NCBI GenBank assembly: GCA_029224465.1
Contig: JAQXUQ010000002.1
Coordinates: 62,001 to 126,000, forward strand
Source of the DNA: Bacillota bacterium
GTDB taxonomy: Bacteria > Bacillota > Clostridia > Lachnospirales > Lachnospiraceae
Length of the DNA stretch: 64,000 bases
Reading direction: 5' to 3'
Of this stretch, positions 1 through 64,000 are shown one piece after another (position 1 is the first letter of the stretch; the number at the start of each line of letters is the position of its first letter). The notes under the pieces are model-generated. The model had not been told where the DNA came from. It ran no database searches and saw only the letters and a list, made by a program, of their open reading frames with translations. Both the position numbers and the translations under genes were made by a program.

Positions 1-975
1 AGACTGTGCCGCGAATGCTTCGTTCGCTTCGTACAGATCGAAGTCCTCAATCTTATATCCGGTCTTCGCCATTACCTTTCTGGTCGCATAAACCGGTCCG
101 ATACCCATGATCGCGGGATCACAGCCTGCAAGCTCGCCGCCGATCCATGTCGCCATCGGCGTTACGCCGAGTTCCCTGGCCTTTTCTTCGCTCATCACGA
201 TCATCGCAGCCGCGCCGTCATTGATACCGGAAGCATTGCCGGCAGTGACCACGCCGCCTTCCTTGAACGCGGGTTTCAGCTTTGCAAGTGTCTCTACTGT
301 TGTTCCGGGTCTGTTGCCCTCATCTGTATCAAATACGATGGTACCCTTCTTCGTCTTGATTTCAACAGGAACAATCTCATCCTTGAAGCGGCCGGAGGTA
401 ATGGCCTTCTCCGCCTTTTGCTGAGACCATGCAGCAAACTCATCCAGTTCTTCTCTTGTCAGATGCCACTTCTCGGCGATGTTCTCGGCTGTGATACCCA
501 TATGATAGCCGTAGAAAGCATCGGTCAAAGCGTCGCGGATCATCGCGTCGTCCAGCTTTCCGGCGTTCATTCTGTAGCCGAATCTGGCCTTGTAAAGAAG
601 ATAAGGCGCAGCGTCCATGTTCTCCATGCCGCCCGCGACGATAATATCTGCATCGCCGTTCTGAATCAGCTTGGCTGCAAGGTTTACACAGTGAAGTCCG
701 GAGCCGCAGAGAACATTGATTGTCGTCGCGGGAACCTCAACCGGAATGCCGGCATTGACCGCTGCCTGTCTTGCAGGGTTCTGTCCGTTGCCTGCCTGAA
801 TAACATTGCCCATGTAGACTTCGTCAACCATCTCGGGCTTAACGCCTGCACGCTTTAAAGCTTCCCGGATAACAATCTCGCCAAGCTTTGTGGCCGGAAC
901 ATCCTTCAGGGAACCGCCGAACTTGCCGATTGCCGTTCTGCATGCGCCCGCGATAACAACTTTTCTCTTTGCCAT
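1..975 (-). CDS. thlA: Acetyl-CoA acetyltransferase (thiolase), 3' end cut by window edge
   Basis: Condenses two acetyl-CoA to acetoacetyl-CoA, the first step toward butyryl-CoA. The frame is open from an ATG at 975 (protein starts [20 protein letters not shown]) to base 1 without a stop, giving 325 residues of about 393. The acylated cysteine lies in [12 protein letters not shown] (about residue 89), and a thiolase NEAFAAQS segment is at the cut edge. The catalytic GHP histidine and C-terminal cysteine fall outside the window. GGAGG lies about 8 bases before the ATG. It is very close to the second thiolase at 8794-9978, with the same length up to the cut and the same motifs, so it is a recent-looking paralogue. 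It has its own promoter region and sits downstream of mtnA. Confidence 0.95.
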
Positions 976-1034
976 ATTCCATTCCTCCATAACTATATGA
1001 TGCATATTGCTATGAGTCATCTTACATAACATCT

Positions 1035-1063
1035 ATTATAAGACTTTGACAAAAAAATATCGA
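1035..1063 (-). promoter_or_regulatory. Candidate promoter of the left thiolase
   Basis: On the minus strand a perfect -10 box TATAAT (1040-1035) is preceded at 17 bases by TCGATA, a partial -35 (4 of 6). It lies 60 bases upstream of the thiolase ATG. The -10 is strong and the -35 weak. Confidence 0.55.
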
Positions 1064-1071
1064 GCCTTATA

Positions 1072-1089
1072 ATGATATTTATTTAACAA
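1072..1089. promoter_or_regulatory. Weak Rex-like operator upstream of the left thiolase
   Basis: Rex operators in Clostridia follow TTGTTAA-N4-TTAACAA. Here one half is perfect (TTAACAA on the + strand at 1083-1089) and the other, at 1072-1078, matches 4 of 7. It sits just upstream of the candidate -35. Much weaker than the site at 10024; listed because both thiolase promoters have one. Confidence 0.3.
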
Positions 1090-1134
1090 TGTTTTACCCG
1101 TACTTTTGTGCAAGTTTCAGCCGGAGAAAGAGCC

Positions 1135-1152
1135 GCGCAGCACCTGCTGCGC
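1135..1152 (-). terminator. Possible weak terminator after mtnA
   Basis: An inverted repeat GCGCAGCA-CC-TGCTGCGC lies just after the mtnA stop; on the minus strand it is followed by GGCTCTTTCTCC. The tail is a poor T-tract, so this may only be a stabilising hairpin. Confidence 0.35.
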
Positions 1153-1163
1153 ACGGGAGATTT

Positions 1164-2279
1164 TCATTCCGCGTCCTTTTTTGCGAAAATCTCCCGAAGA
1201 GATTCGGTATACGGCGCCCGTGCAACCCCGTACTCTGTGACAATGCCCGTGATCAGCGTATGATCCGTCACGTCAAACGCCGGATTGTAAACCTTGATCC
1301 CTTCCGGCGCCATCCGTTTCGCATACCACATTTCCGTGACCTCCTCCGGCTTTCTCTGCTCGATCGGAATTTCATCGCCGGTCTGCAGCGACATATCGAT
1401 CGTAGAGGTCGGCGCGCAGACGTAGAACGGAACGCCATAATGCTTCGCGGCAAGCGCGAGGAGACTCGTTCCGATCTTGTTGGCGGCATCGCCGTTGGAA
1501 GCAACGCGGTCGCAGCCGACAAAAACGGCCTGCACCTTACCGGTCTTCATCAAAGAGGCGGACATATTATCACATTCCAGAGTGACATCCATTCCGGCGC
1601 TCGAGAGCTCGAACGCGGTCAGCCGGCCACCCTGCAGGAGCGGTCTTGTCTCATCGCAGTAAATATGGAAATTATACCCCCGCTCATGTCCGAGATACAT
1701 CGGCGCAGTCGCCGTACCGTAGCGGATCGTTGCGAGCTGCCCCGCATTACAGTGCGTCAGAAGGCCGTCCCCGGGCTTTACAAGCGCAAGCCCGTTTTCG
1801 CCGATCCGGCGGCAGACTTCGACGTCTTCATCCCGGATCGCCACACATTCTTCATGCAGCCGTTCCACAATCTCCCGCATCGTCAGTCTGTCATTTTCTC
1901 CGCACGAGAGAAAAACCTTTTCCATCCGGCGGAGCGCCCACGACAGATTCACAGCGGTAGGGCGAGAGGAATTCAGATAATCTTTTTTTTTCTCGAATGC
2001 ATCTCGCAGGGCAGCGAAGTTCTCCGCCCTGTTTTCCCGCGTATCTTCCTTCGGAAGCCCGGTTTCTTTTGTCAGAAGATAGATTGCAAATCCCGCGAAA
2101 ACACCAATCGCCGGCGCGCCCCGCACCTGGAGGAGGTAAATCGCGTCCCAGAACTGTTTTGCCGTTTCCAGCTCAATACATTCGATTCTGCCCGGAAGCT
2201 GCGTCTGGTCGATGATGCGGATTTTATTCACATTGTCCAGCAGTTCCGCGGTTTCATAGTCGAGAATTGTTTTACCCAT
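1164..2279 (-). CDS. mtnA: S-methyl-5-thioribose-1-phosphate isomerase-like protein (MtnA/eIF-2B family)
   Basis: The family isomerises an aldose 1-phosphate to the ketose; MtnA itself acts in methionine salvage. The 371 residues carry the family signatures RGAPAIGVFAGF (about 53), HCNAGQLATIRYGTATAPM (catalytic Cys region, about 178) and VGCDRVASNGDAANKIGT (catalytic Asp, about 254), then PFYVCAPTSTID. Length is typical. AAGGAGCATTT precedes the ATG. It is last in the pdxK-ybaK-mtnA run, 52 bases after ybaK. No other methionine salvage gene is nearby, so a related sugar-phosphate isomerase role is possible; the family call is firm, the exact substrate is not. Confidence 0.88.
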   Translation of the reverse strand: MGKTILDYETAELLDNVNKIRIIDQTQLPGRIECIELETAKQFWDAIYLLQVRGAPAIGVFAGFAIYLLTKETGLPKEDTRENRAENFAALRDAFEKKKDYLNSSRPTAVNLSWALRRMEKVFLSCGENDRLTMREIVERLHEECVAIRDEDVEVCRRIGENGLALVKPGDGLLTHCNAGQLATIRYGTATAPMYLGHERGYNFHIYCDETRPLLQGGRLTAFELSSAGMDVTLECDNMSASLMKTGKVQAVFVGCDRVASNGDAANKIGTSLLALAAKHYGVPFYVCAPTSTIDMSLQTGDEIPIEQRKPEEVTEMWYAKRMAPEGIKVYNPAFDVTDHTLITGIVTEYGVARAPYTESLREIFAKKDAE

Positions 2280-2331
2280 AAATGCTCCTTATTCTAATCG
2301 TATACATTGCTGCCGCATCCGGGCGGCCGCC

Positions 2332-2817
2332 TCACATGGTAATGTCCGCGTATTCGCCCTGGTCCGCGCGCAGAAGATCGTCCGGCGCCAGCTCGATCTG
2401 GCAGCCGATTTTTCCGCCGCTGACATAAATCTTGTCCTGTTTCGCGGCCGAACTGTCGACTCTTGTGACAAATTGCTTCTTCATGCCGATCGAGGTGCAG
2501 CCGCCGCGGACGTACCCGGTCAGGCCGAACAGGTCCTTGACATGGATCATTTCAACCGACTTCACGCCGACCGAGCGGGCGCAGGCCTTGAGATCCAGCT
2601 CCTTCTCAATCGGAATCACAAAAACATAATAGTTTTTATCATTGCCTTCGGTAACCAGTGTTTTGAAGACTTTTTCGTGTGGAAGTCCCAGCTTGTCCGC
2701 CGTCTGAATGCCGTCCACAAACTCGCCGGCCTCATAAGACATGTGTGTGTACGGAATTTTCATCCGGTCGAGAATCCGCATTGCGTTTGTTTTGACTTCC
2801 TTCTCTTTTTTCGACAT
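2332..2817 (-). CDS. ybaK: Cys-tRNA(Pro)/Cys-tRNA(Cys) deacylase, YbaK family
   Basis: A trans-editing enzyme that hydrolyses misacylated Cys-tRNA(Pro). The 161 residues match the single-domain YbaK fold: Lys in EKVFKTLV (about 50), IPIEKELDLKA, and the hallmark GYVRGGCTSIGMKK (about 101-114). The start MSKKEKEV is preceded by AAAGGAAAGGCTGAAT. The ATG lies inside the 3' end of pdxK, an 86-base overlap, so translation is probably coupled. Confidence 0.93.
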   Translation of the reverse strand: MSKKEKEVKTNAMRILDRMKIPYTHMSYEAGEFVDGIQTADKLGLPHEKVFKTLVTEGNDKNYYVFVIPIEKELDLKACARSVGVKSVEMIHVKDLFGLTGYVRGGCTSIGMKKQFVTRVDSSAAKQDKIYVSGGKIGCQIELAPDDLLRADQGEYADITM

Positions 2818-3667
2818 ATTCAGCCTTTCCTTTCAAACTGCGCAGCCGGTCAACCAGGTATGGCAGCGCCTCTTCAAAATTGACGCCGTACCAGCGGTGA
2901 TGTTCATCCGCCATCGTGACGCGGACGCAGGCCAGCGTGTAGTCAACGGCCAGCCGGACGGCGTCGCCGAGAGAAAAGCCATTCATCAGGCCGCCGAGCG
3001 TCACACTCGCGAAGATGTCGCCGGTTCCGTGAAAAACAACCGGCAGCTTCTCATTGACATAAGCCCTGAATTCATCTTTATCCCGTTCATAGGTCAGCGC
3101 GCCGATTTCGCCCCTGCCGTAGGAAAAACCGGTCAGGATCACATTCTTCGCTCCCTGATCCGCCAGCCTCTTCACGATGTCTCTGCAGTAAAGCTCGTCT
3201 CCGCCTTCGCGGTAAGGTGTCCCGGTCATGATGCAGGCCTCCGTCAGATTCGGAGCGATCACATCCGCGTGACTGCAGAGTTTTTGCATGGCGGCGGCGA
3301 ATTGACCGGTAAATCCTTTATATAAAGAGCCGCCGTCGGCCATCGCCGGATCCACAAAAAGAAGCTCGGACGGCGCCGTAAACTCTTTCTGCAGCTTCCG
3401 GACGAGTTCGATCTGCCGGATGGAACCAAGATATCCGGAATAGACTGCCTCGAACTGAAATTTCTGCTGCTTCCACACCTCCAGGATTTTCGGGATTTCA
3501 TCGGTCAGATCATGAAACGTAAAACTGCTGAACGCGGTATGATTCGATAGAACAGCAGTCGGAAGCACCGCCGTTTCCATTCCCATGGCTGAGAGGATCG
3601 GCAGGGCTGTCGTAAGGGAACATTTGCCGACGCAGGAAATGTCCTGAATGGTGACGATTCTCTTCAT
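2732..3667 (-). CDS. pdxK: Pyridoxamine/pyridoxal kinase, PfkB/ribokinase superfamily
   Basis: Phosphorylates pyridoxal-type vitamers to supply PLP. The N-terminus MKRIVTIQDISCVGKCSLTT is typical of the Firmicutes PdxK/PdxY-like group; VDPAMADGG (about 115) and the GTGDIFAS anion hole with catalytic Asp (about 215) are visible. GGAGGACAAACGAGA precedes the ATG. At 311 residues it is about 25 longer than usual: after YLVDRLRSLKG the frame continues for a lysine- and arginine-rich tail inside ybaK. In another frame a TGA lies immediately before the ybaK ATG, so the tail may come from a late frameshift. Own promoter at 3712-3740. Confidence 0.9.
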   Translation of the reverse strand: MKRIVTIQDISCVGKCSLTTALPILSAMGMETAVLPTAVLSNHTAFSSFTFHDLTDEIPKILEVWKQQKFQFEAVYSGYLGSIRQIELVRKLQKEFTAPSELLFVDPAMADGGSLYKGFTGQFAAAMQKLCSHADVIAPNLTEACIMTGTPYREGGDELYCRDIVKRLADQGAKNVILTGFSYGRGEIGALTYERDKDEFRAYVNEKLPVVFHGTGDIFASVTLGGLMNGFSLGDAVRLAVDYTLACVRVTMADEHHRWYGVNFEEALPYLVDRLRSLKGKAEYVEKREGSQNKRNADSRPDENSVHTHVL

Positions 3668-3711
3668 TCTCGTTTGTCCTCCGGCCTTGCTTTTTTGTTA
3701 CGCTGCCTTAC

Positions 3712-3740
3712 AGTATCCACCATGTCAGGGCAGATGTCAA
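3712..3740 (-). promoter_or_regulatory. Promoter of pdxK-ybaK-mtnA
   Basis: TTGACA at 3740-3735, a 17-base spacer, then GATACT at 3717-3712. It lies between the etfA terminator and the pdxK ATG, 44 bases upstream of that start, so it separates this operon from the butyrate operon. Confidence 0.7.
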
Positions 3741-3833
3741 AGGCTGGCGGCGCCTCTCCATCGGGCGGCGTCCTCGTGTTCGCCGCTCTGCCTTTCGAGA
3801 TGACACGCGCTGCAGAAGGCAGCCCGCTGTGCG

Positions 3834-3874
3834 CAAAAAAACTGCTGTCCGAAACCGATCGCCCGGACAGCAGT
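3834..3874 (-). terminator. Rho-independent terminator of the butyryl-CoA operon
   Basis: A perfect 11-bp stem (ACTGCTGTCCG / CGGACAGCAGT, 3841-3851 with 3864-3874) with a 12-base loop, followed on the minus strand by a T-tract at 3840-3834. It lies 27 bases after the etfA stop. Confidence 0.92.
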
Positions 3875-3901
3875 CTGTAATTTTAGTATTCAGCCTGAAA
3901 A

Positions 3902-4966
3902 TTACGCGTTCTTCTTCGCGTCGATCGCAGCCTTCAGCTTCTGTGTAAGCAGCGGAACGACCTTGTTCAGATCACCTACGATACCATAGTCGGCAACATC
4001 GAAGATCGGAGCGTTTTCATCCTTGTTGATCGCAATGATGATGTCGGAATCTTCCATGCCTGCTACGTGCTGGATTGCGCCGGAAATACCGATGGCGAAG
4101 TAAACGTGCGGACGGACGGTTTTGCCGGTCTGGCCGACCTGCATATCCTTCGGCATCCAGCCGGCGTCAACAACGGCACGGGAGCAGGATACAGTCGCGT
4201 TCAGAACCGAAGCGAGATCCTCCAGCAGCTTGAAGTTCTCGGGGCTGCCGACACCACGGCCGCCGGAAACCAGAATCTTGGCTGCCTGAATATCCGCTAC
4301 CGTTGAAACTTCCTTGACAATCTTCAGAATCTCGGTGTAGCAGCTGTTCGGTGTCAGATCCGGATGGAAAGCAATCTTCTCTGCCTTATGCGCTCTGTCC
4401 GGAGCTTTCTTCTGCATAACGCCGGGACGGACGGTTGCCATCTGCGGCCTGTAATCCGGGCAGGCAATGGTAGCGATCGTGTTGCCGCCGAAAGCGGGAC
4501 GGGTCATCAGAAGCTGTTTATGCTTCTGCTCCGCCTCATGTCCGGGAACAGCAACGAGAGGGAAGTCGCCGATTTCAAGCTTTGTGCAGTCTGCAGTCAG
4601 ACCTGTATGAATCTTCGCGGAAACGCGGGGACCAAGGTCACGACCGATCGCGGTTGCGCCGACCAGCAGGATTTCGGGTTTGAACTTCTCTACGATCGCC
4701 TGAACAGCATCGGCGTAGGGTTCTGTTCTGTAATCCTTGAGCTCGGGATCATCTACAACGATGACCTTGTCCGCGCCATAAGCACCGAGTTCGTCTACAA
4801 GGTCATCACCGAGGCCGGAGCCAAGCAGAATGGCCGTAACTTCCTTGTCGTCAAGATCGTTTGCAAGATCTCTCGCCTTGCCCAGAAGCTCCAGCGCGAT
4901 GGGGCTGAGCTTGTTATCCACCTGCTGGGCAAAGATATATACTCCCTTATATTCTTCTAAAGCCAT
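3902..4966 (-). CDS. etfA: Electron transfer flavoprotein, alpha subunit
   Basis: Partner of EtfB; carries electrons to or from butyryl-CoA dehydrogenase, in Clostridia probably with flavin-based bifurcation (family knowledge). The start is taken at MALEEYKG (4966), preceded by AAGGAGGAAACAGCA; the longer frame to 5008 lacks a site and overlaps etfB. The 354 residues end in the FAD domain: SGGRGVGSPENF, SRAVVDAGW, QVGQTGKTVRP, the ETF-alpha signature GISGAIQHVAGM and AINKDENAPIF. Last gene of the operon, 13 bases after etfB, followed by a strong terminator. Confidence 0.97.
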   Translation of the reverse strand: MALEEYKGVYIFAQQVDNKLSPIALELLGKARDLANDLDDKEVTAILLGSGLGDDLVDELGAYGADKVIVVDDPELKDYRTEPYADAVQAIVEKFKPEILLVGATAIGRDLGPRVSAKIHTGLTADCTKLEIGDFPLVAVPGHEAEQKHKQLLMTRPAFGGNTIATIACPDYRPQMATVRPGVMQKKAPDRAHKAEKIAFHPDLTPNSCYTEILKIVKEVSTVADIQAAKILVSGGRGVGSPENFKLLEDLASVLNATVSCSRAVVDAGWMPKDMQVGQTGKTVRPHVYFAIGISGAIQHVAGMEDSDIIIAINKDENAPIFDVADYGIVGDLNKVVPLLTQKLKAAIDAKKNA

Positions 4967-4979
4967 TGCTGTTTCCTCC

Positions 4980-5771
4980 TTAGATAACATGCTTCTCATC
5001 AAGCACATTTACGATATAATCTGCCGCCTCATCCGGTGTCTCCGGAACGACCTTGACGCCTTTGCCCTTGGCAACCTTATCGGAAGCCTTGGCAATCAGC
5101 GTAGGAGAACCTGCTTTGCCGAGGTTGGAATCCTCAACATCCTTCAGATCCTTTCTTCCCCAGACCGTAACTTCCTTCTTGAACGCGTCGAAAATTCCGC
5201 CGGGCGTCATATATCTGGGCTTGTTGAGCTCGGACATGCATGTAACAAGGCAGGGCATCTTCGCCTTGACAATATGATATCCATCATCATACTGACGCTT
5301 AACCGTGATGGTCTTCTCCGCTTCATCAACAGAAATCTCCTGCGCGTAGGAAATCAGCGGCAGGTGCAGGTGCTCGGAAATCTGCGGGCCAACCTGTGCG
5401 GTATCGCCGTCGATAGCCTGACGTCCGGTAAAGATCAGATCGTAATCAAGGTTTCTGAGAGCGCCCGCGATCGTCTGGGATGTTGCCCAGGTGTCCGCGC
5501 CGCCGAGAACTCTGTCGGTTACGAGGATGCCGTTGTCCGCGCCCATAGCCATGGCTTCGCGGAGAACCGCGTCTGCCTTGGGAAGTCCCATCGTCAAAAC
5601 AGTGACCTCCGCGCCAAACTGATCCTTCAGCTTCAGAGCTGCTTCCAGCGCTGCCTTGTCATCCGGATTCATGATGGCGAGCATGGCGCCTCTGTCGAGC
5701 GTTCCATCGGGTTTAAATTTAACGCCGCCCTTTGTATCAGGGACCTGCTTAATGCATACTACTACTTTCAT
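4980..5771 (-). CDS. etfB: Electron transfer flavoprotein, beta subunit
   Basis: Second subunit of the Etf heterodimer; in bifurcating Etfs the beta subunit carries the FAD where NADH is oxidised (family knowledge). The 263 residues start MKVVVCIKQVPDTKG and show the ETF-beta pattern DPDDKAALEAALKL, TMGLPKAD, GRQAIDGDTAQVGPQISEHL (about 128-147) and CLVTCMSELNKPRYMT. GGAGAGGAGCAGAAC precedes the ATG. It lies 28 bases after bcd and 13 before etfA. Confidence 0.97.
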   Translation of the reverse strand: MKVVVCIKQVPDTKGGVKFKPDGTLDRGAMLAIMNPDDKAALEAALKLKDQFGAEVTVLTMGLPKADAVLREAMAMGADNGILVTDRVLGGADTWATSQTIAGALRNLDYDLIFTGRQAIDGDTAQVGPQISEHLHLPLISYAQEISVDEAEKTITVKRQYDDGYHIVKAKMPCLVTCMSELNKPRYMTPGGIFDAFKKEVTVWGRKDLKDVEDSNLGKAGSPTLIAKASDKVAKGKGVKVVPETPDEAADYIVNVLDEKHVI

Positions 5772-5799
5772 GTTCTGCTCCTCTCCTTGTCACGGCACA

Positions 5800-6960
5800 T
5801 TACTTTAACAGCGCGCCGGAAATAACCATGCGCTGAACTTCCGAAGTTCCTTCGTAGATCTCCGTGATCTTCGCGTCACGCATCATACGCTCGACTTCGT
5901 ACTCTCTGATGTAGCCATAGCCGCCCATCAGCTGTACGCATTTTGTGGTTACGTCCATTGCCGTCTCTGCCGCGAAAAGTTTTGCCTTTGCAGCTTCAAC
6001 AGAATATCTGTCCTTTGTCTTCTTGGCTTCCGCAGCCTTGTAAACAAGGAGCTGTGCAGCTTCGATCTCTGTAGCAAGATTTGCGAGCTGGAACTGTGTG
6101 TTCTGGAATGCGGAAAGGGATCTGCCGAACTGTTTTCTCTCTTTAACATAAGCGAGCGTTCTGTCAAAAGCACCTTCCGCAAGGCCAAGAGCCTGCGCGG
6201 CAATACCGATACGGCCGCCGTCCAGTGTGTGCATGGCGATCGGGAAGCCCTTTCCTCTCGGTCCGAGCTGATTCTCTGCGGGGATCTTGCAGTCCTGGAA
6301 AATCAGTTCATAGGTAGAGGAGCCGCGGATACCCATCTTGTTCTCTTTCGTTCCGAAGGAGAAGCCGGGTGTATCCTTGTCAACGATGAAAGCAGTGAAC
6401 TTCTTCTGCTTTCTGCCCTTCTTGTCTTCTACGATGTCCGTGTAAGCAATGATGATATAAACATCCGCTTCCTTACCGTTTGTGATGAAGCACTTGGAAC
6501 CGTTCAGTGTCCAGTATTTTCCGTCCTCGGAAAGGACTGCCTTTGTCTGCACGCCCTGCGCGTCCGTGCCGGCGCCGGGCTCTGTCAGGCCGAATGCGCC
6601 GAGCTTTCTGCCCGCTGCCAGATCAGGGATGTATTTCTGCTTCTGTTCTTCGGTGCCAAATGTCATGATCGGATCCATGCACAGAGATGTGTGTGCGGAT
6701 ACGATAACAGCTGTTGTGCCGCAGACTTTTGCGAGCTCTTCGATGCACATAACATATGTCAGAGGATCGCAGCTCTGTCCGCCGTATTCCTTCGGAATCG
6801 GAATGCCGAGGAAGCCGCTCTTCGCCATTTTCTCAACAGTTTCTCTCGGGAATTTCTCGGTCTCATCGACTTCGATCGCAAGAGGCTTTACTTCTGTTTC
6901 AGCGAAATCCCTGAACAGGGATCTTGCCATTTCATGTTCCTGGCTTAACTGAAAGTCCAT
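5800..6960 (-). CDS. bcd: Butyryl-CoA dehydrogenase (short-chain acyl-CoA dehydrogenase)
   Basis: Reduces crotonyl-CoA to butyryl-CoA with electrons from EtfAB. The 386 residues have the three acyl-CoA dehydrogenase parts: helical N-terminus (MDFQLSQEHEMARSLF), beta domain with FGLTEPGAGTDAQG and NGSKCFITNG (about 125-165), and C-terminal domain with AAQALGLAEGAFD, QLMGGYGYIREYEVERMMRD and IYEGTSEVQR, whose Glu (about 368) is the catalytic base. AAAGGAGATTGAACG precedes the ATG. Membership of the crt-hbd-bcd-etfBA operon supports the C4 specificity. Confidence 0.96.
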   Translation of the reverse strand: MDFQLSQEHEMARSLFRDFAETEVKPLAIEVDETEKFPRETVEKMAKSGFLGIPIPKEYGGQSCDPLTYVMCIEELAKVCGTTAVIVSAHTSLCMDPIMTFGTEEQKQKYIPDLAAGRKLGAFGLTEPGAGTDAQGVQTKAVLSEDGKYWTLNGSKCFITNGKEADVYIIIAYTDIVEDKKGRKQKKFTAFIVDKDTPGFSFGTKENKMGIRGSSTYELIFQDCKIPAENQLGPRGKGFPIAMHTLDGGRIGIAAQALGLAEGAFDRTLAYVKERKQFGRSLSAFQNTQFQLANLATEIEAAQLLVYKAAEAKKTKDRYSVEAAKAKLFAAETAMDVTTKCVQLMGGYGYIREYEVERMMRDAKITEIYEGTSEVQRMVISGALLK

Positions 6961-6988
6961 CGTTCAATCTCCTTTGGTTTTATTGCAG

Positions 6989-7035
6989 ATTATCCCGGCG
7001 GACCACACTGCGCGGCGGCCTGCGCCGGGGATAAT
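6989..7035. other. Long intercistronic hairpin between hbd and bcd
   Basis: ATTATCCCGGCG (6989-7000) pairs with CGCCGGGGATAAT (7023-7035) with one bulged G; the loop is itself GC-rich. No T-tract follows in the direction of transcription. It may stabilise or process the polycistronic mRNA. Confidence 0.55.
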
Positions 7036-7047
7036 TGTAGAAGCGGA

Positions 7048-7926
7048 TCAGAGCTGGTCTACCGGTGTCTTGGTGTGATCAGCATTGTAAACATAGAAGC
7101 CGCGGCCGGTCTTTACGCCGAGGTGCTTCGCTCTTACCATCTTGCGGAGCAGCGGGCTTGCCGCGTATTTATTGTCATGCGTATCATTGAACAGAACGTC
7201 CATGATCGCCAGAACGACATCCAGTCCGATATAGTCGCCGAGTTCGAGCGGTCCCATCGGATGATTGCAGCCAAGCTTCATGGCTGTATCAATGCCTGCG
7301 ATATCAGATGTGCCTGTATAGTAAACATTGATGCCTTCGTTGATCATCGGAACGAGGATACGGTTAACAACGAAGCCTGCAGCCTCATTAACCTGAACCG
7401 GAACCTTGCCGATCTGCTCGGAGATCTTCTTGACAGCGTCAATCGTCTCTGCAGGTGTGTTCGCGCCGGCAATAACTTCAACGAGCTTCATAACGGGTGC
7501 CGGGTTGAAGAAGTGCATGCCTACGATCGGCTTGGAAAGGCCCGCGCCGATTTCCGTGATCGAAAGAGAAGATGTGTTGGAAGCGAAAATGCAGTCCGGA
7601 TTCTTGACGATCTCATCCTGCAGTTCGCGGAAGGTCTGCTGTTTGAGGTCCATTCTCTCAAGAACCGCTTCAACAACCAGATCCGGATCGACCGCCTGTG
7701 TGTTCAGGCCGGTCTGAACCTTTGCCAGAATCGCGTCAGCCTTCGCCTGCTCCATCTTTCCCTTCGCAACTGCTCTGTCCAGCTGCTTCTTGATCTTGCC
7801 CTTGCCGCCATCCGCGAATTCCTGCTTGATGTCGCAAAGATATACCTTCTCAACCGCATCGTTCTGGGCAAATGCCTGCGCGATACCGGAGCCCATTGTG
7901 CCGGCGCCAATAACTGCTACTTTCAT
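7048..7926 (-). CDS. hbd: 3-hydroxybutyryl-CoA dehydrogenase
   Basis: Reduces acetoacetyl-CoA to 3-hydroxybutyryl-CoA. The start MKVAVIGAGTMGSGIA (7926) is chosen because GGAGGTAACAGCA precedes it; the longer frame to 7956 places the start before that site. The 292 residues have the Rossmann GAGTMGSG motif (7-14), ASNTSSLSITEI, the catalytic-His segment GMHFFNPAPVMKLVEV (about 138) and the C-terminal GYDGTGRG-like helix domain (NHPMGPLELGDYIGLD). Between crt (46 bases) and bcd (87 bases containing a hairpin). Confidence 0.97.
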   Translation of the reverse strand: MKVAVIGAGTMGSGIAQAFAQNDAVEKVYLCDIKQEFADGGKGKIKKQLDRAVAKGKMEQAKADAILAKVQTGLNTQAVDPDLVVEAVLERMDLKQQTFRELQDEIVKNPDCIFASNTSSLSITEIGAGLSKPIVGMHFFNPAPVMKLVEVIAGANTPAETIDAVKKISEQIGKVPVQVNEAAGFVVNRILVPMINEGINVYYTGTSDIAGIDTAMKLGCNHPMGPLELGDYIGLDVVLAIMDVLFNDTHDNKYAASPLLRKMVRAKHLGVKTGRGFYVYNADHTKTPVDQL

Positions 7927-7972
7927 TGCTGTTACCTCCATGTGAAATATGTTCAAAGCTCACTTTTAAGAA

Positions 7973-8767
7973 TTACTTATTCTGGAATGCTACGTGCTTA
8001 ACCTTCTTCGGATCGTCCTTCTTGCGGAGGAAGTTCGCCATGCCTTCCTTCTGGTCCTCGCTCTCGAAGCAGTCGCCAAAATACTTCTCTTCCAGCGCGA
8101 CACCTTCGCTGATGGAAACCTGGCAGCCTTCATTGATCGCTTTCTTGCAGTTGCGGACCGCAATCGGAGCGTTGCCCGCGATTGTCGCAGCAAGCTTCTT
8201 CGCCGCGGGAAGCAGTTCTTCCTGTGGATAGACCGCGTTTACAAGCCCGATTCTGTAAGCTTCATCTGCCTTGATGTTGCGTGCCGTGTAGATGAGCTGT
8301 TTTGCCATGCCCATGCCGACAAGGCGTGCCAGCCTCTGCGTGCCGCCGAAGCCGGGTGTAATTCCAAGGCCGGCCTCCGGCTGTCCGAAGACCGCGTTGT
8401 CCGAGCAGAGCCGGATATCGCATGCCATCGAAATTTCATTGCCGCCGCCGAGCGCGAAACCGTTGATTGCCGCGATGACAGGAATCGGGAAGGATTCGAT
8501 CTCAAGGAACAAATCGTTTCCCTTCTTGCCGAACGCTGTGCCTTCCGCCTTTGTCAGTGTAGACATCTCTCCGATGTCCGCGCCCGCGACAAACGACTTG
8601 TCGCCTGCCCCCGTCAAAACAAGGCAGCGTACTGTCTCCAGGTCCACACCGTCAAATACCTTCTTCAGGTCATCCAGGACTTCCGAATTCAGCGCGTTTA
8701 ACGCCTTCGGACGGTTGATCGTGATCACGCCGACCGCGCCTTCTACTTCATAATCAACATAACCCAT
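7973..8767 (-). CDS. crt: 3-hydroxybutyryl-CoA dehydratase (crotonase)
   Basis: Dehydrates 3-hydroxybutyryl-CoA to crotonyl-CoA. The ATG at 8767 (MGYVDYEVEGAVGV) sits 7 bases after GGAGG; an upstream ATG at 8773 is only 1 base from it. The 264 residues are a standard enoyl-CoA hydratase: FVAGADIGEMS (oxyanion hole, about 62), GFALGGGNEISMACDIR with the first catalytic Glu (about 106-122) and GQPEAGLGITPGFGGTQRL with the second. The protein ends with the usual basic helix. Confidence 0.97.
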   Translation of the reverse strand: MGYVDYEVEGAVGVITINRPKALNALNSEVLDDLKKVFDGVDLETVRCLVLTGAGDKSFVAGADIGEMSTLTKAEGTAFGKKGNDLFLEIESFPIPVIAAINGFALGGGNEISMACDIRLCSDNAVFGQPEAGLGITPGFGGTQRLARLVGMGMAKQLIYTARNIKADEAYRIGLVNAVYPQEELLPAAKKLAATIAGNAPIAVRNCKKAINEGCQVSISEGVALEEKYFGDCFESEDQKEGMANFLRKKDDPKKVKHVAFQNK

Positions 8768-8793
8768 GCTCATACCTCCAATACAAGAAACCC

Positions 8794-9978
8794 TTAGTCT
8801 TCGTATCTCTCAACGACGGTCGCGCAGCCCATGCCGCCGCCGATGCACAGTGTCGCAAGACCTCTCTTGGAATTTCTCTTCTGCATCTCATACAGCAGTG
8901 TCGTCAGAATTCTGGCGCCGGATGCTCCGACCGGATGTCCGATCGCGATCGCGCCGCCGTTGACATTCAGCTTGTCCATATCAAAGTGAAGCTCTTTGCC
9001 AACCGCAACGGACTGTGCCGCGAATGCCTCGTTTGCCTCATACAGATCGAAATCGTCAATCGTAAGGCCGGTCTTTGCAAGGACCTTCTTCGTCGCCGCT
9101 ACCGGGCCGACACCCATAATCGAAGGATCAACGCCGCCAAGCGCTCCTGCAACCCAGACTGCCATCGGCTTTACACCAAGCTCTTTGGCTTTCTTCTCGG
9201 ACATAACAACGATTGCGGATGCGCCGTCATTGATGCCGGACGCGTTGCCTGCAGTCGTTACGCCGCCTTCGTTAATCGGGCGGAGCTTCGCGATATCCGC
9301 TGCCGTCTGCGGTCCGCGGGGGCCCTCGTCGGTATCGAAGATCACGGTCTGCTTCTTCTGCTTGACCTCTACAGGAACGATCTCGTCCTTGAACTTGCCC
9401 TCTTCCATTGCCTTGGCCGTCTTGGTCTGCGACCATGCGGCGAACTCATCGAGTTCTTCTCTGGTGAGTCCCCACTGCTCTGCTACATTATCTGCGGTCT
9501 TGATCATGTGATAATTGTTGAAAGCATCCCAGAGCGCGTCATTAACCATCGTATCAACCATGGTTGCATTGTTCATACGGTAGCCGAAACGGGCCTTGGT
9601 CAGCGCGTAAGGAGCCATGGACATGTTCTCCATACCGCCGGCAACAACAACATCAGCTTCACCCGCCCTGATGATATCCGCTGCAAGATTAACAGCATAC
9701 AGGCCGGAGCCGCATACGACATTCAGTGTAACAGCCGGGCATTCAACCGGAAGTCCCGCGTTGATGGATGCCTGTCTTGCGACGTTCTGTCCCTGCGCCG
9801 CCTGAATGACGCAGCCCATGAAAACCTGATCGACGTCTTCAGGCTGAATGCCCGCACGGCTGATGGCTTCCTTGATAACGATCGAGCCGAGCTTTGCTGC
9901 GGGTGTTGTGGAAAGAGCGCCTCCCATCTTTCCTACTGCCGTACGGCAAGCACTTGCAATAACAATTCTGTCTGCCAT
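8794..9978 (-). CDS. thlB: Acetyl-CoA acetyltransferase (thiolase), first gene of butyrate operon
   Basis: Forms acetoacetyl-CoA from acetyl-CoA. The start is taken at 9978 ([20 protein letters not shown]): GGAGG lies 6 bases before it, while the ATG at 9984 directly abuts that site. The 394 residues show the nucleophile Cys in [11 protein letters not shown] (about 88), [11 protein letters not shown] (catalytic His, about 350) and CIGGGMGCA (second Cys, about 379). It opens the thl-crt-hbd-bcd-etfB-etfA operon. A close paralogue is at the left edge of the window. Confidence 0.97.
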
Positions 9979-10023
9979 GATCATCCTCCATTATTCTTTG
10001 CGTGTTCAGACTGATGTAAAAGA

Positions 10024-10041
10024 TTGTTAATTTTTTATCAC
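10024..10041. promoter_or_regulatory. Rex-type operator at the butyrate operon promoter
   Basis: TTGTTAA-TTTT-TTATCAC matches the Rex consensus TTGTTAA-N4-TTAACAA at 12 of 14 defined positions. It lies just downstream of the -10 box, where a bound repressor would block initiation or early elongation. Rex senses NADH/NAD and is a known regulator of this pathway in Clostridia; its role here is inferred. Confidence 0.6.
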
Positions 10042-10051
10042 ATCAGCAGTC

Positions 10052-10080
10052 ATTATAACATAAGAGACATGCCTTTTCAA
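10052..10080 (-). promoter_or_regulatory. Promoter of the thl-crt-hbd-bcd-etfBA operon
   Basis: TTGAAA at 10080-10075, a 17-base spacer, then a perfect TATAAT at 10057-10052 on the minus strand, about 75 bases upstream of the thl ATG. An inverted repeat AGAGACATG/CATGTCTCT (10063-10071, 10099-10107) spans the spacer and flanks the -35. Confidence 0.85.
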
Positions 10081-10155
10081 TGTAATTCACCGAAAAAACA
10101 TGTCTCTTTTTCACTTTTTGGTGCAGATTGAATATCCGCGCCGGCATCTGTCCGC

Positions 10156-10683
10156 CTATCCGATTTCAGGCTCGATCAGACCATAGGTGCCGCCTTTTCT
10201 CTTATAGACAACATTGATCTGTTCGGTCTCCGCATTGCAGAAAACATAAAAGCTGTGTCCCAGAAGCTCCATCTGCACACAGGCGTCTTCCGGATACATC
10301 GGCTTCATATCAAACTGCTTGTGCCGTTCAATATGAATCGTCTCGTCATCCATGTAATCATGGTCGATGAATTCCTTGCGGAAGCCGCCGTCCTGATGCT
10401 TGTCGATAATCTTTGTCTTGTATTTCTTGATCTGTCTCTCAATGACCTCCACCGCAAGATCAAGCGAAACGTACATATCATTACTGGACTGCTCTGAACG
10501 GATGATACCTCCCTTCACCGGTATCGTGATTTCAATCTTATGACGGTCCTTCTTCACTTCCAGCGTCACATGCGCTTCGGTTTCCGGCGCGAAGAACCGG
10601 TCAAGCTTGCCAATCTTCTCCTTGATTGCAGAATCCAGAGCGGGTGTAACTTCAATATTCTTGCCGACAATCACAAACTTCAT
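10156..10683 (-). CDS. hpf: Ribosome hibernation promoting factor, long form
   Basis: Binds the 30S subunit and dimerises ribosomes to 100S particles in slow growth. The 175 residues comprise the N-terminal HPF/RaiA domain (MKFVIVGKNIEVTPALDSAI, LDRFF, to about 100) and the C-terminal dimerisation domain of the long form (KQFDMKPMYPEDACVQMELLGHSFYVFCNAET, shown here in two parts: KQFDMKPMYPEDACVQ and LLGHSFYVFCNAET). GGAGCAGCAT precedes the ATG. It is monocistronic, with the butyrate operon promoter downstream. Confidence 0.96.
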   Translation of the reverse strand: MKFVIVGKNIEVTPALDSAIKEKIGKLDRFFAPETEAHVTLEVKKDRHKIEITIPVKGGIIRSEQSSNDMYVSLDLAVEVIERQIKKYKTKIIDKHQDGGFRKEFIDHDYMDDETIHIERHKQFDMKPMYPEDACVQMELLGHSFYVFCNAETEQINVVYKRKGGTYGLIEPEIG

Positions 10684-10762
10684 ATGCTGCTCCTATTCTA
10701 TGCTGCGGGCTGCCCACGGGCCGTCAAGCGGCTTCTGCGGGCACTCTGCAGCATGCAAGTTA

Positions 10763-10794
10763 TTGACCTTTGACAGGTCAACATAAGTATAGCA
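10763..10794 (-). promoter_or_regulatory. Extended -10 promoter and inverted repeat upstream of hpf
   Basis: TGC-TATACT (10794-10786) on the minus strand is an extended -10; no convincing -35 lies 17 bases above it. Just downstream, TTGACC-N7-GGTCAA (10763-10781) is an inverted repeat near the expected start, a possible operator. The hpf ATG follows about 80 bases later. Confidence 0.5.
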
Positions 10795-10943
10795 TACCCC
10801 GCGGGATTCCGTCCGCTCAAAGATACTGCGTCATTTTTGTGCAAAAGAGAGTCCGCGGCAGCCGGCTGTGCCGCGGAGGTGATGCCGCACATCCGGCTGC
10901 ACTGCATGGACCGTCCGGTCCGCTGCCCGCAGCCGCGCGTTTA

Positions 10944-10975
10944 ATGCAATATGGACGCCTGTTTCCATTTTGCAT
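10944..10975. repeat. Hairpin sharing sequence with the adjacent terminator
   Basis: ATGCAATATGGA pairs with TCCATTTTGCAT (one mismatch, 8-base loop). The words GCAATATGG and TGCATAGA recur in the terminator at 11000-11053, so the two elements look like diverged copies of one unit. Confidence 0.5.
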
Positions 10976-10999
10976 AGATTTTCCAAGATAAAACAAAAA

Positions 11000-11053
11000 G
11001 GCTCCCCCATATTGCCTGAAATTCGACGATTTCTATGCAATACGGGGGAGACC
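11000..11053 (-). terminator. Terminator of the NlpC/P60 gene
   Basis: GGCTCCCCCATATTGC (11000-11015) pairs almost perfectly with GCAATACGGGGGAGACC (11037-11053). On the minus strand the stem is followed by TTTTTGTTTTATC. It lies about 95 bases after the stop of the upstream gene. Confidence 0.8.
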
Positions 11054-11148
11054 CGAAAATTTGTCTTGAATATTTCATGCAGCAGAGCGGCTTCACGCAT
11101 GATTGCATGAATGCCAGCTGCGCTGCAGCCGCTGAGCGCCTGCAGATA

Positions 11149-12864
11149 TCAGAAAATTCTGCGGATGGCTGCAATCTGACGGTAAGTTGCACTGCCGGTT
11201 GTAATGCCGGTCCTCGGGTTGGACGCATGCACAATCTGACCGTTGCCGATATAGATACCGACATGGCCGTAATAGCAGATCAGATCGCCGGGCTGTGCTT
11301 CCGCAAGGCTGGAAACCGCGGTACCGCAGGATCTCTGCGCGCCGTCATAGTGCGGCAGGCTTACGCCGAAGTGCGAGTAAACCGACATTGTAAATCCGGA
11401 GCAGTCCGTTCCGTTTGTCAGGCTGGATCCGCCCCACACATACGGATTGCCGATAAACTGCATCGCGTAATTGACGACTGCCTGTCCCTGCGAAGATCCG
11501 GAAGTGCTGCCGGATGATTTCGGGGAAGCCGTGCTGCCCGTGGATTTCGAACTTCCGGACGCGGAAGACTTCGAGGAAGTGCTCTTCTGCTTCGCTTCCT
11601 TCTCGGCTTTCTCTTCCGCTTCCTTCTCTTCCTGTTCCCTGCGCTCCGTTTCTATGGATACAGCCTCGGGATAAATCTGTTCCACATCCGCGAAGTCAGC
11701 AGAGATATAGCCTTCGCCGTCTGCTGTATTCACCTTGTACCAGCCGTTTTCTTCCTTGATGATATCAAGCTGCTCGCCCTTGCCGATCAGGGAAATAACA
11801 TCCGACTCCGGGTCAGCCGCGGCGCGCACGCGAAGCGTTGTCGTTGTAACAGTCGCCTGCTTCTTGCTGACATTGTCAGCGATTTCCTGTGCCTTGCTGC
11901 CTTCGGCTACATAATCTTTCTTGACGTATCCTGTAACATCGCCGGACTTGATCTTGATCCAGCCGTTTTCGTCGGCTTCCGCAAGAATCTCGCCGACGGA
12001 ATTCGCGTAAAGCTTTCCTAAAATCTCACTGTCCTGACTTGCTTCCTTACGAATATAGACAAAATCAGATGCAGTAGATGCTACAAGCGTAGAGCCTTCG
12101 GAAGAGTTCTGCTGTGAACTTCCTGTATCTGCGGCATTGTTCTCCGAAGTTGCCGTATTGCTCTGCGAAGCTGCCTCTGTGCCCGCTGAAGAAGCGGCAT
12201 CTGATGCCTGCGCTGCATTCGCGCTGTCATCCGTCTTTGCGGAATCAGCGGATGTGGTATTGTCAGAAGCGGCAGTATCAGAAGCTGTATCTTCCTCTTT
12301 CATCGAGGGAGCTGTGGCGGCGGCTGCGATTGCCTCGCTCTCCGTTACCTCACCCTTAATGCCGCTTTCTGTGGAAGTCTCCGCCTGCCGGACAGCCTTA
12401 TGCTCCTTTTCCTGCACGGGCGTCAAAGTAGTTTCCATGATGCCGTCTGCTGCAGTGTCAGAAGCGGATGCAGAATCTGTATTCTCTCCGGAAGCCGCAT
12501 TTGTATCGTCCTGCTTTTGTGCAGACGCGGCGTCGGATTTCTCAATGGCTGTTTCCGTTCTGGAAGCCGTCATCTTGACTGCCGTCAGCATGGAAGCGCC
12601 GACCGGTTTCAAAACGTCCTGCGCTGTTGTGCCGGATGCCTCTGCAGAAGTCTTCGCAGACGCCTTGACGCGCTCCAGAGCATCAACCTTCGTCTTGACA
12701 TCGCTGAGCGAAACCTTCTTCGCCGAAAGAGCGTAGCTTACGCCCGCGCTCGGAAGAGAAACACGGCTCGACCATACAGACGCCTTCACGCTTGCCGGCA
12801 TTCCCATCATGGAAAGCGCAGTCATCCCGGCTGCCAGATAAACCATTGCCTTCTTACTGTTCAA
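11149..12864 (-). CDS. Secreted NlpC/P60 peptidoglycan endopeptidase with two SH3 domains
   Basis: Likely cleaves peptide stems of peptidoglycan outside the membrane. The TTG at 12864 is a likely start, since GGAGGG lies 6 bases upstream; the first in-frame ATG is six codons later. The 571 residues are: signal peptide (about 1-29, MNSKKAMVYLAAGMTALSMM), an acidic Ser/Thr/Ala-rich stretch (about 80-265), two bacterial SH3 domains (about 265-325 and 340-395), a Glu/Lys helix, a Ser/Gly linker and NlpC/P60 (about 455-571) with catalytic Cys in NGTDCSGFTMS, His in YYGHVGIYIGN and His in IVHASNPRTG. It has a strong promoter and its own terminator. Confidence 0.94.
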   Translation of the reverse strand: MNSKKAMVYLAAGMTALSMMGMPASVKASVWSSRVSLPSAGVSYALSAKKVSLSDVKTKVDALERVKASAKTSAEASGTTAQDVLKPVGASMLTAVKMTASRTETAIEKSDAASAQKQDDTNAASGENTDSASASDTAADGIMETTLTPVQEKEHKAVRQAETSTESGIKGEVTESEAIAAAATAPSMKEEDTASDTAASDNTTSADSAKTDDSANAAQASDAASSAGTEAASQSNTATSENNAADTGSSQQNSSEGSTLVASTASDFVYIRKEASQDSEILGKLYANSVGEILAEADENGWIKIKSGDVTGYVKKDYVAEGSKAQEIADNVSKKQATVTTTTLRVRAAADPESDVISLIGKGEQLDIIKEENGWYKVNTADGEGYISADFADVEQIYPEAVSIETERREQEEKEAEEKAEKEAKQKSTSSKSSASGSSKSTGSTASPKSSGSTSGSSQGQAVVNYAMQFIGNPYVWGGSSLTNGTDCSGFTMSVYSHFGVSLPHYDGAQRSCGTAVSSLAEAQPGDLICYYGHVGIYIGNGQIVHASNPRTGITTGSATYRQIAAIRRIF

Positions 12865-12947
12865 TATAACCCTCCGAATGTTCTTGTAACACGCCGTGAC
12901 ACAGTGGCGTACTCATTACGATTTGTTACAAAAATATTACAGTGACC

Positions 12948-12976
12948 ATCATAGCAGTTACGGCGTTTCATGTCAA
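12948..12976 (-). promoter_or_regulatory. Promoter of the NlpC/P60 gene
   Basis: Perfect TTGACA (12976-12971), a 17-base spacer and TATGAT (12953-12948) on the minus strand, giving a leader of about 75 bases. The leader contains ACGCC/GGCGT inverted words. Confidence 0.85.
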
Positions 12977-12985
12977 CGAAAGGAA

Positions 12986-14326
12986 TTATGAAAATGATTC
13001 ATCCGGTGCTGCGGAGGAGACGCAGTAGATGTTGATTTTGTTTTTCATCCTGCTGTTAAAGAAGATCCGGTCCCCGCTGTGGGAATAGACCGGATGCGGA
13101 TGCGCGTCCTGCCCCAGCCAGTCGGAGTCATGGCGGCACAGGGGAATCCAGTGCAGTCTGCCGGCCGGCCAGTCGGGAACAACCTTGCAGATATAGGCAC
13201 CGTCCTTGCGGTGCGGGTCGGGTCCGTTGTCGGTGGAGTTCTCCCGTTCGATGACCTTCTCGCCCGGCATGCGGTAATACCCGTCGCAGGTAAGATTTCC
13301 TTCGTGATCCATCAGGAAATGCCCGTAAGCTGTATATTCGTCCGGCAGCGCGATTTCCTCATAAGATATAACACCGAAGCCGTCCGGCAGATCCTCCTGC
13401 CGGAACTCTGCGCTCTCTTCAAGTTCGGAAAGATCGATCGTGCAGCGGCCGGCCATGGCAGGTCCGTTCTCGTACCCGCCGTGATAAATGATGTGCACGC
13501 CGTCGTCCTGCCACATTTCATGGCACACCCAGTCATTTCGGCTGCGGACAAAACCGCGCGGGTTTCCCTTGGTATCGTTCCCTTCACTGCGCACATGGAA
13601 GTACCGGTCCGTGTGGTGATCGTACAGATTGATTCTGCGGATGCCGCAGTCAAACGAAGACCATTCGTGATTGTACATGATGATTTCGGGGTCCGCCGGG
13701 TGAAACTGCACATGGGTGATCCAGCAGCGCGGAATTTCCTTTTCATATAGAAGGCGGCCGTCTTTCGTATCATAAACGCACAGATAACTGCTGAGATTTT
13801 CGCTCTGCACGCGCCCGTCGATATCGTAAACCGGGCGTTTGTCCAACCCGGCGCCTTCCGTATCCGGGTCAAAATCCAGGATTCTGCCATCGGTCATCGG
13901 AACGCAGAGACGGCTGCCGTCACTGCTGACATGTGTGAAAGCCGTCATGCGGCCTTCCGGCACCTGATTCAGTACGCGCAGATTCCCCGCTGTATCGCAG
14001 ACGCAGATATCACGGTCCTGAATGAAATATACGTTTTCTCGCACATAGTCCAGACAGACACTCGCTTTCCCGAGTCCCTCATCCTGTGTTCCGTCAAAAT
14101 AGACATAGCTCTTGAGATACCCCTTTGTATTGCGGGAGAGCATTCTCTCCGCGCCTGTCAGCAGATTTCTCACCCAGATATTCGGATGACCATCCCGGTC
14201 AGAGATCATGTAAAGTCGCTCGTCATCCGCTGACAGCGATGAGCAGGTAAAATACAGAATCTGCGAATTGCACGCGCTGTCGCGGTCTCCGCTGACCAGA
14301 ATTCTTCCATTTAACTTGTTCTTCAT
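12986..14326 (-). CDS. Oligogalacturonide lyase-like beta-propeller protein (PL22 family)
   Basis: PL22 enzymes cleave oligogalacturonides from pectin in the cytoplasm. The ATG at 14326 (MKNKLNGRILVSGDRDS) follows GGAGGG by 8 bases; the longer frame to 14371 lacks a site. The 446 residues have WD40-like propeller repeats (LSADDERLYMISDRDG, VSSDGSRLCVPMTDGR), ITHVQFHPADPEIIMYNHEW and a His-rich VCHEMWQDDGVHIIYHGG resembling the Mn-binding region of the family. No signal peptide. It stands alone rather than in a pectin operon, so the substrate is inferred; a generic TolB-like propeller is the alternative. Confidence 0.75.
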   Translation of the reverse strand: MKNKLNGRILVSGDRDSACNSQILYFTCSSLSADDERLYMISDRDGHPNIWVRNLLTGAERMLSRNTKGYLKSYVYFDGTQDEGLGKASVCLDYVRENVYFIQDRDICVCDTAGNLRVLNQVPEGRMTAFTHVSSDGSRLCVPMTDGRILDFDPDTEGAGLDKRPVYDIDGRVQSENLSSYLCVYDTKDGRLLYEKEIPRCWITHVQFHPADPEIIMYNHEWSSFDCGIRRINLYDHHTDRYFHVRSEGNDTKGNPRGFVRSRNDWVCHEMWQDDGVHIIYHGGYENGPAMAGRCTIDLSELEESAEFRQEDLPDGFGVISYEEIALPDEYTAYGHFLMDHEGNLTCDGYYRMPGEKVIERENSTDNGPDPHRKDGAYICKVVPDWPAGRLHWIPLCRHDSDWLGQDAHPHPVYSHSGDRIFFNSRMKNKINIYCVSSAAPDESFS

Positions 14327-14422
14327 TTTAAAATCCCTCCAATGCTGCTTTCCGTTATCCGGCGGGCACATGCTTTATCATACAGTATCCGCAGACGAAT
14401 CGTACCTTACGGCAACGGTTTG

Positions 14423-14431
14423 TGTTAAACT
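14423..14431 (+). promoter_or_regulatory. Extended -10 (TGT-TAAACT) before the C39-like gene
   Basis: TGT-TAAACT ends 6 bases before the ATG at 14438. If used, the transcript would be leaderless or nearly so. Similar TGN-TAAACT elements precede the genes near 29006 and 36451. Confidence 0.4.
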
Positions 14432-14437
14432 GGACGC

Positions 14438-15085
14438 ATGAAAATGATGCCTTTCATAAAGGGCAGCTACGGCTTCCGCCCCTACCATGATGCAGGTCAA
14501 AACAATCCGCTCCCCGCGGCTTCCGCGGACAATCGCGGCGCGTTTCTTCTATGCGGCAGCGGCCGCGCGTTTGCCACGACCGGTGATTTTCAAAACGACG
14601 CAAGGAACCACTGCGCCGCGACGACAGTGCTGAATCTTCTGCTGCTCTCGGGAGCCGCGAGGGCGCCGCAGCCCGGCACCGCCGCGGCGCGGGACCTGTT
14701 CCTGCGCGTCCACAGATATATCGGGAACGGACCTGTCTTCCGGCTGGCGCCGAAAGCCGCGCGCCTGTTCCGTGAGGAACAGATACCGCTGACTTCGGAA
14801 GCGCTCAGCCCGCGGCAGATCCGGAGATCTTCGGAGAGAGGTGGCATCGCGGCTTACATTGCCGGGGAACTGCGCCGCGGCAATTACTGCGCAGTCATGG
14901 TCGAGGCCGCGGTCTTTGCCTGGCACTGGGTTCTCGTAACAGGATACAAGTTCCAAGAAAACGGCGGTACCGTTCTTCTTGTCGAAGACAACTGGCACCG
15001 CCGCGGCATGCAGGAATATATTCCGGACAAAGGGAGCATTGTCCGGGGAATTTGTGTTTTTCATCCTCTGACGCCGGATAAATAA
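14438..15085 (+). CDS. C39-like cysteine peptidase domain protein
   Basis: Not a closely recognised family. The 215 residues have the papain/C39 layout: a candidate nucleophile Cys in DARNHCAATTVLNLL (about 59), a His in FAWHWVLVTGYKF (about 164) and an Asp/Asn in VEDNWHRRG (about 182). No signal peptide or membrane segment, so a cytoplasmic location is likely. No Shine-Dalgarno site is visible at 14438; ATGs at 14444 and 14447 are alternatives. The last 25 bases overlap the convergent double Nudix gene. No toxin, bacteriocin or transporter gene is adjacent, so its role is unknown. Confidence 0.65.
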   Translation: MKMMPFIKGSYGFRPYHDAGQNNPLPAASADNRGAFLLCGSGRAFATTGDFQNDARNHCAATTVLNLLLLSGAARAPQPGTAAARDLFLRVHRYIGNGPVFRLAPKAARLFREEQIPLTSEALSPRQIRRSSERGGIAAYIAGELRRGNYCAVMVEAAVFAWHWVLVTGYKFQENGGTVLLVEDNWHRRGMQEYIPDKGSIVRGICVFHPLTPDK

Positions 15086-16098
15086 CGCTTCATCATATCG
15101 AGCTCGGAAAGGTAAATGCAGTTCGGGATCGTCCCCTCCTTCACGGCTTCATAGAGCGCGTCGAACGACATCCACCGGACACTCTCGACTTCGCTCTTCT
15201 GGAGCATGAGCTGATCTGTGTCCACCGGTTTCGTATACAGAAAAACCTCGGCGACCTCGCTGTCCCGGAACGGCTTTCCGTAATAAACCGCTTCAAAAGT
15301 GCCGGAGTGTTGACCGATATGGACAAAATCATCTGCCTGTGCCCTGATTCCGAGCTCTTCCCCGATCTCGCGGATGGCAGACTCCATGACGCCGGCGCCC
15401 GCATGCATATGTCCCGCCGAAGAAATGTCATAGGCCCCGGGATTCGAGTCCTTATTGCTGCTCCTTTTCTGCAGAAGCACTTCATACGGCACTTCTCCGC
15501 CCGCGGGGTCCGGCCGCACAATCCACATATGCACCGTATGGTGGCGCGTACCTTCTCTGTGCGCCACGCCCCGTTCCGTCACGCGTCCGGTCGGCTTTCC
15601 ATTCTCGTCAGCGATGTCAAACAGTTCCATTTCCTTCCCGTTTAAAACCGCCTGCACAAGCCTGTCCGTCCCGTCATACACAAGCTTTAACGAAAAGAAC
15701 GGCGCGCCCTCATCCATCAGCCGGAAGAAAATCTTATCACCTTCCCAGATGTTGAGCTTCCATACTTTCTCTTTATCGACCCATTCGAGCGTCCCCTCGT
15801 CGCAGGGCGCGGGTTCTCCGGTCCAGCCCGACGCCGTGTACAGGAACATGTACTCGTAGTCGCCCTTCCCCGAAAGGAATGTGACAACGCCCCGCATCCT
15901 GTAATCCGTGAGCGTATAGCCGGTTTCCTCCCGCACTTCCCGCAGAAGACAGTCCTCCGGACTTTCATTCTCCTCACAGTGTCCGCCGACACCGATCCAT
16001 TTATCTTTATTGACATCGTGCTTCTTGGAAACGCGGTGCAGCATCAGATACCTGCCGTCCCGCTCCAGATAGCACAAAGTTGTCAGCTCCGCAGGCAT
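15061..16098 (-). CDS. Double Nudix hydrolase (MutT-like and IPP-isomerase-like domains)
   Basis: Two Nudix domains in one chain. The start is MPAELTTLCYLERDG (16098), the ATG preceded by AGGAGG at 6 bases; the longer frame starts at a TTG within that site. Residues 1-150 resemble 8-oxo-dGTPase with an intact Nudix box (GHCEENESPEDCLLREVREE). Residues 160-345 resemble the IPP isomerase-like Nudix hydrolases (LFDIADENGKPTGRVTERG, HTVHMWIV), but in GHMHAGAGVMESAIREIGEE the first conserved Glu of the box is Ala. Part of the MFS-GDPD-plsY-Nudix run. Substrates cannot be told from sequence. Confidence 0.88.
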   Translation of the reverse strand: MPAELTTLCYLERDGRYLMLHRVSKKHDVNKDKWIGVGGHCEENESPEDCLLREVREETGYTLTDYRMRGVVTFLSGKGDYEYMFLYTASGWTGEPAPCDEGTLEWVDKEKVWKLNIWEGDKIFFRLMDEGAPFFSLKLVYDGTDRLVQAVLNGKEMELFDIADENGKPTGRVTERGVAHREGTRHHTVHMWIVRPDPAGGEVPYEVLLQKRSSNKDSNPGAYDISSAGHMHAGAGVMESAIREIGEELGIRAQADDFVHIGQHSGTFEAVYYGKPFRDSEVAEVFLYTKPVDTDQLMLQKSEVESVRWMSFDALYEAVKEGTIPNCIYLSELDMMKRYLSGVRG

Positions 16099-16136
16099 GC
16101 AGGCCTCCTTCAACTGATTCTGTTATTGCACTGTAT

Positions 16137-16784
16137 TCAGCGCTTCTTGCCAAGTTTTGACCGGATTGCTCCAGGAACGTCGGTCTTCTCGCACTGTCCG
16201 GACGGAATCGTCCGGATCGCGGGATAGTGTTTCGCAAAACAAACCGCGGCGAGCACACACTGCAGTACCCCTGCTTCCCTGCCGCCGAAAAGAAATGCCG
16301 GCAGAATAAAAGACAACGGGATCGCGATGCCGCCGAGGCACAGGTATTTCGTCGCAAAAACAACGAGCATCCCGAAAATATTCGCGGCAGCGCCAAAGAG
16401 CGGCATGTAAAGAAAGATCGCAAGGCAGCTGGTCGCGACGCCCTTTCCACCTTTGCAGTCCGGCATCAGAAGCGGCCAGTCATGTCCGAGCGTGACGCCG
16501 ACGCCGGCGTATAAAACCGCGATCTGTCCCATGCTCTTCCCGAAAAGGAGGGCGCAGATGATCGCAGCGAGCAGTGTTTTGCCGAGGTCGCCCGCAAGTA
16601 CCAGAATCCCGGGCCTGAAGCCGAGGTGCGCCATCACGTTCGCCATGCCGGGGTTGCCCGTCGTCCCGAGGCAGCGGCACGGCTTTCCGGTCAGCTTTCT
16701 CGTTACAAATTCCGCGGTCATGAAATTGCCGAAAAGGTAACCGATGAGCAGGCAGAGAATTCGCGGGATGATCAGTGCTTTCAT
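16137..16784 (-). CDS. plsY: Acyl-phosphate:glycerol-3-phosphate acyltransferase
   Basis: Integral membrane enzyme that makes lysophosphatidate from acyl-phosphate and glycerol 3-phosphate. The 215 residues are strongly hydrophobic with about six membrane segments and the PlsY motifs GTTGNPGMANVM (about 40-51), GDLGKTLLA and GHDWPLLMPDCKGGKGVATS (about 99-118). The start overlaps the GDPD stop as ATGA (coupling). GDPD could supply glycerol 3-phosphate, so the pair makes metabolic sense. Confidence 0.93.
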   Translation of the reverse strand: MKALIIPRILCLLIGYLFGNFMTAEFVTRKLTGKPCRCLGTTGNPGMANVMAHLGFRPGILVLAGDLGKTLLAAIICALLFGKSMGQIAVLYAGVGVTLGHDWPLLMPDCKGGKGVATSCLAIFLYMPLFGAAANIFGMLVVFATKYLCLGGIAIPLSFILPAFLFGGREAGVLQCVLAAVCFAKHYPAIRTIPSGQCEKTDVPGAIRSKLGKKR

Positions 16785-17521
16785 TGCTTTTCAGCCGCAG
16801 TCAGCACTTTGCGGCAAAGATCGGGCTTGTTTGTAATGATCGCTTCCGTGCCCATCTTCGCGCAGAGCTTCATGTACTGCTCGTCATTGACCGTCCAGAC
16901 ATGGGTCTCCAGTCCGAACGCGTGCGCCTTTTCAACATAGGCCGGATCCTGCAGATGGTAAATCGCCGGGTGCAGGTAGTTGACGAGCGCGGTGTTTTTC
17001 GCGTAAGGAAAAACATCAATCCAGTCATCGCTGTACAAGAGCCCGGTCCGGATCGAGGAATCCAGCTTTCTCATATGGACCAGCGTATAGTGATTGAAAG
17101 AGGAATAGACGACGGCATCTTCCATCCCCAGGTCTTTCGTGAGCTGCAGTGCCTTCTCCTCCATGCCTTTGTACCAGAAGATCCCGGTTTTGAGCTCGAC
17201 ATTGATGGTAAGTCCGGTCGGCTTCAGCAGGCGGTATACTTCTTCGAGCGTCGGTATCCGCGCGTTATCAAATTCCGGATGAGTGCGGTTGAACTTCATT
17301 GCCTTGAGCTCGGCAAGCGTATAGTCTTTCACGTAGCCCGGCTGCCCGGTTACGCGTTTGATTTTCTCATCGTGCGTGACAACCATCTCGCCGTCACGCG
17401 TCAGCTGAATGTCCAGCTCGACGCCGTCCGCGTGCATCTGCGCAGCCAGTTCAAATGCTTCCAGTGTGTTCTCGGGCGCGTACGCGGATGCTCCGCGGTG
17501 TGCCCATACCTTTGTATCCAT
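16781..17521 (-). CDS. ugpQ: Glycerophosphodiester phosphodiesterase, cytoplasmic
   Basis: Hydrolyses glycerophosphodiesters to glycerol 3-phosphate and an alcohol. The 246 residues start MDTKVWAHRGASAYAPENTL, with the catalytic His/Arg (HRGA) and Glu, then GVELDIQLTRDGEMVVTHDE (metal ligands and second His, about 36-55) and LETHVWTVND near the end. No signal peptide. It overlaps the MFS stop by one base (TAATG) and the plsY ATG by four. Confidence 0.95.
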   Translation of the reverse strand: MDTKVWAHRGASAYAPENTLEAFELAAQMHADGVELDIQLTRDGEMVVTHDEKIKRVTGQPGYVKDYTLAELKAMKFNRTHPEFDNARIPTLEEVYRLLKPTGLTINVELKTGIFWYKGMEEKALQLTKDLGMEDAVVYSSFNHYTLVHMRKLDSSIRTGLLYSDDWIDVFPYAKNTALVNYLHPAIYHLQDPAYVEKAHAFGLETHVWTVNDEQYMKLCAKMGTEAIITNKPDLCRKVLTAAEKQ

Positions 17522-18759
17522 TATTTACCAGCCTCCTTTGCCGATATACGAAACAGAATCAGTCCGATCAGGAAAAACAGTGCGAGTCCGCCGACACCGA
17601 AATTCTGTCTGCCGGTGGCCTGCGTGACAATGCCCATCATGGTCGTTCCGATAATAGACGCTCCCTTGCCGCAGATGTCAAAGAAACCGAAGTATTCGCC
17701 GGAGCGTTCGGGCGGTGTGATTCTTGCGAAGTAAGAACGGGACAGCGCCTGAATGCCGCCCTGAAACATCCCGACGAAGACCGCGAGCACCCAGAACTGC
17801 CAGGCGTGCGCCATGAAAAACGCGAAAACCGCAATGCAGAAATACGCCGAAATGCAGATTGTGATCAGTGTCGATGCTTTATACCTGCGCGAGAGTCTGC
17901 CGATGAGAAGCGCACTCGGAAAAGCGACAAACTGCGTGACAAGAAGAGCGAGAAGCATGGCCGAGGAATCCAGCCCCAAGGAGGAGCCGTAGGCCGTTGA
18001 CATGTCAATGATCGTATAGACACCGTCGATATAGAAGAAAAAGGCAAGAAGGAACGTCCAGACTTTTTTGTCTCCCGCGATTCCCTTCAGCGAGCGCAGA
18101 AGCTGGCCGCCGATATTGGCACTCCGCTCTTCTCCGTCCTTTAAATAATTCTTCTGTTCATAGGCTTTTAGAATCGGCGCGGATACGAAGAGCCACCAGA
18201 TCGCGGTGATGAACAGTGAGATGCTCATCGCGTTCATGGAGGACAGGCCGATTTTACCGCTCATAAGGACGAGCACAAGGCACGCGATAAACGGAACACA
18301 GCTGCCGATGTAGCCGAACGCATAGCCGGCGCTGGAGACATCATCCATGCGTTCGTCGGTCGTGACATCGGCCAGCGTCGAATCATAGATGACAAGGCTC
18401 AGAGAGTAAATCGTCTTTGCGACGCAGAAAACAACGAGGAAAATCAGCCACTGCCGCACAAAGCCCAGCGCCATACAGAACGCGGCGCCGAGCACAATCG
18501 AGGCCGCGAAATACCTCTTCTTCCTGCGGCCTCTGTCTCCGGCCGCGCCGATCACGGGACCGAGGATTGCGGTCAGGAGCGTCGCGATTGAAAGTGTGTA
18601 TCCCCAGTAAGCCAGATAATCCGTCGAGGAAACACCGGCTGCGTCGCCAAGCGCGTGGAAGTAAATCGGAATAATCGTGGATACCATCATCGTAAACGCG
18701 GAGTTCGCGACGTCGTAGAGGATCCATTTTTTCTCAAGGGAAGTCAGTGACTGTTTCAT
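17521..18759 (-). CDS. MFS transporter, UMF1/Atg22-like family
   Basis: Twelve-segment major facilitator of 412 residues. The N-terminus EKKWILYDVANSAFTMMVST and the loop GDRGRRKKRYF match the UMF1/Atg22-like group; the C-terminal half contains SRSYFARITPPERSGEYFGF. Substrate unknown; co-transcription with a glycerophosphodiesterase suggests a glycerophosphodiester or lipid breakdown product, which is inference. First gene of the four-gene run. Confidence 0.88.
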   Translation of the reverse strand: MKQSLTSLEKKWILYDVANSAFTMMVSTIIPIYFHALGDAAGVSSTDYLAYWGYTLSIATLLTAILGPVIGAAGDRGRRKKRYFAASIVLGAAFCMALGFVRQWLIFLVVFCVAKTIYSLSLVIYDSTLADVTTDERMDDVSSAGYAFGYIGSCVPFIACLVLVLMSGKIGLSSMNAMSISLFITAIWWLFVSAPILKAYEQKNYLKDGEERSANIGGQLLRSLKGIAGDKKVWTFLLAFFFYIDGVYTIIDMSTAYGSSLGLDSSAMLLALLVTQFVAFPSALLIGRLSRRYKASTLITICISAYFCIAVFAFFMAHAWQFWVLAVFVGMFQGGIQALSRSYFARITPPERSGEYFGFFDICGKGASIIGTTMMGIVTQATGRQNFGVGGLALFFLIGLILFRISAKEAGK

Positions 18760-18780
18760 AGGAAATTACCCCTCATATAG

Positions 18781-18872
18781 TTTTTTACGGGAGCATGGGG
18801 TTCCCCGACTCGCTTTCACGTAAGCGCCGGGGTCTCCAATTCGCTTTTACGGTAAGCGCCGGGGTTCCCAAT
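18781..18872. repeat. About three tandem copies of a 31-32 base unit
   Basis: Units at 18810-18840 and 18841-18872 are nearly identical (core AAGCGCCGGGGT preceded by CGCTTT-ACG), and 18781-18809 is a degenerate copy (TTTTTTACGG...GGGGTTCCC). Each full unit contains a small CGCTT/AAGCG stem. It lies in the gap between trxB and the MFS gene. Confidence 0.75.
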
Positions 18873-18919
18873 GCCGGTACGGATTCTGCGCACGCATTCC
18901 CGCATCAAGCTTCTTTCGC

Positions 18920-19834
18920 TTAATCGCACAGTTCACACGCCGCAAGCGCCGCAACCGCGCCGTCCGCGCCGGCTGTCGCGAGCTGTCTTACCTTCTTGGT
19001 ACGGCAGTCTCCGGCTGCGAAGATGCCTTCCGCGCTTGTCTTTGTATCTTCCCCTGCCACGATATAGCCGGCAGAGTCCAGTTCCACGATATCCGCGAAT
19101 GCCTGATTGGCGGGAATCTGGCCGATTGCAACGAATAGTCCGGATACCGGAATTGTTCTCTTCTCTCCTGTCAGCTTGTCCGTTGTCTCAATTGAAGCAA
19201 GCTTTCCGTCTTTGCCTTCCGAAAGCGCCGTAATCGTGCTGTTCAGAACAAGCTCGATATTCTCCTTGCCTTCGATCTTCCGGATCTCGGCTTCGGCCGC
19301 ACGGAACTGCTCTCTTCTATGAATGAGATAGACTTTATTGCAGAAGCGGGAAAGGAATTCCGCATCCTCCAGCGCCGTGTTGCCGCCGCCGTTGACCGCG
19401 ACATCTTTCTTTCTGTAAAACGCGCCGTCGCAGGTCGCGCAGTACGAAACGCCCTTGCCGACCAGTTCCTTCTCATTCGGAAGTCCGAGCGTTCTTCTCG
19501 TAACACCGGTCGCGATGATCACCGCGCGGCAGCGATATGTCTTTCCGGCTGTCCGGACCAGCTTTTCATCTCCGTCCGCCGTAATTCCAAGAACTTCTTC
19601 AAACAGGACCTTCGCTCCAAGCTCCTGTGCCTGCTCGTAAAGCCCGGTCGCGAAATCAAAGCCGGAAATATGTTTGATTCCCGGATAATTCTCGACATCG
19701 AGCGTATTGATGATCTGACCGCCGTAAGCGTTTCCTTCAAGTACAAGCGCTGTTTTGCCGGCTCTCTGTACATAGATGGCCGCGGAGAGTCCCGCGGTTC
19801 CGGCGCCTACGATAACAACATCATAATCTCTCAT
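18920..19834 (-). CDS. trxB: Thioredoxin reductase
   Basis: FAD enzyme that reduces thioredoxin with NADPH. The 304 residues show the FAD dinucleotide motif VGAGTAGLSAAIY (10-22), the redox CATCDGAFY (about 133-141), the second nucleotide-binding motif NGGGNTALEDAEFL and the C-terminal FAAGDCRTKKVRQ. GAAGGGAGATTTGTC precedes the ATG. Length is typical. Own promoter at 19907-19935; no thioredoxin gene is next to it. Confidence 0.95.
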   Translation of the reverse strand: MRDYDVVIVGAGTAGLSAAIYVQRAGKTALVLEGNAYGGQIINTLDVENYPGIKHISGFDFATGLYEQAQELGAKVLFEEVLGITADGDEKLVRTAGKTYRCRAVIIATGVTRRTLGLPNEKELVGKGVSYCATCDGAFYRKKDVAVNGGGNTALEDAEFLSRFCNKVYLIHRREQFRAAEAEIRKIEGKENIELVLNSTITALSEGKDGKLASIETTDKLTGEKRTIPVSGLFVAIGQIPANQAFADIVELDSAGYIVAGEDTKTSAEGIFAAGDCRTKKVRQLATAGADGAVAALAACELCD

Positions 19835-19904
19835 GACAAATCTCCCTTCAAAATTGAATGTATTCCGGTTGATACAGATTCCTGTATTTCATTTTTAAAT
19901 AATT

Positions 19905-19935
19905 AAATTGTATACAATTTATTTAGGTCTGTCAA
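19905..19935 (-). promoter_or_regulatory. trxB promoter with a palindromic operator over the -10
   Basis: TTGACA (19935-19930), a 17-base spacer and TACAAT (19912-19907) on the minus strand. The -10 lies inside the perfect 16-base palindrome AAATTGTATACAATTT (19905-19920). The TTGTATACAA core resembles operators of GntR regulators of the FadR type; the actual regulator is unknown. Confidence 0.75.
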
Positions 19936-20070
19936 ATAGGGGTTGTAACGCTTTCAAAGGCGGTAGAGAAAGTGGGTTCAGGCCGCACCGCGGATACGAC
20001 TGCCGGGCGGTGACGAGCAATTACCGGGCCGCCCGGCTGAATACGGTTTCCGGGCGACGGCGCTCCGCTT

Positions 20071-20224
20071 TTCTTGCAAATCCGAAACTTTCTTTGTTCT
20101 GCAAGAAAGCTTTCTTTGCAATTCTGATTTTCTGCGTTTTTGCAAGAAAATTTCCGGATTCCTCTGCGTTCGCTTCTTGCAAATTTCCGATTTCAATGAT
20201 TTTGCAAGAAGGGCTTCTTGCAAG
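20071..20224. repeat. Cluster of seven TTGCAAGAA/TTCTTGCAA words
   Basis: Within 154 bases the word TTGCAAGAA or its complement appears about seven times, in both orientations, some slightly changed (20071, 20099, 20111, 20137, 20173, 20200, 20211). The last two form a stem TTGCAAGAAG/CTTCTTGCAA with a tiny loop. It lies directly after the ABC importer operon. No T-tract suited to termination follows. Confidence 0.7.
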
Positions 20225-20261
20225 CCCCGCAGCGAGTGAAAAATCAGCCCGCCGCCCCGCG

Positions 20262-21050
20262 TCACCCCAGCGCCATTCTGTCACTGACTTCCGCGCCGGC
20301 TTCCTCAAATCTCGCAAGAAGGTCCGAAACATGGAGTTTCTTCTTGTCCTCGCCGCCGACATCATAAATAATATGCCCGTTACTCATCATAATCAGGCGG
20401 TTACCGTGCGCAATCGCGTCCCGCATGTTGTGTGTGACCATGAGCGTTGTCAGATGATTGTCATTGACAATGCGGTCGGTGGCTGCAAGAACCTTGGCCG
20501 CGGTCTTCGGATCGAGCGCCGCGGTGTGCTCGTCCAGAAGGAGCACCTTCGGTTTCTTCATGGTCGCCATCAGAAGCGTCAGCGCCTGCCGCTGGCCGCC
20601 CGAAAGAAGCCCGACCTTGGCTGTCAGCCGGTCTTCGAGTCCCAGATCCAGGCTCTTCAAGAGTTCCATGTACTGCTGCCGTTCTTTATTGGACACGCCC
20701 CAGCGGAGCGTCCTCCTCTGTCCGCGTCTCGCGGCAAGCGCCATGTTTTCATCAATCTGCATATCGCCGGCCGTACCGGTCATCGGATCCTGAAAAACAC
20801 GTCCCAGAAACGGTGCTCTTTTATACTCCGAAAGCCCGGAGACATCGGTTCCGTCAATGATGATCTGCCCGCTGTCCACCGGCCATACGCCGGCGATCGC
20901 ATTCATGATCGTCGATTTTCCGGCGCCGTTACCGCCGATGACCGTCACGAAATCACCGTCCTGCAGTGTCAGACTGACATTTTCCAGCGCTTTCTTCTCG
21001 TTGATGGTTCCGGGGTTGAATGTTTTGGAGATATTTCTGACTTCTAACAT
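20262..21050 (-). CDS. ABC importer ATP-binding protein (ABC.X4/TrpXYZ type)
   Basis: ATPase of an uptake system of the 'putative tryptophan/tyrosine' ABC.X4 family. The ATG is taken at 21050: it shares one base with the permease stop (TGATG) and follows GGAGGAG; an in-frame GTG lies one codon earlier. The 262 residues show Walker A GGNGAGKST (about 39), Q-loop VFQDP, signature LLSGGQRQALT and Walker B VLLLDEHTAALDP, the DEHTAALDPK form being typical of this family, and switch MVTHNMRD. Confidence 0.92.
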   Translation of the reverse strand: MLEVRNISKTFNPGTINEKKALENVSLTLQDGDFVTVIGGNGAGKSTIMNAIAGVWPVDSGQIIIDGTDVSGLSEYKRAPFLGRVFQDPMTGTAGDMQIDENMALAARRGQRRTLRWGVSNKERQQYMELLKSLDLGLEDRLTAKVGLLSGGQRQALTLLMATMKKPKVLLLDEHTAALDPKTAAKVLAATDRIVNDNHLTTLMVTHNMRDAIAHGNRLIMMSNGHIIYDVGGEDKKKLHVSDLLARFEEAGAEVSDRMALG

Positions 21051-22018
21051 CACTTCTCCTCCTTCTTCGAAGCAAGCTTCGCGTTGCGTCTTGCCAGTCC
21101 GCGGAAAGAGCTGGTCCTGATCTGCTTGAGGTACGGTACCGCGAGGAAAATCGCGACTACGATCGCCGTAAGCAGCTTCATATCATCAGCCGGGAACTTC
21201 AGCCAGAGGACAAAGACATATACGAAATAATACACGATCGCGCCGATGACCGTAAACGCAAGGCGCAAAACAAACCCCAGCCGCTTCCCCAGAATCGCCT
21301 CGGCAAGCACTTCGCCGATAATGACCGCGGCAAGGCCGATGACAATCGAGCCCTGTCCCATTTTGACATCCGCGAAGCCCTGATACTCTGTCAGGATTCC
21401 GCCGGAAAGCGCGATCAGCCCGTTGCTGACCGAAAGTGCAATGACCTTCATCAGATTTGTATTGATGCCCTGCGCGCGGGACATATTCTGGTTGATGCCG
21501 GTCGCGCGGATCGCGCTGCCGATCTCCGTGCCGAGGAACCAGTAAATAACGCCTACGATGACAACGTCAACGATCAGTGTGAGCGCGATCGTCTGTCCGA
21601 GATACCGGATATTCGAAGTGAAATGAACCGTCACCTGTCCTGCAGGTACTGCCTGATTGGCCTTTCCCATGATATTCAGGTTAATCGAGTACAGGGAAAT
21701 CTGCGTCAGAATTCCGGCAAGAATATCCGGAATGCCGAGGACCGTGTGCAGAATTCCCGTGACAAGTCCCGCGAGAAGTCCGCATAAAAACGAGATCAGA
21801 AGCACCGCTTCGGGGCTCCAGCCGGCAAGGATCAGCATGACCGCGGTGGCGCCGCCGAGTGCAAAAGATCCGTCGCAGGTCATATCCGCGAAATTCAGGA
21901 TACGGAATGTCAGATATACGCCAAGTGCCATGATGCCCCAGATCAGACCTTGCGCCAGACCGCCGGGCGCGGCGTTCCAGAGCGCCTGCGGGTTCAGGGA
22001 TGCAAAATACGCTGCCAT
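21050..22018 (-). CDS. ABC importer permease (ABC.X4/TrpXYZ type)
   Basis: Membrane subunit of the importer, 322 residues with about eight to nine hydrophobic segments, in the fold shared with branched-chain amino acid permeases (LIWGIMALGVYLTFRILNFA, MTCDGSFALGGA). GAGGAGAATTTC precedes the ATG. It follows the binding-protein gene after a hairpin terminator, and overlaps the ATPase gene. Confidence 0.92.
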   Translation of the reverse strand: MAAYFASLNPQALWNAAPGGLAQGLIWGIMALGVYLTFRILNFADMTCDGSFALGGATAVMLILAGWSPEAVLLISFLCGLLAGLVTGILHTVLGIPDILAGILTQISLYSINLNIMGKANQAVPAGQVTVHFTSNIRYLGQTIALTLIVDVVIVGVIYWFLGTEIGSAIRATGINQNMSRAQGINTNLMKVIALSVSNGLIALSGGILTEYQGFADVKMGQGSIVIGLAAVIIGEVLAEAILGKRLGFVLRLAFTVIGAIVYYFVYVFVLWLKFPADDMKLLTAIVVAIFLAVPYLKQIRTSSFRGLARRNAKLASKKEEK

Positions 22019-22061
22019 GAAATTCTCCTCACTGTTCGAAATGCTGCTTCGCTGCTGATAA

Positions 22062-22092
22062 GAAAAACAGCGCAGGCACCAGACCTGCGCTG
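22062..22092 (-). terminator. Terminator between binding protein and permease genes
   Basis: CAGCGCAGG (22068-22076) pairs perfectly with CCTGCGCTG (22084-22092), and on the minus strand TTTTTCTT follows. Partial read-through would give more binding protein than permease, as is usual for ABC importers. Confidence 0.82.
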
Positions 22093-22207
22093 CCGTTACT
22101 ATTATATGCTACTTCCTGCCGTTCAAACCATAAAAACTTTACCGCTTACTGAAAGGAATCTTCTGTTTTCCCCCGGAAAGCGTACCGCGGAAATCATTCT
22201 TTCCGGA

Positions 22208-23260
22208 TTACTTCTCAATCGCGACATAGTCGGAAGGAATCGTGAAGCCGATCGCGTCCGCGTAGTCCTTGTTGTACTTCTTGGTTGTTGTCTTCGCGTA
22301 TCCGATGGGGAGCGTCGAAACATCCGCGCCGTTTGCAAGAATCTCGACTGCCTGCTCGCCTGCCGCCTCTCCGATATCGTAGTAGTCAATCGAAAGCGTG
22401 GCAAGACCGCCGTTGGAGCACATATTCTCCTCGCCGCAGATGATCGGCAGCTTTGCGGGCTCCGTGATGTTCTTGATGATCGTCATGTTCGATGCCGCTG
22501 TGTTGTCAGTCGGGATATACATGACATCGCAGTCGGATACCGCAGACTGTACAACGGACTGCAGGTCATTGGAATCCGCGAACGTGTATTCCTGATATGC
22601 GATCTTGTCCGCGTCCAGATAGCCTTCGATCTTGTCCGCCTGGAACTTGGAGTTTGCTTCCGCCGAGCAGTACAGGATCGCGACCTTCTTCGCGTCCGGA
22701 ACCAGTTCCCTGATCATCGCCTCCTGCTGGTCAAGCGGCGCGAGGTCGGATGTGCCGGATACATTCATACCGGTTGTGCCGGAGAAATCTTTCAGATTCA
22801 GAGCAGTTCCGTAGTCCGTAATCGAGGTCCCCAGAATCGGGATATCGGTTGTCGCGGCAACCGCTGCCTGCAGTGCCGGTGTCGCATTCGCGAGAATCAG
22901 ATCATACTGGTTCGAAACAAAGCCGTTGACAATCGTCGCGCATGTCGCGGAATCGCCCTGCGCGTTCTGGTAGTCGATTGTTACATTGTCGCCGAACTTG
23001 TCCTTGAGCGCATCCTCAAAGCCCTTTGTGGCTGCGTCGAGCGCGTCGTGCTGGACGAGCTGGCAGATGCCGACCTTGTATGTTTTGCCGGAATTATCTG
23101 CTGCCTGTGTCGCCGCGGACGAAGATGCTTCCGTCGCAGCCGCAGCCGCTTCCGTCGCCGCTTTTGTCGCTGCTGTATCCGCCGTCTTGCCGGAACTGCC
23201 GCATGCCGTCATGGCGAGCATTGCGCCGGCCAGTGCGAGTGCCATCATTTTCTTTTTCAT
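22208..23260 (-). CDS. trpX: ABC importer substrate-binding lipoprotein (ABC.X4/TrpX type)
   Basis: Extracytoplasmic receptor of the importer. The ATG at 23260 (MKKKMMALALAGAMLAMTAC) follows GGGAGGAAGCTACTT; the longer frame to 23314 has no site. The 350 residues have a lipoprotein signal ending at LAMTAC (Cys20), an Ala/Thr-rich linker, then the periplasmic-binding fold (YKVGICQLVQHDALDAATKG, SVSDCDVMYIPTDNTAASN). The TrpX family binds tryptophan or tyrosine in characterised cases; the ligand here is not proven. Divergent from the dehydratase genes. Confidence 0.9.
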   Translation of the reverse strand: MKKKMMALALAGAMLAMTACGSSGKTADTAATKAATEAAAAATEASSSAATQAADNSGKTYKVGICQLVQHDALDAATKGFEDALKDKFGDNVTIDYQNAQGDSATCATIVNGFVSNQYDLILANATPALQAAVAATTDIPILGTSITDYGTALNLKDFSGTTGMNVSGTSDLAPLDQQEAMIRELVPDAKKVAILYCSAEANSKFQADKIEGYLDADKIAYQEYTFADSNDLQSVVQSAVSDCDVMYIPTDNTAASNMTIIKNITEPAKLPIICGEENMCSNGGLATLSIDYYDIGEAAGEQAVEILANGADVSTLPIGYAKTTTKKYNKDYADAIGFTIPSDYVAIEK

Positions 23261-23331
23261 AAGTAGCTTCCTCCCTGCATCGGAAAACAGAAAAATCCGC
23301 CCCAAAACCGTCAAATCCGGGAATCTGTTGT

Positions 23332-23360
23332 TTGACTTCTCTGTCTTCTGTTAATACATT
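23332..23360 (+). promoter_or_regulatory. Promoter of the 2-hydroxyacyl-CoA dehydratase genes
   Basis: TTGACT (23332-23337), 17 bases, TACATT (23355-23360). It predicts a start near 23367 and a leader of about 125 bases, which rules out the longest frame beginning at 23332 and supports the ATG at 23491. Confidence 0.6.
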
Positions 23361-23490
23361 GTTCTATGACCGCCGGAATGCGCCGCCGGAAGAACTGATT
23401 TATTACATTAAAGCGCAAACGCGTTGGCGTGTCAAATCTTTTCTGTATCAAAATTATCCGGATATTCACCCGGGCAGGAGGCTCCATTCC

Positions 23491-24747
23491 ATGAGCGTAA
23501 CCGAAACCTTCGGCAAAACAGTTATAAAAGTTAACAAAAACTACCCCGCGCTCTCCCGCGGCATTCTGCGGGCAGGCTGGGAGGCGGAGGATCTTGTGTT
23601 CCGCTTTCATCCGCACAAAGAGTCATTCCCTGCGGATCAGTATCTCGCGCGGCTGATGATGGATACAATGCTGGCGCCGCTTCGGGCTCCCGGACAGTCC
23701 GTGATCTGCAGCATCTTCACGCCGTGCGAGCTTGTGCAGGAAGCACGGCTCCACCCTTACAACGTGGAGGCCTTCTCCAGCTACATTTCGGCCTCATTCG
23801 CCGAGAGTGCCTGCGTGCAGAAGGCCGAGGAAACCGGCATTTCCGATACGCTCTGCAGCTACCATAAAACATTTCTGGGCGCTGCGGAAAACGGACTGAT
23901 GCCAAGGCCCCGCTGCATTGTATATACAAATGTAACCTGCGACGCGAATCTTCTGACCTTTTCCCGGCTCGCGCACCTTTTTGATGTGCCGGATTTCTTT
24001 GTGCAGGTGCCTTCCGATCCTTCGGAGGACGCTGTCGCCTACGTGCGGGACGAGCTTCTTTCGCTGAAAAGCTTTCTGCAGGAAGTGACCGGCCGCAGCA
24101 TCGACGACGCTGCGTTAAAATCCCGCGTCGAACGCTCGAAGAGAACGCTCTCTTCTTTTGAGGCCTATCAGAGCGCGCGGGCGGACCGCTATGTTCCGTC
24201 CGACCTTGTCACGCCGCTTTACAGCGCGATGACCGCGAACATTCTGCTTGGCACACAGGAAGAAGAAACCTACGTGAACCGGTGTCTTCAGGATCTGCAG
24301 AAGGCAGGTCCGAAGAAAGGAAAACATATCTACTGGATGCACACGCTCCCGTTCTGGTCATCCGCGGTCAAGAAGTATTTTCTGTTCAACGAGGACGCGC
24401 AGATTGTCGGGGACGAGCTGTCGCAGGTATGTTCGTCGGATTTTGACACGGATGATCCCTACCGCGGCATGGCGCAGCGCCTTGTGTATAACGCGCTGAA
24501 CGGTCCCGCGGACCGCCGGATCGAGGCCGGAATAAAACACGCGAAACAGTGCGGCGCCGACGGCGTGATCTGGTTCAACCACTGGGGATGCAAGCACACG
24601 CTCGGCATGGCGCAGCTCGCCAGAGCCGGATTTGAAGACGCGGGACTTCCGACGCTTCTGTTAGACGGCGACGGGTGCGACCGCGCGCACGGCGGCGAAG
24701 GCCAGACGCTGACGCGGATCGGCGCGTTTCTTGAGAATCTGGTCTGA
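23491..24747 (+). CDS. 2-hydroxyacyl-CoA dehydratase D-component family protein (HgdB-like)
   Basis: Family members are iron-sulfur enzymes that remove water from 2-hydroxyacyl-CoA through a ketyl radical, or are double-cubane-cluster reductases. The ATG at 23491 (MSVTETFGKTVIKVNKNYPA) follows AGGAGG; the promoter lies inside the longer frame. In 418 residues the family pattern is clear: ICSIFTPCELVQEARLHPYN (Cys73, Cys79), AEETGISDTLCSYHKTFLGA (Cys122), TNVTCDANLLTF (Cys150) and FNHWGCKHTLGMAQLA (Cys about 367); Cys79, 122 and 367 are plausible cluster ligands. Its 3' end is copied twice downstream. Dehydratase or reductase cannot be decided from sequence. Confidence 0.88.
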   Translation: MSVTETFGKTVIKVNKNYPALSRGILRAGWEAEDLVFRFHPHKESFPADQYLARLMMDTMLAPLRAPGQSVICSIFTPCELVQEARLHPYNVEAFSSYISASFAESACVQKAEETGISDTLCSYHKTFLGAAENGLMPRPRCIVYTNVTCDANLLTFSRLAHLFDVPDFFVQVPSDPSEDAVAYVRDELLSLKSFLQEVTGRSIDDAALKSRVERSKRTLSSFEAYQSARADRYVPSDLVTPLYSAMTANILLGTQEEETYVNRCLQDLQKAGPKKGKHIYWMHTLPFWSSAVKKYFLFNEDAQIVGDELSQVCSSDFDTDDPYRGMAQRLVYNALNGPADRRIEAGIKHAKQCGADGVIWFNHWGCKHTLGMAQLARAGFEDAGLPTLLLDGDGCDRAHGGEGQTLTRIGAFLENLV

Positions 24748-24816
24748 CGCGGCCGCGCGTTCCCTGAGAATCCGGTCCGGGCGGATCGGCGCGTTTCCTG
24801 AGAATCCGATCCGGCC
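24722..24816. repeat. Three tandem copies of the 3' end of the dehydratase gene
   Basis: The 27-base word starting GCGCGTTTCTTGAGAATCTG at 24722-24748 (last codons and stop) recurs at 24755-24781 and 24790-24816 with few changes. The two downstream copies fill most of the gap before the next gene. Confidence 0.85.
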
Positions 24817-24842
24817 CGGAACGAACTCCGAAAGGATATTTT

Positions 24843-26540
24843 ATGGTACATACTGTTCACTACATCTGCAAATACACACCGCTCGAACTCTTCGCCGCGA
24901 TGGGCGCCGAATGCGTCTACGCCAATCACATGCCGGACGGTTTCGGCATTTCCGAATCCGTGATCGGCTCCAACATCTGCGGCTTCGGAAAGTCCCTGAT
25001 TGATCTTGTGAATGCAGGCGGCGTGCATGAACTGATTCTGACAAGCTGCTGCGACACGATCCGCAGCGTCTATGACAACCTGCAAAAGAGCGGAAAGCTG
25101 AACTTCCTGTTCTATCTCGATATCCCGCACGCGGAGTCCGGCTGCACCAAAACGCAGCTTTCCTTCCAGTTAAAACAACTTGTCCGCGCGTACTCTGCGT
25201 ACAGCGGAAATTGTTTTGACCGGAATAAATTTGCAGAAGCAATGAAGCTCTCACACGTGCAGCAGATCCGGCCGAATTCTCCGTACATCAGTATTCTCGG
25301 CGGGCGCGCGGGCATCGAGCTGCACAAAGAAGCTTTGAAGGAGATGCCGCTGCCCGTGCACAACGACACCTGTGTCGCCGGCAGAAGCGTCGGCGAAAGT
25401 CTGCCCGATCCGTCTCTGTCCTTTGACGAGCTGATGGACTGGTACGCCGGCGAGCTCCTGTCTCAGCTTCCCTGTATGCGGATGATTGACCGCGAGGGTC
25501 GAAAGAGGCTTTACAATGACCCGAATCTGCGGGGTATCATCTACCATACGATCCGGTTCTGTGATTTTTACAATTTCGAATACAGTGAGATCAAAAGTCA
25601 CGTTGATGTGCCGGTGCTGAAGATCGAAACCGATTACACAACCGGCTCGTCAGGGCAGCTTCTGACAAGGCTGCAGGCTTTTGCCGAGGAAATCCGCAGT
25701 ACCTATGCGGACACACCGCAGATTTTCAAAGGGAACAGATCGGGGGGATCAGCAATGAGCAAACAGGATTTTACCTATGTGGCAGGCATTGATTCGGGCT
25801 CCGCGAGCACAGATGTCGTGATTCTGGACAAAGACAGGAACTATATTGCCGGTATCGTTCTTCCAACCGGCGCCGGCGCGGTCATCAGCGCGGAAAAGGC
25901 GCTCGAAGCGGCACTGCAGGAGGCCGGACTTTCACGCGCGGACATCGGCCGCGTCGTGACAACCGGATACGGACGGACATCGATTGAGAATTCCGACCGC
26001 AGCATCACGGAAATCACCTGCCACGCGCGGGGCGCGCATTTTCTTGATCCGTCTGTCCGTACGGTCATTGATATCGGAGGACAGGACAGCAAGGTTATAA
26101 CGCTGGACAGCACGGGAAAGGTTACAAACTTCGTGATGAATGACAAGTGCGCGGCGGGAACCGGCAGATTCCTTGACATGATGGCGCGCACGATGGAAAT
26201 GACGCTGGATGATATGAGCCTTCGCGGGCTGGCTTACAAAGAAGACATCACGATTTCGAGCACCTGCACGGTGTTCGCGGAGTCGGAAGTTGTCTCTCTG
26301 ATCGCGGAAAACAAAGACGTCGACGACATCGTCCATGGTCTCGACAAATCTGTTGCCGCGAAAACTGCAACGCTTGTCGTCAGAGCCGGCGGCAGCGGTC
26401 CTTTCATGATGACCGGCGGCGTCTCGAAGAACAACGGGCTGGTCAAAGCCCTGTCAGAAAAGCTCGGACAGAAGCTGATCATCTCGGATAAAGCCCAGCT
26501 TTGCGGCGCGCTTGGCGCGGCGCTGTACGCGCTGGACTGA
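24843..26540 (+). CDS. HgdB-like domain fused to 2-hydroxyacyl-CoA dehydratase activator ATPase
   Basis: Two proteins in one 565-residue chain. Residues 1 to about 300 are a dehydratase-component domain (YICKYTPLELFAAMGAEC, GSNICGFGKSLIDL, LTSCCDTIRSVYD; Cys9, 24, 46, 69, 70). Residues 305-565 are a complete BadF/HgdC-type activator with ATP-binding GIDSGSASTDVVILD and DIGGQDSKVI, and the two Cys motifs for a bridging cluster, NDKCAAGTGRFLD and SSTCTVFAESEVVSL. GAAAGGATATTTT precedes the first ATG. At the junction an ATG at 25755 has its own GGGGGG site, so a free 261-residue activator may also be made. With the gene before it, it forms a two-gene unit. Confidence 0.9.
   Translation: MVHTVHYICKYTPLELFAAMGAECVYANHMPDGFGISESVIGSNICGFGKSLIDLVNAGGVHELILTSCCDTIRSVYDNLQKSGKLNFLFYLDIPHAESGCTKTQLSFQLKQLVRAYSAYSGNCFDRNKFAEAMKLSHVQQIRPNSPYISILGGRAGIELHKEALKEMPLPVHNDTCVAGRSVGESLPDPSLSFDELMDWYAGELLSQLPCMRMIDREGRKRLYNDPNLRGIIYHTIRFCDFYNFEYSEIKSHVDVPVLKIETDYTTGSSGQLLTRLQAFAEEIRSTYADTPQIFKGNRSGGSAMSKQDFTYVAGIDSGSASTDVVILDKDRNYIAGIVLPTGAGAVISAEKALEAALQEAGLSRADIGRVVTTGYGRTSIENSDRSITEITCHARGAHFLDPSVRTVIDIGGQDSKVITLDSTGKVTNFVMNDKCAAGTGRFLDMMARTMEMTLDDMSLRGLAYKEDITISSTCTVFAESEVVSLIAENKDVDDIVHGLDKSVAAKTATLVVRAGGSGPFMMTGGVSKNNGLVKALSEKLGQKLIISDKAQLCGALGAALYALD
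25742..25757 (+). promoter_or_regulatory. Internal ribosome site and start codon at the activator junction
   Basis: GGGGGG (25742-25747) lies 7 bases before an in-frame ATG (25755-25757) encoding MSKQDFTYVAGIDSGS, the usual N-terminus and length (261 residues) of a stand-alone activator. Confidence 0.65.
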
Positions 26541-26616
26541 GAGGAGAGCCCGAGCGGCCGCGGGAGCCTGTATTGCGGCGGCGATGGCGCTGCGATGTGT
26601 GGCACAGCCGCGGCAT

Positions 26617-27819
26617 TTACTGCGGCGGCGCGCCGCGATGAATCGCGCCGCCGCCGAACTTTCTGCGGATTGCGTCTACGGCGGCATCCGCTTTCTTTTC
26701 TTTCTCTCTTTGATCATCTCCGAAAAGACGCAGCTGTACGGCCTGTTCTTTCGTAACATCGGTCAGCGATATGCCGATCAGGCGAAGCGGTGTCCTGCCG
26801 TCCCAGAGCTCATCAAACAGAGCGACTGCCGCCCCGGTGATTTCGGCGGTAATATCGCTCGCCTGCGGGAGCTTTCTCTGATGAGACCGGTCAATCCGGT
26901 TGGAATAGGAGCCCGAACGAATCTTCACACCGACGCACTGCGCACGGAATCCGTCTCTGCGCATCCTTGAGGCAGCGGTATCCGCAAGCTCCCGCAAAAT
27001 CGCGTGCAGCTTTTCCCTGTCCGCAAGGTCCTCCTCGGTTGTTGTGGAAGCGCTGTATCCCTTCGCTTCTTCCGGATGATCCAGTACCTTTGAAGGATCA
27101 ATTCCGTTTGCGAAATCGTGGTAGAGCTGCGCTGTTTTGACGCCAAGAAGGGAGGAAAGAGAGGCCATATCGCAGGCCGCGAGATCGCCGATCGTATAAA
27201 TGCCCGCTCTCCGCAGCCTGTCTGCCGAATGTCCGCCGACCAGAAACAGCTTCCCCACCGGCATCGGCCAGAGCTTGCGCGGGATCTCGTCTTCAAAAAG
27301 CGTATGCGTTTTGTCGGGTTTTTCCATGTCGCTCGCCATCTTGGCAAGCAGCTTATTGTGCGCGATACCGACATTGACCGTAAACCCGAGCTCGGTCCGG
27401 ACGCGCTCCCGGATCGCTGCTGCTGCGCGCAGCGGGTCCGGCCAGAGCTTCCCCATACCGGTCATGTCAAGATAACATTCATCGATCGAGGCCTGCTCGA
27501 GCACCGGCGTAAAATCTCTGCAGACCGCGATAAAGCGCCGCGAGCACTCTTTATACCATGCCCTGTCCGGCGGGGCGACAACAAGTTCCGGGCATTTCTG
27601 CATCGCCATCGAAGACGCCTCTCCGGTATGGATGCCGAGTTTTGCGGCAGAAATCGACTTCGCGGCGACGATGCTCGTACGGAGCCCCGGATCTCCGCTG
27701 ATAATCGCGGGGACATTCCGCAGATCACTCTTCCCTTCCCGCAGACGCTTTACCGACGTCCAAGAAAGAAACGCGCTGTTCACATCCACATGGAAAATCA
27801 GCCGCCGGTCCTCTTCCAT
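26617..27819 (-). CDS. dinB: DNA polymerase IV (Y family)
   Basis: Error-prone translesion polymerase. The ATG at 27819 (MEEDRRLIFHVDVNSAFLSW) fits the family N-terminus; the frame to 27924 runs into the threonine aldolase gene. Motifs in 400 residues: HVDVNSAFLSW (metal Asp, about 10), the catalytic SIDECYLDMTGMG (about 111), NVGIAHNKLLAKMASDMEKP and the little-finger domain (SYSNRIDRSHQRKLPQ). It starts 8 bases after the ltaE stop. The last codons form a very GC-rich hairpin (26622-26654). Confidence 0.94.
   Translation of the reverse strand: MEEDRRLIFHVDVNSAFLSWTSVKRLREGKSDLRNVPAIISGDPGLRTSIVAAKSISAAKLGIHTGEASSMAMQKCPELVVAPPDRAWYKECSRRFIAVCRDFTPVLEQASIDECYLDMTGMGKLWPDPLRAAAAIRERVRTELGFTVNVGIAHNKLLAKMASDMEKPDKTHTLFEDEIPRKLWPMPVGKLFLVGGHSADRLRRAGIYTIGDLAACDMASLSSLLGVKTAQLYHDFANGIDPSKVLDHPEEAKGYSASTTTEEDLADREKLHAILRELADTAASRMRRDGFRAQCVGVKIRSGSYSNRIDRSHQRKLPQASDITAEITGAAVALFDELWDGRTPLRLIGISLTDVTKEQAVQLRLFGDDQREKEKKADAAVDAIRRKFGGGAIHRGAPPQ
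26622..26654. other. GC-rich hairpin over the dinB stop region
   Basis: GCGGCGGCGCG (26622-26632) pairs perfectly with CGCGCCGCCGC (26644-26654), 11 bp, at the end of dinB. No T-tract follows, so termination is uncertain; it faces the 3' end of the convergent dehydratase/activator gene. Confidence 0.55.
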
Positions 27820-27827
27820 CACACGCC

Positions 27828-28850
27828 TCACAGAAGGTCCAGCAGTGCGTCCACATCTTCTTCCCGGGTCGCCCAGCTGGTCGCCAGCCGGATTGCGGTT
27901 CTGTTCTCGTCCACCGGCTCCCATTCGCTGAAAATGACCTTTTCCGCGAGCGCGCGCATCTGATGATTCTGCAAGACAACAAACTGCTGATTCGTCGGCG
28001 ACTCCAGAAGCAGCTGATAGCCCTTCCTGCGCAGTCCTTCCCGCAGCTTCATCGCAAGATCCACCGCGTGTCTGCTGATCTGCAGATACAGGTCGTCCGT
28101 AAGAAGCGTGTCAAACTGCAGGCCCAGAAGCCATCCCTTGGCAAGCAGACCGCCATGCTGTTTGACCTGCGTCATGAAGTGCGGCGGCATATTTTTCTTC
28201 GTAAAAACAACTGCCTCGCCAAACAATGCCCCCACCTTCGTTCCGCCGATATAAAAGACGTCCGAAAGCGCGGCGATGTCCCGCATAGTCAGCTCTTTGG
28301 ACGCAGCGAGCCCGTAGCCGAGGCGCGCGCCGTCGATAAACAGCGGAATATCGTACTCGCGGCAGATGCCGGAGACCGCGTTCAGCTCCTGCGCGCTGTA
28401 CAGCGTGCCGTACTCGGTCGGGTAGGAAATATAGACCATTCCCGGAAATACCATGTGCTCACGGTCCGGATTCTCCCGGAATGCTTTAAGGAAAGAACGG
28501 AGCTCTTCGGGGTCGATTTTGCCCTGATGCGCGGGCAGCGGCAGTACCTTATGCCCCGAGTATTCAATCGCGCCGGCCTCATGCACATTGACATGTCCGG
28601 TAGCCGCGGCAATGACCCCTTCATACGGACGAAGCATCGTCGAAATCACGATCTGATTCGTCTGTGTCCCTCCGCAGAGAAAGAAAATCTCCGCGTCGTC
28701 AACGCCGCAGGCGCGGCGGATCTTTTCCTTCGCGGCAGCGCAGATTTCATCGCTTCCGTAGCCTGTCTGCGGCTGCAGATTCATCTTCATCATCCGCTCC
28801 AGAATCAGCGGGTGCGCACCTTCCATGTAGTCACTTGCAAATGCCAGCAT
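27828..28850 (-). CDS. ltaE: Low-specificity L-threonine aldolase family, PLP enzyme
   Basis: Cleaves L-threonine/allo-threonine to glycine and acetaldehyde. The 340 residues match the beta-eliminating lyase fold: YGSDEICAAAKEKIRRACG, FLCGGTQTNQIV (about 60), HVNVHEAGAIE, LFIDGARLGYGLA (PLP Asp, about 172) and YIGGTKVGALFGEAVVF with the Schiff-base Lys (about 203). GGAGGAGAAGA precedes the ATG. It is upstream of dinB, probably in one transcript without a functional link. Confidence 0.93.
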   Translation of the reverse strand: MLAFASDYMEGAHPLILERMMKMNLQPQTGYGSDEICAAAKEKIRRACGVDDAEIFFLCGGTQTNQIVISTMLRPYEGVIAAATGHVNVHEAGAIEYSGHKVLPLPAHQGKIDPEELRSFLKAFRENPDREHMVFPGMVYISYPTEYGTLYSAQELNAVSGICREYDIPLFIDGARLGYGLAASKELTMRDIAALSDVFYIGGTKVGALFGEAVVFTKKNMPPHFMTQVKQHGGLLAKGWLLGLQFDTLLTDDLYLQISRHAVDLAMKLREGLRRKGYQLLLESPTNQQFVVLQNHQMRALAEKVIFSEWEPVDENRTAIRLATSWATREEDVDALLDLL

Positions 28851-28938
28851 TCTTCTCCTCCATTATCTGAAAGTCCTGCGGCCGCGCGGCAGTCCGGGCA
28901 GCGGCAGAACACACAGCATCTGTCTGATTATGTCATTT

Positions 28939-28968
28939 TTGACCAAAATATTCAACATGTGGTAAACT
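28939..28968 (+). promoter_or_regulatory. Promoter of the membrane protein gene at 29006
   Basis: TTGACC (28939-28944), 18 bases, TAAACT (28963-28968), with TG one base before the -10 (extended -10). It lies 37 bases before the ATG. Confidence 0.65.
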
Positions 28969-29005
28969 GCGAATCGACACGGAAACAATATGCGGGGGCA
29001 GAGAA

Positions 29006-29959
29006 ATGCGTAAGAAAACAGACAGACAACCGGAACTTTGGAACGCGCTTCCATGGCTCAGCGTCATGGCGCTCGTTATTCTGATGATGGCTGCAGCGGA
29101 ACTGCTGCATGAAAAGGAAATCATCTTTCCGGAGATCACGGCGCTCGCGGTCGGGTATATTCTCGCAAAGAAGCGGGCATGGATCGTGGATTCGAAGAGA
29201 ATCCTGATTCTGATCACGGGATGCGCGGTGCTGGGACTTTTGATTGTCCTCTATATTCCCCTGTCCCTCCGGGGACAGATCTGCCTCGCCTTTGCGGTCA
29301 GCCAGCTCATTTTCCTGTATTCGGGCACGACGCTCGCGCCGTTTGTATCCGCGATTGTGCTTCCGGTCATTCTGCAGACAAAGTCCTGGATTTACCCGGT
29401 TTCCGCATTTCTACTGACTCTTGTAGTCATCGTCTTGCACGGGCTTTTCATCCGGCTTGGCATCCGGGAAGACGAGCCCTATGTTCCGACTGCGATCCCG
29501 ACAAGACAGGAATGGTTTGACGCGGTGCTGCGGACGGTTGTGGTTTCGGCTGCGGCTTGTTTTGCCCTGAAATATAACGTCCGTTTCGTAATCGCGCCGC
29601 CGCTTCTCGTCGCGTTCACGGAGTTCTCAAGGCCCTTGAACCCCGCAAGAAAGCGTCCGATCAAAGTCATTCTGCTCCTCACGGCCTGCGCGGCGGCAGG
29701 AACGTTGTGCCGGCTCGTTCTGACAAATGCGGCGGGGCTTCCGCTCTCAGTCTCTGCCGGCGCCGCCACCCTGATCATGATGCTGCTGGTCCGCAAAACC
29801 GGAATGTACATGCCACCCGCCGGCGCCGTCACGATCCTGACCTTCCTTGTTCCGGACGAAGCTCTTGTATTCTTTCCGCTGCAGGTGCTGGCCGGCATCA
29901 GCCTCCTCATGGGCATCACACTGTTAATGTTCGAACCGCTGCAAAAAGGACGCGCGTAA
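29006..29959 (+). CDS. Multi-pass membrane protein of unknown function
   Basis: Not assigned to a family with certainty. The 317 residues form about ten hydrophobic segments, apparently in two halves: the first with EIIFPEITALAVGYILAKK (about 37), the second after a polar loop (GIREDEPYVPTAIPTRQEW) with FVIAPPLLVAFTEFSRP and TGMYMPPAGAVTILTFLVP. The small-residue, proline-rich patches recall HPP-type membrane proteins, but I would not name it so. GGGGGCAGAGAA precedes the ATG and a promoter lies at 28939. It is convergent with the LysR gene, 18 bases apart. Confidence 0.75.
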   Translation: MRKKTDRQPELWNALPWLSVMALVILMMAAAELLHEKEIIFPEITALAVGYILAKKRAWIVDSKRILILITGCAVLGLLIVLYIPLSLRGQICLAFAVSQLIFLYSGTTLAPFVSAIVLPVILQTKSWIYPVSAFLLTLVVIVLHGLFIRLGIREDEPYVPTAIPTRQEWFDAVLRTVVVSAAACFALKYNVRFVIAPPLLVAFTEFSRPLNPARKRPIKVILLLTACAAAGTLCRLVLTNAAGLPLSVSAGAATLIMMLLVRKTGMYMPPAGAVTILTFLVPDEALVFFPLQVLAGISLLMGITLLMFEPLQKGRA

Positions 29960-29977
29960 AACAGCGCCGTCCCATCG

Positions 29978-30931
29978 TTAAAGAATCTCCGCGCCTTCCG
30001 GAATTTCAAACTCTCTTTCCTTCGTCTGGAAGCGTTCGGAATGCATCTTGTCCTCTTCCATGAAATCGCGGACATAGTTGATGAATTCCTGCACGAGAAC
30101 GCTCGGGCGCTGATCTCTCGGCCATACCAGGAGATACTCGACGATTTTCGCGGGATCTGTGATCACCTTCGAAACGACATGCGGATTCGGCGTATACGTG
30201 GTCTGCGGGAAAATACTGATGCCCACATTCTGCTCGGAGAGCGCGACTGCGTCGAGATAGTTGGACATTTCGCAGACGATATTCGGCTCTTTGCCGATGC
30301 CTTCGAACCATTTGCGGATTGCTTCGATTCTGGAATTTCTGCGGGGACTGATCAGCGGATAATCCGCGAGCTCGGAGAGTTTTACAGTCGTTCCTTCTCT
30401 TACGGCAAGCGGATGATTCTTCGGGATAATTGCGATCCATGGTTCCTTTCCGATCACGATGCTGTCCAGATGCTCATTATCAAAAGGATAGGCAATAACT
30501 GCGAGGTCCGACAGTCCCCGTGCGAGATGCTCCAGAACATCATCCGAGCTTCCGTTCCACATCTGATACCGCACCATCGGATATTCTTCGGAGAATCCCG
30601 CGATCCATCTCGAAGCAATATAAGGCGCCCGGCCTTCCACCATTCCGAGAGAAATGGTTCCCGAAAGGCCGTTTTCCATGTGCGCGAGATCGCTCCTTGT
30701 CTTGTCCGCGAGCGCGAGCATCTGATTCGACCGGTGCAGAAGAAGGCTTCCGGCCTCAGTCAGCTGCAGATGGCGCTTCCCGCGGATGAAAAGCTGAACG
30801 CCCAGATCTTCCTCGAGGCCTTTGATCTGATTCGAAAGCGGCGGCTGACTCATATTCAGCTTCTCGGCGGCCCTCGTGAAATTCAGTTCCTGCGCGACAA
30901 CGGTAAAATACTGAAGTGTTCTGAAATCCAT
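29978..30931 (-). CDS. LysR family transcriptional regulator
   Basis: DNA-binding activator/repressor with a small-molecule sensor domain. The 317 residues have the N-terminal winged helix (MDFRTLQYFTVVAQELNFTR, then AAEKLNMSQPPLSNQIKGLE, 1-60) and the LysR substrate-binding domain (GTISLGMVEGRAP onward). It has an acidic C-terminal tail. The targets are not evident: no divergent gene adjoins its promoter, and the DUF4867 gene behind it ends toward it. Its leader contains a strong hairpin. Confidence 0.93.
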   Translation of the reverse strand: MDFRTLQYFTVVAQELNFTRAAEKLNMSQPPLSNQIKGLEEDLGVQLFIRGKRHLQLTEAGSLLLHRSNQMLALADKTRSDLAHMENGLSGTISLGMVEGRAPYIASRWIAGFSEEYPMVRYQMWNGSSDDVLEHLARGLSDLAVIAYPFDNEHLDSIVIGKEPWIAIIPKNHPLAVREGTTVKLSELADYPLISPRRNSRIEAIRKWFEGIGKEPNIVCEMSNYLDAVALSEQNVGISIFPQTTYTPNPHVVSKVITDPAKIVEYLLVWPRDQRPSVLVQEFINYVRDFMEEDKMHSERFQTKEREFEIPEGAEIL

Positions 30932-30984
30932 ACTCTCCGGCTTTCTGACGGGCAGCCATAGCTGCTGCCATCTGATATTTGCAT

Positions 30985-31028
30985 AAAGCGCCGGCTATGC
31001 AGAATTTTACAGTCTGCGCCGGCGCTTT
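30985..31028. other. Strong hairpin in the LysR gene leader (possible attenuator)
   Basis: AAAGCGCCGGC (30985-30995) and GCCGGCGCTTT (31018-31028) pair perfectly over 11 bp. It begins right after the predicted start from the promoter at 31033-31061; on the minus strand the stem ends in TTT then ATGCAAATAT. It could instead be the terminator of the DUF4867 operon. Confidence 0.6.
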
Positions 31029-31032
31029 GTAT

Positions 31033-31061
31033 ATTATACGTTTTTAATATAGTGAATGCAA
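31033..31061 (-). promoter_or_regulatory. Promoter of the LysR gene
   Basis: TTGCAT (31061-31056), 17 bases, TATAAT (31038-31033) on the minus strand, about 100 bases upstream of the ATG in an AT-rich patch. Confidence 0.75.
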
Positions 31062-31166
31062 TATATCAGTAATAGTTATCCTAAAAGATATATTAAGCAT
31101 ATGGACAGGACGCGGCCAGTGCCGGATTGACTCCGGCCGGACGCGCTGATGTCCGGATTTTCGCGT

Positions 31167-31799
31167 TCACTCTGCGGCGATATCCGGATTCTCTCCGGTC
31201 AGCCCGACATAGGCGCCGTCCTTTGCCTCCGGGGCATCCGGATGCGCGAGAAGCCACTTGTTGTTCGCGCGAAGAAGCCGGTCTTCAAAGGTCTTTCCGG
31301 CTGTCTTTGGAGCCTCTGTATTCGTTCCCTTCGGAAGAGCCACCATCACGCGGAAGCCCTTTGCAGGGTCCGTATGGCAGGGCGCATAGTGAAGCGATGT
31401 CGCATAAACCTCGACCAGAACTCCCTTCGGCACAAGAAACGCTTTGCAGGCTGCCGTATCCAGCTTCCCGTCCTGGATCTCGCTTTGTTTTGCGAGGATC
31501 AGAACAAAATCCTCTGTCCCTAGATTAAACTCACTGCTTCTGTGATACTCAAGGCAGTTCAGCTTTGTATTATGCCCGTTGCACCAGCCGAATTCGACCG
31601 GCAGACCGCCGAAAAGTGTGGGCGCCAGCTCTTTGGCCTCCGGCAGCTCCTGCAGCGCGGGTTCCTCCGGCACATAAGCAGTGCCTTCCGGCAGCGGCGT
31701 AAGCTCGTTCAGTGCATTGACGATCGGCTGTGTATCATACCCCTCTAGAATTCTTCCATATGCACGGAATTCCGGATCTGTAACTGGATAAATCTTCAT
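31167..31799 (-). CDS. DUF4867 family protein (sugar cluster)
   Basis: Function unknown; this family often sits beside isomerase and kinase genes for pentoses or fucose. The start MKIYPVTDPEFRAYGRILEG (31799) fits the family; the frame continues six codons upstream. The 210 residues look like a cupin-type barrel (NCLEYHRSSEFNLGTEDFVL, then VEVYATSLHYAPCHTDP with two His), which suggests a sugar-binding or mutarotase/isomerase-like accessory role (inference). Last of three genes after the kinase and the isomerase. Confidence 0.85.
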   Translation of the reverse strand: MKIYPVTDPEFRAYGRILEGYDTQPIVNALNELTPLPEGTAYVPEEPALQELPEAKELAPTLFGGLPVEFGWCNGHNTKLNCLEYHRSSEFNLGTEDFVLILAKQSEIQDGKLDTAACKAFLVPKGVLVEVYATSLHYAPCHTDPAKGFRVMVALPKGTNTEAPKTAGKTFEDRLLRANNKWLLAHPDAPEAKDGAYVGLTGENPDIAAE

Positions 31800-31865
31800 A
31801 ATAAATGTAACCCCCATTGCGCCGGGCGCGGCACGGGATAAAACCGCGCCCGGAAATTCAACTTC

Positions 31866-33422
31866 TCATCTGCCGCCGAACGGATTCTCCGAAGCGTACA
31901 GAACCCCCGACGGATGGTTGTATCCGATTTCGGACGGTGCTACGCCGATATACTTCAGTGCGTCATACAGTGCCTTTCCATAGTGTCCGAACATAACGGC
32001 TCCGTGGTGCGGATAATTCTTTTCGATCAGCTCATAGCGGTAGAATCTACCCATCTCCGGAATCGCGAAAACGCCGATTGAGCCGAACGACTTTGTCGCC
32101 ACCGGAAGTACCTCTCCTTCCGCTGCATAAGCGCGGAGAATCCCGTCCGCTGTCGACTGCAGTCTGTAGAACGTAATTTCACCGGGCTTGATATCGCCTT
32201 CCATTGTGCCGTCGCACCAGTCCGCCGGGTGCGTATTCGCCATGATCTTCTGGTATGCGACATGCGGATTCTGCAGCCGTGTGCTGCAGGTGTTGCCGCA
32301 GTGGAATCCCATGAACGTGTCGGTATGCTTCCAGGGATAGGAGAATTTACCTTCAATGCTCTCATGGTACATATCTTTCGGCACGGAGTTGTTGATATCC
32401 AGAAGCGTTACCGATTCGCCGCTGATGCACCAGCCGATGTACTCGGAAAGCGCGCCGTAAAGATCAACCTCGCAGGAAACCGGAATTCCTCTGCCGGTCA
32501 GACGGCTGTTGACATAGCAGGGTACGAACCGGAACATATCCTCGAATGCCGGCCAGCACTTGGTAGAAAGCGCGACATATTTGCGGTATCCCTTGTGCTC
32601 TTCTACCCAGTCAAGGAGTGTCGCTTCATAAGCCGCGAACTTGCAAAGCTTTTCGTCGTTCTTCTTTGCGGCCTCTTCGTCATATCCGAGCTCCCGGATC
32701 ATATCCGCCTTGATGGCCGCGATTTCCCCGTTCTGTTTCTTTACGGTATTCTCATCCAGATTGTATTTCTCCGGGCAGTAATGCTTTTCATAAGCTTCAA
32801 ACAGATCGAGCTCGGACTCTTCCTCTACTTCGACGCCGAGGTTGTAAAACTGCTTGATCGGCGCGTTGCAGGCAAGGAAATTCTGCGGGCGGGGACCGAA
32901 CGAAATGATCTTGAGATTGTCAAGGCCGAGCCGGACGCGGGCGACCGGAAGAAACTCGTGGATCATATCCGCGCAGTCTTCTGCATCGCCGACCGGATAC
33001 GCCGGAATCCACGCGGTTGTATTCCGCAGTGCCAGATTATAGCTGGCATTGAGCATACCGCAGAACGCGTCGCCGCGCCCTGTGATTCCCAGCGTCGAAG
33101 ATGCTTCCTCGGCGGCGGCGCAGAACATTTTCGGCCCTTCGAAATGTTTCGCGAGAAGCGTTTCGGCGATTTCGGGTCCGAAGTTTCCAAGATATACGCA
33201 GAGCGCGTTGCAGCCGTGCGCCCTGACATCTTCGAGCGCGTTCACCATGTCTGTTTCGCTCTCCACGATGGTGACCGGGCATTCATAGATGTCGTCCGCG
33301 CCGTACTTGTCGGTATAAGCCTGCACCAGCGCTTTTCTTCTGTTCACGGCAAGCGGAGCCGGGAAACAGTCTCTGGATACCGCTACAATACCGACTTTGA
33401 TTGTGGGAATATTCGTTGTCAT
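31866..33422 (-). CDS. L-fucose/L-arabinose isomerase family protein
   Basis: Aldose-ketose isomerase fold of 518 residues. The N-terminal half resembles the Rossmann domains of fucose isomerase (GIVAVSRDCFPAPLAVNRRK, YLGNFGPEIAETLLAK), the C-terminal half carries ISCEVDLYGALSEYI-like metal ligands (seen as PVSCEVDLYGALSEY, about 323), TLLDINNSVP and TFMGFHCGNTCS. GAAGGAGATCAT precedes the ATG. Next to an FGGY kinase, so the ketose is probably phosphorylated. Whether the sugar is fucose, arabinose or another pentose is not determinable. Confidence 0.88.
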   Translation of the reverse strand: MTTNIPTIKVGIVAVSRDCFPAPLAVNRRKALVQAYTDKYGADDIYECPVTIVESETDMVNALEDVRAHGCNALCVYLGNFGPEIAETLLAKHFEGPKMFCAAAEEASSTLGITGRGDAFCGMLNASYNLALRNTTAWIPAYPVGDAEDCADMIHEFLPVARVRLGLDNLKIISFGPRPQNFLACNAPIKQFYNLGVEVEEESELDLFEAYEKHYCPEKYNLDENTVKKQNGEIAAIKADMIRELGYDEEAAKKNDEKLCKFAAYEATLLDWVEEHKGYRKYVALSTKCWPAFEDMFRFVPCYVNSRLTGRGIPVSCEVDLYGALSEYIGWCISGESVTLLDINNSVPKDMYHESIEGKFSYPWKHTDTFMGFHCGNTCSTRLQNPHVAYQKIMANTHPADWCDGTMEGDIKPGEITFYRLQSTADGILRAYAAEGEVLPVATKSFGSIGVFAIPEMGRFYRYELIEKNYPHHGAVMFGHYGKALYDALKYIGVAPSEIGYNHPSGVLYASENPFGGR

Positions 33423-33435
33423 ATGATCTCCTTCC

Positions 33436-33454
33436 GGTTCTGCGCTGCAGAACC
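33436..33454. other. Hairpin just upstream of the isomerase ribosome site
   Basis: GGTTCTGC-AGC-GCAGAACC on the transcribed strand, a perfect 8-bp stem with a 3-base loop, a few bases 5' of the GGAG site. It may protect the 3' part of the transcript or tune translation. Confidence 0.5.
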
Positions 33455-33514
33455 TGCATAGAATGATTGATGTAATCCGGCGCCGTTATCTGACAGCGCC
33501 GCTGTTTTGCCCCG

Positions 33515-34984
33515 TTACAGTTCCGGGAACAGCCCTTTCAGCGCGGGGTACAGTTTGTGGAATGTCCGGTAACGTTCTTCGTATAAAGAAGAGAGCGCGG
33601 GCTCCGGCTCTGTCACGCCGGTCGTATGAACCAGTCTTTCCGCTGCTTCCTGCACCGAGCGGTACTCTCCGCAGGCAGTCGCGGCCAGAATCGCGCCGCC
33701 GTACCCCGGCCCCTGCTCGGTTTCCGGCATCGTAAGCGAAATGTTCAGGACGTTCGCGAAGATCTTTCTCCAAAGAGGGCTCTTTGCGCCGCCGCCGCAG
33801 ATCGTGCTCGTCTTAATGTCCATGCCGAGCCTGCGGATCTCTTCGAGCGAATCGCGGATGCCGAACGCGACGCCTTCGAGCACCGCCTGCGTCATATCTT
33901 CTCTTGTTGTGTCCATGGTCATGCCGATAAAACAGCTCCTTGCAGCAGGATCATTGTGCGGCGCCCGCTCGCCCATCAGATACGGCAGGTAATACACGTG
34001 ACCACGCCCGAGCATCTGCCCGGTAATGCCCTTCTGCTCTGCCGGATAATCTTTTGTCCGCAGGATTTCCTCCATAAACCATTTATTGCAGGATGCCGCG
34101 CTGAGCATGCAGCCCATCAGGTGGTATCGGCCGTCCGCGTGCGCGAAGGAGTGGATGCCGTCCGGCGGCAGGAGAAACCTGTCGCTCGCAATAAAGATGG
34201 TTCCGGATGTACCAAGCGAAATGTTACAGGCGCCGCTGTACGCGGTTCCTGTTCCGATCGCGGCCGCGGCATTATCGCCGGCGCCCGCCGCGACCCTCAC
34301 CGAGGCGGGAAGGCCCAGCGCCTTTGCAATTTCCGGTTTCAGAGTGCCAACCGTTTCATAGCTTTCAAAAAGCCGCGGCATCTGCCTTAATGAAACGCCG
34401 CAGATATCCAGCATCTCTTTGCTCCAGCATTTATTCCGGACATCCAGAAGCAGTGTGCCCGAGGCGTCCGAATAGTCGGTGCAGTGCACGCCGGTCAGCA
34501 TATAGTTGATGTAGTCCTTCGGCAGCATGATCTTATCAATTTTGTCGAAGAGCTCCGGCTCGTTCTCCCTCATCCAGAGGAGCTTGGGCGCCGTAAACCC
34601 TGCAAACGCGATATTGCCGGTATACTGCCGCAGCTTTTGCCTGCCGATCGTCTGATTCAAATAATCGGTCTGCGCTGCTGTCCTGCCGTCGTTCCACAGA
34701 ATCGCGGGGCGGATCACTTTGTCGTCTTTGTCCAGAACGACCAGCCCGTGCATCTGCCCGCCTGCGCCGATGCCGCGCACCTGCCCGGCATCACAGCCGC
34801 TGACAAGCTCCCGGATGCCGTCCTTCACCGCGGCAAGCCAGTCCGCGGGATTCTGTTCCGACCAGCCGGGGTGCGGAAAGCGCAAGGGATATTCCCTTGA
34901 AACAATTTTACGGATCTGTCCGTCCGCTTCCATCAAGAGGAGTTTGACGGCGGAAGTGCCCAGATCAATACCGATATACAGCAT
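33515..34984 (-). CDS. xylB: Xylulokinase-like FGGY sugar kinase
   Basis: Phosphorylates a ketopentose, typically D-xylulose. The 489 residues show the FGGY phosphate motif MLYIGIDLGTSAVKLLLMEA (1-20), HPGWSEQNPADWL, GQMHGLVVLD with ATP-domain IGAGGQMH, ISLGTSGTIF (about 252), YLMGERAPHNDP and the C-terminal TICGGGAKSPLW (adenosine motif). ACAGGAGGCAGAAAT precedes the ATG. First gene of the operon, followed after 92 bases by the isomerase. Strong promoter and a ROK-type operator upstream. Confidence 0.93.
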   Translation of the reverse strand: MLYIGIDLGTSAVKLLLMEADGQIRKIVSREYPLRFPHPGWSEQNPADWLAAVKDGIRELVSGCDAGQVRGIGAGGQMHGLVVLDKDDKVIRPAILWNDGRTAAQTDYLNQTIGRQKLRQYTGNIAFAGFTAPKLLWMRENEPELFDKIDKIMLPKDYINYMLTGVHCTDYSDASGTLLLDVRNKCWSKEMLDICGVSLRQMPRLFESYETVGTLKPEIAKALGLPASVRVAAGAGDNAAAAIGTGTAYSGACNISLGTSGTIFIASDRFLLPPDGIHSFAHADGRYHLMGCMLSAASCNKWFMEEILRTKDYPAEQKGITGQMLGRGHVYYLPYLMGERAPHNDPAARSCFIGMTMDTTREDMTQAVLEGVAFGIRDSLEEIRRLGMDIKTSTICGGGAKSPLWRKIFANVLNISLTMPETEQGPGYGGAILAATACGEYRSVQEAAERLVHTTGVTEPEPALSSLYEERYRTFHKLYPALKGLFPEL

Positions 34985-35049
34985 ATTTCTGCCTCCTGTT
35001 TCACCTGTTCATACATGGTACCTGCAGAGAATCGCACTTTTTTAAACAA

Positions 35050-35064
35050 GTTTCGCAAAAGTAT
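35050..35064. promoter_or_regulatory. Candidate ROK operator at the xylB promoter
   Basis: GTTTCGCAAAAGTAT lies 11-25 bases downstream of the predicted start, a road-block position. Its first 13 bases match the word at 36308 (GTTTTGCAAAAGT) at 12 positions. The two places are the upstream regions of xylB and of the ROK regulator gene. Confidence 0.55.
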
Positions 35065-35081
35065 CTTTCAAAACTGATTCT

Positions 35082-35110
35082 ATCATATTTTATGACAGAA
35101 TTGATGTCAA
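35082..35110 (-). promoter_or_regulatory. Promoter of the xylB-isomerase-DUF4867 operon
   Basis: TTGACA (35110-35105), a 17-base spacer, TATGAT (35087-35082) on the minus strand; leader of about 90 bases. Confidence 0.85.
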
Positions 35111-35129
35111 GAACACCGGATAAAATGCT

Positions 35130-36275
35130 TTACACGCTTTTAATGAACTCTGTAATAAAATAGCCTGCCGCCCCGATCATGCCGGCCTTCTCCGGCTCCC
35201 GCCCGAGCCGCACATAGTCCGCGCTGTCCGAGAACGGATCTCTTTCCGCAACCAGCCTTCGAAGCTCCGCAAGGTACGGTTCCAGCTGCAGCGATGTCGC
35301 GCCGCCGAGCACGATATCGCAGTCAAAAGCCATCCGCAGATTCGCGATGCCGACTGCCAGATGCTGCAGGATATCATTCCAGAGCGATACGCTGTCTGCG
35401 TTACCCCGCCGGAGCGATTCGAAAAATTCATCGGATGTCCGTCCGATGTCTCTGGTATAACGCAGCGCCCCGCAGTACGATTCGAGGCATCCGCGGCGGC
35501 CGCAATTGCAGAGAAGTCCTCCCGGATGCACACACATATGGCCGAATTCACCGCCTCTTCCATTCGTTCCCTTGTACTGCCTGCCGTCCAGGATCAGGGT
35601 GCCGCCGACACCGTACTCCAGAAGAAGATACGCGAAGTCTCCCTTTCTTCCGTCCGCGGTTTCAAACAAAAGCTCCGCGTACCCGGCGCTGGTCGCGTCA
35701 TTTTCAACGTAACATGGATACGGGACCGCATCCTGCAGGTTCTGCAGGCGGAAATCCCGGATATGCATGGAAGGGGATACCAGAACTTTCTCTCTGTTTT
35801 TATCAATTGCGCCGGGGATCGTTATGCCGACACCGAGGATTCTGCGGCTGTCCAGCCGGTTTTCCTTAATAAATAACGAAAGGCCCGCGGTCAGTGTGCG
35901 GATCAGGCTCTCTCCGTCCTGATCGTTCTGCGCGATTATCTGATCCGCCACCTCATTTCTCTTCAGATCCAGCGCAAGAAACCGGATATGCCCGGCAGTG
36001 AGTTTCACACCGATGGAGACAAACTGCCCGCTGTTCACATTGAAGCCGACCGGAGGCCGGCCCCCGGTCGATTTAATGCCCGTGACTTTCAAAAGCAGGC
36101 CTTCTTCTTCGAGTTCCGCGATGTTCTGGTGAACGGTCGGAAGACTGAGCCCCAGTTCGTAGGTGAGCTGCTGCTGGGTTGCCGGCTCCTTCGCGTAGTA
36201 AATATATTGGAAAACACGATTTTTGGTCTGCGCTCTTCTCCCGGGCGCGGGTTCAAATGCATTCGGAGTTGTCAT
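35130..36275 (-). CDS. ROK family transcriptional regulator (XylR/NagC-like)
   Basis: Repressor of sugar genes released by a sugar ligand. The 381 residues start with a winged helix (TKNRVFQYIYYAKEPATQQQ, LTYELGLSLPTVHQNIAELE, to about 75), then the ROK kinase-like fold with GVGITIPGAID, GVGGTLILDG and the zinc motif GEFGHMCVHPGGLLCNCGRR plus GCLESYCG. Two ATGs (36278 and 36275) are adjacent; the second is better spaced from AGAGG. It precedes the xylB operon on the same strand and most likely controls it and itself. Confidence 0.92.
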   Translation of the reverse strand: MTTPNAFEPAPGRRAQTKNRVFQYIYYAKEPATQQQLTYELGLSLPTVHQNIAELEEEGLLLKVTGIKSTGGRPPVGFNVNSGQFVSIGVKLTAGHIRFLALDLKRNEVADQIIAQNDQDGESLIRTLTAGLSLFIKENRLDSRRILGVGITIPGAIDKNREKVLVSPSMHIRDFRLQNLQDAVPYPCYVENDATSAGYAELLFETADGRKGDFAYLLLEYGVGGTLILDGRQYKGTNGRGGEFGHMCVHPGGLLCNCGRRGCLESYCGALRYTRDIGRTSDEFFESLRRGNADSVSLWNDILQHLAVGIANLRMAFDCDIVLGGATSLQLEPYLAELRRLVAERDPFSDSADYVRLGREPEKAGMIGAAGYFITEFIKSV

Positions 36276-36307
36276 CATGCGCCTCTGATTTTCTGATTAT
36301 GAAAGTT

Positions 36308-36323
36308 GTTTTGCAAAAGTTAT
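36308..36323. promoter_or_regulatory. Candidate ROK operator upstream of the regulator gene
   Basis: GTTTTGCAAAAGTTAT contains the self-complementary TTTTGCAAAA and matches the word at 35050. On the minus strand a TTGACA precedes it (36329-36324), so it overlaps the probable ROK promoter spacer. Confidence 0.5.
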
Positions 36324-36330
36324 TGTCAAT

Positions 36331-38058
36331 ATGATTTTAGCACATGCTGGCAGGCTGCCGGATAAAAGATTCGTCATTTCCGGCCGGCTACGCCGCAGTG
36401 CAGGAAAGACTTGCAAGGATGTGTTAAACTACTGGATAAGTAATAGAGAATATGCAACAGAAAGAGGCCTCACTATAGCTGAATGGTTTGAACCGGAGCC
36501 GAGGAAATCCAGAGCCCCGTTAATAATTGTCATTACTCTGCTCGTGACAGCCGCTGCGATTGCCGCGGCATATTTTGGCGTGCGGTTTTATAACGCGAGC
36601 CCGAAGGTCCGGCTGTCCAGATCGCTCGAAGCCGCGCAGGAAGCGCTGCAAAGCGGCTCCTACGAAACTGCGGAGAAGGAATATCTGGAAGCCCTGCAGA
36701 TTGATTCCGGAAACGCCACGGCTTATACCGGTCTTTGTGACGCATATGCGCAGGGAGACAACTGGAATCAGGTGGAACAAACACTGGAGGACGCGCTCTC
36801 TTCTCTGGACAAAACAGACGGCGCAGCGCTGACAAGCCACGTGATCGCTGTCATGATGTCGGAAGCCGATGCTTTCTCCAGCAAGAAAGACTACAGCAGC
36901 AGCGCAGCCTTGTATCTTCGGGCGCAGGCGCTGCTGGACAAACGCCTGCCCGATGACAAAAAGACCGCGGATGCTCTGAAAAAGAAGATCGCAGGGGTGG
37001 AGCTCGTTCTCGCACGCAGCAGTTCCGGGCAGGAAGCCATCGACGCCTGGGAGCAGGTGCATAAGAATGATCCGGACAACACGGAAGCGCTTTCCGCTCT
37101 GGCTGCAGCCTACGCCTCCGCCAGAGAATACGAGAAGGCTTCGGCTGTTCTCACGCGCCTTCTGGAGATCGAGCCCGGAGAGCTGCGGCACTACACGGAT
37201 CTTGCAAATGTCTATACGGCGGCCGGCGACTACGAAAAGGCGCTGGAGACACTGGAAAGCGCAAAATCGCTGGAAAGCTCCTCTTCCCTCGAGAGCCTGA
37301 TCACAAACGTATACGCGGCAGCGGCTAGAAACGCGGAAGGTGACAAGGCGATTGAACTCTGGAAAAAGGTCATCGACCGCTCTCCTTCCTATGTGAATGC
37401 GTATGAGTCGCTCGCGGATCTTTATGCCGCGAAGGGAGATTATACCGATGCCCTTCAGATTCTGCAGGAGGGGCTGGAGAAGTCGGGGGATTCTGTTTTG
37501 ACCGGAAAGGCGAATGTCATCCGGCAGAAAATGGCGGCGGCCGGCATCGGCGACGAGGACGGAAATCCGCTCGAAAAGCTCGCCGAAGCGCTCGAAGAGA
37601 ACCGGTACAAGGACGCGCTGCAGCAGATGGCGCGCAGGGATTTCATGGACATCATCGATACGCTCGAGCAGCAGTACAATGCGGTAAATGAGATTTCCGA
37701 TGATACGGATACATCGAAAAAGAAGGTGCTCGAAATCACGCTATCCGGCTCTTTAGTAACCGAAGAAGAAAAGAGCACGAAAGAGGCTGCTTCCCCGTCA
37801 AAGAAGTCCGGCAGCAGTAAGCAGCCCGAAACCATCAAGGTCACACTCGGCTATCTCAAGGCTTTCGAAACGAAAACCATGGTGGTCACAGCCGCGGACG
37901 GAACGCGCATCACCGCGTACCGCCCCGCATATGTGGACGAGCTGGAACGCACGGTCATCGGACAGTACGGATCTGATCAGTACGGCTACGGCACCTATGT
38001 TCTCGCAGACGGAACGGCGCTTTCCAGCGTACAATATGTTGCTCCTTTGAATCCGTAA
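36331..38058 (+). CDS. Membrane-anchored TPR protein; true start uncertain
   Basis: The coding part is clear from about 36455: a polar N-terminus (IAEWFEPEPRKSR), one membrane segment (PLIIVITLLVTAAAIAAAYF, about residues 64-83), then a series of tetratricopeptide repeats (for example GSYETAEKEYLEALQIDSGN and GDYEKALETLESAKSLESSS) to about residue 440 and a C-terminal domain with ITLSGSLVTEEEKSTKEA and TMVVTAADGTRITAYRP. The first 40 residues of the frame are low-quality and the ATG has no ribosome site. An ATG at 36451, behind an extended -10, begins an 8-codon frame ending in TAG right where the good frame begins, suggesting a 1-base frameshift near 36475. Function unknown; scaffold-like. 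Confidence 0.75.
   Translation: MILAHAGRLPDKRFVISGRLRRSAGKTCKDVLNYWISNREYATERGLTIAEWFEPEPRKSRAPLIIVITLLVTAAAIAAAYFGVRFYNASPKVRLSRSLEAAQEALQSGSYETAEKEYLEALQIDSGNATAYTGLCDAYAQGDNWNQVEQTLEDALSSLDKTDGAALTSHVIAVMMSEADAFSSKKDYSSSAALYLRAQALLDKRLPDDKKTADALKKKIAGVELVLARSSSGQEAIDAWEQVHKNDPDNTEALSALAAAYASAREYEKASAVLTRLLEIEPGELRHYTDLANVYTAAGDYEKALETLESAKSLESSSSLESLITNVYAAAARNAEGDKAIELWKKVIDRSPSYVNAYESLADLYAAKGDYTDALQILQEGLEKSGDSVLTGKANVIRQKMAAAGIGDEDGNPLEKLAEALEENRYKDALQQMARRDFMDIIDTLEQQYNAVNEISDDTDTSKKKVLEITLSGSLVTEEEKSTKEAASPSKKSGSSKQPETIKVTLGYLKAFETKTMVVTAADGTRITAYRPAYVDELERTVIGQYGSDQYGYGTYVLADGTALSSVQYVAPLNP
36421..36430 (+). promoter_or_regulatory. Extended -10 (TGT-TAAACT) before the TPR gene
   Basis: TGT-TAAACT ends 20 bases before the ATG at 36451. 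It lies inside the longest open frame, which argues against the start at 36331. Confidence 0.4.
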
Positions 38059-38063
38059 CGAAA

Positions 38064-38103
38064 AGGCAGCGGCTTCCGCAAAACAAACCGAAAGCCGCTG
38101 CCT
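38064..38103. terminator. Bidirectional terminator between TPR and ABC exporter genes
   Basis: AGGCAGCGGCTT (38064-38075) pairs perfectly with AAGCCGCTGCCT (38092-38103), 12 bp. CTTTTC follows on the + strand and TTTTC on the minus strand, serving both convergent genes. Confidence 0.88.
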
Positions 38104-38123
38104 CTTTTCATGCCATTATGCAG

Positions 38124-39899
38124 TTACTCGTCCATAACCACCGCGTCGAGCTGGCGCATATACAGCTCATAATAATATCCCTTTTGTGCCATCAGCTGCG
38201 CGTGGGTTCCCTGTTCCACAATCTTCCCGTCTTTCACCGCGAGAATGATATCCGCGTTTGTAATTGTGGACAGCCTGTGCGCGATCACGAAGGAAGTCCT
38301 TCCTCTGATCACGGTTCTGATCGCATCCTGAATCGCCTTCTCGGTCACTGTGTCAATCGAAGCCGTCGCTTCATCGAGGATCAGAAGCCGCGGGTCGGCG
38401 AGGATTGCTCGTGCGAACGAAAGGAGCTGTTTTTCTCCGGTCGAAAGCAGATCTCCTCCCTCTCCGACCTCACTGTCAAGTCCTTTGTCCATCTTTCGGA
38501 CAACATATTCGGCGGCAACCGTGTGCAGTGCCTTCCAGATTTCTTCGTCGGAAGCGTCCGGCTTTCCGTAGCGCAGGTTATCGCGCACGGTGCCGGAGAA
38601 CAGGTGCGGTGACTGCAAAACATACCCGATACTGCTGTGCAGCCACAGCTGGGAACGGAGTCTTACGTCTTTACCGTCAATCAATACCTGTCCGGAAGTC
38701 GGCTCATAGAAGCGGCAGACCAGATTCACAAGCGTTGATTTTCCGGCGCCCGTTTCACCGACAATTGCCACATTCGTGCCTTGTTTTACCTTTAAGTTGA
38801 AATGATCAAGAACCAGCTCCTTCCCGTCAGGATAGCGGAATGAAACGTCCCGGAATTCCACATCGCCGTGCAGCGGTTCCCAGTTTTCTTTCTTCGGCGT
38901 GAAGTTATCACCGTACTTTTCGATGACTTCCTTCGAATCGGCAACATCCGATTTTTCCTCAAGAAGCTTTGTAAAGCGTTCGATATTCACCTGAATCGAG
39001 ATGAAAGCCGCCAGTGTCTGGATGACGTTCTGAACCGGCTCGAGCATGCCGACCGCGTAGGACATGAAGACGCTCAAGGTTCCAAGACGGATGACGCCCT
39101 GCATCGTAATCTGCCCGCCGCGCCAGAGGACGACCGCGAGCGCGAACGAAGACAGCATTGTTACGACCGAGGCGAACAAAGCTGAATAATGCGTTGTTTT
39201 GATGCTCGTCTTTCGCATGAGCGTCGTGTCTTTTTCAAAATCACGCTGCATGAGCTTCTCAATCACAAGGGTGCGGATGCTGCGGGCGCCCGTGATACCC
39301 TCGTTGAAATTGCCGGTGATCGTGGAATTGATTTCCCGGATCTTGCGGTTTCCTTCGACCAGGCGGCGCTGGAAATAGGTGATGATCAGCACGCCGGCCG
39401 GAACGATCAGAAGCGTCCACGCGGCGAGGCGCGCGTTGATTGCCAGCATCATGACGATGACAAAAATGATGTAGGAAACTTCCCAGACAAAATCCATCAG
39501 CCGCCATGCCACAAGCTCGCCGATCTTTCCGGTATCGCTCATGACCCGGGCATGAATATAGCCGACATTGTTCTGGTTGAAATAAGAAAACGAAAGCGTC
39601 TGCAGATGATTGAACGAAGCGTTCCGAAGGTCTCTGTCCACTTTCATTTCGACAACGCCGCACTTGTACAGGCAGTAATAATTGACTGCTTCAGTTACCA
39701 GCATGAGCGAGAGGTACAAAAGCGTGAACGGTATGATCCCCCGCAGCGTTTTCCCGGCCACAAACGTATCCAGCGCGTAACTCGTAAAAAGCGGATAAAT
39801 CGAATCAGCCAGCGAACTGAAAATGCCGAGGATGACCATGACCGCTATCGTCTTATAATATGGCCGCAGATACGGTGCAAGTTTCCGGATGCCTTTCAT
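38124..39899 (-). CDS. Heterodimeric ABC exporter subunit with consensus Walker B
   Basis: Six-segment membrane domain fused to an ATPase, 591 residues. Walker A is GETGAGKSTL (about 385), Q-loop YVLQSPHLFS, Walker B LLILDEATASID with the catalytic Glu, and H-loop AHRLST. The signature is LSTGEKQLL instead of LSGGQ. With its partner this predicts one active and one degenerate ATP site, as in LmrCD, BmrCD or TM287/288. The ATG overlaps the partner stop by four bases (ATGA). Probable drug, peptide or lipid export. Confidence 0.94.
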   Translation of the reverse strand: MKGIRKLAPYLRPYYKTIAVMVILGIFSSLADSIYPLFTSYALDTFVAGKTLRGIIPFTLLYLSLMLVTEAVNYYCLYKCGVVEMKVDRDLRNASFNHLQTLSFSYFNQNNVGYIHARVMSDTGKIGELVAWRLMDFVWEVSYIIFVIVMMLAINARLAAWTLLIVPAGVLIITYFQRRLVEGNRKIREINSTITGNFNEGITGARSIRTLVIEKLMQRDFEKDTTLMRKTSIKTTHYSALFASVVTMLSSFALAVVLWRGGQITMQGVIRLGTLSVFMSYAVGMLEPVQNVIQTLAAFISIQVNIERFTKLLEEKSDVADSKEVIEKYGDNFTPKKENWEPLHGDVEFRDVSFRYPDGKELVLDHFNLKVKQGTNVAIVGETGAGKSTLVNLVCRFYEPTSGQVLIDGKDVRLRSQLWLHSSIGYVLQSPHLFSGTVRDNLRYGKPDASDEEIWKALHTVAAEYVVRKMDKGLDSEVGEGGDLLSTGEKQLLSFARAILADPRLLILDEATASIDTVTEKAIQDAIRTVIRGRTSFVIAHRLSTITNADIILAVKDGKIVEQGTHAQLMAQKGYYYELYMRQLDAVVMDE

Positions 39900-41782
39900 C
39901 GCGCGCTCCTTTCTGCGGAAGATCCTTCCGCGGTTGTCTGGCCTTCCGCCCCGGCCGTCTGCAGGCGGTACACTTTCGCGTACATGCCGTTCTTCGAAAG
40001 AAGCTGCTCGTGCGTGCCCTGTTCGATGATCTTTCCGTGATCCATCACATAGATTCTGTCCGCGTGCATCAGCGTGGAGATTCTGTGCGCGATCAAAATG
40101 ACCGTCGACGAGCCGAGGCTCTCCCGGAGTGATTCCCGGATCTTCGCGTCTGTCTCCGCATCGACCGCGGAAAGCGAGTCGTCAAAAATCATAACAGGCG
40201 GCTTCCGGATCAGCATCTGCGCGATCGCCGTACGCTGTTTCTGTCCGCCTGAAAGCGTGACACCGCGCTCGCCGACAAACGTATCGTACCCTTCCGCAAA
40301 TTTTTCGACGGTATCATCGAGACTCGCGAGTCTTGCCGCGCGGCGCACTTCGCGAAGGTCATAGTTTCTTCCTGCGATGCCGATGTTGTCGGCAAGGGTT
40401 CTGGAAAACAGGAACGGCTCCTGCAAAACAATGCCGACATTGCTCCGCAGCCACGACTTCTGAATATCCCGTATGTCCGTATCTCCGACCGTAATCTTTC
40501 CGTTTCCTTCCGGCAGCTCATACAGCCCGTCCAGAAGGTACATCAGTGTCGACTTGCCGCTGCCGGTTCCGCCGAGAATGCCGATCGTCTTTCCCGCGGG
40601 AATTGTCATGCTGATGCCGCTTAAGACTTCCGCGGACCCGTTATCGTACTGAAAGCGGACATTCTCCAGATGAATATCCTGATGCATGTCCGGCGTCACG
40701 GCGCCCGGCCGGTCCTGTTCAGTCTTCGCGTTCATGATATAGCGCAGTCTGTCAATCGAGATTCCGGCTTTCGACATCTCCGTGATCGTTCTGCCGAGAC
40801 TCCGGATCGGCCACGACAGCAGACCGTTGTAGGAAATCAGCGCGATATAGCCGCCGGCAGTCAGATTTCCGCGCACGCAGAAAACCGCGCCGAGCACCGT
40901 AACCAGCATCGTGCGCGTTGTAGCGATGATATTGCCCTCGACCCAGAACGCGGCAAACGTCTTCTGCAGTCTGATCCAGAGGCCCGTATAAAATTCGTTC
41001 TGCTTCTCGAAGCGCTCCTTCTCATAGCGCTCCCTGCCGAACGCGCGGACAACCCGTACACCGGTCAGGTTTTCCTGCGCGATGCTCGAAAGCCTGCCTT
41101 CCTCTACGTCCGTCTGCTCGAACTGGTCCGCGATCTTCTGATGAAAGAACACTGACCGCAGCACCATGACCGGAATGAAAAACGCCGCGACAATTGTCAG
41201 CGGTATATTGATGCCCGCCATGAACCAGATCGAAAGCACGATCAGCAGCACCGTGCGGAACAGGGCAACGAGCTGTTCGGACAGGAATGTTTTGATCGTT
41301 TCCACATCCGAAGTGCAGCGCTGGATGATATCCCCTGTATGGTTCTCACTGTACCACGAAAACGGCAGATGGATGATATGCTCAAACAGCGAATCCCGCA
41401 TGCGCTTCACCAGCGTCTCCGCGCCTTTGGAGTTCATGAGATTGAAAAGATACCGGCAGATACCGCCTGCCGCGGCGACGGCCATGACCAGCACCGCAAC
41501 GATATACAGGTGCGAGCGCAGATACGGGATGTCGCCGGTGCGCGCGAGCAGAGGCTGCAATAACGCCGGCATCGAAGCCGCGCTGTCTCCGATCACCGCG
41601 TCCACCGTGAACTGGATAATCTTCGGGTTGACCAGATCAATCAATGATACGAGTGCAGCAAAGAGAATTGCGAGAGTAAAGTACCTTTTACTGCCTTTCA
41701 GGAAAAACATCACCAGACTTACTCTGTCCGGATACGACAGAGTCCTGTCATTTGTAGTTTTACGGATTTCGTTATGCTTCAT
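39896..41782 (-). CDS. Heterodimeric ABC exporter subunit with degenerate Walker B
   Basis: Partner of the subunit downstream; 628 residues. The ATG at 41782 (MKHNEIRKTTNDRTLSYPDR) follows AAAGG by 7 bases; the longer frame to 41833 has no site. Six membrane segments, then Walker A GGTGSGKSTL (about 410), canonical signature TLSGGQKQRT and Walker B VMIFDDSLSAVD, where Asp replaces the catalytic Glu. This is the usual asymmetry: its LSGGQ completes the active site of the partner. First gene of the pair; divergent from the MacA-like gene. Confidence 0.94.
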   Translation of the reverse strand: MKHNEIRKTTNDRTLSYPDRVSLVMFFLKGSKRYFTLAILFAALVSLIDLVNPKIIQFTVDAVIGDSAASMPALLQPLLARTGDIPYLRSHLYIVAVLVMAVAAAGGICRYLFNLMNSKGAETLVKRMRDSLFEHIIHLPFSWYSENHTGDIIQRCTSDVETIKTFLSEQLVALFRTVLLIVLSIWFMAGINIPLTIVAAFFIPVMVLRSVFFHQKIADQFEQTDVEEGRLSSIAQENLTGVRVVRAFGRERYEKERFEKQNEFYTGLWIRLQKTFAAFWVEGNIIATTRTMLVTVLGAVFCVRGNLTAGGYIALISYNGLLSWPIRSLGRTITEMSKAGISIDRLRYIMNAKTEQDRPGAVTPDMHQDIHLENVRFQYDNGSAEVLSGISMTIPAGKTIGILGGTGSGKSTLMYLLDGLYELPEGNGKITVGDTDIRDIQKSWLRSNVGIVLQEPFLFSRTLADNIGIAGRNYDLREVRRAARLASLDDTVEKFAEGYDTFVGERGVTLSGGQKQRTAIAQMLIRKPPVMIFDDSLSAVDAETDAKIRESLRESLGSSTVILIAHRISTLMHADRIYVMDHGKIIEQGTHEQLLSKNGMYAKVYRLQTAGAEGQTTAEGSSAERSAR

Positions 41783-41910
41783 ATGGATACCTTTGCGAAC
41801 TTCTGTAACAGGCGCGGCCGCTGAACGCCGCATCCTCCATTGACCGGACTATACCATACTCCTGCGAAAAGAGCAAAATCGGTTCACTTCTCTTTTCCCC
41901 GTCCGGCGTG

Positions 41911-41970
41911 TATAATGACTATCAACATAACACCTACTTGATCCGGCAGTAAATAACCGCCGAAAGGCGG
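41911..41970 (+). promoter_or_regulatory. -10 box and GAAA-loop hairpin upstream of the MacA-like gene
   Basis: A perfect TATAAT at 41911-41916 without a good -35, then in the leader CCGCC-GAAA-GGCGG (41957-41970), a small stem with a GNRA tetraloop 4 bases before the GAGG ribosome site at 41974. Confidence 0.5.
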
Positions 41971-41983
41971 CATGAGGTAATCC

Positions 41984-43822
41984 ATGAATTCACAGGAAAA
42001 CAATCAGGAAAAGATCACTTTCGAGGATATGAATTCAGGCGGCAGCGAATCTGTCAACGAAGCAGCAGCCTCCGGCGCGGAGAATCCGGCTTCCCGGCCT
42101 GCTTCTGGTCCGGACGCGGAGGAGACGGCTTCGAAGCCTGCCGCTGGCAGCGCCGGAAACGGTAAAAACAGTAAAAAGCGGAAAAAAGGCCGCAAAAAGC
42201 TGATCAAAGGACTCATCATCGCGGGTGCAGCCGCAGCCGTCCTCGGCTTCTTTATCTGGAAAACCAAAAAATCCGCGGCGGATGTCTATCTGGAGGACAC
42301 TGTTTCGAAGCGCGACATTGTCACCTACCATACCTTTACCGGAACGGCCGCGGCTGTGGATTCCCGCAGCGTCATGTCTGCTGTCTCGGGCGTAAAGGTC
42401 ACCGAAGTTCCGGTGGAAGAAGGAGACTATGTCAAAAAGGGCGATGTCATCGCCGTTCTTGACTCTGCCGGTCTCGATGAGCAGATTTCCGAGAAGGAAG
42501 CCGCAATGGCAGCATCTGCCAATTCCAGTTCCATCCAGATCCGCTCCGCGCAGCATTCCTACAACAGCCTCCAGTCCAATGTGCATGACGGTCTGGATTC
42601 TTCCCTGCAGGGCGCGCAGGCCGGTATCGACTCCGCCTTCTCCGGACTCGTATCCGCGCAGCAGGCTTTTAATAATGAAGTAAATTTGAATAACAAACAG
42701 CTCAGTGCGACGATTCTCGGCGCGATCCAGAATGTTGACAACGCTTACAATGCCGTGCAGCGCGCCGCGCTTTCCACACAGCAGGCAAAAGATGCGCAGG
42801 CGCACGCAGAGCAGCAGGCGGAGGACGCGGGACTTCCTTTTGATAATTTCTCCTCTTCGCAGGCGATCGAATCCAGTGAACTGACCGAAGATCAGGCCTG
42901 GGACGCCTACCATCAGGCAGTAACCAGTTATGAGGCTGCGAAAATCAATGAGGAAAATCAGCTGACACAGCTCTTTGACAGCCTGATTACCGCGCAGAAC
43001 TCCTATCTGAACGCTGTCGACAGCTATAACGCGGCGGTCCGCAGTACGAAACAGCAGCTCGAAAGCTACTCTTTGCAGGTACAGCAGGCGCAGGCCGGCG
43101 CGGATGATACTGTCAGCCGGCTGCAGCTGGAGAATCTCGAGGACCAGCGCAAGGATTATACAATTACGGCGCCGATCAGCGGACAGATCACGAAGCTTTC
43201 GGTAAAAACCGGCGACATCACCGCGGTATCCAATACAACCAGTCTCGCAACGATCACGAACTATGACAAGATGAAAGTCGACATCAAGGTCGGCGAGTAC
43301 GATATCGTGGACCTGAAGTCCGGCGATCCCGTTACAATCCGCATCCAGGCGCTGCAGAAGGATTATAACGGAAAAATCGCGCACATTGACCGCGAGGCGA
43401 CCGTGGAGAACGGCGTCTCCTATTTCAACGCGGAGGTCAACTTCGCACCCGATGAAAATGTACGCGGCGGCATGAGCGCCGAAGTGAAGCTGACCATCAA
43501 CGATCTGCATGATGTTCCTTCCATTTCCAACGACGCGGTGCAGAATGCCGATGACGGCTCCGCCTATGTCCTTGTCCGCAGCGAAGACGGCAAAACATAC
43601 ACGCGCAAAAACGTTACGCTCGGCGCGACCGACGGCTCCTACACGCAGGTTACAGACGGTCTTTCGGAAGGCGACAAGGTCTACTACCTGCCTGCGAAGG
43701 CGCCCAGCCTGCAGGACGGTTTGTACATGAGTACAGACGAAGGAGCGGCAGACGAAACGGATGACGGCGGTGCTCCTTCCGGCGCTGCTGCGGCAGACGG
43801 CGATGCCGCGCCGGCAGAGTAA
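41984..43822 (+). CDS. Membrane fusion (adaptor) protein of a MacAB-like exporter
   Basis: Extracytoplasmic adaptor, 612 residues: acidic cytoplasmic N-terminus (1-60), basic stretch and one membrane anchor (about 73-92), biotinyl-lipoyl-like half motifs (VEEGDYVKKGDVIAVLDSAG and ITAPISGQITKLSVKTGDIT), between them a long coiled-coil of Gln/Ala-rich helices (about 165-375), then the beta-barrel with RGGMSAEVKLTI. GAGG precedes the ATG. It is first of three genes, 12 bases before the ATPase. The lack of an outer membrane makes it one of the Gram-positive MacA-like adaptors (inference for this organism). Confidence 0.92.
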   Translation: MNSQENNQEKITFEDMNSGGSESVNEAAASGAENPASRPASGPDAEETASKPAAGSAGNGKNSKKRKKGRKKLIKGLIIAGAAAAVLGFFIWKTKKSAADVYLEDTVSKRDIVTYHTFTGTAAAVDSRSVMSAVSGVKVTEVPVEEGDYVKKGDVIAVLDSAGLDEQISEKEAAMAASANSSSIQIRSAQHSYNSLQSNVHDGLDSSLQGAQAGIDSAFSGLVSAQQAFNNEVNLNNKQLSATILGAIQNVDNAYNAVQRAALSTQQAKDAQAHAEQQAEDAGLPFDNFSSSQAIESSELTEDQAWDAYHQAVTSYEAAKINEENQLTQLFDSLITAQNSYLNAVDSYNAAVRSTKQQLESYSLQVQQAQAGADDTVSRLQLENLEDQRKDYTITAPISGQITKLSVKTGDITAVSNTTSLATITNYDKMKVDIKVGEYDIVDLKSGDPVTIRIQALQKDYNGKIAHIDREATVENGVSYFNAEVNFAPDENVRGGMSAEVKLTINDLHDVPSISNDAVQNADDGSAYVLVRSEDGKTYTRKNVTLGATDGSYTQVTDGLSEGDKVYYLPAKAPSLQDGLYMSTDEGAADETDDGGAPSGAAAADGDAAPAE

Positions 43823-43834
43823 ACGGAGGCACCT

Positions 43835-44524
43835 ATGGAAGATATCCTCCGAATGGTTAACATCTGCAAGGACTATGAGATGGGCGAGGAGACGCTCCAT
43901 GTTTTGAAGAACGTCTCGCTGACCGTCCGCAAAGGCGAGTTTCTTGCGGTTCTGGGTCCTTCCGGGTCCGGAAAATCCACTCTGATGAACATTATCGGCT
44001 GTCTGGACACTCCGACATCTGGTGATTACTGGCTTCACGGCAAATACATCGCAGACGAGGACGAAACCAGCCTTGCGCATATCCGAAGCAGGGAAATCGG
44101 TTTCATCTTTCAGTCCTTCTACCTCCTGCAGAAGCAGACCGCGTACCAGAATGTCGAGCTGCCGCTCCTGTACGCGAACGTGCCGCCGGCAAAAAGGAAA
44201 GAACGTGTAAATTACTGTCTTTCCATGGTCGGATTGACCGACAAGGTCGGAAACTATCCCAACCAGCTCTCGGGCGGCCAGCAGCAGAGAGTCGCAATCG
44301 CGCGCGCGGTCGCAAACCACCCTTCCATCCTTTTAGCCGATGAGCCGACCGGCGCGCTGGACCAGAAAACCGGCGAACAGGTGATGCGTCTGTTTCATAC
44401 GCTCAACGAGGAAGGCAACACAATTATCATGATCACCCATGATCCGAAGATCGCGTCGCACGCTTCCCGAATCGTCCGTATTCTGGACGGCGAAATCAGC
44501 GAGGGCGCTCTTGCCGACGCATAA
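43835..44524 (+). CDS. MacB/LolD-type ABC transporter ATPase
   Basis: Cytoplasmic ATPase of the exporter; 229 residues with Walker [12 protein letters not shown] (about 41), Q-loop IFQSFYLL, signature [15 protein letters not shown], Walker [17 protein letters not shown] and H-loop MITHDPKIA. This arrangement is typical of the MacB/LolD/FtsE family. Acts with the adaptor before it and the permease after it. Confidence 0.95.
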
Positions 44525-44655
44525 GCAGGCGACGCGCTGTGGCAGCCCCGTGAGCCTGTCTCCGGCGCAGTGTATGCCGCAAACACATGATCCCGCGCAG
44601 GCGAAGCATGGCGCGGCAGGACGAAAAAAGTAAAATCACAGGAGGATTCGCCTCG

Positions 44656-45861
44656 ATGCGAAATCATTTTGCCATGGTGCTGCAGAGCATCGAGATGGCT
44701 GTCGATAATATCCGGAGCAATAAGCTTCGTTCGTTTCTGACGATGCTGGGCATTGTCATCGGCGTTGCTTCAGTCATTGCTCTTGTCACAATCGTACAAA
44801 GTGTTACGGGCTCCGTCATGTCCCAGTTTGAAGGACTCGGCGCCGGCACCATCAGTGTCGCCGCGCCCGGAACCGTACTGAATCAGGGTTTATCCGATAC
44901 CGCGCTGGATGAGCTTCGCGCGACAGAGGGCGTCACAGCCATCTCTCCCTCCGCGTCCATGTCGACTTCCGCGGTTTATCAGGATTCGATCACAAAGAAC
45001 ATCTCCGTGAACGGCTGCGATCCCGTGTATTTCCTGCATAACACGGATCAGCTTTCCGACGGCCGCGTGTTCAGCTCTGCCGAGAACGACGGGCAGACCA
45101 ATGTCGCGATCGTTGACAAGGACTTCGTGAAAAATGTTCTCCGGGGAAACGCGGCGCTCGGAACAGAGTTCACGCTGAACGGTTACACTTATAAAGTGAT
45201 CGGGATCCGGAAACCTTCCGACAGCCTTACCGCCGCAATGACCGACAACAGTCAGGTAAAGGGTACTGTTACGATTCCCTACAAAAACGTGCTCCGTATG
45301 CAGGGAACCGCAAATGTCACGAGTGTCGATGTGTATTACGGCGGTGCCTACACTTCATCGCAGGTGGAATCGAACCTCCGCAAAACATTAAACCGGATCT
45401 ACAATGACGCCGACAACGCCTTTTCGATCATCAACCTGGAAAGCCTGATGAACGTCATGAATTCTGTCCGCACCATGCTGAGTACGATGCTGGGTGGCAT
45501 TGCCTCCATTGCTCTTGTTGTCGGCGGCATCGGCATCATGAACATGATGCTGGTTTCGGTTTCAGAGAGAACAAAAGAGATCGGTCTTCGCAAGGCACTC
45601 GGCGCCGAGCCGGTCCGGATTCAGTCGCAGTTTCTGATTGAATCCATTACGCTGTCCGTCATCGGCGGTCTGATCGGCATCGTGCTTGGACTTCTGATCG
45701 CTTTTATCGGCGCGAAAGTGCTGAAAACGACCTTCTCCATATCCTATGGAGCAATTATCCTCGGCGCGGGCTTCTCGGCCGCTGTCGGTATTATTTTCGG
45801 CTGGATGCCGGCCAAACGCGCAAGCGCGCTCAATCCGATTGACGCCCTGCGCTCGGAATAA
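44656..45861 (+). CDS. MacB/FtsX-type ABC permease
   Basis: Membrane subunit, 401 residues from the ATG at 44656 (MRNHFAMVLQSIEMAVDNIR), 10 bases after GGAGG; the longer frame to 44587 has no site. One N-terminal membrane segment (LRSFLTMLGIVIGVASVIAL), a large extracytoplasmic MacB-PCD domain (about 50-270), and three segments in the FtsX domain (GGIASIALVVGGIGIMNMML, ERTKEIGLRKALGAEPVRIQ, SAAVGIIFGWMPAKRASALN). The 131 bases before it contain no gene. Substrate unknown; a peptide or lipid is usual. Confidence 0.93.
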   Translation: MRNHFAMVLQSIEMAVDNIRSNKLRSFLTMLGIVIGVASVIALVTIVQSVTGSVMSQFEGLGAGTISVAAPGTVLNQGLSDTALDELRATEGVTAISPSASMSTSAVYQDSITKNISVNGCDPVYFLHNTDQLSDGRVFSSAENDGQTNVAIVDKDFVKNVLRGNAALGTEFTLNGYTYKVIGIRKPSDSLTAAMTDNSQVKGTVTIPYKNVLRMQGTANVTSVDVYYGGAYTSSQVESNLRKTLNRIYNDADNAFSIINLESLMNVMNSVRTMLSTMLGGIASIALVVGGIGIMNMMLVSVSERTKEIGLRKALGAEPVRIQSQFLIESITLSVIGGLIGIVLGLLIAFIGAKVLKTTFSISYGAIILGAGFSAAVGIIFGWMPAKRASALNPIDALRSE

Positions 45862-45934
45862 AGAATAACCGGCGACCGCAAATACAGCGGGACGCCCTGA
45901 AAGACTCGAACGTTCACGAAAGAAAGGGGATCTT

Positions 45935-46582
45935 ATGAATCAGAAACTTACCGCGAAGCTGGCCGCAGTCACCGCTGCCGCAGCACTCCTTTGTACGCTG
46001 GCACAGCCCGCTGCGCTCTCCGCAAGCGCTGCTCCTGCCTATGAATCCAGGTGGACACAGACCATTTCCATGGAGGAACTGCTGCTGCCCGCGCTGTCCA
46101 ATCCGTGGACCGACGCAAACGGCACGTACCGTCAGCTCAGGCAGGCACTCCGTTTCAAGACACTTTATCAGGGAAACATTCTGAGCCTCTGGCAGAAGGG
46201 CGCCCGCATTCCTGCAGAGTCCCTGCGAAAGCTCTCCGAAGAGGGCCTGATTTCCGGCTACCTGTACAAGCTGATCGCCGGCCTGCCGTTTACGGCTTCC
46301 GATTTCAGCGATGTTTTTAACGCAAATTATTATTATGCGGCAAATCCGGACCTTGCTGCTGCCGGCATTCCGCTCGATGAAAATCAGCTGTTCCAGCATT
46401 TCCTGACACAGGGCATGGCGCAGGGCAGAGTCGCGAGCCCCTCCTTCAACCTCTCTTATTTCAAGGCGAACTATCCGCAGCTCGAGAAGGCAATGGGCGG
46501 CAGCAATGTCAACTGGTACCTGTATTACATCCTGTACGGCAAGGATAACGGACAGGTTGCCGACAGACTGCTGAAGAAGTAA
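45935..46582 (+). CDS. Small secreted protein with surface-repeat-like domain
   Basis: Unknown function. The 215 residues have a signal peptide (KLAAVTAAAALLCTLAQPAA, cut near ASA, about 31), a helical middle, and a C-terminal domain (about 125-215) with DVFNANYYYAANPDLAAAGI, LFQHFLTQGMAQGRVASPSF and YFKANYPQLEKAMG. This Tyr/Asn/Pro-Asp pattern recalls repeat modules in secreted and surface proteins of Clostridia. GAAAGGGGATCTT precedes the ATG. It follows the MacAB-like genes by 73 bases on the same strand and may be linked to them or independent. Confidence 0.75.
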   Translation: MNQKLTAKLAAVTAAAALLCTLAQPAALSASAAPAYESRWTQTISMEELLLPALSNPWTDANGTYRQLRQALRFKTLYQGNILSLWQKGARIPAESLRKLSEEGLISGYLYKLIAGLPFTASDFSDVFNANYYYAANPDLAAAGIPLDENQLFQHFLTQGMAQGRVASPSFNLSYFKANYPQLEKAMGGSNVNWYLYYILYGKDNGQVADRLLKK

Positions 46583-46595
46583 GAATTAACGGCGG

Positions 46596-48251
46596 TCAGG
46601 CGAGGAGCTGCTCACGGATCGGCGGAATCAGCTGTTTCTTTCTGCTGACAACCCCGGGCAGCGAAGCCTGACCGTCCTTCGCTTCCACATGAAACGCGCT
46701 TCTGACCAGTTCTTCCGCTCCTTTTCCCGCGTACAGAAGAAGCGTCCCCTGCTGCGGGATGCTTGTCAGCATGTAAAAGATCATGTTCATGCCGCTCCGC
46801 TTCTGTTCTTTCGGAAGGTATTCCGCCACCGTCTTCTCCGCGATGCCATATGCCTTTTCACTCATAAAGAAGCCCTGACCGACCGAAATATTGTAATCTC
46901 CGATCGAAAATTCCTTATAATCCGTATGCAGAATATCATCCGCGTCCCGTCCGGTCAGATCTTCCCCGGCTTCAAACATACTTTTCGCGTACTCTTCGAT
47001 GTTTTCGCCGGCAATGACAGAAAGTGCCCGCGCCGCTGCCTGATCCCGCAGCGTGCAGGTCGGTGAATGAAACATTAAAGTGTCCGAAAGAATCGCCGAC
47101 AGCATCAGCCCCGCAATCTTTTCCGGGATCTTTACATTCTTTTCCTGATACATTTCGTAGAGGATCGTCGAAGTGCAGCCTACCGGCTCATTCCGGAAGT
47201 ACACCGGCCCTCCGGTTTCAAGGCTTCCGATTCTGTGATGGTCGATAATCTCCAGAATCGCCGCGCCTTCAAGTCCGTCCACAGCCTGCGATTCCTCATT
47301 ATGATCGACGAGGATGACTTTCTTTCTGTGCATGTTCAGGAAATTCCGTCTGCTGATCACGCCGCAGTATTTGCCTTCTTTGTCGAGAATCGGAAAGTAC
47401 CTGTGGCGAAGGCTCGCCATAACTTTACGTGCCTCTTCAATCGGCGTGCTGACATTAAAGGTAATCAGGTTCTCCTTCAGCATGAAATACTTGATCGGCG
47501 CCGCCATGCTAACGAGTCTCGCGGACGCGTAGGTATCATAATGCGTCTGGACCACAGTGCAGCCCGAAGACGCCGCGCGTTTTAACAGAATCGGCGGAAC
47601 CTTGGAATCCGCGCACACGACAAGGCAGCTCGCGCCGCAGTCGATCGCGCACATCTGCGCTTCATAGCGGTTCGTGACCATCACAAGATCGCCCGGCTGC
47701 ACGAGTTCCTCCATGACTTCCGGGCTGGTCCCGACCAGAATCCGGCCTTTCGTGATTTCTCCGTCGATATCACCGACAAGGAGCTTTCCGTCCAGGACTT
47801 CCAGAAGATTTCTGTAACTCGTATGCGCTTTCGAAAGAACCGCCGTATCGAACAGATCCATATTCGCGTTGGCCACGTCCTTGACCGCGATCAGTCCCAG
47901 CAGGTTATTTTCTTTGTCCGTAACGCAGAGCGTGTCGATTTCATGCTCGAGCATGTGCTTCCACGCTGCCCGCATGCTCATATTGCCATCCACGCCCGGT
48001 TCCTGCCGGATATCGATATTGCTGATATTGGGGCTTAAATCGACCGAAAGTCTTGGCTGCTCAAAGCCGAAATGCCGCAGGACAAACTCCGTCTCTCTGT
48101 TGATTTCACCCGCCCTGCGTGGCTCATAAACTTCTTCCTCCGAAATACGGTTTTTCAGATACGCATAGGAAATCGCCGAACAGATGGAATCCGTATCCGG
48201 ATTCTTGTGGCCGATGACCCGGATAATGCGTTGTTTAGAAGTGTCGAACAT
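46596..48251 (-). CDS. ppaC: Manganese-dependent inorganic pyrophosphatase with CBS and DRTGG domains
   Basis: Family II pyrophosphatase, hydrolysing PPi in the cytoplasm with nucleotide-regulated CBS domains. In 551 residues the DHH parts are GHKNPDTDSICSAISYAYLK (14-33, metal ligands) and IIDHHRIG (about 336), with LSDTLMFHSPTC after it; inserted between are a CBS motif (MLEHEIDTLCVTDKENNLLG), a DRTGG domain (about 150-250) and a second CBS (HRYFPILDKEGKYCGVISRR). The C-terminal DHHA2 domain ends SRKKQLIPPI. CBS domains bind AMP/ADP or Ap4A in characterised relatives. Third gene after the AI-2E-family gene and mntP. Confidence 0.95.
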   Translation of the reverse strand: MFDTSKQRIIRVIGHKNPDTDSICSAISYAYLKNRISEEEVYEPRRAGEINRETEFVLRHFGFEQPRLSVDLSPNISNIDIRQEPGVDGNMSMRAAWKHMLEHEIDTLCVTDKENNLLGLIAVKDVANANMDLFDTAVLSKAHTSYRNLLEVLDGKLLVGDIDGEITKGRILVGTSPEVMEELVQPGDLVMVTNRYEAQMCAIDCGASCLVVCADSKVPPILLKRAASSGCTVVQTHYDTYASARLVSMAAPIKYFMLKENLITFNVSTPIEEARKVMASLRHRYFPILDKEGKYCGVISRRNFLNMHRKKVILVDHNEESQAVDGLEGAAILEIIDHHRIGSLETGGPVYFRNEPVGCTSTILYEMYQEKNVKIPEKIAGLMLSAILSDTLMFHSPTCTLRDQAAARALSVIAGENIEEYAKSMFEAGEDLTGRDADDILHTDYKEFSIGDYNISVGQGFFMSEKAYGIAEKTVAEYLPKEQKRSGMNMIFYMLTSIPQQGTLLLYAGKGAEELVRSAFHVEAKDGQASLPGVVSRKKQLIPPIREQLLA

Positions 48252-48281
48252 GTTTTCCCCCTTGTTTCCCCCTCGGATGAT

Positions 48282-48881
48282 TTAAGGCAAAAAGCTGCGT
48301 ATAAAAATCTCAAGCCCGATGCCGATCAGAATCGTGCCGCCCAGAATTGAAGCCTTATCGGACAGCCGCGCGCCGAAGTGCCTGCCGAACCGCAGCCCGC
48401 ACATGCAGATCGCGAACGTGACAACGGCAACGATCGCGCATGCCGTCAGCGCTTCCGGTGCCCCGTATTCCGAAATTGTAAACCCGACCGAAAGCGCATC
48501 AATGGAAGTGGCAATCCCCTGCATAAAGAGCGTCGCCGGGTCCAGCCGTTTGCAGCAGTGCTTCTCCTCCTCCGCCGCCCGGATCTTCCGGATGCCTTCC
48601 ACCAGCATCTTGCCGCCGATATAAGACAGTAAAAACAGCGCGATCCAGGGAATAAATTGCTGAAACGCCTCAAACGCGGATGCAATTTTATGAACGCAGA
48701 ACCAGCCGGCCAAAGGCATCAGAAACTGAAAGCCGGCGTAGGTACCCGCAATGCAGCACGTTCTCTTCTGCGACATGCCGGGATCTTCCAGCCCGTTGGC
48801 AATGGAAACCGAAAACGCATCCATCGCGAGGCCGGCGCCCAGAAGGATGCTGTTTATAATAAATGCGGATGTTACTGTCAT
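48282..48881 (-). CDS. mntP: Manganese efflux pump, MntP family
   Basis: Exports Mn(2+) across the membrane. The 199 residues have six membrane segments in two repeats, each with the MntP acidic motif: GLAMDAFSVSIANGL (about 17-31) and GIATSIDALSVGFTI (about 122). A Cys-rich loop (EEKHCCKR) may bind metal. The ATG overlaps the upstream stop (ATGA). A Mn-dependent pyrophosphatase is 30 bases downstream, so the pair suggests linked Mn handling. Small insertions such as this loop vary among family members. Confidence 0.9.
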   Translation of the reverse strand: MTVTSAFIINSILLGAGLAMDAFSVSIANGLEDPGMSQKRTCCIAGTYAGFQFLMPLAGWFCVHKIASAFEAFQQFIPWIALFLLSYIGGKMLVEGIRKIRAAEEEKHCCKRLDPATLFMQGIATSIDALSVGFTISEYGAPEALTACAIVAVVTFAICMCGLRFGRHFGARLSDKASILGGTILIGIGLEIFIRSFLP

Positions 48882-50032
48882 TCGGAGATTTTTTCCTTGT
48901 CCTTGCTGCGTACCTTCTGAAGTTTCACAACAATATATTCATGATAAATAAAGTAAAAGATCGCTGCCGCCGGAATGGCAATCAGGATGCCGACAACGCC
49001 GAACATTCTTCCGCCGACAATAATCGAAGCCAGTGTCAGGAGTGACGGAATGCCAAGGGACCCTCCGAAAAGCTTCGGCTTCAGGACATACCCGTCAATC
49101 GTCTGCAGAATCACCGTAAAGATCAGGAACCACAGCGCGTACCAGGGATTTACCATCAGCAGGATGAAGCCGCCGATAATCGCGCCGACAATGGGTCCGA
49201 AAGTCGGCGCGAGATTCGTAACACCCACCACAATCGAGATCAGAGCGATATACGGCATCTGCGCGATTACCATGAACACGGCATTCGCGACGCCGATAAT
49301 CAGTCCGTCGAGCAGGTCGAAAATAATATAGCGGATCAGAATGTCATTGCACTTTCCCCAGAAGATTCCCGCTTCATTATATCTTTTCTCGGGAAGCAGC
49401 AGCCGGAAAAAATGTTTGAACGCCTGCAGGACGGATTTCTTGTCCATCAGGAAATAAATCGCAAGAATATAGCTGATCACGCCGTTCATAATGCCGCTTC
49501 CGATGGACCTGCCGGTATCCAGCACCTTGTCAAAATTCTGGGTCATGCTGTGAGAAAGAGACCCGATAAAACCGTTGATCTGCGTAATCACCTGATTCAG
49601 ATCCAGGTGAACCGCCTGCGCGCCGGCGCTTCCGCCGATACTGCCGATCAGCATCTGAAGGCCTTCGGCATAGGTTTCCAGATTATCGAAGAACCCTTTG
49701 ATGCTGGAAAACAACTGCGGAACCAGCGCCACAAATAACAGGACGATCAGCAGAATAATCACAACCGCGGCAAACGCCACGGACAGAATCCGATTCGCAT
49801 TTTCGCGCTTCACCTTGCGGAACAGTGACCTCTGAAACAGTTTGCAGAGTGGATCCATGATATAAGCAATGATAATACCATAAATAACCGGCGTAAAAAA
49901 GTTGATAAATGTTGAAATGCCGGAGGCCACGATATTCAGATGCGAGACGACGACAAACAGCAGTACGGCCGCGCACGCGGCAAATGTCCTCGACCCCCAG
50001 GCGGTATCTTTCCAGTTCCGGTTAAATTTCAT
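48878..50032 (-). CDS. AI-2E family transporter (PerM-like membrane protein)
   Basis: Eight-segment membrane protein of 384 residues; the ATG at 50032 (MKFNRNWKDTAWGSRTFAAC) follows AAAGGA. Family hallmarks are the double-glycine pair region GVTNLAPTFGPIVGAIIGGF (about 265), the PLCKLF loop and IDGYVLKPKLFGGSLGIPSL. Members export diverse substrates, some Na(+)/H(+); an autoinducer role is not implied. It overlaps mntP and starts 32 bases after argC. Confidence 0.9.
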   Translation of the reverse strand: MKFNRNWKDTAWGSRTFAACAAVLLFVVVSHLNIVASGISTFINFFTPVIYGIIIAYIMDPLCKLFQRSLFRKVKRENANRILSVAFAAVVIILLIVLLFVALVPQLFSSIKGFFDNLETYAEGLQMLIGSIGGSAGAQAVHLDLNQVITQINGFIGSLSHSMTQNFDKVLDTGRSIGSGIMNGVISYILAIYFLMDKKSVLQAFKHFFRLLLPEKRYNEAGIFWGKCNDILIRYIIFDLLDGLIIGVANAVFMVIAQMPYIALISIVVGVTNLAPTFGPIVGAIIGGFILLMVNPWYALWFLIFTVILQTIDGYVLKPKLFGGSLGIPSLLTLASIIVGGRMFGVVGILIAIPAAAIFYFIYHEYIVVKLQKVRSKDKEKISE

Positions 50033-50064
50033 TCTGTTTCCTTTCGCTCTGCCTTTAAAACATC

Positions 50065-51000
50065 TCACACAAGACCGGTACTCTCATCCAGCCCCAGCAT
50101 AATGTTCATATTCTGCACGGCCGCTCCGGATGCTCCTTTGCCCAGATTGTCGAATACAGCGGTTACACTGGTCTGCTCTTCGTGTCCGCAGACATAGATC
50201 CGCAGCTCGTTGGTTCCCGCGAGCATATTCGCGTGAAGTCTTGCAGGCTGCTGTCCGAACGGAGCCACGCGCACAAAACGCTCGCCCTGATAATATTCCT
50301 GCAGCTTTTCACAGATCGTTTCCGCGGAAGGCTGACCCGTAAGGAGCCGGTTCTGCAGCAGAATCGTCGTCGCCATTCCTTTATAATAATCATCCACGAC
50401 CGGAAGAAAAACCGGAGGATAGGCAAGCCCTGTCATCTTCTGCATCTCCGGCACATGTTTATGCCGGAGGTTCAGGCCGTAGAGCCCCGGTGCATATAAC
50501 GCTTCCGGTTTTTCCGGCGCTTCATATTCGGCAATCATCTTCTTGCCGCCACCGGAGTAACCGGTCAGAGAATAGCAGGTTACCGGATAATCCGCCGGCA
50601 GTATTCCCATGCGGACAAGCGGCGCCGTAACGGAAATGAATCCGGTCGCGTGGCAGCCGGGATTCGCGATCCTGCTGCCCTGTGCGATTCTCCGGCGCTG
50701 CTGCGCGGACAGTTCGGGGAAGCCGTAAACCCAGCCTTCACTGACTCTGTGCGCCGTGGAAGCGTCAATAACGCGGACCTGCGGGTTCTCGATCATTCTC
50801 ACGGCTTCGACGGCACCGGCGTCCGGCAGGCACAGAAAAACAATGTCCGCCGCGTTCAACAGGCGTCTCCGCTCGTTCTCATCGTGCCTTTTGTCTTCCG
50901 CGATCCGCAGAAGCTCCAGATCATCTCTTTGACCGATTCTGTCATAAATCTGCAGTCCGGTCGTTCCGTACTGTCCGTCAATATATACTCTGATCTTCAT
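50065..51000 (-). CDS. argC: N-acetyl-gamma-glutamyl-phosphate reductase (type 2)
   Basis: Third step of arginine synthesis, NADPH-dependent. The 311 residues start MKIRVYIDGQYGTTGLQIYD (nucleotide motif) and contain the catalytic Cys in NPGCHATGFIS (about 113), the short type 2 layout and KYVPEMQ-like HKHVPEMQKMTG with the active-site His. Two adjacent ATGs exist (51003, 51000); the second is better spaced from GGAG. No other arg gene is nearby, so this is an orphan biosynthetic gene in the run. Confidence 0.93.
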   Translation of the reverse strand: MKIRVYIDGQYGTTGLQIYDRIGQRDDLELLRIAEDKRHDENERRRLLNAADIVFLCLPDAGAVEAVRMIENPQVRVIDASTAHRVSEGWVYGFPELSAQQRRRIAQGSRIANPGCHATGFISVTAPLVRMGILPADYPVTCYSLTGYSGGGKKMIAEYEAPEKPEALYAPGLYGLNLRHKHVPEMQKMTGLAYPPVFLPVVDDYYKGMATTILLQNRLLTGQPSAETICEKLQEYYQGERFVRVAPFGQQPARLHANMLAGTNELRIYVCGHEEQTSVTAVFDNLGKGASGAAVQNMNIMLGLDESTGLV

Positions 51001-51026
51001 CATTTCTCCGGTAAGTCCCCGGTCCG

Positions 51027-52745
51027 TTATTTGTTACGATCCGGGAGAAGTATCTCCATCTTCTCTTCGACCGCGGCTTTCAGATCCGCAGCAAGGTCCT
51101 CCGCCGCCTGCCTACTGCCGCCGGCAGCATAGTAATAAAACTTGATTTTCGGTTCCGTTCCGGACGGCCGCATCGCAAACCACAGGCCATCTCCGAAATC
51201 GAATTTCAGCACATTGGAGGGCGGCAGGATGTCATGGCCGTCATCGTATCCCGCAATATAATCCGTCGTTGTTCTGACTCTGAATTTCCCGAAATGATCC
51301 GGCTTCCCGTCACGGAACGCGCTCATCATTGCCGCAATCTTTGCGGCGCCTTCCTGACCCTTCAGAACAATCGAGACCTGCTCTTCCGCCGTATATCCGT
51401 ATTTCCTGTAGAGCATTTCGAGGACGTCCCGCATTGCCATACCGCGCTTTCGATAGAAGGCCGCCATCTCGCAAAGCAGCATTCCGGCGCAGATTCCGTC
51501 TTTATCCCGGACCTGCTCTCCGGGCGCGCAGCCGATGCTCTCCTCATACCCGAAGAAATATGTGTATCCGAGTTTTTCAATTCTCGGGATCTGTCCGCAG
51601 ATATTCTTGAAGCCGGTAAGTGCCTGAAATACTTCGATACCGTAGTCCCTGCAGATTGTTTTGCCGAGGTCTCCGGTTACGATCGACTGGATCATAGCGG
51701 CATTCGGCGGCAGAGTCCCTTTCTCCTTTTCAGACATCGCCAGATAGAAGATCAGAAGCGCGCCGGTCTGGTTGCCGTTTAAGAAACGGTAGCCGACGTT
51801 TCCGTCCGCGATTTCGACTGCCATCCTGTCACTGTCCGGGTCTGTGGCGATTAAAAGCTCCGCGTTCTTCTCTTTCCCGAGCTTCTCCGCAAGGTCAAAG
51901 GCTTTGGGATTCTCGGGATTCGGAAACGGAACCGTCGTAAAATCGGGGTCCGGGTCCTTCTGCTGCGGTACAATAAAGAAATTTTCAAAGCCGCGTTCCC
52001 GCATCAGCGTCTGCATCGGCACACTGCCGGCTCCGTTGAGAGGCGTGTATACGACGGGCACAGTCCGGTCCAGCGCCGCGTCCTCCCACTGCGCCATCGA
52101 ATGGCAGTAATCCAGATAGGCGCGGTCCATGTCTTCGCCGAGCATCAAAATCCGGCCGCTGCGCACGCCCTCCTCAATACTGCTCTTTGCAAATTTGTCA
52201 AACAGATCATGGCGCTGCATTGCCGCTGCGATCCCGTCCGACACTTCCCCGGAAATCTGCGCGCCGTCCTTCCAGTACACCTTGTATCCATTGTACTCTT
52301 TCGGATTGTGGCTTGCCGTCATGTTGATGCCGGATACGGCTCCGATCCTCCGGACCGCGAATGAAAGCTCGGGGGTCGGTCGAAGCGACGGGAACAGATA
52401 GACACGGATTCCATTCCCGGCCAGAATCTGCGCCGCCAGCTCCGAAAACTCTCTGGAATGATGCCTGCAGTCATACGCGATGACAACGCCCTTGTCCGGA
52501 TCTTCTCCGCTCGATAAAATATAGTCCGCGATTCCCTGCGTTGCCCTTCCAACCGTCAGCTCGTTCATTCTGTTCGTGCCGGCGCCGCAGATTCCCCGAA
52601 GCCCCGCGGTGCCAAACGCGATATCCTGATAGAACCGGTCGTTGATCTCTGCCGCATTTCCTTCGATTGCCTTTAATTCCATGTGCATCGGATCGTTTTC
52701 CGGTATCCCGGAAAGCCAGGTCTTATATGTTTTCTGTGCATCCAT
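51027..52745 (-). CDS. pgcA: Phosphoglucomutase/phosphomannomutase (alpha-D-phosphohexomutase)
   Basis: Interconverts glucose 1- and 6-phosphate for glycogen and envelope sugars. The ATG at 52745 (MDAQKTYKTWLSGIPENDPM) follows AGGGGGAAAACA; the frame to 52892 runs into the AAA gene. In 572 residues: catalytic Ser in NMTASHNPKEYNGYK (about 141), metal loop TDPDSDRMAVE (about 285), sugar-binding GYEESIGCAPG (about 388) and phosphate-binding MRPSGTEPKIKFY near the end. Length fits the long PgcA/PGM2 form. Pairs functionally with pgi in this window. Confidence 0.95.
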   Translation of the reverse strand: MDAQKTYKTWLSGIPENDPMHMELKAIEGNAAEINDRFYQDIAFGTAGLRGICGAGTNRMNELTVGRATQGIADYILSSGEDPDKGVVIAYDCRHHSREFSELAAQILAGNGIRVYLFPSLRPTPELSFAVRRIGAVSGINMTASHNPKEYNGYKVYWKDGAQISGEVSDGIAAAMQRHDLFDKFAKSSIEEGVRSGRILMLGEDMDRAYLDYCHSMAQWEDAALDRTVPVVYTPLNGAGSVPMQTLMRERGFENFFIVPQQKDPDPDFTTVPFPNPENPKAFDLAEKLGKEKNAELLIATDPDSDRMAVEIADGNVGYRFLNGNQTGALLIFYLAMSEKEKGTLPPNAAMIQSIVTGDLGKTICRDYGIEVFQALTGFKNICGQIPRIEKLGYTYFFGYEESIGCAPGEQVRDKDGICAGMLLCEMAAFYRKRGMAMRDVLEMLYRKYGYTAEEQVSIVLKGQEGAAKIAAMMSAFRDGKPDHFGKFRVRTTTDYIAGYDDGHDILPPSNVLKFDFGDGLWFAMRPSGTEPKIKFYYYAAGGSRQAAEDLAADLKAAVEEKMEILLPDRNK

Positions 52746-52773
52746 TGTTTTCCCCCTGTTACAGCGCTTCGTC

Positions 52774-54294
52774 TTACAGTATCCGGTCAACCGCTTCCGC
52801 GTCAAAAACAACACTCTCCAGCTTCTTTGTCTCAATCTGATAAAGCGCATTCGCCGCCAGATGCTCGGCCGCCTGTTCAAGATCGCGCACACCGGTCGTA
52901 TCTTTAAACTTTCTTACGACCAGCTCCGCGGCTTCCTCTGTCACGACGCATTCTTCCCGGTTCATTCCCATTCTCTTCAAAACACGGGGCAGCGAAAACT
53001 GCAGAAAAATCGTCTTCTTCTCCTCCGGCGTATAATCCGGTATATCAATGACCGCGAAGCGGCTCATCAGGGGCGCGCTGATTCTGGACTTGTCATTTGC
53101 CGTCGCGATCGGATAGACGCCGGACGTCGGGATCATGCACTCCATGTAGTTATCGGTAAAGCCGATATTATCCAGCAGAGTCAACAGTGCGTCTGCGGGG
53201 TTACCTCCGCCTGCGGCCCTTGTATCCGCCTTGTCAAGTTCGTTGATAATAAAGACAAGATTGGATTCCCCTGCCGCGTAGAACGCCTCCATGATGCTTC
53301 CGGGTTTCGCATTCGAATATACTCTCGGAGATCCGGTCAGCTGCTCGGAGTTATGGATCGAGCTCATGTCGAGCGTCGTCCACGGCAGCTTTAGAATTCT
53401 CGCGACCGCATAGGCAATCTGGGATTTCCCGGTGCCGGCAGGCCCCGCAAGCAGAAGCCCGTAAGCCGGCAGCGTATGTGTTCTGTTGATCTGAATAATT
53501 GTTTCGATGATCCGCTGCTTGACCTCGTCCATACCATACAGCTCTTCATCGAGAATTCTCCGCGCCTGCACGGGATCGATCGCTTCGAAGTAATCACTCT
53601 TCCACTGCACATTCAGCATGATAGAGAGCGCCCTCTGCGCATGCCTTCGTTCCTCGGGACTTACTTCCTTCGATCTTGCGACAGCAAGGTTTCTGCGCGC
53701 CCAGAGCCGGATATTCGAGGGGAGCGTCCTGCCGGTGCAGGAAAGGAAGTCCGTGATGCTCTGCAGGCTTGTGAGCTTCATGTCGTCGCCTTCGGGGTCC
53801 GTGTCGTCGTCTTCCTGCGCTTCATCGAGCGAACTGCTCTGCAGAAGTCTTGTAATCATAAACTGCAGAAATCCGTCTTCCGCGGAAAGCTTGGTCTCTC
53901 CGCCGGAATCGACTTCCCGGATTTTATAGACAGCAAATCCCTGCCCCGTACGCGCTCCGGACAGCCGCACGCCGATCTGATTGTTCCCGAGCCACGAAAG
54001 AAGCGCCGTAAACCGGCTGTCAATCCGCAGGATATCCACCGTGCAGCCTTCCCCCGAAGCCGGCACATAACGGAAGGCCGTCCGCTTGTCCGGGCTCATG
54101 AAAACACCGCTCACATGATGCTGCAGCGCGGCATCCTTATCGTCCAGCACCAGAATCGGATGCGCGGCGTCCGCAAAGGACGCGTCGCTTTCAAATTCCG
54201 TATAGGTGCACACCTTTGGTGCAACAGCGCTGCTCTTTGACTGCGGGCTGTCCGCGTCTTGTTTTGCGCTGAAATCAAACATAAGCGAAGGCAT
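52774..54294 (-). CDS. Lon-like AAA ATPase without protease domain
   Basis: Unknown function. The C-terminal half of 506 residues matches the ATPase module of Lon: EELYGMDEVKQRIIETIIQI, Walker A GPAGTGKS (about 277), Walker B region VFIINELDKAD (about 341) where Lon has LDEIDK, sensor 1 IATANDKS, Arg finger MSRFAVIDIPDYTPEE and sensor 2 GVRDLEQAAEHLAANAL. The Ser-Lys protease domain is absent: the chain ends about 30 residues after. The usual Walker B Asp is Asn, the Glu is kept. Residues 1-200 are unlike the Lon N-domain. GGAG lies 7 bases before the ATG. A remodelling or chaperone role is possible (inference). Confidence 0.82.
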   Translation of the reverse strand: MPSLMFDFSAKQDADSPQSKSSAVAPKVCTYTEFESDASFADAAHPILVLDDKDAALQHHVSGVFMSPDKRTAFRYVPASGEGCTVDILRIDSRFTALLSWLGNNQIGVRLSGARTGQGFAVYKIREVDSGGETKLSAEDGFLQFMITRLLQSSSLDEAQEDDDTDPEGDDMKLTSLQSITDFLSCTGRTLPSNIRLWARRNLAVARSKEVSPEERRHAQRALSIMLNVQWKSDYFEAIDPVQARRILDEELYGMDEVKQRIIETIIQINRTHTLPAYGLLLAGPAGTGKSQIAYAVARILKLPWTTLDMSSIHNSEQLTGSPRVYSNAKPGSIMEAFYAAGESNLVFIINELDKADTRAAGGGNPADALLTLLDNIGFTDNYMECMIPTSGVYPIATANDKSRISAPLMSRFAVIDIPDYTPEEKKTIFLQFSLPRVLKRMGMNREECVVTEEAAELVVRKFKDTTGVRDLEQAAEHLAANALYQIETKKLESVVFDAEAVDRIL

Positions 54295-54307
54295 CGAAAA
54301 ACTCCTT

Positions 54308-55186
54308 TCAGACCAGCCTCTTCTGGTATCCGCCGGTTACATTGGTCCCCGCCTTTTCGATAATAAAGGCCTGCGGATCGATCGACAGAATATCTTTCTT
54401 GACATCTTCCACTTCACTCTTGGCGACAACCGTGACCATGACTTCGGTCTCTTTGCCCGTATACGCGCCCATGCCTTTCCAGCAGGTTACGCCGCGGACG
54501 TACTTGCGCATGATGACGTCCTTGATCTCCGGATGGTGCGTAAAGATCATCAGCTCCAGCTCAATGTTCTGGTAGTGGAACCGGTCAATCGCAATTGCGA
54601 AGGCCGCGACGAAAATGATCGAATAAATCGCGACCGAAAGCTGAAACAGAATCGCCATCACGGTATACAGACAGGCGTTGAAAATCAGATTCATGAGGCC
54701 GACCGAGAAATGCCCCTTCTGGGTCAGATAAACGCCCAGAAGATCAAGTCCGCCGGCGCTGCCGCCGTTCGTAAGGATGAGCCCGCACCCGGCTCCGCCA
54801 AAAAGCCCCGCGATCAGGATGTTCGCGAGCGTATCATCAATCAACGGCTTTACGGGAATCGGTGCCAGTGTGAAGGCGATCGTCTGCACCGCGACCGAAA
54901 GCAGCGTTCCGATCAGCATCTTGCGGCTCATGGAACGGTACGCCAGAAGAAACAGCGGAATGTTCAGTGCGAGGTTGACAAGTCCAGCGACATCAACGGC
55001 GCTTACATTCGAAAAGAGCAGCGTCCGGATCAGCTGTGCCAGACCTACAATTCCGCCGGCGTACAAATGCAGCGGCATCATAAACCAGTTGACCGCACAG
55101 GCATATATTGCGGAACCCAGAACAATCATCAAAAGATTCGACGGCGTCATCGGCCGGTAGGGTCCGGTAATCTTATTCTCTTCCAT
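54308..55186 (-). CDS. YitT family membrane protein with DUF2179 domain
   Basis: Family with no firmly known function, common in Bacillota. The 292 residues have five to six membrane segments (SNLLMIVLGSAIYACAVNWF first; LILTNGGSAGGLDLLGVYLT is the family signature, about 160) and a soluble C-terminal DUF2179 domain (YQNIELELMIFTHHPEIKDV, GMGAYTGKETEVMVTVVAKS). It lies 13 bases before the AAA gene and is probably co-transcribed with it. Confidence 0.92.
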   Translation of the reverse strand: MEENKITGPYRPMTPSNLLMIVLGSAIYACAVNWFMMPLHLYAGGIVGLAQLIRTLLFSNVSAVDVAGLVNLALNIPLFLLAYRSMSRKMLIGTLLSVAVQTIAFTLAPIPVKPLIDDTLANILIAGLFGGAGCGLILTNGGSAGGLDLLGVYLTQKGHFSVGLMNLIFNACLYTVMAILFQLSVAIYSIIFVAAFAIAIDRFHYQNIELELMIFTHHPEIKDVIMRKYVRGVTCWKGMGAYTGKETEVMVTVVAKSEVEDVKKDILSIDPQAFIIEKAGTNVTGGYQKRLV

Positions 55187-55230
55187 ACTGTTTCGTCCTG
55201 ACCATTCCTTTTTGTGTATTCCGGGCCTGC

Positions 55231-55617
55231 TTATCTGCAGGCAACCGCGTCAATCTCCAGCTTTGCTCCCTTTGGCAGCGCCGCGACCTGCACCGCGCAC
55301 CTTGCGGGAAACGGCGCCGTAAAGAACGTCGCGTACACTTCATTCATCGCGGCAAAATCGGCGATATCCGAAAGATAAACTGTCGTTTTAACGACATCGG
55401 ACATGTCCATGCCTGCTGCCGCGAGGATATTCCGGATATTTGTCAGAGACCGCGCCGTCTGCGTGCGGATATCATCGCCCGCGAAGTTTCCTGTCGCAGG
55501 GTCAACCGGAATCTGTCCGGATACATAAACGGTTTTGCTGCTCTGCGTCACTTCCACTCCCGCGGAATACGGTCCGAGCGCGGCGGGTGCCTGATCGGTT
55601 ACAACTGCCTTATTCAT
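55231..55617 (-). CDS. ridA: RidA (YjgF/UK114) enamine/imine deaminase
   Basis: Hydrolyses reactive 2-aminoacrylate and related enamines made by PLP enzymes. The start MNKAVVTDQAPAALGPYSAG (55617) has AAAGGAGAG upstream; an in-frame TTG and ATG lie a few codons earlier. In 128 residues the RidA signature is complete: VSGQIPVDPATG (about 31), AAGMDMSDVVKTTVYLSDI, and FPARCAVQVAALPKGAKLEI with the substrate-binding Arg (about 105) and Glu. Isolated upstream by a hairpin from the bile salt hydrolase gene. Confidence 0.95.
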   Translation of the reverse strand: MNKAVVTDQAPAALGPYSAGVEVTQSSKTVYVSGQIPVDPATGNFAGDDIRTQTARSLTNIRNILAAAGMDMSDVVKTTVYLSDIADFAAMNEVYATFFTAPFPARCAVQVAALPKGAKLEIDAVACR

Positions 55618-55670
55618 AAGCATCAACTCTCCTTTTACAATATGACAGGTATTCTATACTTTGTCAGCGC

Positions 55671-55722
55671 GGCCCGCAATGGAGCATCGGAATATTCCTG
55701 CCATTGCGTTCCACTGCGGGCC
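55671..55722. other. Large hairpin between bsh and ridA
   Basis: GGCCCGCAATGGA (55671-55683) pairs with TCCACTGCGGGCC (55710-55722, one G-T). The words CAATGG/CCATTG also recur inside the loop, so alternative folds exist. A T-tract follows only on the + strand; termination of the minus-strand bsh transcript is therefore uncertain. Confidence 0.55.
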
Positions 55723-55741
55723 TTTTCTGTCCAATAGATGT

Positions 55742-56731
55742 TCAGTTCTGCATCCGGATCTGCTGTCCCTGCACCAGTTCATAGGATGTCAGCTGCTCCG
55801 CGTCCAGATCTGTATGGTGCATGTCTACCGCGGTAATCTGACTGTTCTCATAGGTCGTGTAATAGTAGATTCCCTTGTCCAGATTGCAGCAGGAGCTGTA
55901 AATCGTATACTCGCAGACCGGGCGGCCGTCCTTATCCGTCCCGAGCCGGCAGCAGCCTTTCTGCTGCTCTACAGATCCGAGAATCTTGAAAAACTGACTG
56001 ATACTCGCGGATTCCGTCTCCGCTTTTTCCGAATTCATCCGTGTGAATGCGACCTTCACAAACCGGGATGCCGAAGACAGATCGCCCGGTATTCCGAAAC
56101 CGCCCATCCCGCGGCTGTAAGCATTCAGCGTAACCCCCGGAATCAGCTTCTGCTGTGGAAGTCCCGCCGAAGCGTTCATATAATCCGCAAGGTGCGTCAT
56201 CTGATAGTCAAAGGTCGGGTTGTTTGTCATGACACCGACCGGATTATCGTAAACCACACCGCCCTTTGCTGTCTGCTCAAAAACAACCGCTTCCTTCTGA
56301 TCCGCGATCATCCAGTGCAGCGGTGAAGGCGGAAGCTGCGGCGCGAACGCGTCGTCCGTCAGATTGATTTTCGCAAGAAGCGCTCTCGCTTCCTGAACAC
56401 TTCCGCACTGACCGAGAATCCACGGAATGAATTCGAAAGAGGTGATATTATCCTTCCCTTCCGCCTCTTTCCTGTAGTCCGCGTTTCCGGGGAAGTTCAA
56501 GCCTGCCATGCCAAGCCCCTTTTCATTGATCGCGTCATAATACAGAGGATAGTCACCTATTACATACGCCATTCCGATCAGCGCGAAATGATGCGGCACG
56601 GGCGCGCAGTGGCGGAATGTAAGCGCCTTGTTTCTCGGCGTAACCGTCACCGTCTCATGATAGGAAAACTCAAGATCCAGATTTCTGCCAAAATAATGGT
56701 CCTTACCCGTATAAGCTGCTGCTGTACACAT
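55742..56731 (-). CDS. bsh: Choloylglycine hydrolase (bile salt hydrolase)
   Basis: Ntn-type hydrolase that frees bile acids from glycine or taurine. The start at 56731 gives MCTAAAYTGKDHYFGRNLDL: Cys2 becomes the N-terminal nucleophile once Met is removed, and Arg16 and Asp19 match the catalytic set. AAAGGAGCAGATGGAACA precedes it. The 329 residues also carry GMAGLNFPG (Asn) and VMTNNPTFDYQMTHL (Asn in NNP), and a C-terminal ACDL-type Arg. The frame extends to 57217, but that part overlaps the radical SAM gene. A penicillin V acylase is the alternative; sequence favours bile salts. Strongly suggests a gut habitat. Confidence 0.92.
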   Translation of the reverse strand: MCTAAAYTGKDHYFGRNLDLEFSYHETVTVTPRNKALTFRHCAPVPHHFALIGMAYVIGDYPLYYDAINEKGLGMAGLNFPGNADYRKEAEGKDNITSFEFIPWILGQCGSVQEARALLAKINLTDDAFAPQLPPSPLHWMIADQKEAVVFEQTAKGGVVYDNPVGVMTNNPTFDYQMTHLADYMNASAGLPQQKLIPGVTLNAYSRGMGGFGIPGDLSSASRFVKVAFTRMNSEKAETESASISQFFKILGSVEQQKGCCRLGTDKDGRPVCEYTIYSSCCNLDKGIYYYTTYENSQITAVDMHHTDLDAEQLTSYELVQGQQIRMQN

Positions 56732-56808
56732 TGTTCCATCTGCTCCTTTCCTTTGTGTCCTCTGACAAACCGGATACCGGTTATGACGGGCTGTGGTTCG
56801 TAACAAAA

Positions 56809-57741
56809 TCAGTCTATCACACTCTGCTGCCGGCAGGTCTCCCTGATTTTCTTCCGCAGCAGATTCATCACCTTCTTTTTGTCGCCGGCCCACAAAGGGG
56901 AGACAAGAAGCGCTTTCGGTCCGTCTCCGGTCATTCTGTGTACAACGACATCTTCCGGCAGCAGCGAAAGACATTCCGCTACAAGACTGCAATACTCTTC
57001 CATCGACATCTGCGGGAACGGATGCTCCCTGTATTCCTCCGCAAGCTGTGTGCCTTTCAAAATGTTCAGCATCTGCAGCTTGATGCCGTCCAGCCGCGGC
57101 TGCAGCTGCGCGAGATACCGCACAGTGTCCAGCATATCTTCCCGCGACTCTCCGGGGAGCCCCAGAATGACATGGACAACGACCGTAAAACCGGCTGCCT
57201 TGAGGCGTTGATAACACTCCGCAAAAACAGCCGTCGGATATCCGCGGTTGATCTTTTGTGCTGTTTTGTCGTGCATTGTCTGAAGACCCAGCTCGACCCA
57301 GACCGGCTTCACAGCCTGCAGCTTTTTCAGCATCGAAAGCTTTTCATCGTCAATGCAGTCCGGGCGTGTACCGATGGACAGTGCGGCGATCTCCGGTCTG
57401 CGAATCACTTTGCCGTAGAGTTCATACAGGCGCTTTGTGTCGCCGTATGTGTTCGTATAAGACTGGAAATACGCGATATACTTCCGCTGATCCTCCGGGA
57501 TTGCCGCCGGTATCTTGCGGTCCACCAATGCCTTCGCTTCCTGTATCTCCTGCTCTATCGTACGGCTCCCTGTCAGCGGCTTCGCGAATTCTCCGGAGCC
57601 TCCTTCCGAACAGAATGTGCAGCCGGAAAAGCCGGCTGTCCCGTCCCGGTTGGGGCAGGAGCAGCCGGCAGAAAGGGAAATCTTGTAGACTTTCTGTCCG
57701 TATTCCTTTTTCAGATACTCGGATAAGGTTAGAATTTCCAT
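56809..57741 (-). CDS. Radical SAM protein, TIGR01212/YhcC family
   Basis: Function of the family is unknown. The 310 residues start MEILTLSEYLKKEYGQKVYK; the cluster-binding cysteines are in CSCPNRDGTAGFSGCTFCSE (about 27-46; C-X-C, then GCTFC), followed by TGSRTIEQEIQEAK, SIGTRPDC, VELGLQTMHDKT and VIHVILGLPGES (here seen as VHVILGLPGES). GGAGAGACGGA precedes the ATG. It lies 22 bases after pgi, probably on the same transcript. Confidence 0.93.
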   Translation of the reverse strand: MEILTLSEYLKKEYGQKVYKISLSAGCSCPNRDGTAGFSGCTFCSEGGSGEFAKPLTGSRTIEQEIQEAKALVDRKIPAAIPEDQRKYIAYFQSYTNTYGDTKRLYELYGKVIRRPEIAALSIGTRPDCIDDEKLSMLKKLQAVKPVWVELGLQTMHDKTAQKINRGYPTAVFAECYQRLKAAGFTVVVHVILGLPGESREDMLDTVRYLAQLQPRLDGIKLQMLNILKGTQLAEEYREHPFPQMSMEEYCSLVAECLSLLPEDVVVHRMTGDGPKALLVSPLWAGDKKKVMNLLRKKIRETCRQQSVID

Positions 57742-57763
57742 TCCGTCTCTCCGGACAGGCGCG

Positions 57764-59344
57764 TCAGATCTCCAGCAGATCGCTGTAGGCTTTCAGAGCA
57801 CCTTCCGTATCGTGCGCGAGAACGCGTTTCGCAAGGACCTTGCCCAGCTGTACGCCTTCCTGATCGAAGCTGTTGACATTCCAGAGAAATCCCTGGAACA
57901 TCACCTTGTTCTCAAAGTGCGCAAGGAGCGCTCCGAGAGAAGCAGGGGTCAGCTGTCTTCCGGTGATAATGCTCGACGGACGTCCGCCCGCGAAGTTCTT
58001 GTTCCGATTCTCGTCTTTCTTTCCGCAGGCAAAGGCAACGATCTGCGCAGCCACATTTGCGCAGAGCTTCTTCTGGCTGGTACTGCCTTCGATGACAACA
58101 TCCGTACCGGTCTGGTTTTCGCGGAAGCCGATGAACTGCAGCGGAATGATGTTCGTTCCCTGATGGAGCAGCTGATAGAAAGAATGCTGGCCGTTGGTTC
58201 CGGGCTCTCCGAAAATGACAGGTCCGGTCACATAGTCTACAGGCTCGCCGAAACGATTGACCGATTTGCCGTTGGACTCCATGTCCACCTGCTGCAGATG
58301 TGCCGGGAATCTGGAAAGAGCCTGCGAATACGGCAAAACAGCCGTCGCCTCCATCCCGAGAACATTGCGCTCATATACGCCGATCAGTGCATCCAGCATG
58401 TCCGGATTCTTTAACGGGTCCTTCTCCTGTGCAAGCTTGTCCTCGGCATGCGCGCCGTCAAGAAACTGCGCGAACACTTCCGGTCCGAAGGCAAGCGAGA
58501 GAACCGCGCCGCCGACCGCCGAAGAACTCGAATAACGGCCTCCGATATAGTCATCCATAAAGAATGCGGCAAGATATCCCGCATTCTTTGCCAGAGGGGA
58601 TGTCTCACTGGTTACCGCGATCATATGTTTCGCGGGATTATATCCTGCCTTGACAAGAGCATCCTTGACAAACGCCTCATTTGTCAGCGTCTCCAGTGTT
58701 GTGCCGGATTTGGATACAAGAATGAAAATGGCATGCGCCACATCCGTAGACGCGAGAACCGCTGCCGCGTCGTCAGGGTCCACGTTGGAGATGAACTTCG
58801 CGCTCATCTTGAAATTTCCGGTTGCCTTTGCCCAGTTCTCGAGTGCGATGTACATGGCTCTGGGGCCGAGATCGCTTCCTCCGATGCCGATCTGGACAAC
58901 GGATGTGAACTTTTCCCCGTTCTCGTTTACAATTTCACCGCTGTGCACCTTATTTGCAAAGTCGGCAATTCTCTTCTGCTGTTCTTCATAGAACGCGCGC
59001 TTGTTGACGCCGTCTGCGACAACATCCCTGCCGAGCTGTCCTCTGCACAGCTGATGCAGAACAAGACGCTTTTCACCGGTATTGATGACAGCGCCGTTGT
59101 AGAGCTCCTCGTACTTTTCGGACAGCTGCGCCTCAAGAGCCAGGTCCCGCAGCGCTCCCAGCGTGTCATCGTCCACTGCCTTCGCCGCATAGTTGTACTG
59201 CAGTCCTTCCGCCATCGGCACGCTGTACTTCTTAACGCGTTCCGCGCCCTCTTCCCCGCTCATCACCGCGGCAAGATCCACGCGCTTTGTTTCTTCCAGC
59301 TTCTTAAAGGAAGCCAGTGTATCAAGGTTTTTCCAATCAGCCAT
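57764..59344 (-). CDS. pgi: Glucose-6-phosphate isomerase
   Basis: Interconverts glucose 6-phosphate and fructose 6-phosphate. The 526 residues show VQIGIGGSDLGPRAMYIALE (about 129-148), ILVSKSGTTLETLTNEAF (phosphate loop, about 202), VGGRYS-type GGRYSSSSAVGG (about 255), the Glu in FGEPGTNGQHSFYQLLHQGT (catalytic Glu and His, about 370) and the C-terminal Lys in SFDQEGVQLGKVLAK (about 500). Length is a little short of the 550-residue form but complete at both ends. First gene of the minus-strand run, behind an extended -10 promoter. Confidence 0.96.
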   Translation of the reverse strand: MADWKNLDTLASFKKLEETKRVDLAAVMSGEEGAERVKKYSVPMAEGLQYNYAAKAVDDDTLGALRDLALEAQLSEKYEELYNGAVINTGEKRLVLHQLCRGQLGRDVVADGVNKRAFYEEQQKRIADFANKVHSGEIVNENGEKFTSVVQIGIGGSDLGPRAMYIALENWAKATGNFKMSAKFISNVDPDDAAAVLASTDVAHAIFILVSKSGTTLETLTNEAFVKDALVKAGYNPAKHMIAVTSETSPLAKNAGYLAAFFMDDYIGGRYSSSSAVGGAVLSLAFGPEVFAQFLDGAHAEDKLAQEKDPLKNPDMLDALIGVYERNVLGMEATAVLPYSQALSRFPAHLQQVDMESNGKSVNRFGEPVDYVTGPVIFGEPGTNGQHSFYQLLHQGTNIIPLQFIGFRENQTGTDVVIEGSTSQKKLCANVAAQIVAFACGKKDENRNKNFAGGRPSSIITGRQLTPASLGALLAHFENKVMFQGFLWNVNSFDQEGVQLGKVLAKRVLAHDTEGALKAYSDLLEI

Positions 59345-59414
59345 AGTATCCTTTCCGCACCGACTCTAGGCGATGCACTGAAAAAGCTTCGGAACCGATC
59401 CCGAAATCGTTCTG

Positions 59415-59423
59415 ATTATATCA
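59415..59423 (-). promoter_or_regulatory. Extended -10 promoter of pgi
   Basis: TGA-TATAAT (59423-59415) on the minus strand, 71 bases upstream of the pgi ATG; no clear -35. Confidence 0.6.
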
Positions 59424-59465
59424 TGTAATATCCCCGAAGAACAGTGCCGCCCGGCCAAATAGCAC

Positions 59466-59494
59466 TTGCTCTTCCCCTGCAATCAATGGATAAT
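59466..59494 (+). promoter_or_regulatory. Promoter of xpaC-telA
   Basis: TTGCTC (59466-59471), 17 bases, GATAAT (59489-59494). It puts the transcript start near 59501, after the beginning of the longest frame at 59498, and supports the ATG at 59546. Confidence 0.65.
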
Positions 59495-59545
59495 TGAATG
59501 CAAAGATGTCTTCTTTCTACAGGAAGGCAGACAGGGGTTACTGAA

Positions 59546-60808
59546 ATGGAAATCAAAGATCTGTTCGATACCGGCGGCGCGATTATGGACGCTGTAAACG
59601 ACGCCGTCTCTTCCAATGATTATTCTGCTCTTTCCGGTAAAATCCGCGATTCGCTGCAGGATGCCGCGGAAGCCATGAAGAACGCGGGAAAGGGTTTCGC
59701 TCCGGGCAGCGGCGCGAAGTCAGGCGATCCTTCGCAGCTGGAGAAAGAGAAGAAATACTGGCAGGACTATCAGTCCGCATGGTACATGCGCCATCCGGAG
59801 AGCGCTGCCGCAAATCCTTCCGCAAAGCCGAAGGAAGGCAGCACCTTTTTCCTCCGGAGCGGCATTTCCAGAAACAAAGGACTGATTCCTCTGATTCTCG
59901 GTGTTACCGGCGACATTCTCGGCGGATTCGGGATCCTCTCCTTTCTCGTGATCGGACTGCTCGCGACTGTTGCCGGAACCGGGTACGGGTTTGTTCTGGC
60001 CGGCTTTCTCTTCTACACGGCGCTTCTGGGTGCCGGCATCTTCGCGACCATCCGCGGCGTCACGACGCGCCGGCTTGTGAAGAAGTATTTCCGGTACGCG
60101 GAACTTGTCGGCGATCAGGAATATTTCCCGATTTCCGATCTGGCAAAACAAGTCTCCGCACCCGACGAACTCGTCCGGACGGACCTCTCGAAGATGATCC
60201 GCGCCGGTTACCTGAAAAACGCGCGTTTTGACAAACAGCAGAAGACGCTGATGCTGACCGATCATGTCTATGAGCTCTATCAGAACGCGGAGCAGGGCAG
60301 GATCGAAAGGGAGCAGGAAGCCGCAAAGGAAGATGAGCAGAAAGCGCACCAATACGATGACCTGCCCGAAGAAGCCGCGGCGATCATGAAGGACGGGGAT
60401 GAATATATCAGACGCGTCCGCGAGATTAACGATGTCATTCCGGACACCGATGAGATGAGCACGAAGCTCTACAAGATTGAAGATACCATGCGCGCGATTT
60501 TTACGCAGCTGCGGCGCGATCCGTCGGCGGCCTCCGGCCTCCGCCGTTTTATGAACTACTATCTGCCGACGATGATGAAGCTTCTGCATGCTTATGTGGA
60601 TCTGGACAGGCAGTCTGTACCGACCGAAAACGTACAGCAGACCAGACAGGAAATCCGGGACAGTCTGGATACGATTCAGACCGCTTACGACAAACTGTTC
60701 AACGATCTGTTTCAGAACAGGGCATGGGATATCCAGTCCGACATTTCGGTTATGAAGACCATGATGGCGCGGGACGGACTCGTTCCGCAGGAAGGGGAGA
60801 ATAAATGA
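59546..60808 (+). CDS. xpaC: XpaC-like protein (5-bromo-4-chloroindolyl phosphate hydrolysis family)
   Basis: Companion of TelA-type proteins; biochemical role unknown. The start MEIKDLFDTGGAIMDAVNDA (59546) follows GGGG by 10 bases. In 420 residues: soluble N-terminus (to about 100), two close membrane segments (LIPLILGVTGDILGGFGILS and FVLAGFLFYTALLGAGIFAT, about 112-165), a winged-helix-like stretch (FPISDLAKQVSAPDELVRTD) and a long helical C-terminus (RRFMNYYLPTMMKLLHAYVD). It overlaps telA by four bases (ATGA). Confidence 0.9.
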   Translation: MEIKDLFDTGGAIMDAVNDAVSSNDYSALSGKIRDSLQDAAEAMKNAGKGFAPGSGAKSGDPSQLEKEKKYWQDYQSAWYMRHPESAAANPSAKPKEGSTFFLRSGISRNKGLIPLILGVTGDILGGFGILSFLVIGLLATVAGTGYGFVLAGFLFYTALLGAGIFATIRGVTTRRLVKKYFRYAELVGDQEYFPISDLAKQVSAPDELVRTDLSKMIRAGYLKNARFDKQQKTLMLTDHVYELYQNAEQGRIEREQEAAKEDEQKAHQYDDLPEEAAAIMKDGDEYIRRVREINDVIPDTDEMSTKLYKIEDTMRAIFTQLRRDPSAASGLRRFMNYYLPTMMKLLHAYVDLDRQSVPTENVQQTRQEIRDSLDTIQTAYDKLFNDLFQNRAWDIQSDISVMKTMMARDGLVPQEGENK

Positions 60809-62010
60809 CGAATGATTTTTTCAGAGATTTTGACAAAGAGGCTCCGCAGACTCCGGTACTGACCTTCTCCGGCGCGCAGGACAGTGCTGCCGGTGCGGAG
60901 GACAGCCCCGCCGTAAAGGAGCAGGAAGCCGCGCAGCCGGCGCCTTCGAAAACCGCAGAAGACGCGATGGAAGAAGCCGGAAAACTGCTGACGCCGGAGG
61001 AACTTCAACAGGTGGATGCCTTCGCGGGCAAAATCGATCTGTCCGATTCCGCCGCCATCATGAACTACGGCGCTTCCACGCAGAAGAAGCTTGCCGATTT
61101 TTCCCAGTCCGCGCTCGACAATGTGCGCACGAAAGATATGGGAGAAACCGGGGAGATGATGACGCAGCTGATTACGCAGCTGCGCAATTTTGACGTCGAT
61201 AACGAAGAGAAGAAAGGTCTGTTCGGGCTCTTTAAGAAAGCGGACAACAGCCTCGCGGCGATGAAGGCGAAGTACAGCAAGGTCGAGACCAATGTCACAA
61301 CGATCTCGAATGAGCTTGAGAAGCATCAGGTCATGCTCCTGAAAGACATCGATGTGCTGGACCGGATGTACGAGCTGAATCTGCATTACTTCCGGGAACT
61401 GACCATGTACATTCTTGCCGGCAAAAAGAAGCTGCAGGCAGTCCGCGAAAACGATCTTCCGGCGCTTCAGAAAAAGGCTGCGGAAAGCGGCCTTGCGGAG
61501 GACGCGCAGGCCGCAAGGGATCTGAGCGCCCAGTGCGACCGCTTTGAAAAGAAGATTTATGACCTTGAACTCACGAGAACCGTCTCGATGCAGACGGCGC
61601 CGCAGATCCGCATGGTGCAGACCAGCGACACGGTTATGGCAGAGAAGATCCAGTCGACGATCGTAAATACGATCCCGCTCTGGAAGAATCAGATGGTGAT
61701 CTCGCTCGGCGTCGAACACGCGGCGCAGGCAGCCAGAGCTGAGCGCGAAGTCAATGACATGACGAATGAACTGTTAAAGAAAAACGCGGATGCGCTGAAG
61801 ACCGCAACGGTTGCCGCCGCGAAAGAATCCGAGCGGGGGATCATTGACATTGAAACACTTCGCCACACAAACGAAACGCTGATTTCCGCGATGGATGAAG
61901 TCATCGCGGTTCAGAAAGAAGGCAGACAGAAACGCCTCGCGGCGGAAAACGAGCTTGCGCAGATTGAGGATCAGCTGAAAAACAAGCTCCTCGAGGCAGC
62001 AAGAAACTGA
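60805..62010 (+). CDS. telA: TelA family toxic anion resistance protein
   Basis: Family linked to tellurite and other stress resistance; mechanism unknown. The 401 residues have an acidic N-terminus, then the long coiled-coil TelA domain (about 110-395), with GEMMTQLITQLRNFD, ELEKHQVMLLKDIDVLDRMY and QTSDTVMAEKIQSTIVNTIP, where the QSTIVNTIPLWKNQ segment is the family signature. Coupled to xpaC; this pairing is conserved in Bacillota. Followed by a strong terminator. Confidence 0.94.
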   Translation: MTNDFFRDFDKEAPQTPVLTFSGAQDSAAGAEDSPAVKEQEAAQPAPSKTAEDAMEEAGKLLTPEELQQVDAFAGKIDLSDSAAIMNYGASTQKKLADFSQSALDNVRTKDMGETGEMMTQLITQLRNFDVDNEEKKGLFGLFKKADNSLAAMKAKYSKVETNVTTISNELEKHQVMLLKDIDVLDRMYELNLHYFRELTMYILAGKKKLQAVRENDLPALQKKAAESGLAEDAQAARDLSAQCDRFEKKIYDLELTRTVSMQTAPQIRMVQTSDTVMAEKIQSTIVNTIPLWKNQMVISLGVEHAAQAARAEREVNDMTNELLKKNADALKTATVAAAKESERGIIDIETLRHTNETLISAMDEVIAVQKEGRQKRLAAENELAQIEDQLKNKLLEAARN

Positions 62011-62060
62011 TGCGGCAGGGCGGCTGCCGGCGTTCGGCTTGAAATTCCAATACTGCGAAA

Positions 62061-62091
62061 GGCCCGGCTGTCAATTCCTGTCAGCCGGGCC
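62061..62091. terminator. Terminator after telA
   Basis: GGCCCGGCTG (62061-62070) pairs perfectly with CAGCCGGGCC (62082-62091), followed on the + strand by TTCCCAATTT. The minus strand ends TTTCG, so it may also serve the convergent small gene. Confidence 0.8.
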
Positions 62092-62109
62092 TTCCCAATT
62101 TCTGTGCTA

Positions 62110-62295
62110 TTATTCGCTGTCCTGTTCTGCATGATCCGCACGCATTTCAGGGTGTTTTCGATAGAAGTCACCTGCTCTCTCCCGCCCCGTCGCACATCGC
62201 GGATGTTTCAGATGACAGTTAAACGCGCAGCCGCCGCAGTGCGGATCATCGAGCCCGAGAATCTTCCGGAGCACCCGGATCCAAAGCCTGCTCAT
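62110..62295 (-). CDS. Small cysteine-rich protein translationally coupled to the ZIP transporter
   Basis: A 61-residue protein of unknown function. The ATG overlaps the ZIP transporter stop by four bases (ATGA), the best evidence that it is real. After a basic start (MSRLWIRVLRKILGL) comes DDPHCGGCAFNCHLKHPRCA: four Cys in a C-X2-C-X3-C-X6-C pattern, flanked by His, then a charged tail (RKHPEMRADHAEQDSE). The spacing suits binding of a metal or an iron-sulfur cluster (inference). It ends 18 bases from the telA terminator. Confidence 0.7.
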   Translation of the reverse strand: MSRLWIRVLRKILGLDDPHCGGCAFNCHLKHPRCATGRERAGDFYRKHPEMRADHAEQDSE

Positions 62296-63068
62296 CCCAG
62301 TGCCACATCCAGAATCATCATCAGCGTAAAGCCGACCGCGAAGGCAACTGTTCCGAGGTTTGAATGTTTTCCCTCGGACATTTCCGGAATCAGCTCCTCG
62401 ACAACAACATACATCATGGCGCCGGCCGCAAAGCTCAAAAGATATGGAAGAACCGGCACAACAAATCCCGCCGCGAGTACGGTAATCAGCCCGGCAACCG
62501 GTTCCACCGCGCCGGACAGCATTCCGAGAACAAACGTCTTCGATTTCTTCATACCCTCGGCGCGAAGCGGCATGGATACAATCGCGCCTTCGGGGAAGTT
62601 CTGAATCGCGATGCCGATGGAGAGCGCAAGCGCGGATGCCATCGTGATATTACTCGTGCCGTACAGCCAGCCCGCAAAAACAACGCCGACCGCCATCCCC
62701 TCCGGAATGTTGTGCAGTGTGACCGCGAGGATCAGCTTGGTCGTCCTTTTCAGTCCGCTCTTCGGGCCCTCTTCTTCCTTGTCCATATGCATGTGCGGCG
62801 TAATGACATCCAGCAGAAGAAGGAATCCCATGCCGGTCAGAAAGCCGACCGCGGCGGGAACAAATGCGAACTTTCCCATCCCTTCGGATTCTGCAATCGC
62901 AGGAGCAAGGAGACTCCAGAAACTGGCCGCCACCATGACACCGGCCGCGAAACCGGTCAGCGATTTCTGCACCTTCTCCGAGAGCTGACCGCGAAGCAGA
63001 AATACCATGGCCGCTCCTGCAGTTGTTCCGATAAACGGGATTATGAGTCCTTTGAAGATATCCGGCAT
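62292..63068 (-). CDS. zupT: ZIP family divalent metal transporter
   Basis: Imports Zn(2+), Fe(2+) or Mn(2+). The 258 residues have eight membrane segments, a His-containing cytoplasmic loop (VITPHMHMDKEEEGPKSGLK) and the two ZIP metal-site helices: LAVTLHNIPEGMAVGVVFAG (about 114, HNIPEG) and IGIAIQNFPEGAIVSMPLRA (about 152, QNFPEG). GGAACGACTGAA precedes the ATG. It overlaps the small Cys-rich gene downstream. Confidence 0.94.
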   Translation of the reverse strand: MPDIFKGLIIPFIGTTAGAAMVFLLRGQLSEKVQKSLTGFAAGVMVAASFWSLLAPAIAESEGMGKFAFVPAAVGFLTGMGFLLLLDVITPHMHMDKEEEGPKSGLKRTTKLILAVTLHNIPEGMAVGVVFAGWLYGTSNITMASALALSIGIAIQNFPEGAIVSMPLRAEGMKKSKTFVLGMLSGAVEPVAGLITVLAAGFVVPVLPYLLSFAAGAMMYVVVEELIPEMSEGKHSNLGTVAFAVGFTLMMILDVALG

Positions 63069-63113
63069 TTCAGTCGTTCCTTTCTGTATGCAGCATATGC
63101 GGAGTCATATATT

Positions 63114-63335
63114 TCAGGCCGCCGCGCCGACGATCAGCGCGATCAGGCCGATGATCAGGATAATCGGCAGGACATAGACCGCAAGTCCGATTACACTGAT
63201 CGCGAGTACGGCAAGAATCAGCCAGCCGATTCCGCCGAGCAGCCAGCCGAGCAGCTTGCCTGTAATGTGGAATAGAAATCCTGTCAGTTTAAAAAGGATG
63301 ACGATAAATAAGATTGTTATCAGAATGGAAACCAT
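63114..63335 (-). CDS. Small hydrophobic membrane protein
   Basis: 73 residues, almost all hydrophobic: an N-terminal segment (MVSILITILFIVILFKLTGF), a Gly/Trp-rich turn (GKLLGWLLGGIGWLILAV) and a third hydrophobic stretch to the end. GAGGGACAATGC precedes the ATG. No family name assigned. It lies 45 bases upstream of zupT on the same strand; possible co-transcription. Confidence 0.65.
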   Translation of the reverse strand: MVSILITILFIVILFKLTGFLFHITGKLLGWLLGGIGWLILAVLAISVIGLAVYVLPIILIIGLIALIVGAAA

Positions 63336-63383
63336 GCATTGTCCCTCATTTCACAGGGTGGAAATCATGTGCTGCTCCTTCGT

Positions 63384-63740
63384 TTAGAAGATACAGGTAA
63401 TCAGTGTCAGGATTGCCAGCCCGCCCTGCATCAGAATGATTTTCGGATTGCTGGTCAGGCTTCCGTACAGCGCTACCATTACGATGTAGATCATGAGGAA
63501 GATCAGTGCTGCTTTGCTGGAAAAAGCAAATACCGCGACCAGAATCAGCACACTGATCAGCCCGTTGTATACGCCCTGGTTCTTGAAAAGCGTATTGACC
63601 GAATCCCGCTTCAATTCATCGACGGTCATGCCGAAAACCTTGGCGGTCTTATCCGACGCTGTCGCGAGCGTCTCCAGATAGAAAATATACAGAAACTCGA
63701 GTGCAACCAGCATGGCGAAAATTTTTGTAATCAGTGACAT
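63384..63740 (-). CDS. DUF1304 family membrane protein
   Basis: Unknown function. The start MSLITKIFAMLVALEFLYIF (63740) follows AAGGAG by 9 bases; the frame runs six codons upstream. The 118 residues have four membrane segments with the family pattern FYLETLATASDKTAKVFGM, LFKNQGVYNGLISVLI (NQGxYNG, about 62) and a C-terminal ILMQGGLAILTLI. Followed after 48 bases by the small hydrophobic gene. Confidence 0.9.
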   Translation of the reverse strand: MSLITKIFAMLVALEFLYIFYLETLATASDKTAKVFGMTVDELKRDSVNTLFKNQGVYNGLISVLILVAVFAFSSKAALIFLMIYIVMVALYGSLTSNPKIILMQGGLAILTLITCIF

Positions 63741-63933
63741 ATAAAAACACTCCTTCATATATTGAATAACCTGTAAGGCATATTATAGCCTGCAGCTGAT
63801 TCTTTTACAAATCACATCCGTGCATTGGTGCATTTTTCAAAAATGGTTTCTGCAATACTTCTCAGCCTCCGGGTTGTCTTCTGTGTACCGCCGGAACTTT
63901 ATGATGCCTGACGCATATAGCGGCCAGGCATAT

Positions 63934-63978
63934 AGAAAAAGCCGGTCCGCCATTCCTTCTACGGAACAGCGGGCCGGC
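63934..63978 (-). terminator. Terminator of a gene to the right of the window
   Basis: GCCGGTCCGC (63941-63950) pairs with GCGGGCCGGC (63969-63978, one G-T), and on the minus strand TTTTTCTATATG follows. It implies a minus-strand gene ending beyond base 64000. The 240 bases from 63759 show no other gene. Confidence 0.75.
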
Positions 63979-64000
63979 CATACGCGGTTCGCGTTACTTG

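Follow-up and report, generated by a model that had tools for sequence, protein, structure and literature searches.

A conserved two-gene cassette with an activase fused to a shortened HGD-D domain and a putative internal start for a free activase

Introduction

ATP-driven activases are, besides nitrogenase, one of the few known biological routes to electrons of very low potential. They pump electrons into a partner protein on ATP hydrolysis. Dehydratases need such activation rarely, while reductases use activase electrons in each turnover. The benzoyl-CoA reductases have two activase subunits per catalytic pair, and DCCP with its reductase forms a 2:2 arrangement.

The metal centers of the closest described systems differ between subunits. 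According to PMC11971306, BzdN and DCCP carry an [8Fe-9S] cluster, of which six irons are held by cysteines in BzdN. The [4Fe-4S] cluster of BzdO is held by Cys95, Cys128, Cys380 and a water or hydroxide, and the coordination in HadB is the same (PMC11971306). The activases themselves are homodimers that share one [4Fe-4S] cluster, as stated in PMC11574389.

Here we describe a cassette in which an HGD-D domain is fused to an activase. A literature search for such a fusion and for double-cubane relatives found no description in the open-access literature; most subscription papers lay outside its scope. Literature searches on YjiM/YjiL and on internal starts in general gave no lead either.

Results

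Organization of the cassette

The window, i.e. the whole 64,000-nt stretch of DNA analyzed, comes from a Lachnospiraceae genome (2.55 Mb, 34 contigs) in which HGD-D matches were found solely in the two genes of the cassette. The features are as follows.

23491..24747, + strand: alpha-type HGD-D subunit (P0002), 418 aa; PF06050 match of 204.6 bits, invariant cysteines aligned with HadB, adjoins the fused gene.
24843..26540, + strand: fused beta-activase gene (P0001), 565 aa; open frame, Pfam and TIGR matches, fusion conserved in relatives.
24843..25694, + strand: shortened HGD-D (beta) domain, approximately residues 1–284; Pfam match and alignment, with invariant C9, C46, C69, C70, C177, C211 and C240.
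25695..25778, + strand: hypervariable interdomain linker; alignment of the fusions and linkers of 43 genes.
25742..25747, + strand: G-run GGGGGG, putative Shine-Dalgarno site of the internal start; sequence reading, linker comparison and ranking within the window.
25755..25757, + strand: putative internal start codon, ATG, codon 305; linker comparison and Shine-Dalgarno energies.
25755..26540, + strand: predicted free activase, 261 aa, the same stretch being the activase domain of the fusion, with cluster cysteines C436 and C475; TIGR00241 and HadI matches.

The first-pass annotation had described an HgdB-like domain continuous with a complete activator. The continuity was borne out: 24843–26540 on the + strand reads as a single uninterrupted frame of 565 codons. 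BcrAD_BadFG (Pfam) covers residues 315–563, and the TIGR00241 activase model scored 243.1 bits on residues 313–561, above its curated cut-off of 125.4. The best solved match of the activase domain was HadI (4eht), with residues 312–565 aligned to residues 2–254. The two cluster cysteines said to be kept in the activator, C436 and C475 (two per monomer), were indeed invariant in 13 of 13 aligned fusions.

On the other hand, the N-terminal part was not a whole HgdB. HGD-D (PF06050) matched it in two stretches, of which 172–284 was the better, with a total of 116.8 bits against a threshold of 28.4 (P0002 was likewise above it). Profile positions of about 130–224 were absent. Judged by this match, the N-terminal domain of P0001 is a shortened HGD-D. 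We infer that the absent stretch is the part that forms the four-helix bundle in BzdN/O, which helps to form the CoA channel (PMC11971306).

The annotation had also placed a separate HgdB-like protein upstream. A 418-aa HGD-D gene was present there, but it was not a second HgdB. Across 10 sequences of its family, three cysteine columns and no others were invariant (C122, C150 and C367 in P0002), each opposite a HadB cysteine, and P0002 aligned best with HadB. By its alignment, P0002 is an alpha-type, HadB-like subunit.

The alpha gene adjoined the fused gene in 31 of 32 neighborhood loci by clustering and in the remaining one by tblastn (L037 and L099 are from one genome, and the alpha copy in L110 is frame-split). 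The two genes overlapped by four bases in several loci (L038–L040, L042–L045), if the earliest start codon is assumed. Besides alpha, no gene family recurred beside the cassette in the 32 loci except transporter-like ATPases (12 loci), so the surroundings gave no clue to the substrate. A promoter scan remained at chance level; a terminator scan gave 10 hits versus 3.9 in shuffled sequence. A plasmid search returned no record in which one place covered 80% of the query.

Several neighboring genes could be named by reading. Three genes on the − strand at 20262–23314, divergent from the cassette, read as an ABC transporter (ATPase, permease and lipoprotein-type binding protein). At least 13 kb upstream of the cassette, in 1–9984 (− strand), the starts of the open reading frames read as thiolase, electron-transfer flavoprotein-like, acyl-CoA dehydrogenase and crotonase genes, i.e. 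a butyrate-type pathway. In another genome (G393; L113, 8091–13387), two genes follow the cassette: the first codes for a 214-aa protein, by reading a flavodoxin-like or iron-sulfur flavoprotein, and the second for a double-activase protein of 1,432 aa. The 214-aa gene has a relative close to the cassette in L109 as well, and the 214-aa product in L113 is a possible electron donor.

Comparison with known enzymes

The N-terminal domain contained seven invariant cysteines (C9, C46, C69, C70, C177, C211 and C240) in 13 sequences. When its profile was compared with solved structures, DCCP was the best match (1.8e-24), followed by HadC, BzdN and MbdN. Reading off the alignment, C9, C46, C70, C177, C211 and C240 pair with DCCP cysteines, which we take to be the ligands of the double-cubane cluster. 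In BzdN, five cysteines paired, and the cysteine at 211 was displaced by two residues. In HadC, an alanine lay opposite C177, and C9 fell outside the alignment. From the aligned cysteines, alpha resembled BzdO/HadB, and beta resembled BzdN/DCCP.

The DCCP, Had and Bzd models scored below their cut-offs. The DCCP model NF040772 (cut-off 350) gave 63.8 bits for P0001 and 54.1 bits for P0002. The HadB and HadC models (cut-offs 750 and 700) gave 47.2 bits for P0002 and 23.9 bits for P0001, respectively. The BzdN, BzdO and BzdQ models gave 19.7, 37.6 and 172.2 bits against cut-offs of 453.8, 448.6 and 380.2.

The cassette shared some features with each of the following systems and differed in others. 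DCCP/DCCPR (PDB 6eno, 7yyl; E. coli YjiM/YjiL) includes the best solved match of beta, with six cysteines in register, and an activase of the same family (7yyl_E). However, DCCP is full-length and homodimeric (PMC11971306) and has a separate activase, whereas the beta of the cassette is shortened, fused to its activase and paired with an alpha gene. The bzd-type class I benzoyl-CoA reductase (BzdN/O/P/Q, PDB 8s02) likewise combines one subunit that has the [8Fe-9S] cysteine set with one three-cysteine subunit, and it would agree with two activase domains for each catalytic pair; BzdP and BzdQ, however, are separate subunits, and the bzd models were far under cut-off. In the HadBC/HadI dehydratase (PDB 3o3m, 4eht), HadB resembles alpha, and HadI is the nearest activase by sequence. 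It differs in that the activator of the cassette is fused, the equivalent of C177 is missing in HadC, and the cassette lacks recurring metabolic neighbors.

Proteins of approximately 1,430 aa in the same genomes also contain activase domains within a longer chain. They differ from the fusion in having two activase domains per frame and lower scores. The one other activase above cut-off in the window's genome was such a double activase, in a 1,432-codon frame, and it had no HGD-D match.

Conservation of the fusion

Scanning contigs with only the N-terminal domain yielded 11 loci, of which nine had an intact fused frame. The loci came from two Lachnospiraceae MAGs, Blautia sp. MSJ-9, two Spirochaetaceae, a Syntrophomonadaceae, a Peptococcaceae, Syntrophaceticus schinkii (two loci), a Woesearchaeota and a Thermotogae MAG. 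Both S. schinkii loci were frame-broken, and one of them extends into the activase.

Profile searches with the N-domain alignment were extended to further genomes, with E < 1e-50 taken as a strong match and the genome at the center of each search included in the counts. Strong matches were found in 10 of 391 genomes of the class, 28 of 200 sampled genomes of the family of Blautia sp. MSJ-9, two of 247 genomes of the phylum of a Spirochaetaceae MAG and one of 236 genomes of the phylum of the Woesearchaeota MAG. Ten weaker genomes in the class search, with partial matches (best E 2.6e-25 to 4.9e-21), are outside the strong count.

Nine of the 10 strong matches in the class were single fused frames (551–595 aa), as were 26 of the 28 in the Blautia family (551–708 aa). 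For seven of the latter 28 (open frames of 558–708 aa), the fusion was called from the in-frame activase match and not from the junction sequence. One more family member (L093) was cut by the contig end. The remaining genome, the same in both lists, had a frame break inside the N-domain, away from the junction. The open frame of L093 (350 aa) was considered as a candidate for a junction stop and rejected, since the contig ends inside the activase.

Six further matches in the Spirochaetaceae phylum (E 8.5e-47 to 7.5e-34) lay in open frames of 351–399 aa and are unfused relatives. L073–L078 are full-length unfused HGD-D proteins with similar cysteine motifs, the nearest unfused relatives of beta that were found. 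In the genus of the window, G008 has a separate dehydratase-like gene and an activase of another subfamily (36% identity).

The relatives were also read for a stop codon at the junction, and none was present in 43 distinct fused genes and L052. The same architecture recurred in independent genomes of several phyla, at identities between 96% and 39%. On these alignments, the fusion is old, and is present in Lachnospiraceae, other Clostridia, Spirochaetota, a Thermotogae and a Woesearchaeota genome. Frame breaks were seen in a few fused genes: L056/L067 (G336 = G1135), L041 and L046 (S. schinkii) and L009 (G005). Those that could be placed sit in the beta domain or the activase, not at the junction, and may represent decay or assembly error.

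In a maximum-likelihood tree of 40 of the 43 fused and 20 free activases, in which some branches are long, a single branch separated the fused activases from the free ones (support 78/96, present in 78% of bootstrap trees). An earlier tree that was missing most of the free activases did not give a single fused group (two changes). The tree topology fits a single fusion event, without proving it.

The junction start

The linker, from the end of beta to the activase, was hypervariable, ranging from 19 to 75 residues among the 43 genes. This set omits identical copies, the frame-broken L009, L046 and L056/L067, and L052, which was read separately. It retains L013 and L093 (truncated by the ends of their contigs), L041 (activase frame-broken) and L011 (contains N).

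In the window, the junction ATG at 25755 is preceded by GGGGGG (25742–25747) 7 nt upstream, as had been noticed at first. Its predicted hybridization to the 16S tail was −14.6 kcal/mol, ranking first of 407 internal in-frame ATGs of the window, which came from 51 largely non-overlapping open reading frames of at least 150 aa in a mechanical list that may include non-genes. The second strongest internal site of the window (−13.1 kcal/mol) belongs to codon 248 of the gene at 35130–36278 (− strand), by reading a ROK-type regulator. In the nearest relative (L007), GGGAGG takes the place of the G-run. In L091, a GTG takes the place of the ATG at codon −4, and an ATG at −10 (six codons upstream) is preceded by AAGGAGGTG.

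An in-frame linker ATG was found in 33 of the 43 genes. It lay 3–13 codons ahead of the GID motif of the activase in 30 of 43, when methionine frequency alone predicts 29%. In sixteen genes, it was at codon −4 (MYVLGID or alike). The mean hybridization to the 16S tail was −9.3 kcal/mol for the best linker ATG, similar to −8.9 kcal/mol for the genes' own starts (35 genes). In contrast, 618 other in-frame ATGs of the same genes averaged −4.1 kcal/mol (Mann-Whitney p 1e-16, with the sequences being related).

The site energy peaked sharply 5–8 nt 5' of the linker ATG. At 7 nt, 28 of 33 genes had a 9-nt segment that reached at least −5 kcal/mol in strength, and at 13 nt no gene did. The same spacing peak was obtained when the last ATG was taken without choice by energy.

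Synonymous codons were resampled with the protein fixed. The real site was stronger than the mean in 29 of 33 genes (combined p 1.4e-4), with five of the 33 individually significant at 0.05. The mRNA was predicted to be less structured around the ATG than on average in the same gene (−3.8 versus −9.7 kcal/mol), and this held for 32 of 33 genes. Base composition explained most of this weakness; what remained beyond shuffled sequence was small (p 0.016). The linkers with a start were purine-rich (70% around the ATG). With regard to relatedness, there were 24 clusters at 70% identity, of which 16 had at least one start and site. These comparisons suggested that the gene probably makes both a tethered and, from the internal start, a free activase.

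Members without the start

No linker ATG was found in 10 of the 43 genes (L040–L043, L048–L051, L053 and L054), nor in L052. Judged by these linkers, the junction start is conserved widely, not universally.

A good site was also absent in nine of the 10 ATG-less linkers, and the best 9-nt energy averaged −5.2 kcal/mol, versus −9.0 kcal/mol in linkers with an ATG. The exception was L048, which had a good site (−9.8 kcal/mol) ahead of a TTG codon that could itself be the start. The site and the ATG were thus not perfectly tied. Three other genes (L010, L011 and L055) had only weak linker ATGs; a stronger GTG lay far upstream in L010. The start changed state at least five times on one tree and at least four times on another.

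A standalone activase was found in nine of 10 genomes without the start versus 10 of 28 with it (Fisher p 0.008). For this count, 38 of the 43 genes were used (without L010, L011, L013, L041 and L093), the weak ATG of L055 was scored as no start, and a free activase was a match above the TIGR00241 cut-off in an open frame of less than 400 aa. There were three independent contrasts of start loss against free activase, and the sign test was not significant. We take the counts as a hint that absence of the start is accompanied by a free activase gene elsewhere.

G454 (a Spirochaetaceae MAG, which may be incomplete) had neither the start nor another activase match, and the fusion alone may be enough there. 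G455 (Woesearchaeota) and G456 (Thermotogae), also MAGs that may be incomplete, kept the start, and the fused gene was their sole activase match.

Discussion

Proposed mechanism

The best explanation, which we hold with somewhat more confidence than doubt on the present comparisons, is a two-gene cassette for ATP-driven electron transfer in which a tethered and a free activase pair. A single [4Fe-4S] cluster held by three cysteines would sit in alpha, where the substrate probably binds, and the beta domain would bind a six-cysteine double-cubane [8Fe-9S] relay, as suggested by the aligned cysteines. The activase domain fused to beta would drive electrons into beta upon ATP hydrolysis. Since an activase is a dimer that shares one cluster, an alpha-beta unit would need two activase domains, and the fusion supplies one per beta. 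The internal start, recognized by comparison, would supply the second as a predicted free product. Their pairing would give a permanent complex composed of one alpha, one beta and two activase domains, similar to that of the class I benzoyl-CoA reductases. A reductase needs ATP-driven electrons in every turnover, so a permanent tether would fit a reductase better than a rarely activated dehydratase.

A more specific version is put forward tentatively, as we doubt it somewhat more than we trust it. One gene would encode both halves of a heterotypic activase dimer with a built-in ratio of 1 alpha : 1 beta : 2 activase, in an uncharacterized ATP-driven reductase of bacteria and archaea. Lineages in which the start was lost would rely on the fusion by itself or on a free activase borrowed from elsewhere.

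The two-product arrangement offered by the first-pass annotation therefore gained comparative support from the ATG, the site and their spacing. Not every member depends on the start, since several lineages lack it. The dehydratase label became doubtful, as the cysteine pattern is that of double-cubane reductases; membership in HGD-D holds.

Alternative explanations

A 2-hydroxyacyl-CoA dehydratase of amino-acid or lactate fermentation, with beta fused to its activator, is a possible though less favored identity, and is compatible with either view of the start. Both subunits belong to HGD-D, the HadB-type alpha has the three cluster cysteines of a dehydratase, and the activase is nearest to HadI. 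The genome has one gene of the CoA-transferase family, on another contig. On the other hand, the alanine of HadC facing C177, the low scores of the HadB and HadC models and the lack of recurring neighbor families other than alpha and the transporter-like ATPases argue against it. Dehydratases of this class have a separate activator; here the activator is fused, although a free form is predicted.

Alternatively, the fused chain may work alone, with two beta-activase chains dimerizing through their activase domains (2:2) and the junction start left as a relic or a minor leak. The members without a linker ATG, particularly G454, and the DCCP-like cysteine set and best structural match of beta agree with this. 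A relic should, however, decay in a hypervariable linker, yet in different phyla the ATG, its site and the spacing persist in place or at a new position, and codon choice favors the site. We consider this explanation unlikely.

Shine-Dalgarno-like sequences have been proposed to slow ribosomes, and the purine-rich junction might be a translational pause for co-translational folding between the domains rather than a start. The purine-rich linkers and the good site without an ATG in L048 would suit a pause. In 28 of 33 genes, however, the site is spaced from an in-frame ATG as at a start, and the sites of the ATG-less linkers (L048 excepted) are weaker on average; both points make this very improbable.

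Recent loss of a stop codon between two genes, as a strain-specific change or assembly error, was suggested by the first-pass annotation and is rejected with near certainty, as nothing was found in its favor for the fusion and the architecture is the same down to 39% identity in independent genomes. A few relatives do carry breaks of the frame, at other places in the gene.

Implications

The fusion with its putative internal start is a variant of the HGD-D/activase enzymes. Internal in-frame translation that gives an extra, shorter subunit of a complex is already known from Cas11b, an unrelated protein (PMC11899642).

If the second product exists, annotation of a single protein misses a product of a common gene, as judged from the strong beta-domain matches in the Blautia sp. 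MSJ-9 family. How an activase dimer docks on an asymmetric subunit pair, and whether it does so lastingly, is to our knowledge known for few enzymes. A gene that hard-wires one activase and makes the second from an internal start would, if true, be a natural tool for this question.
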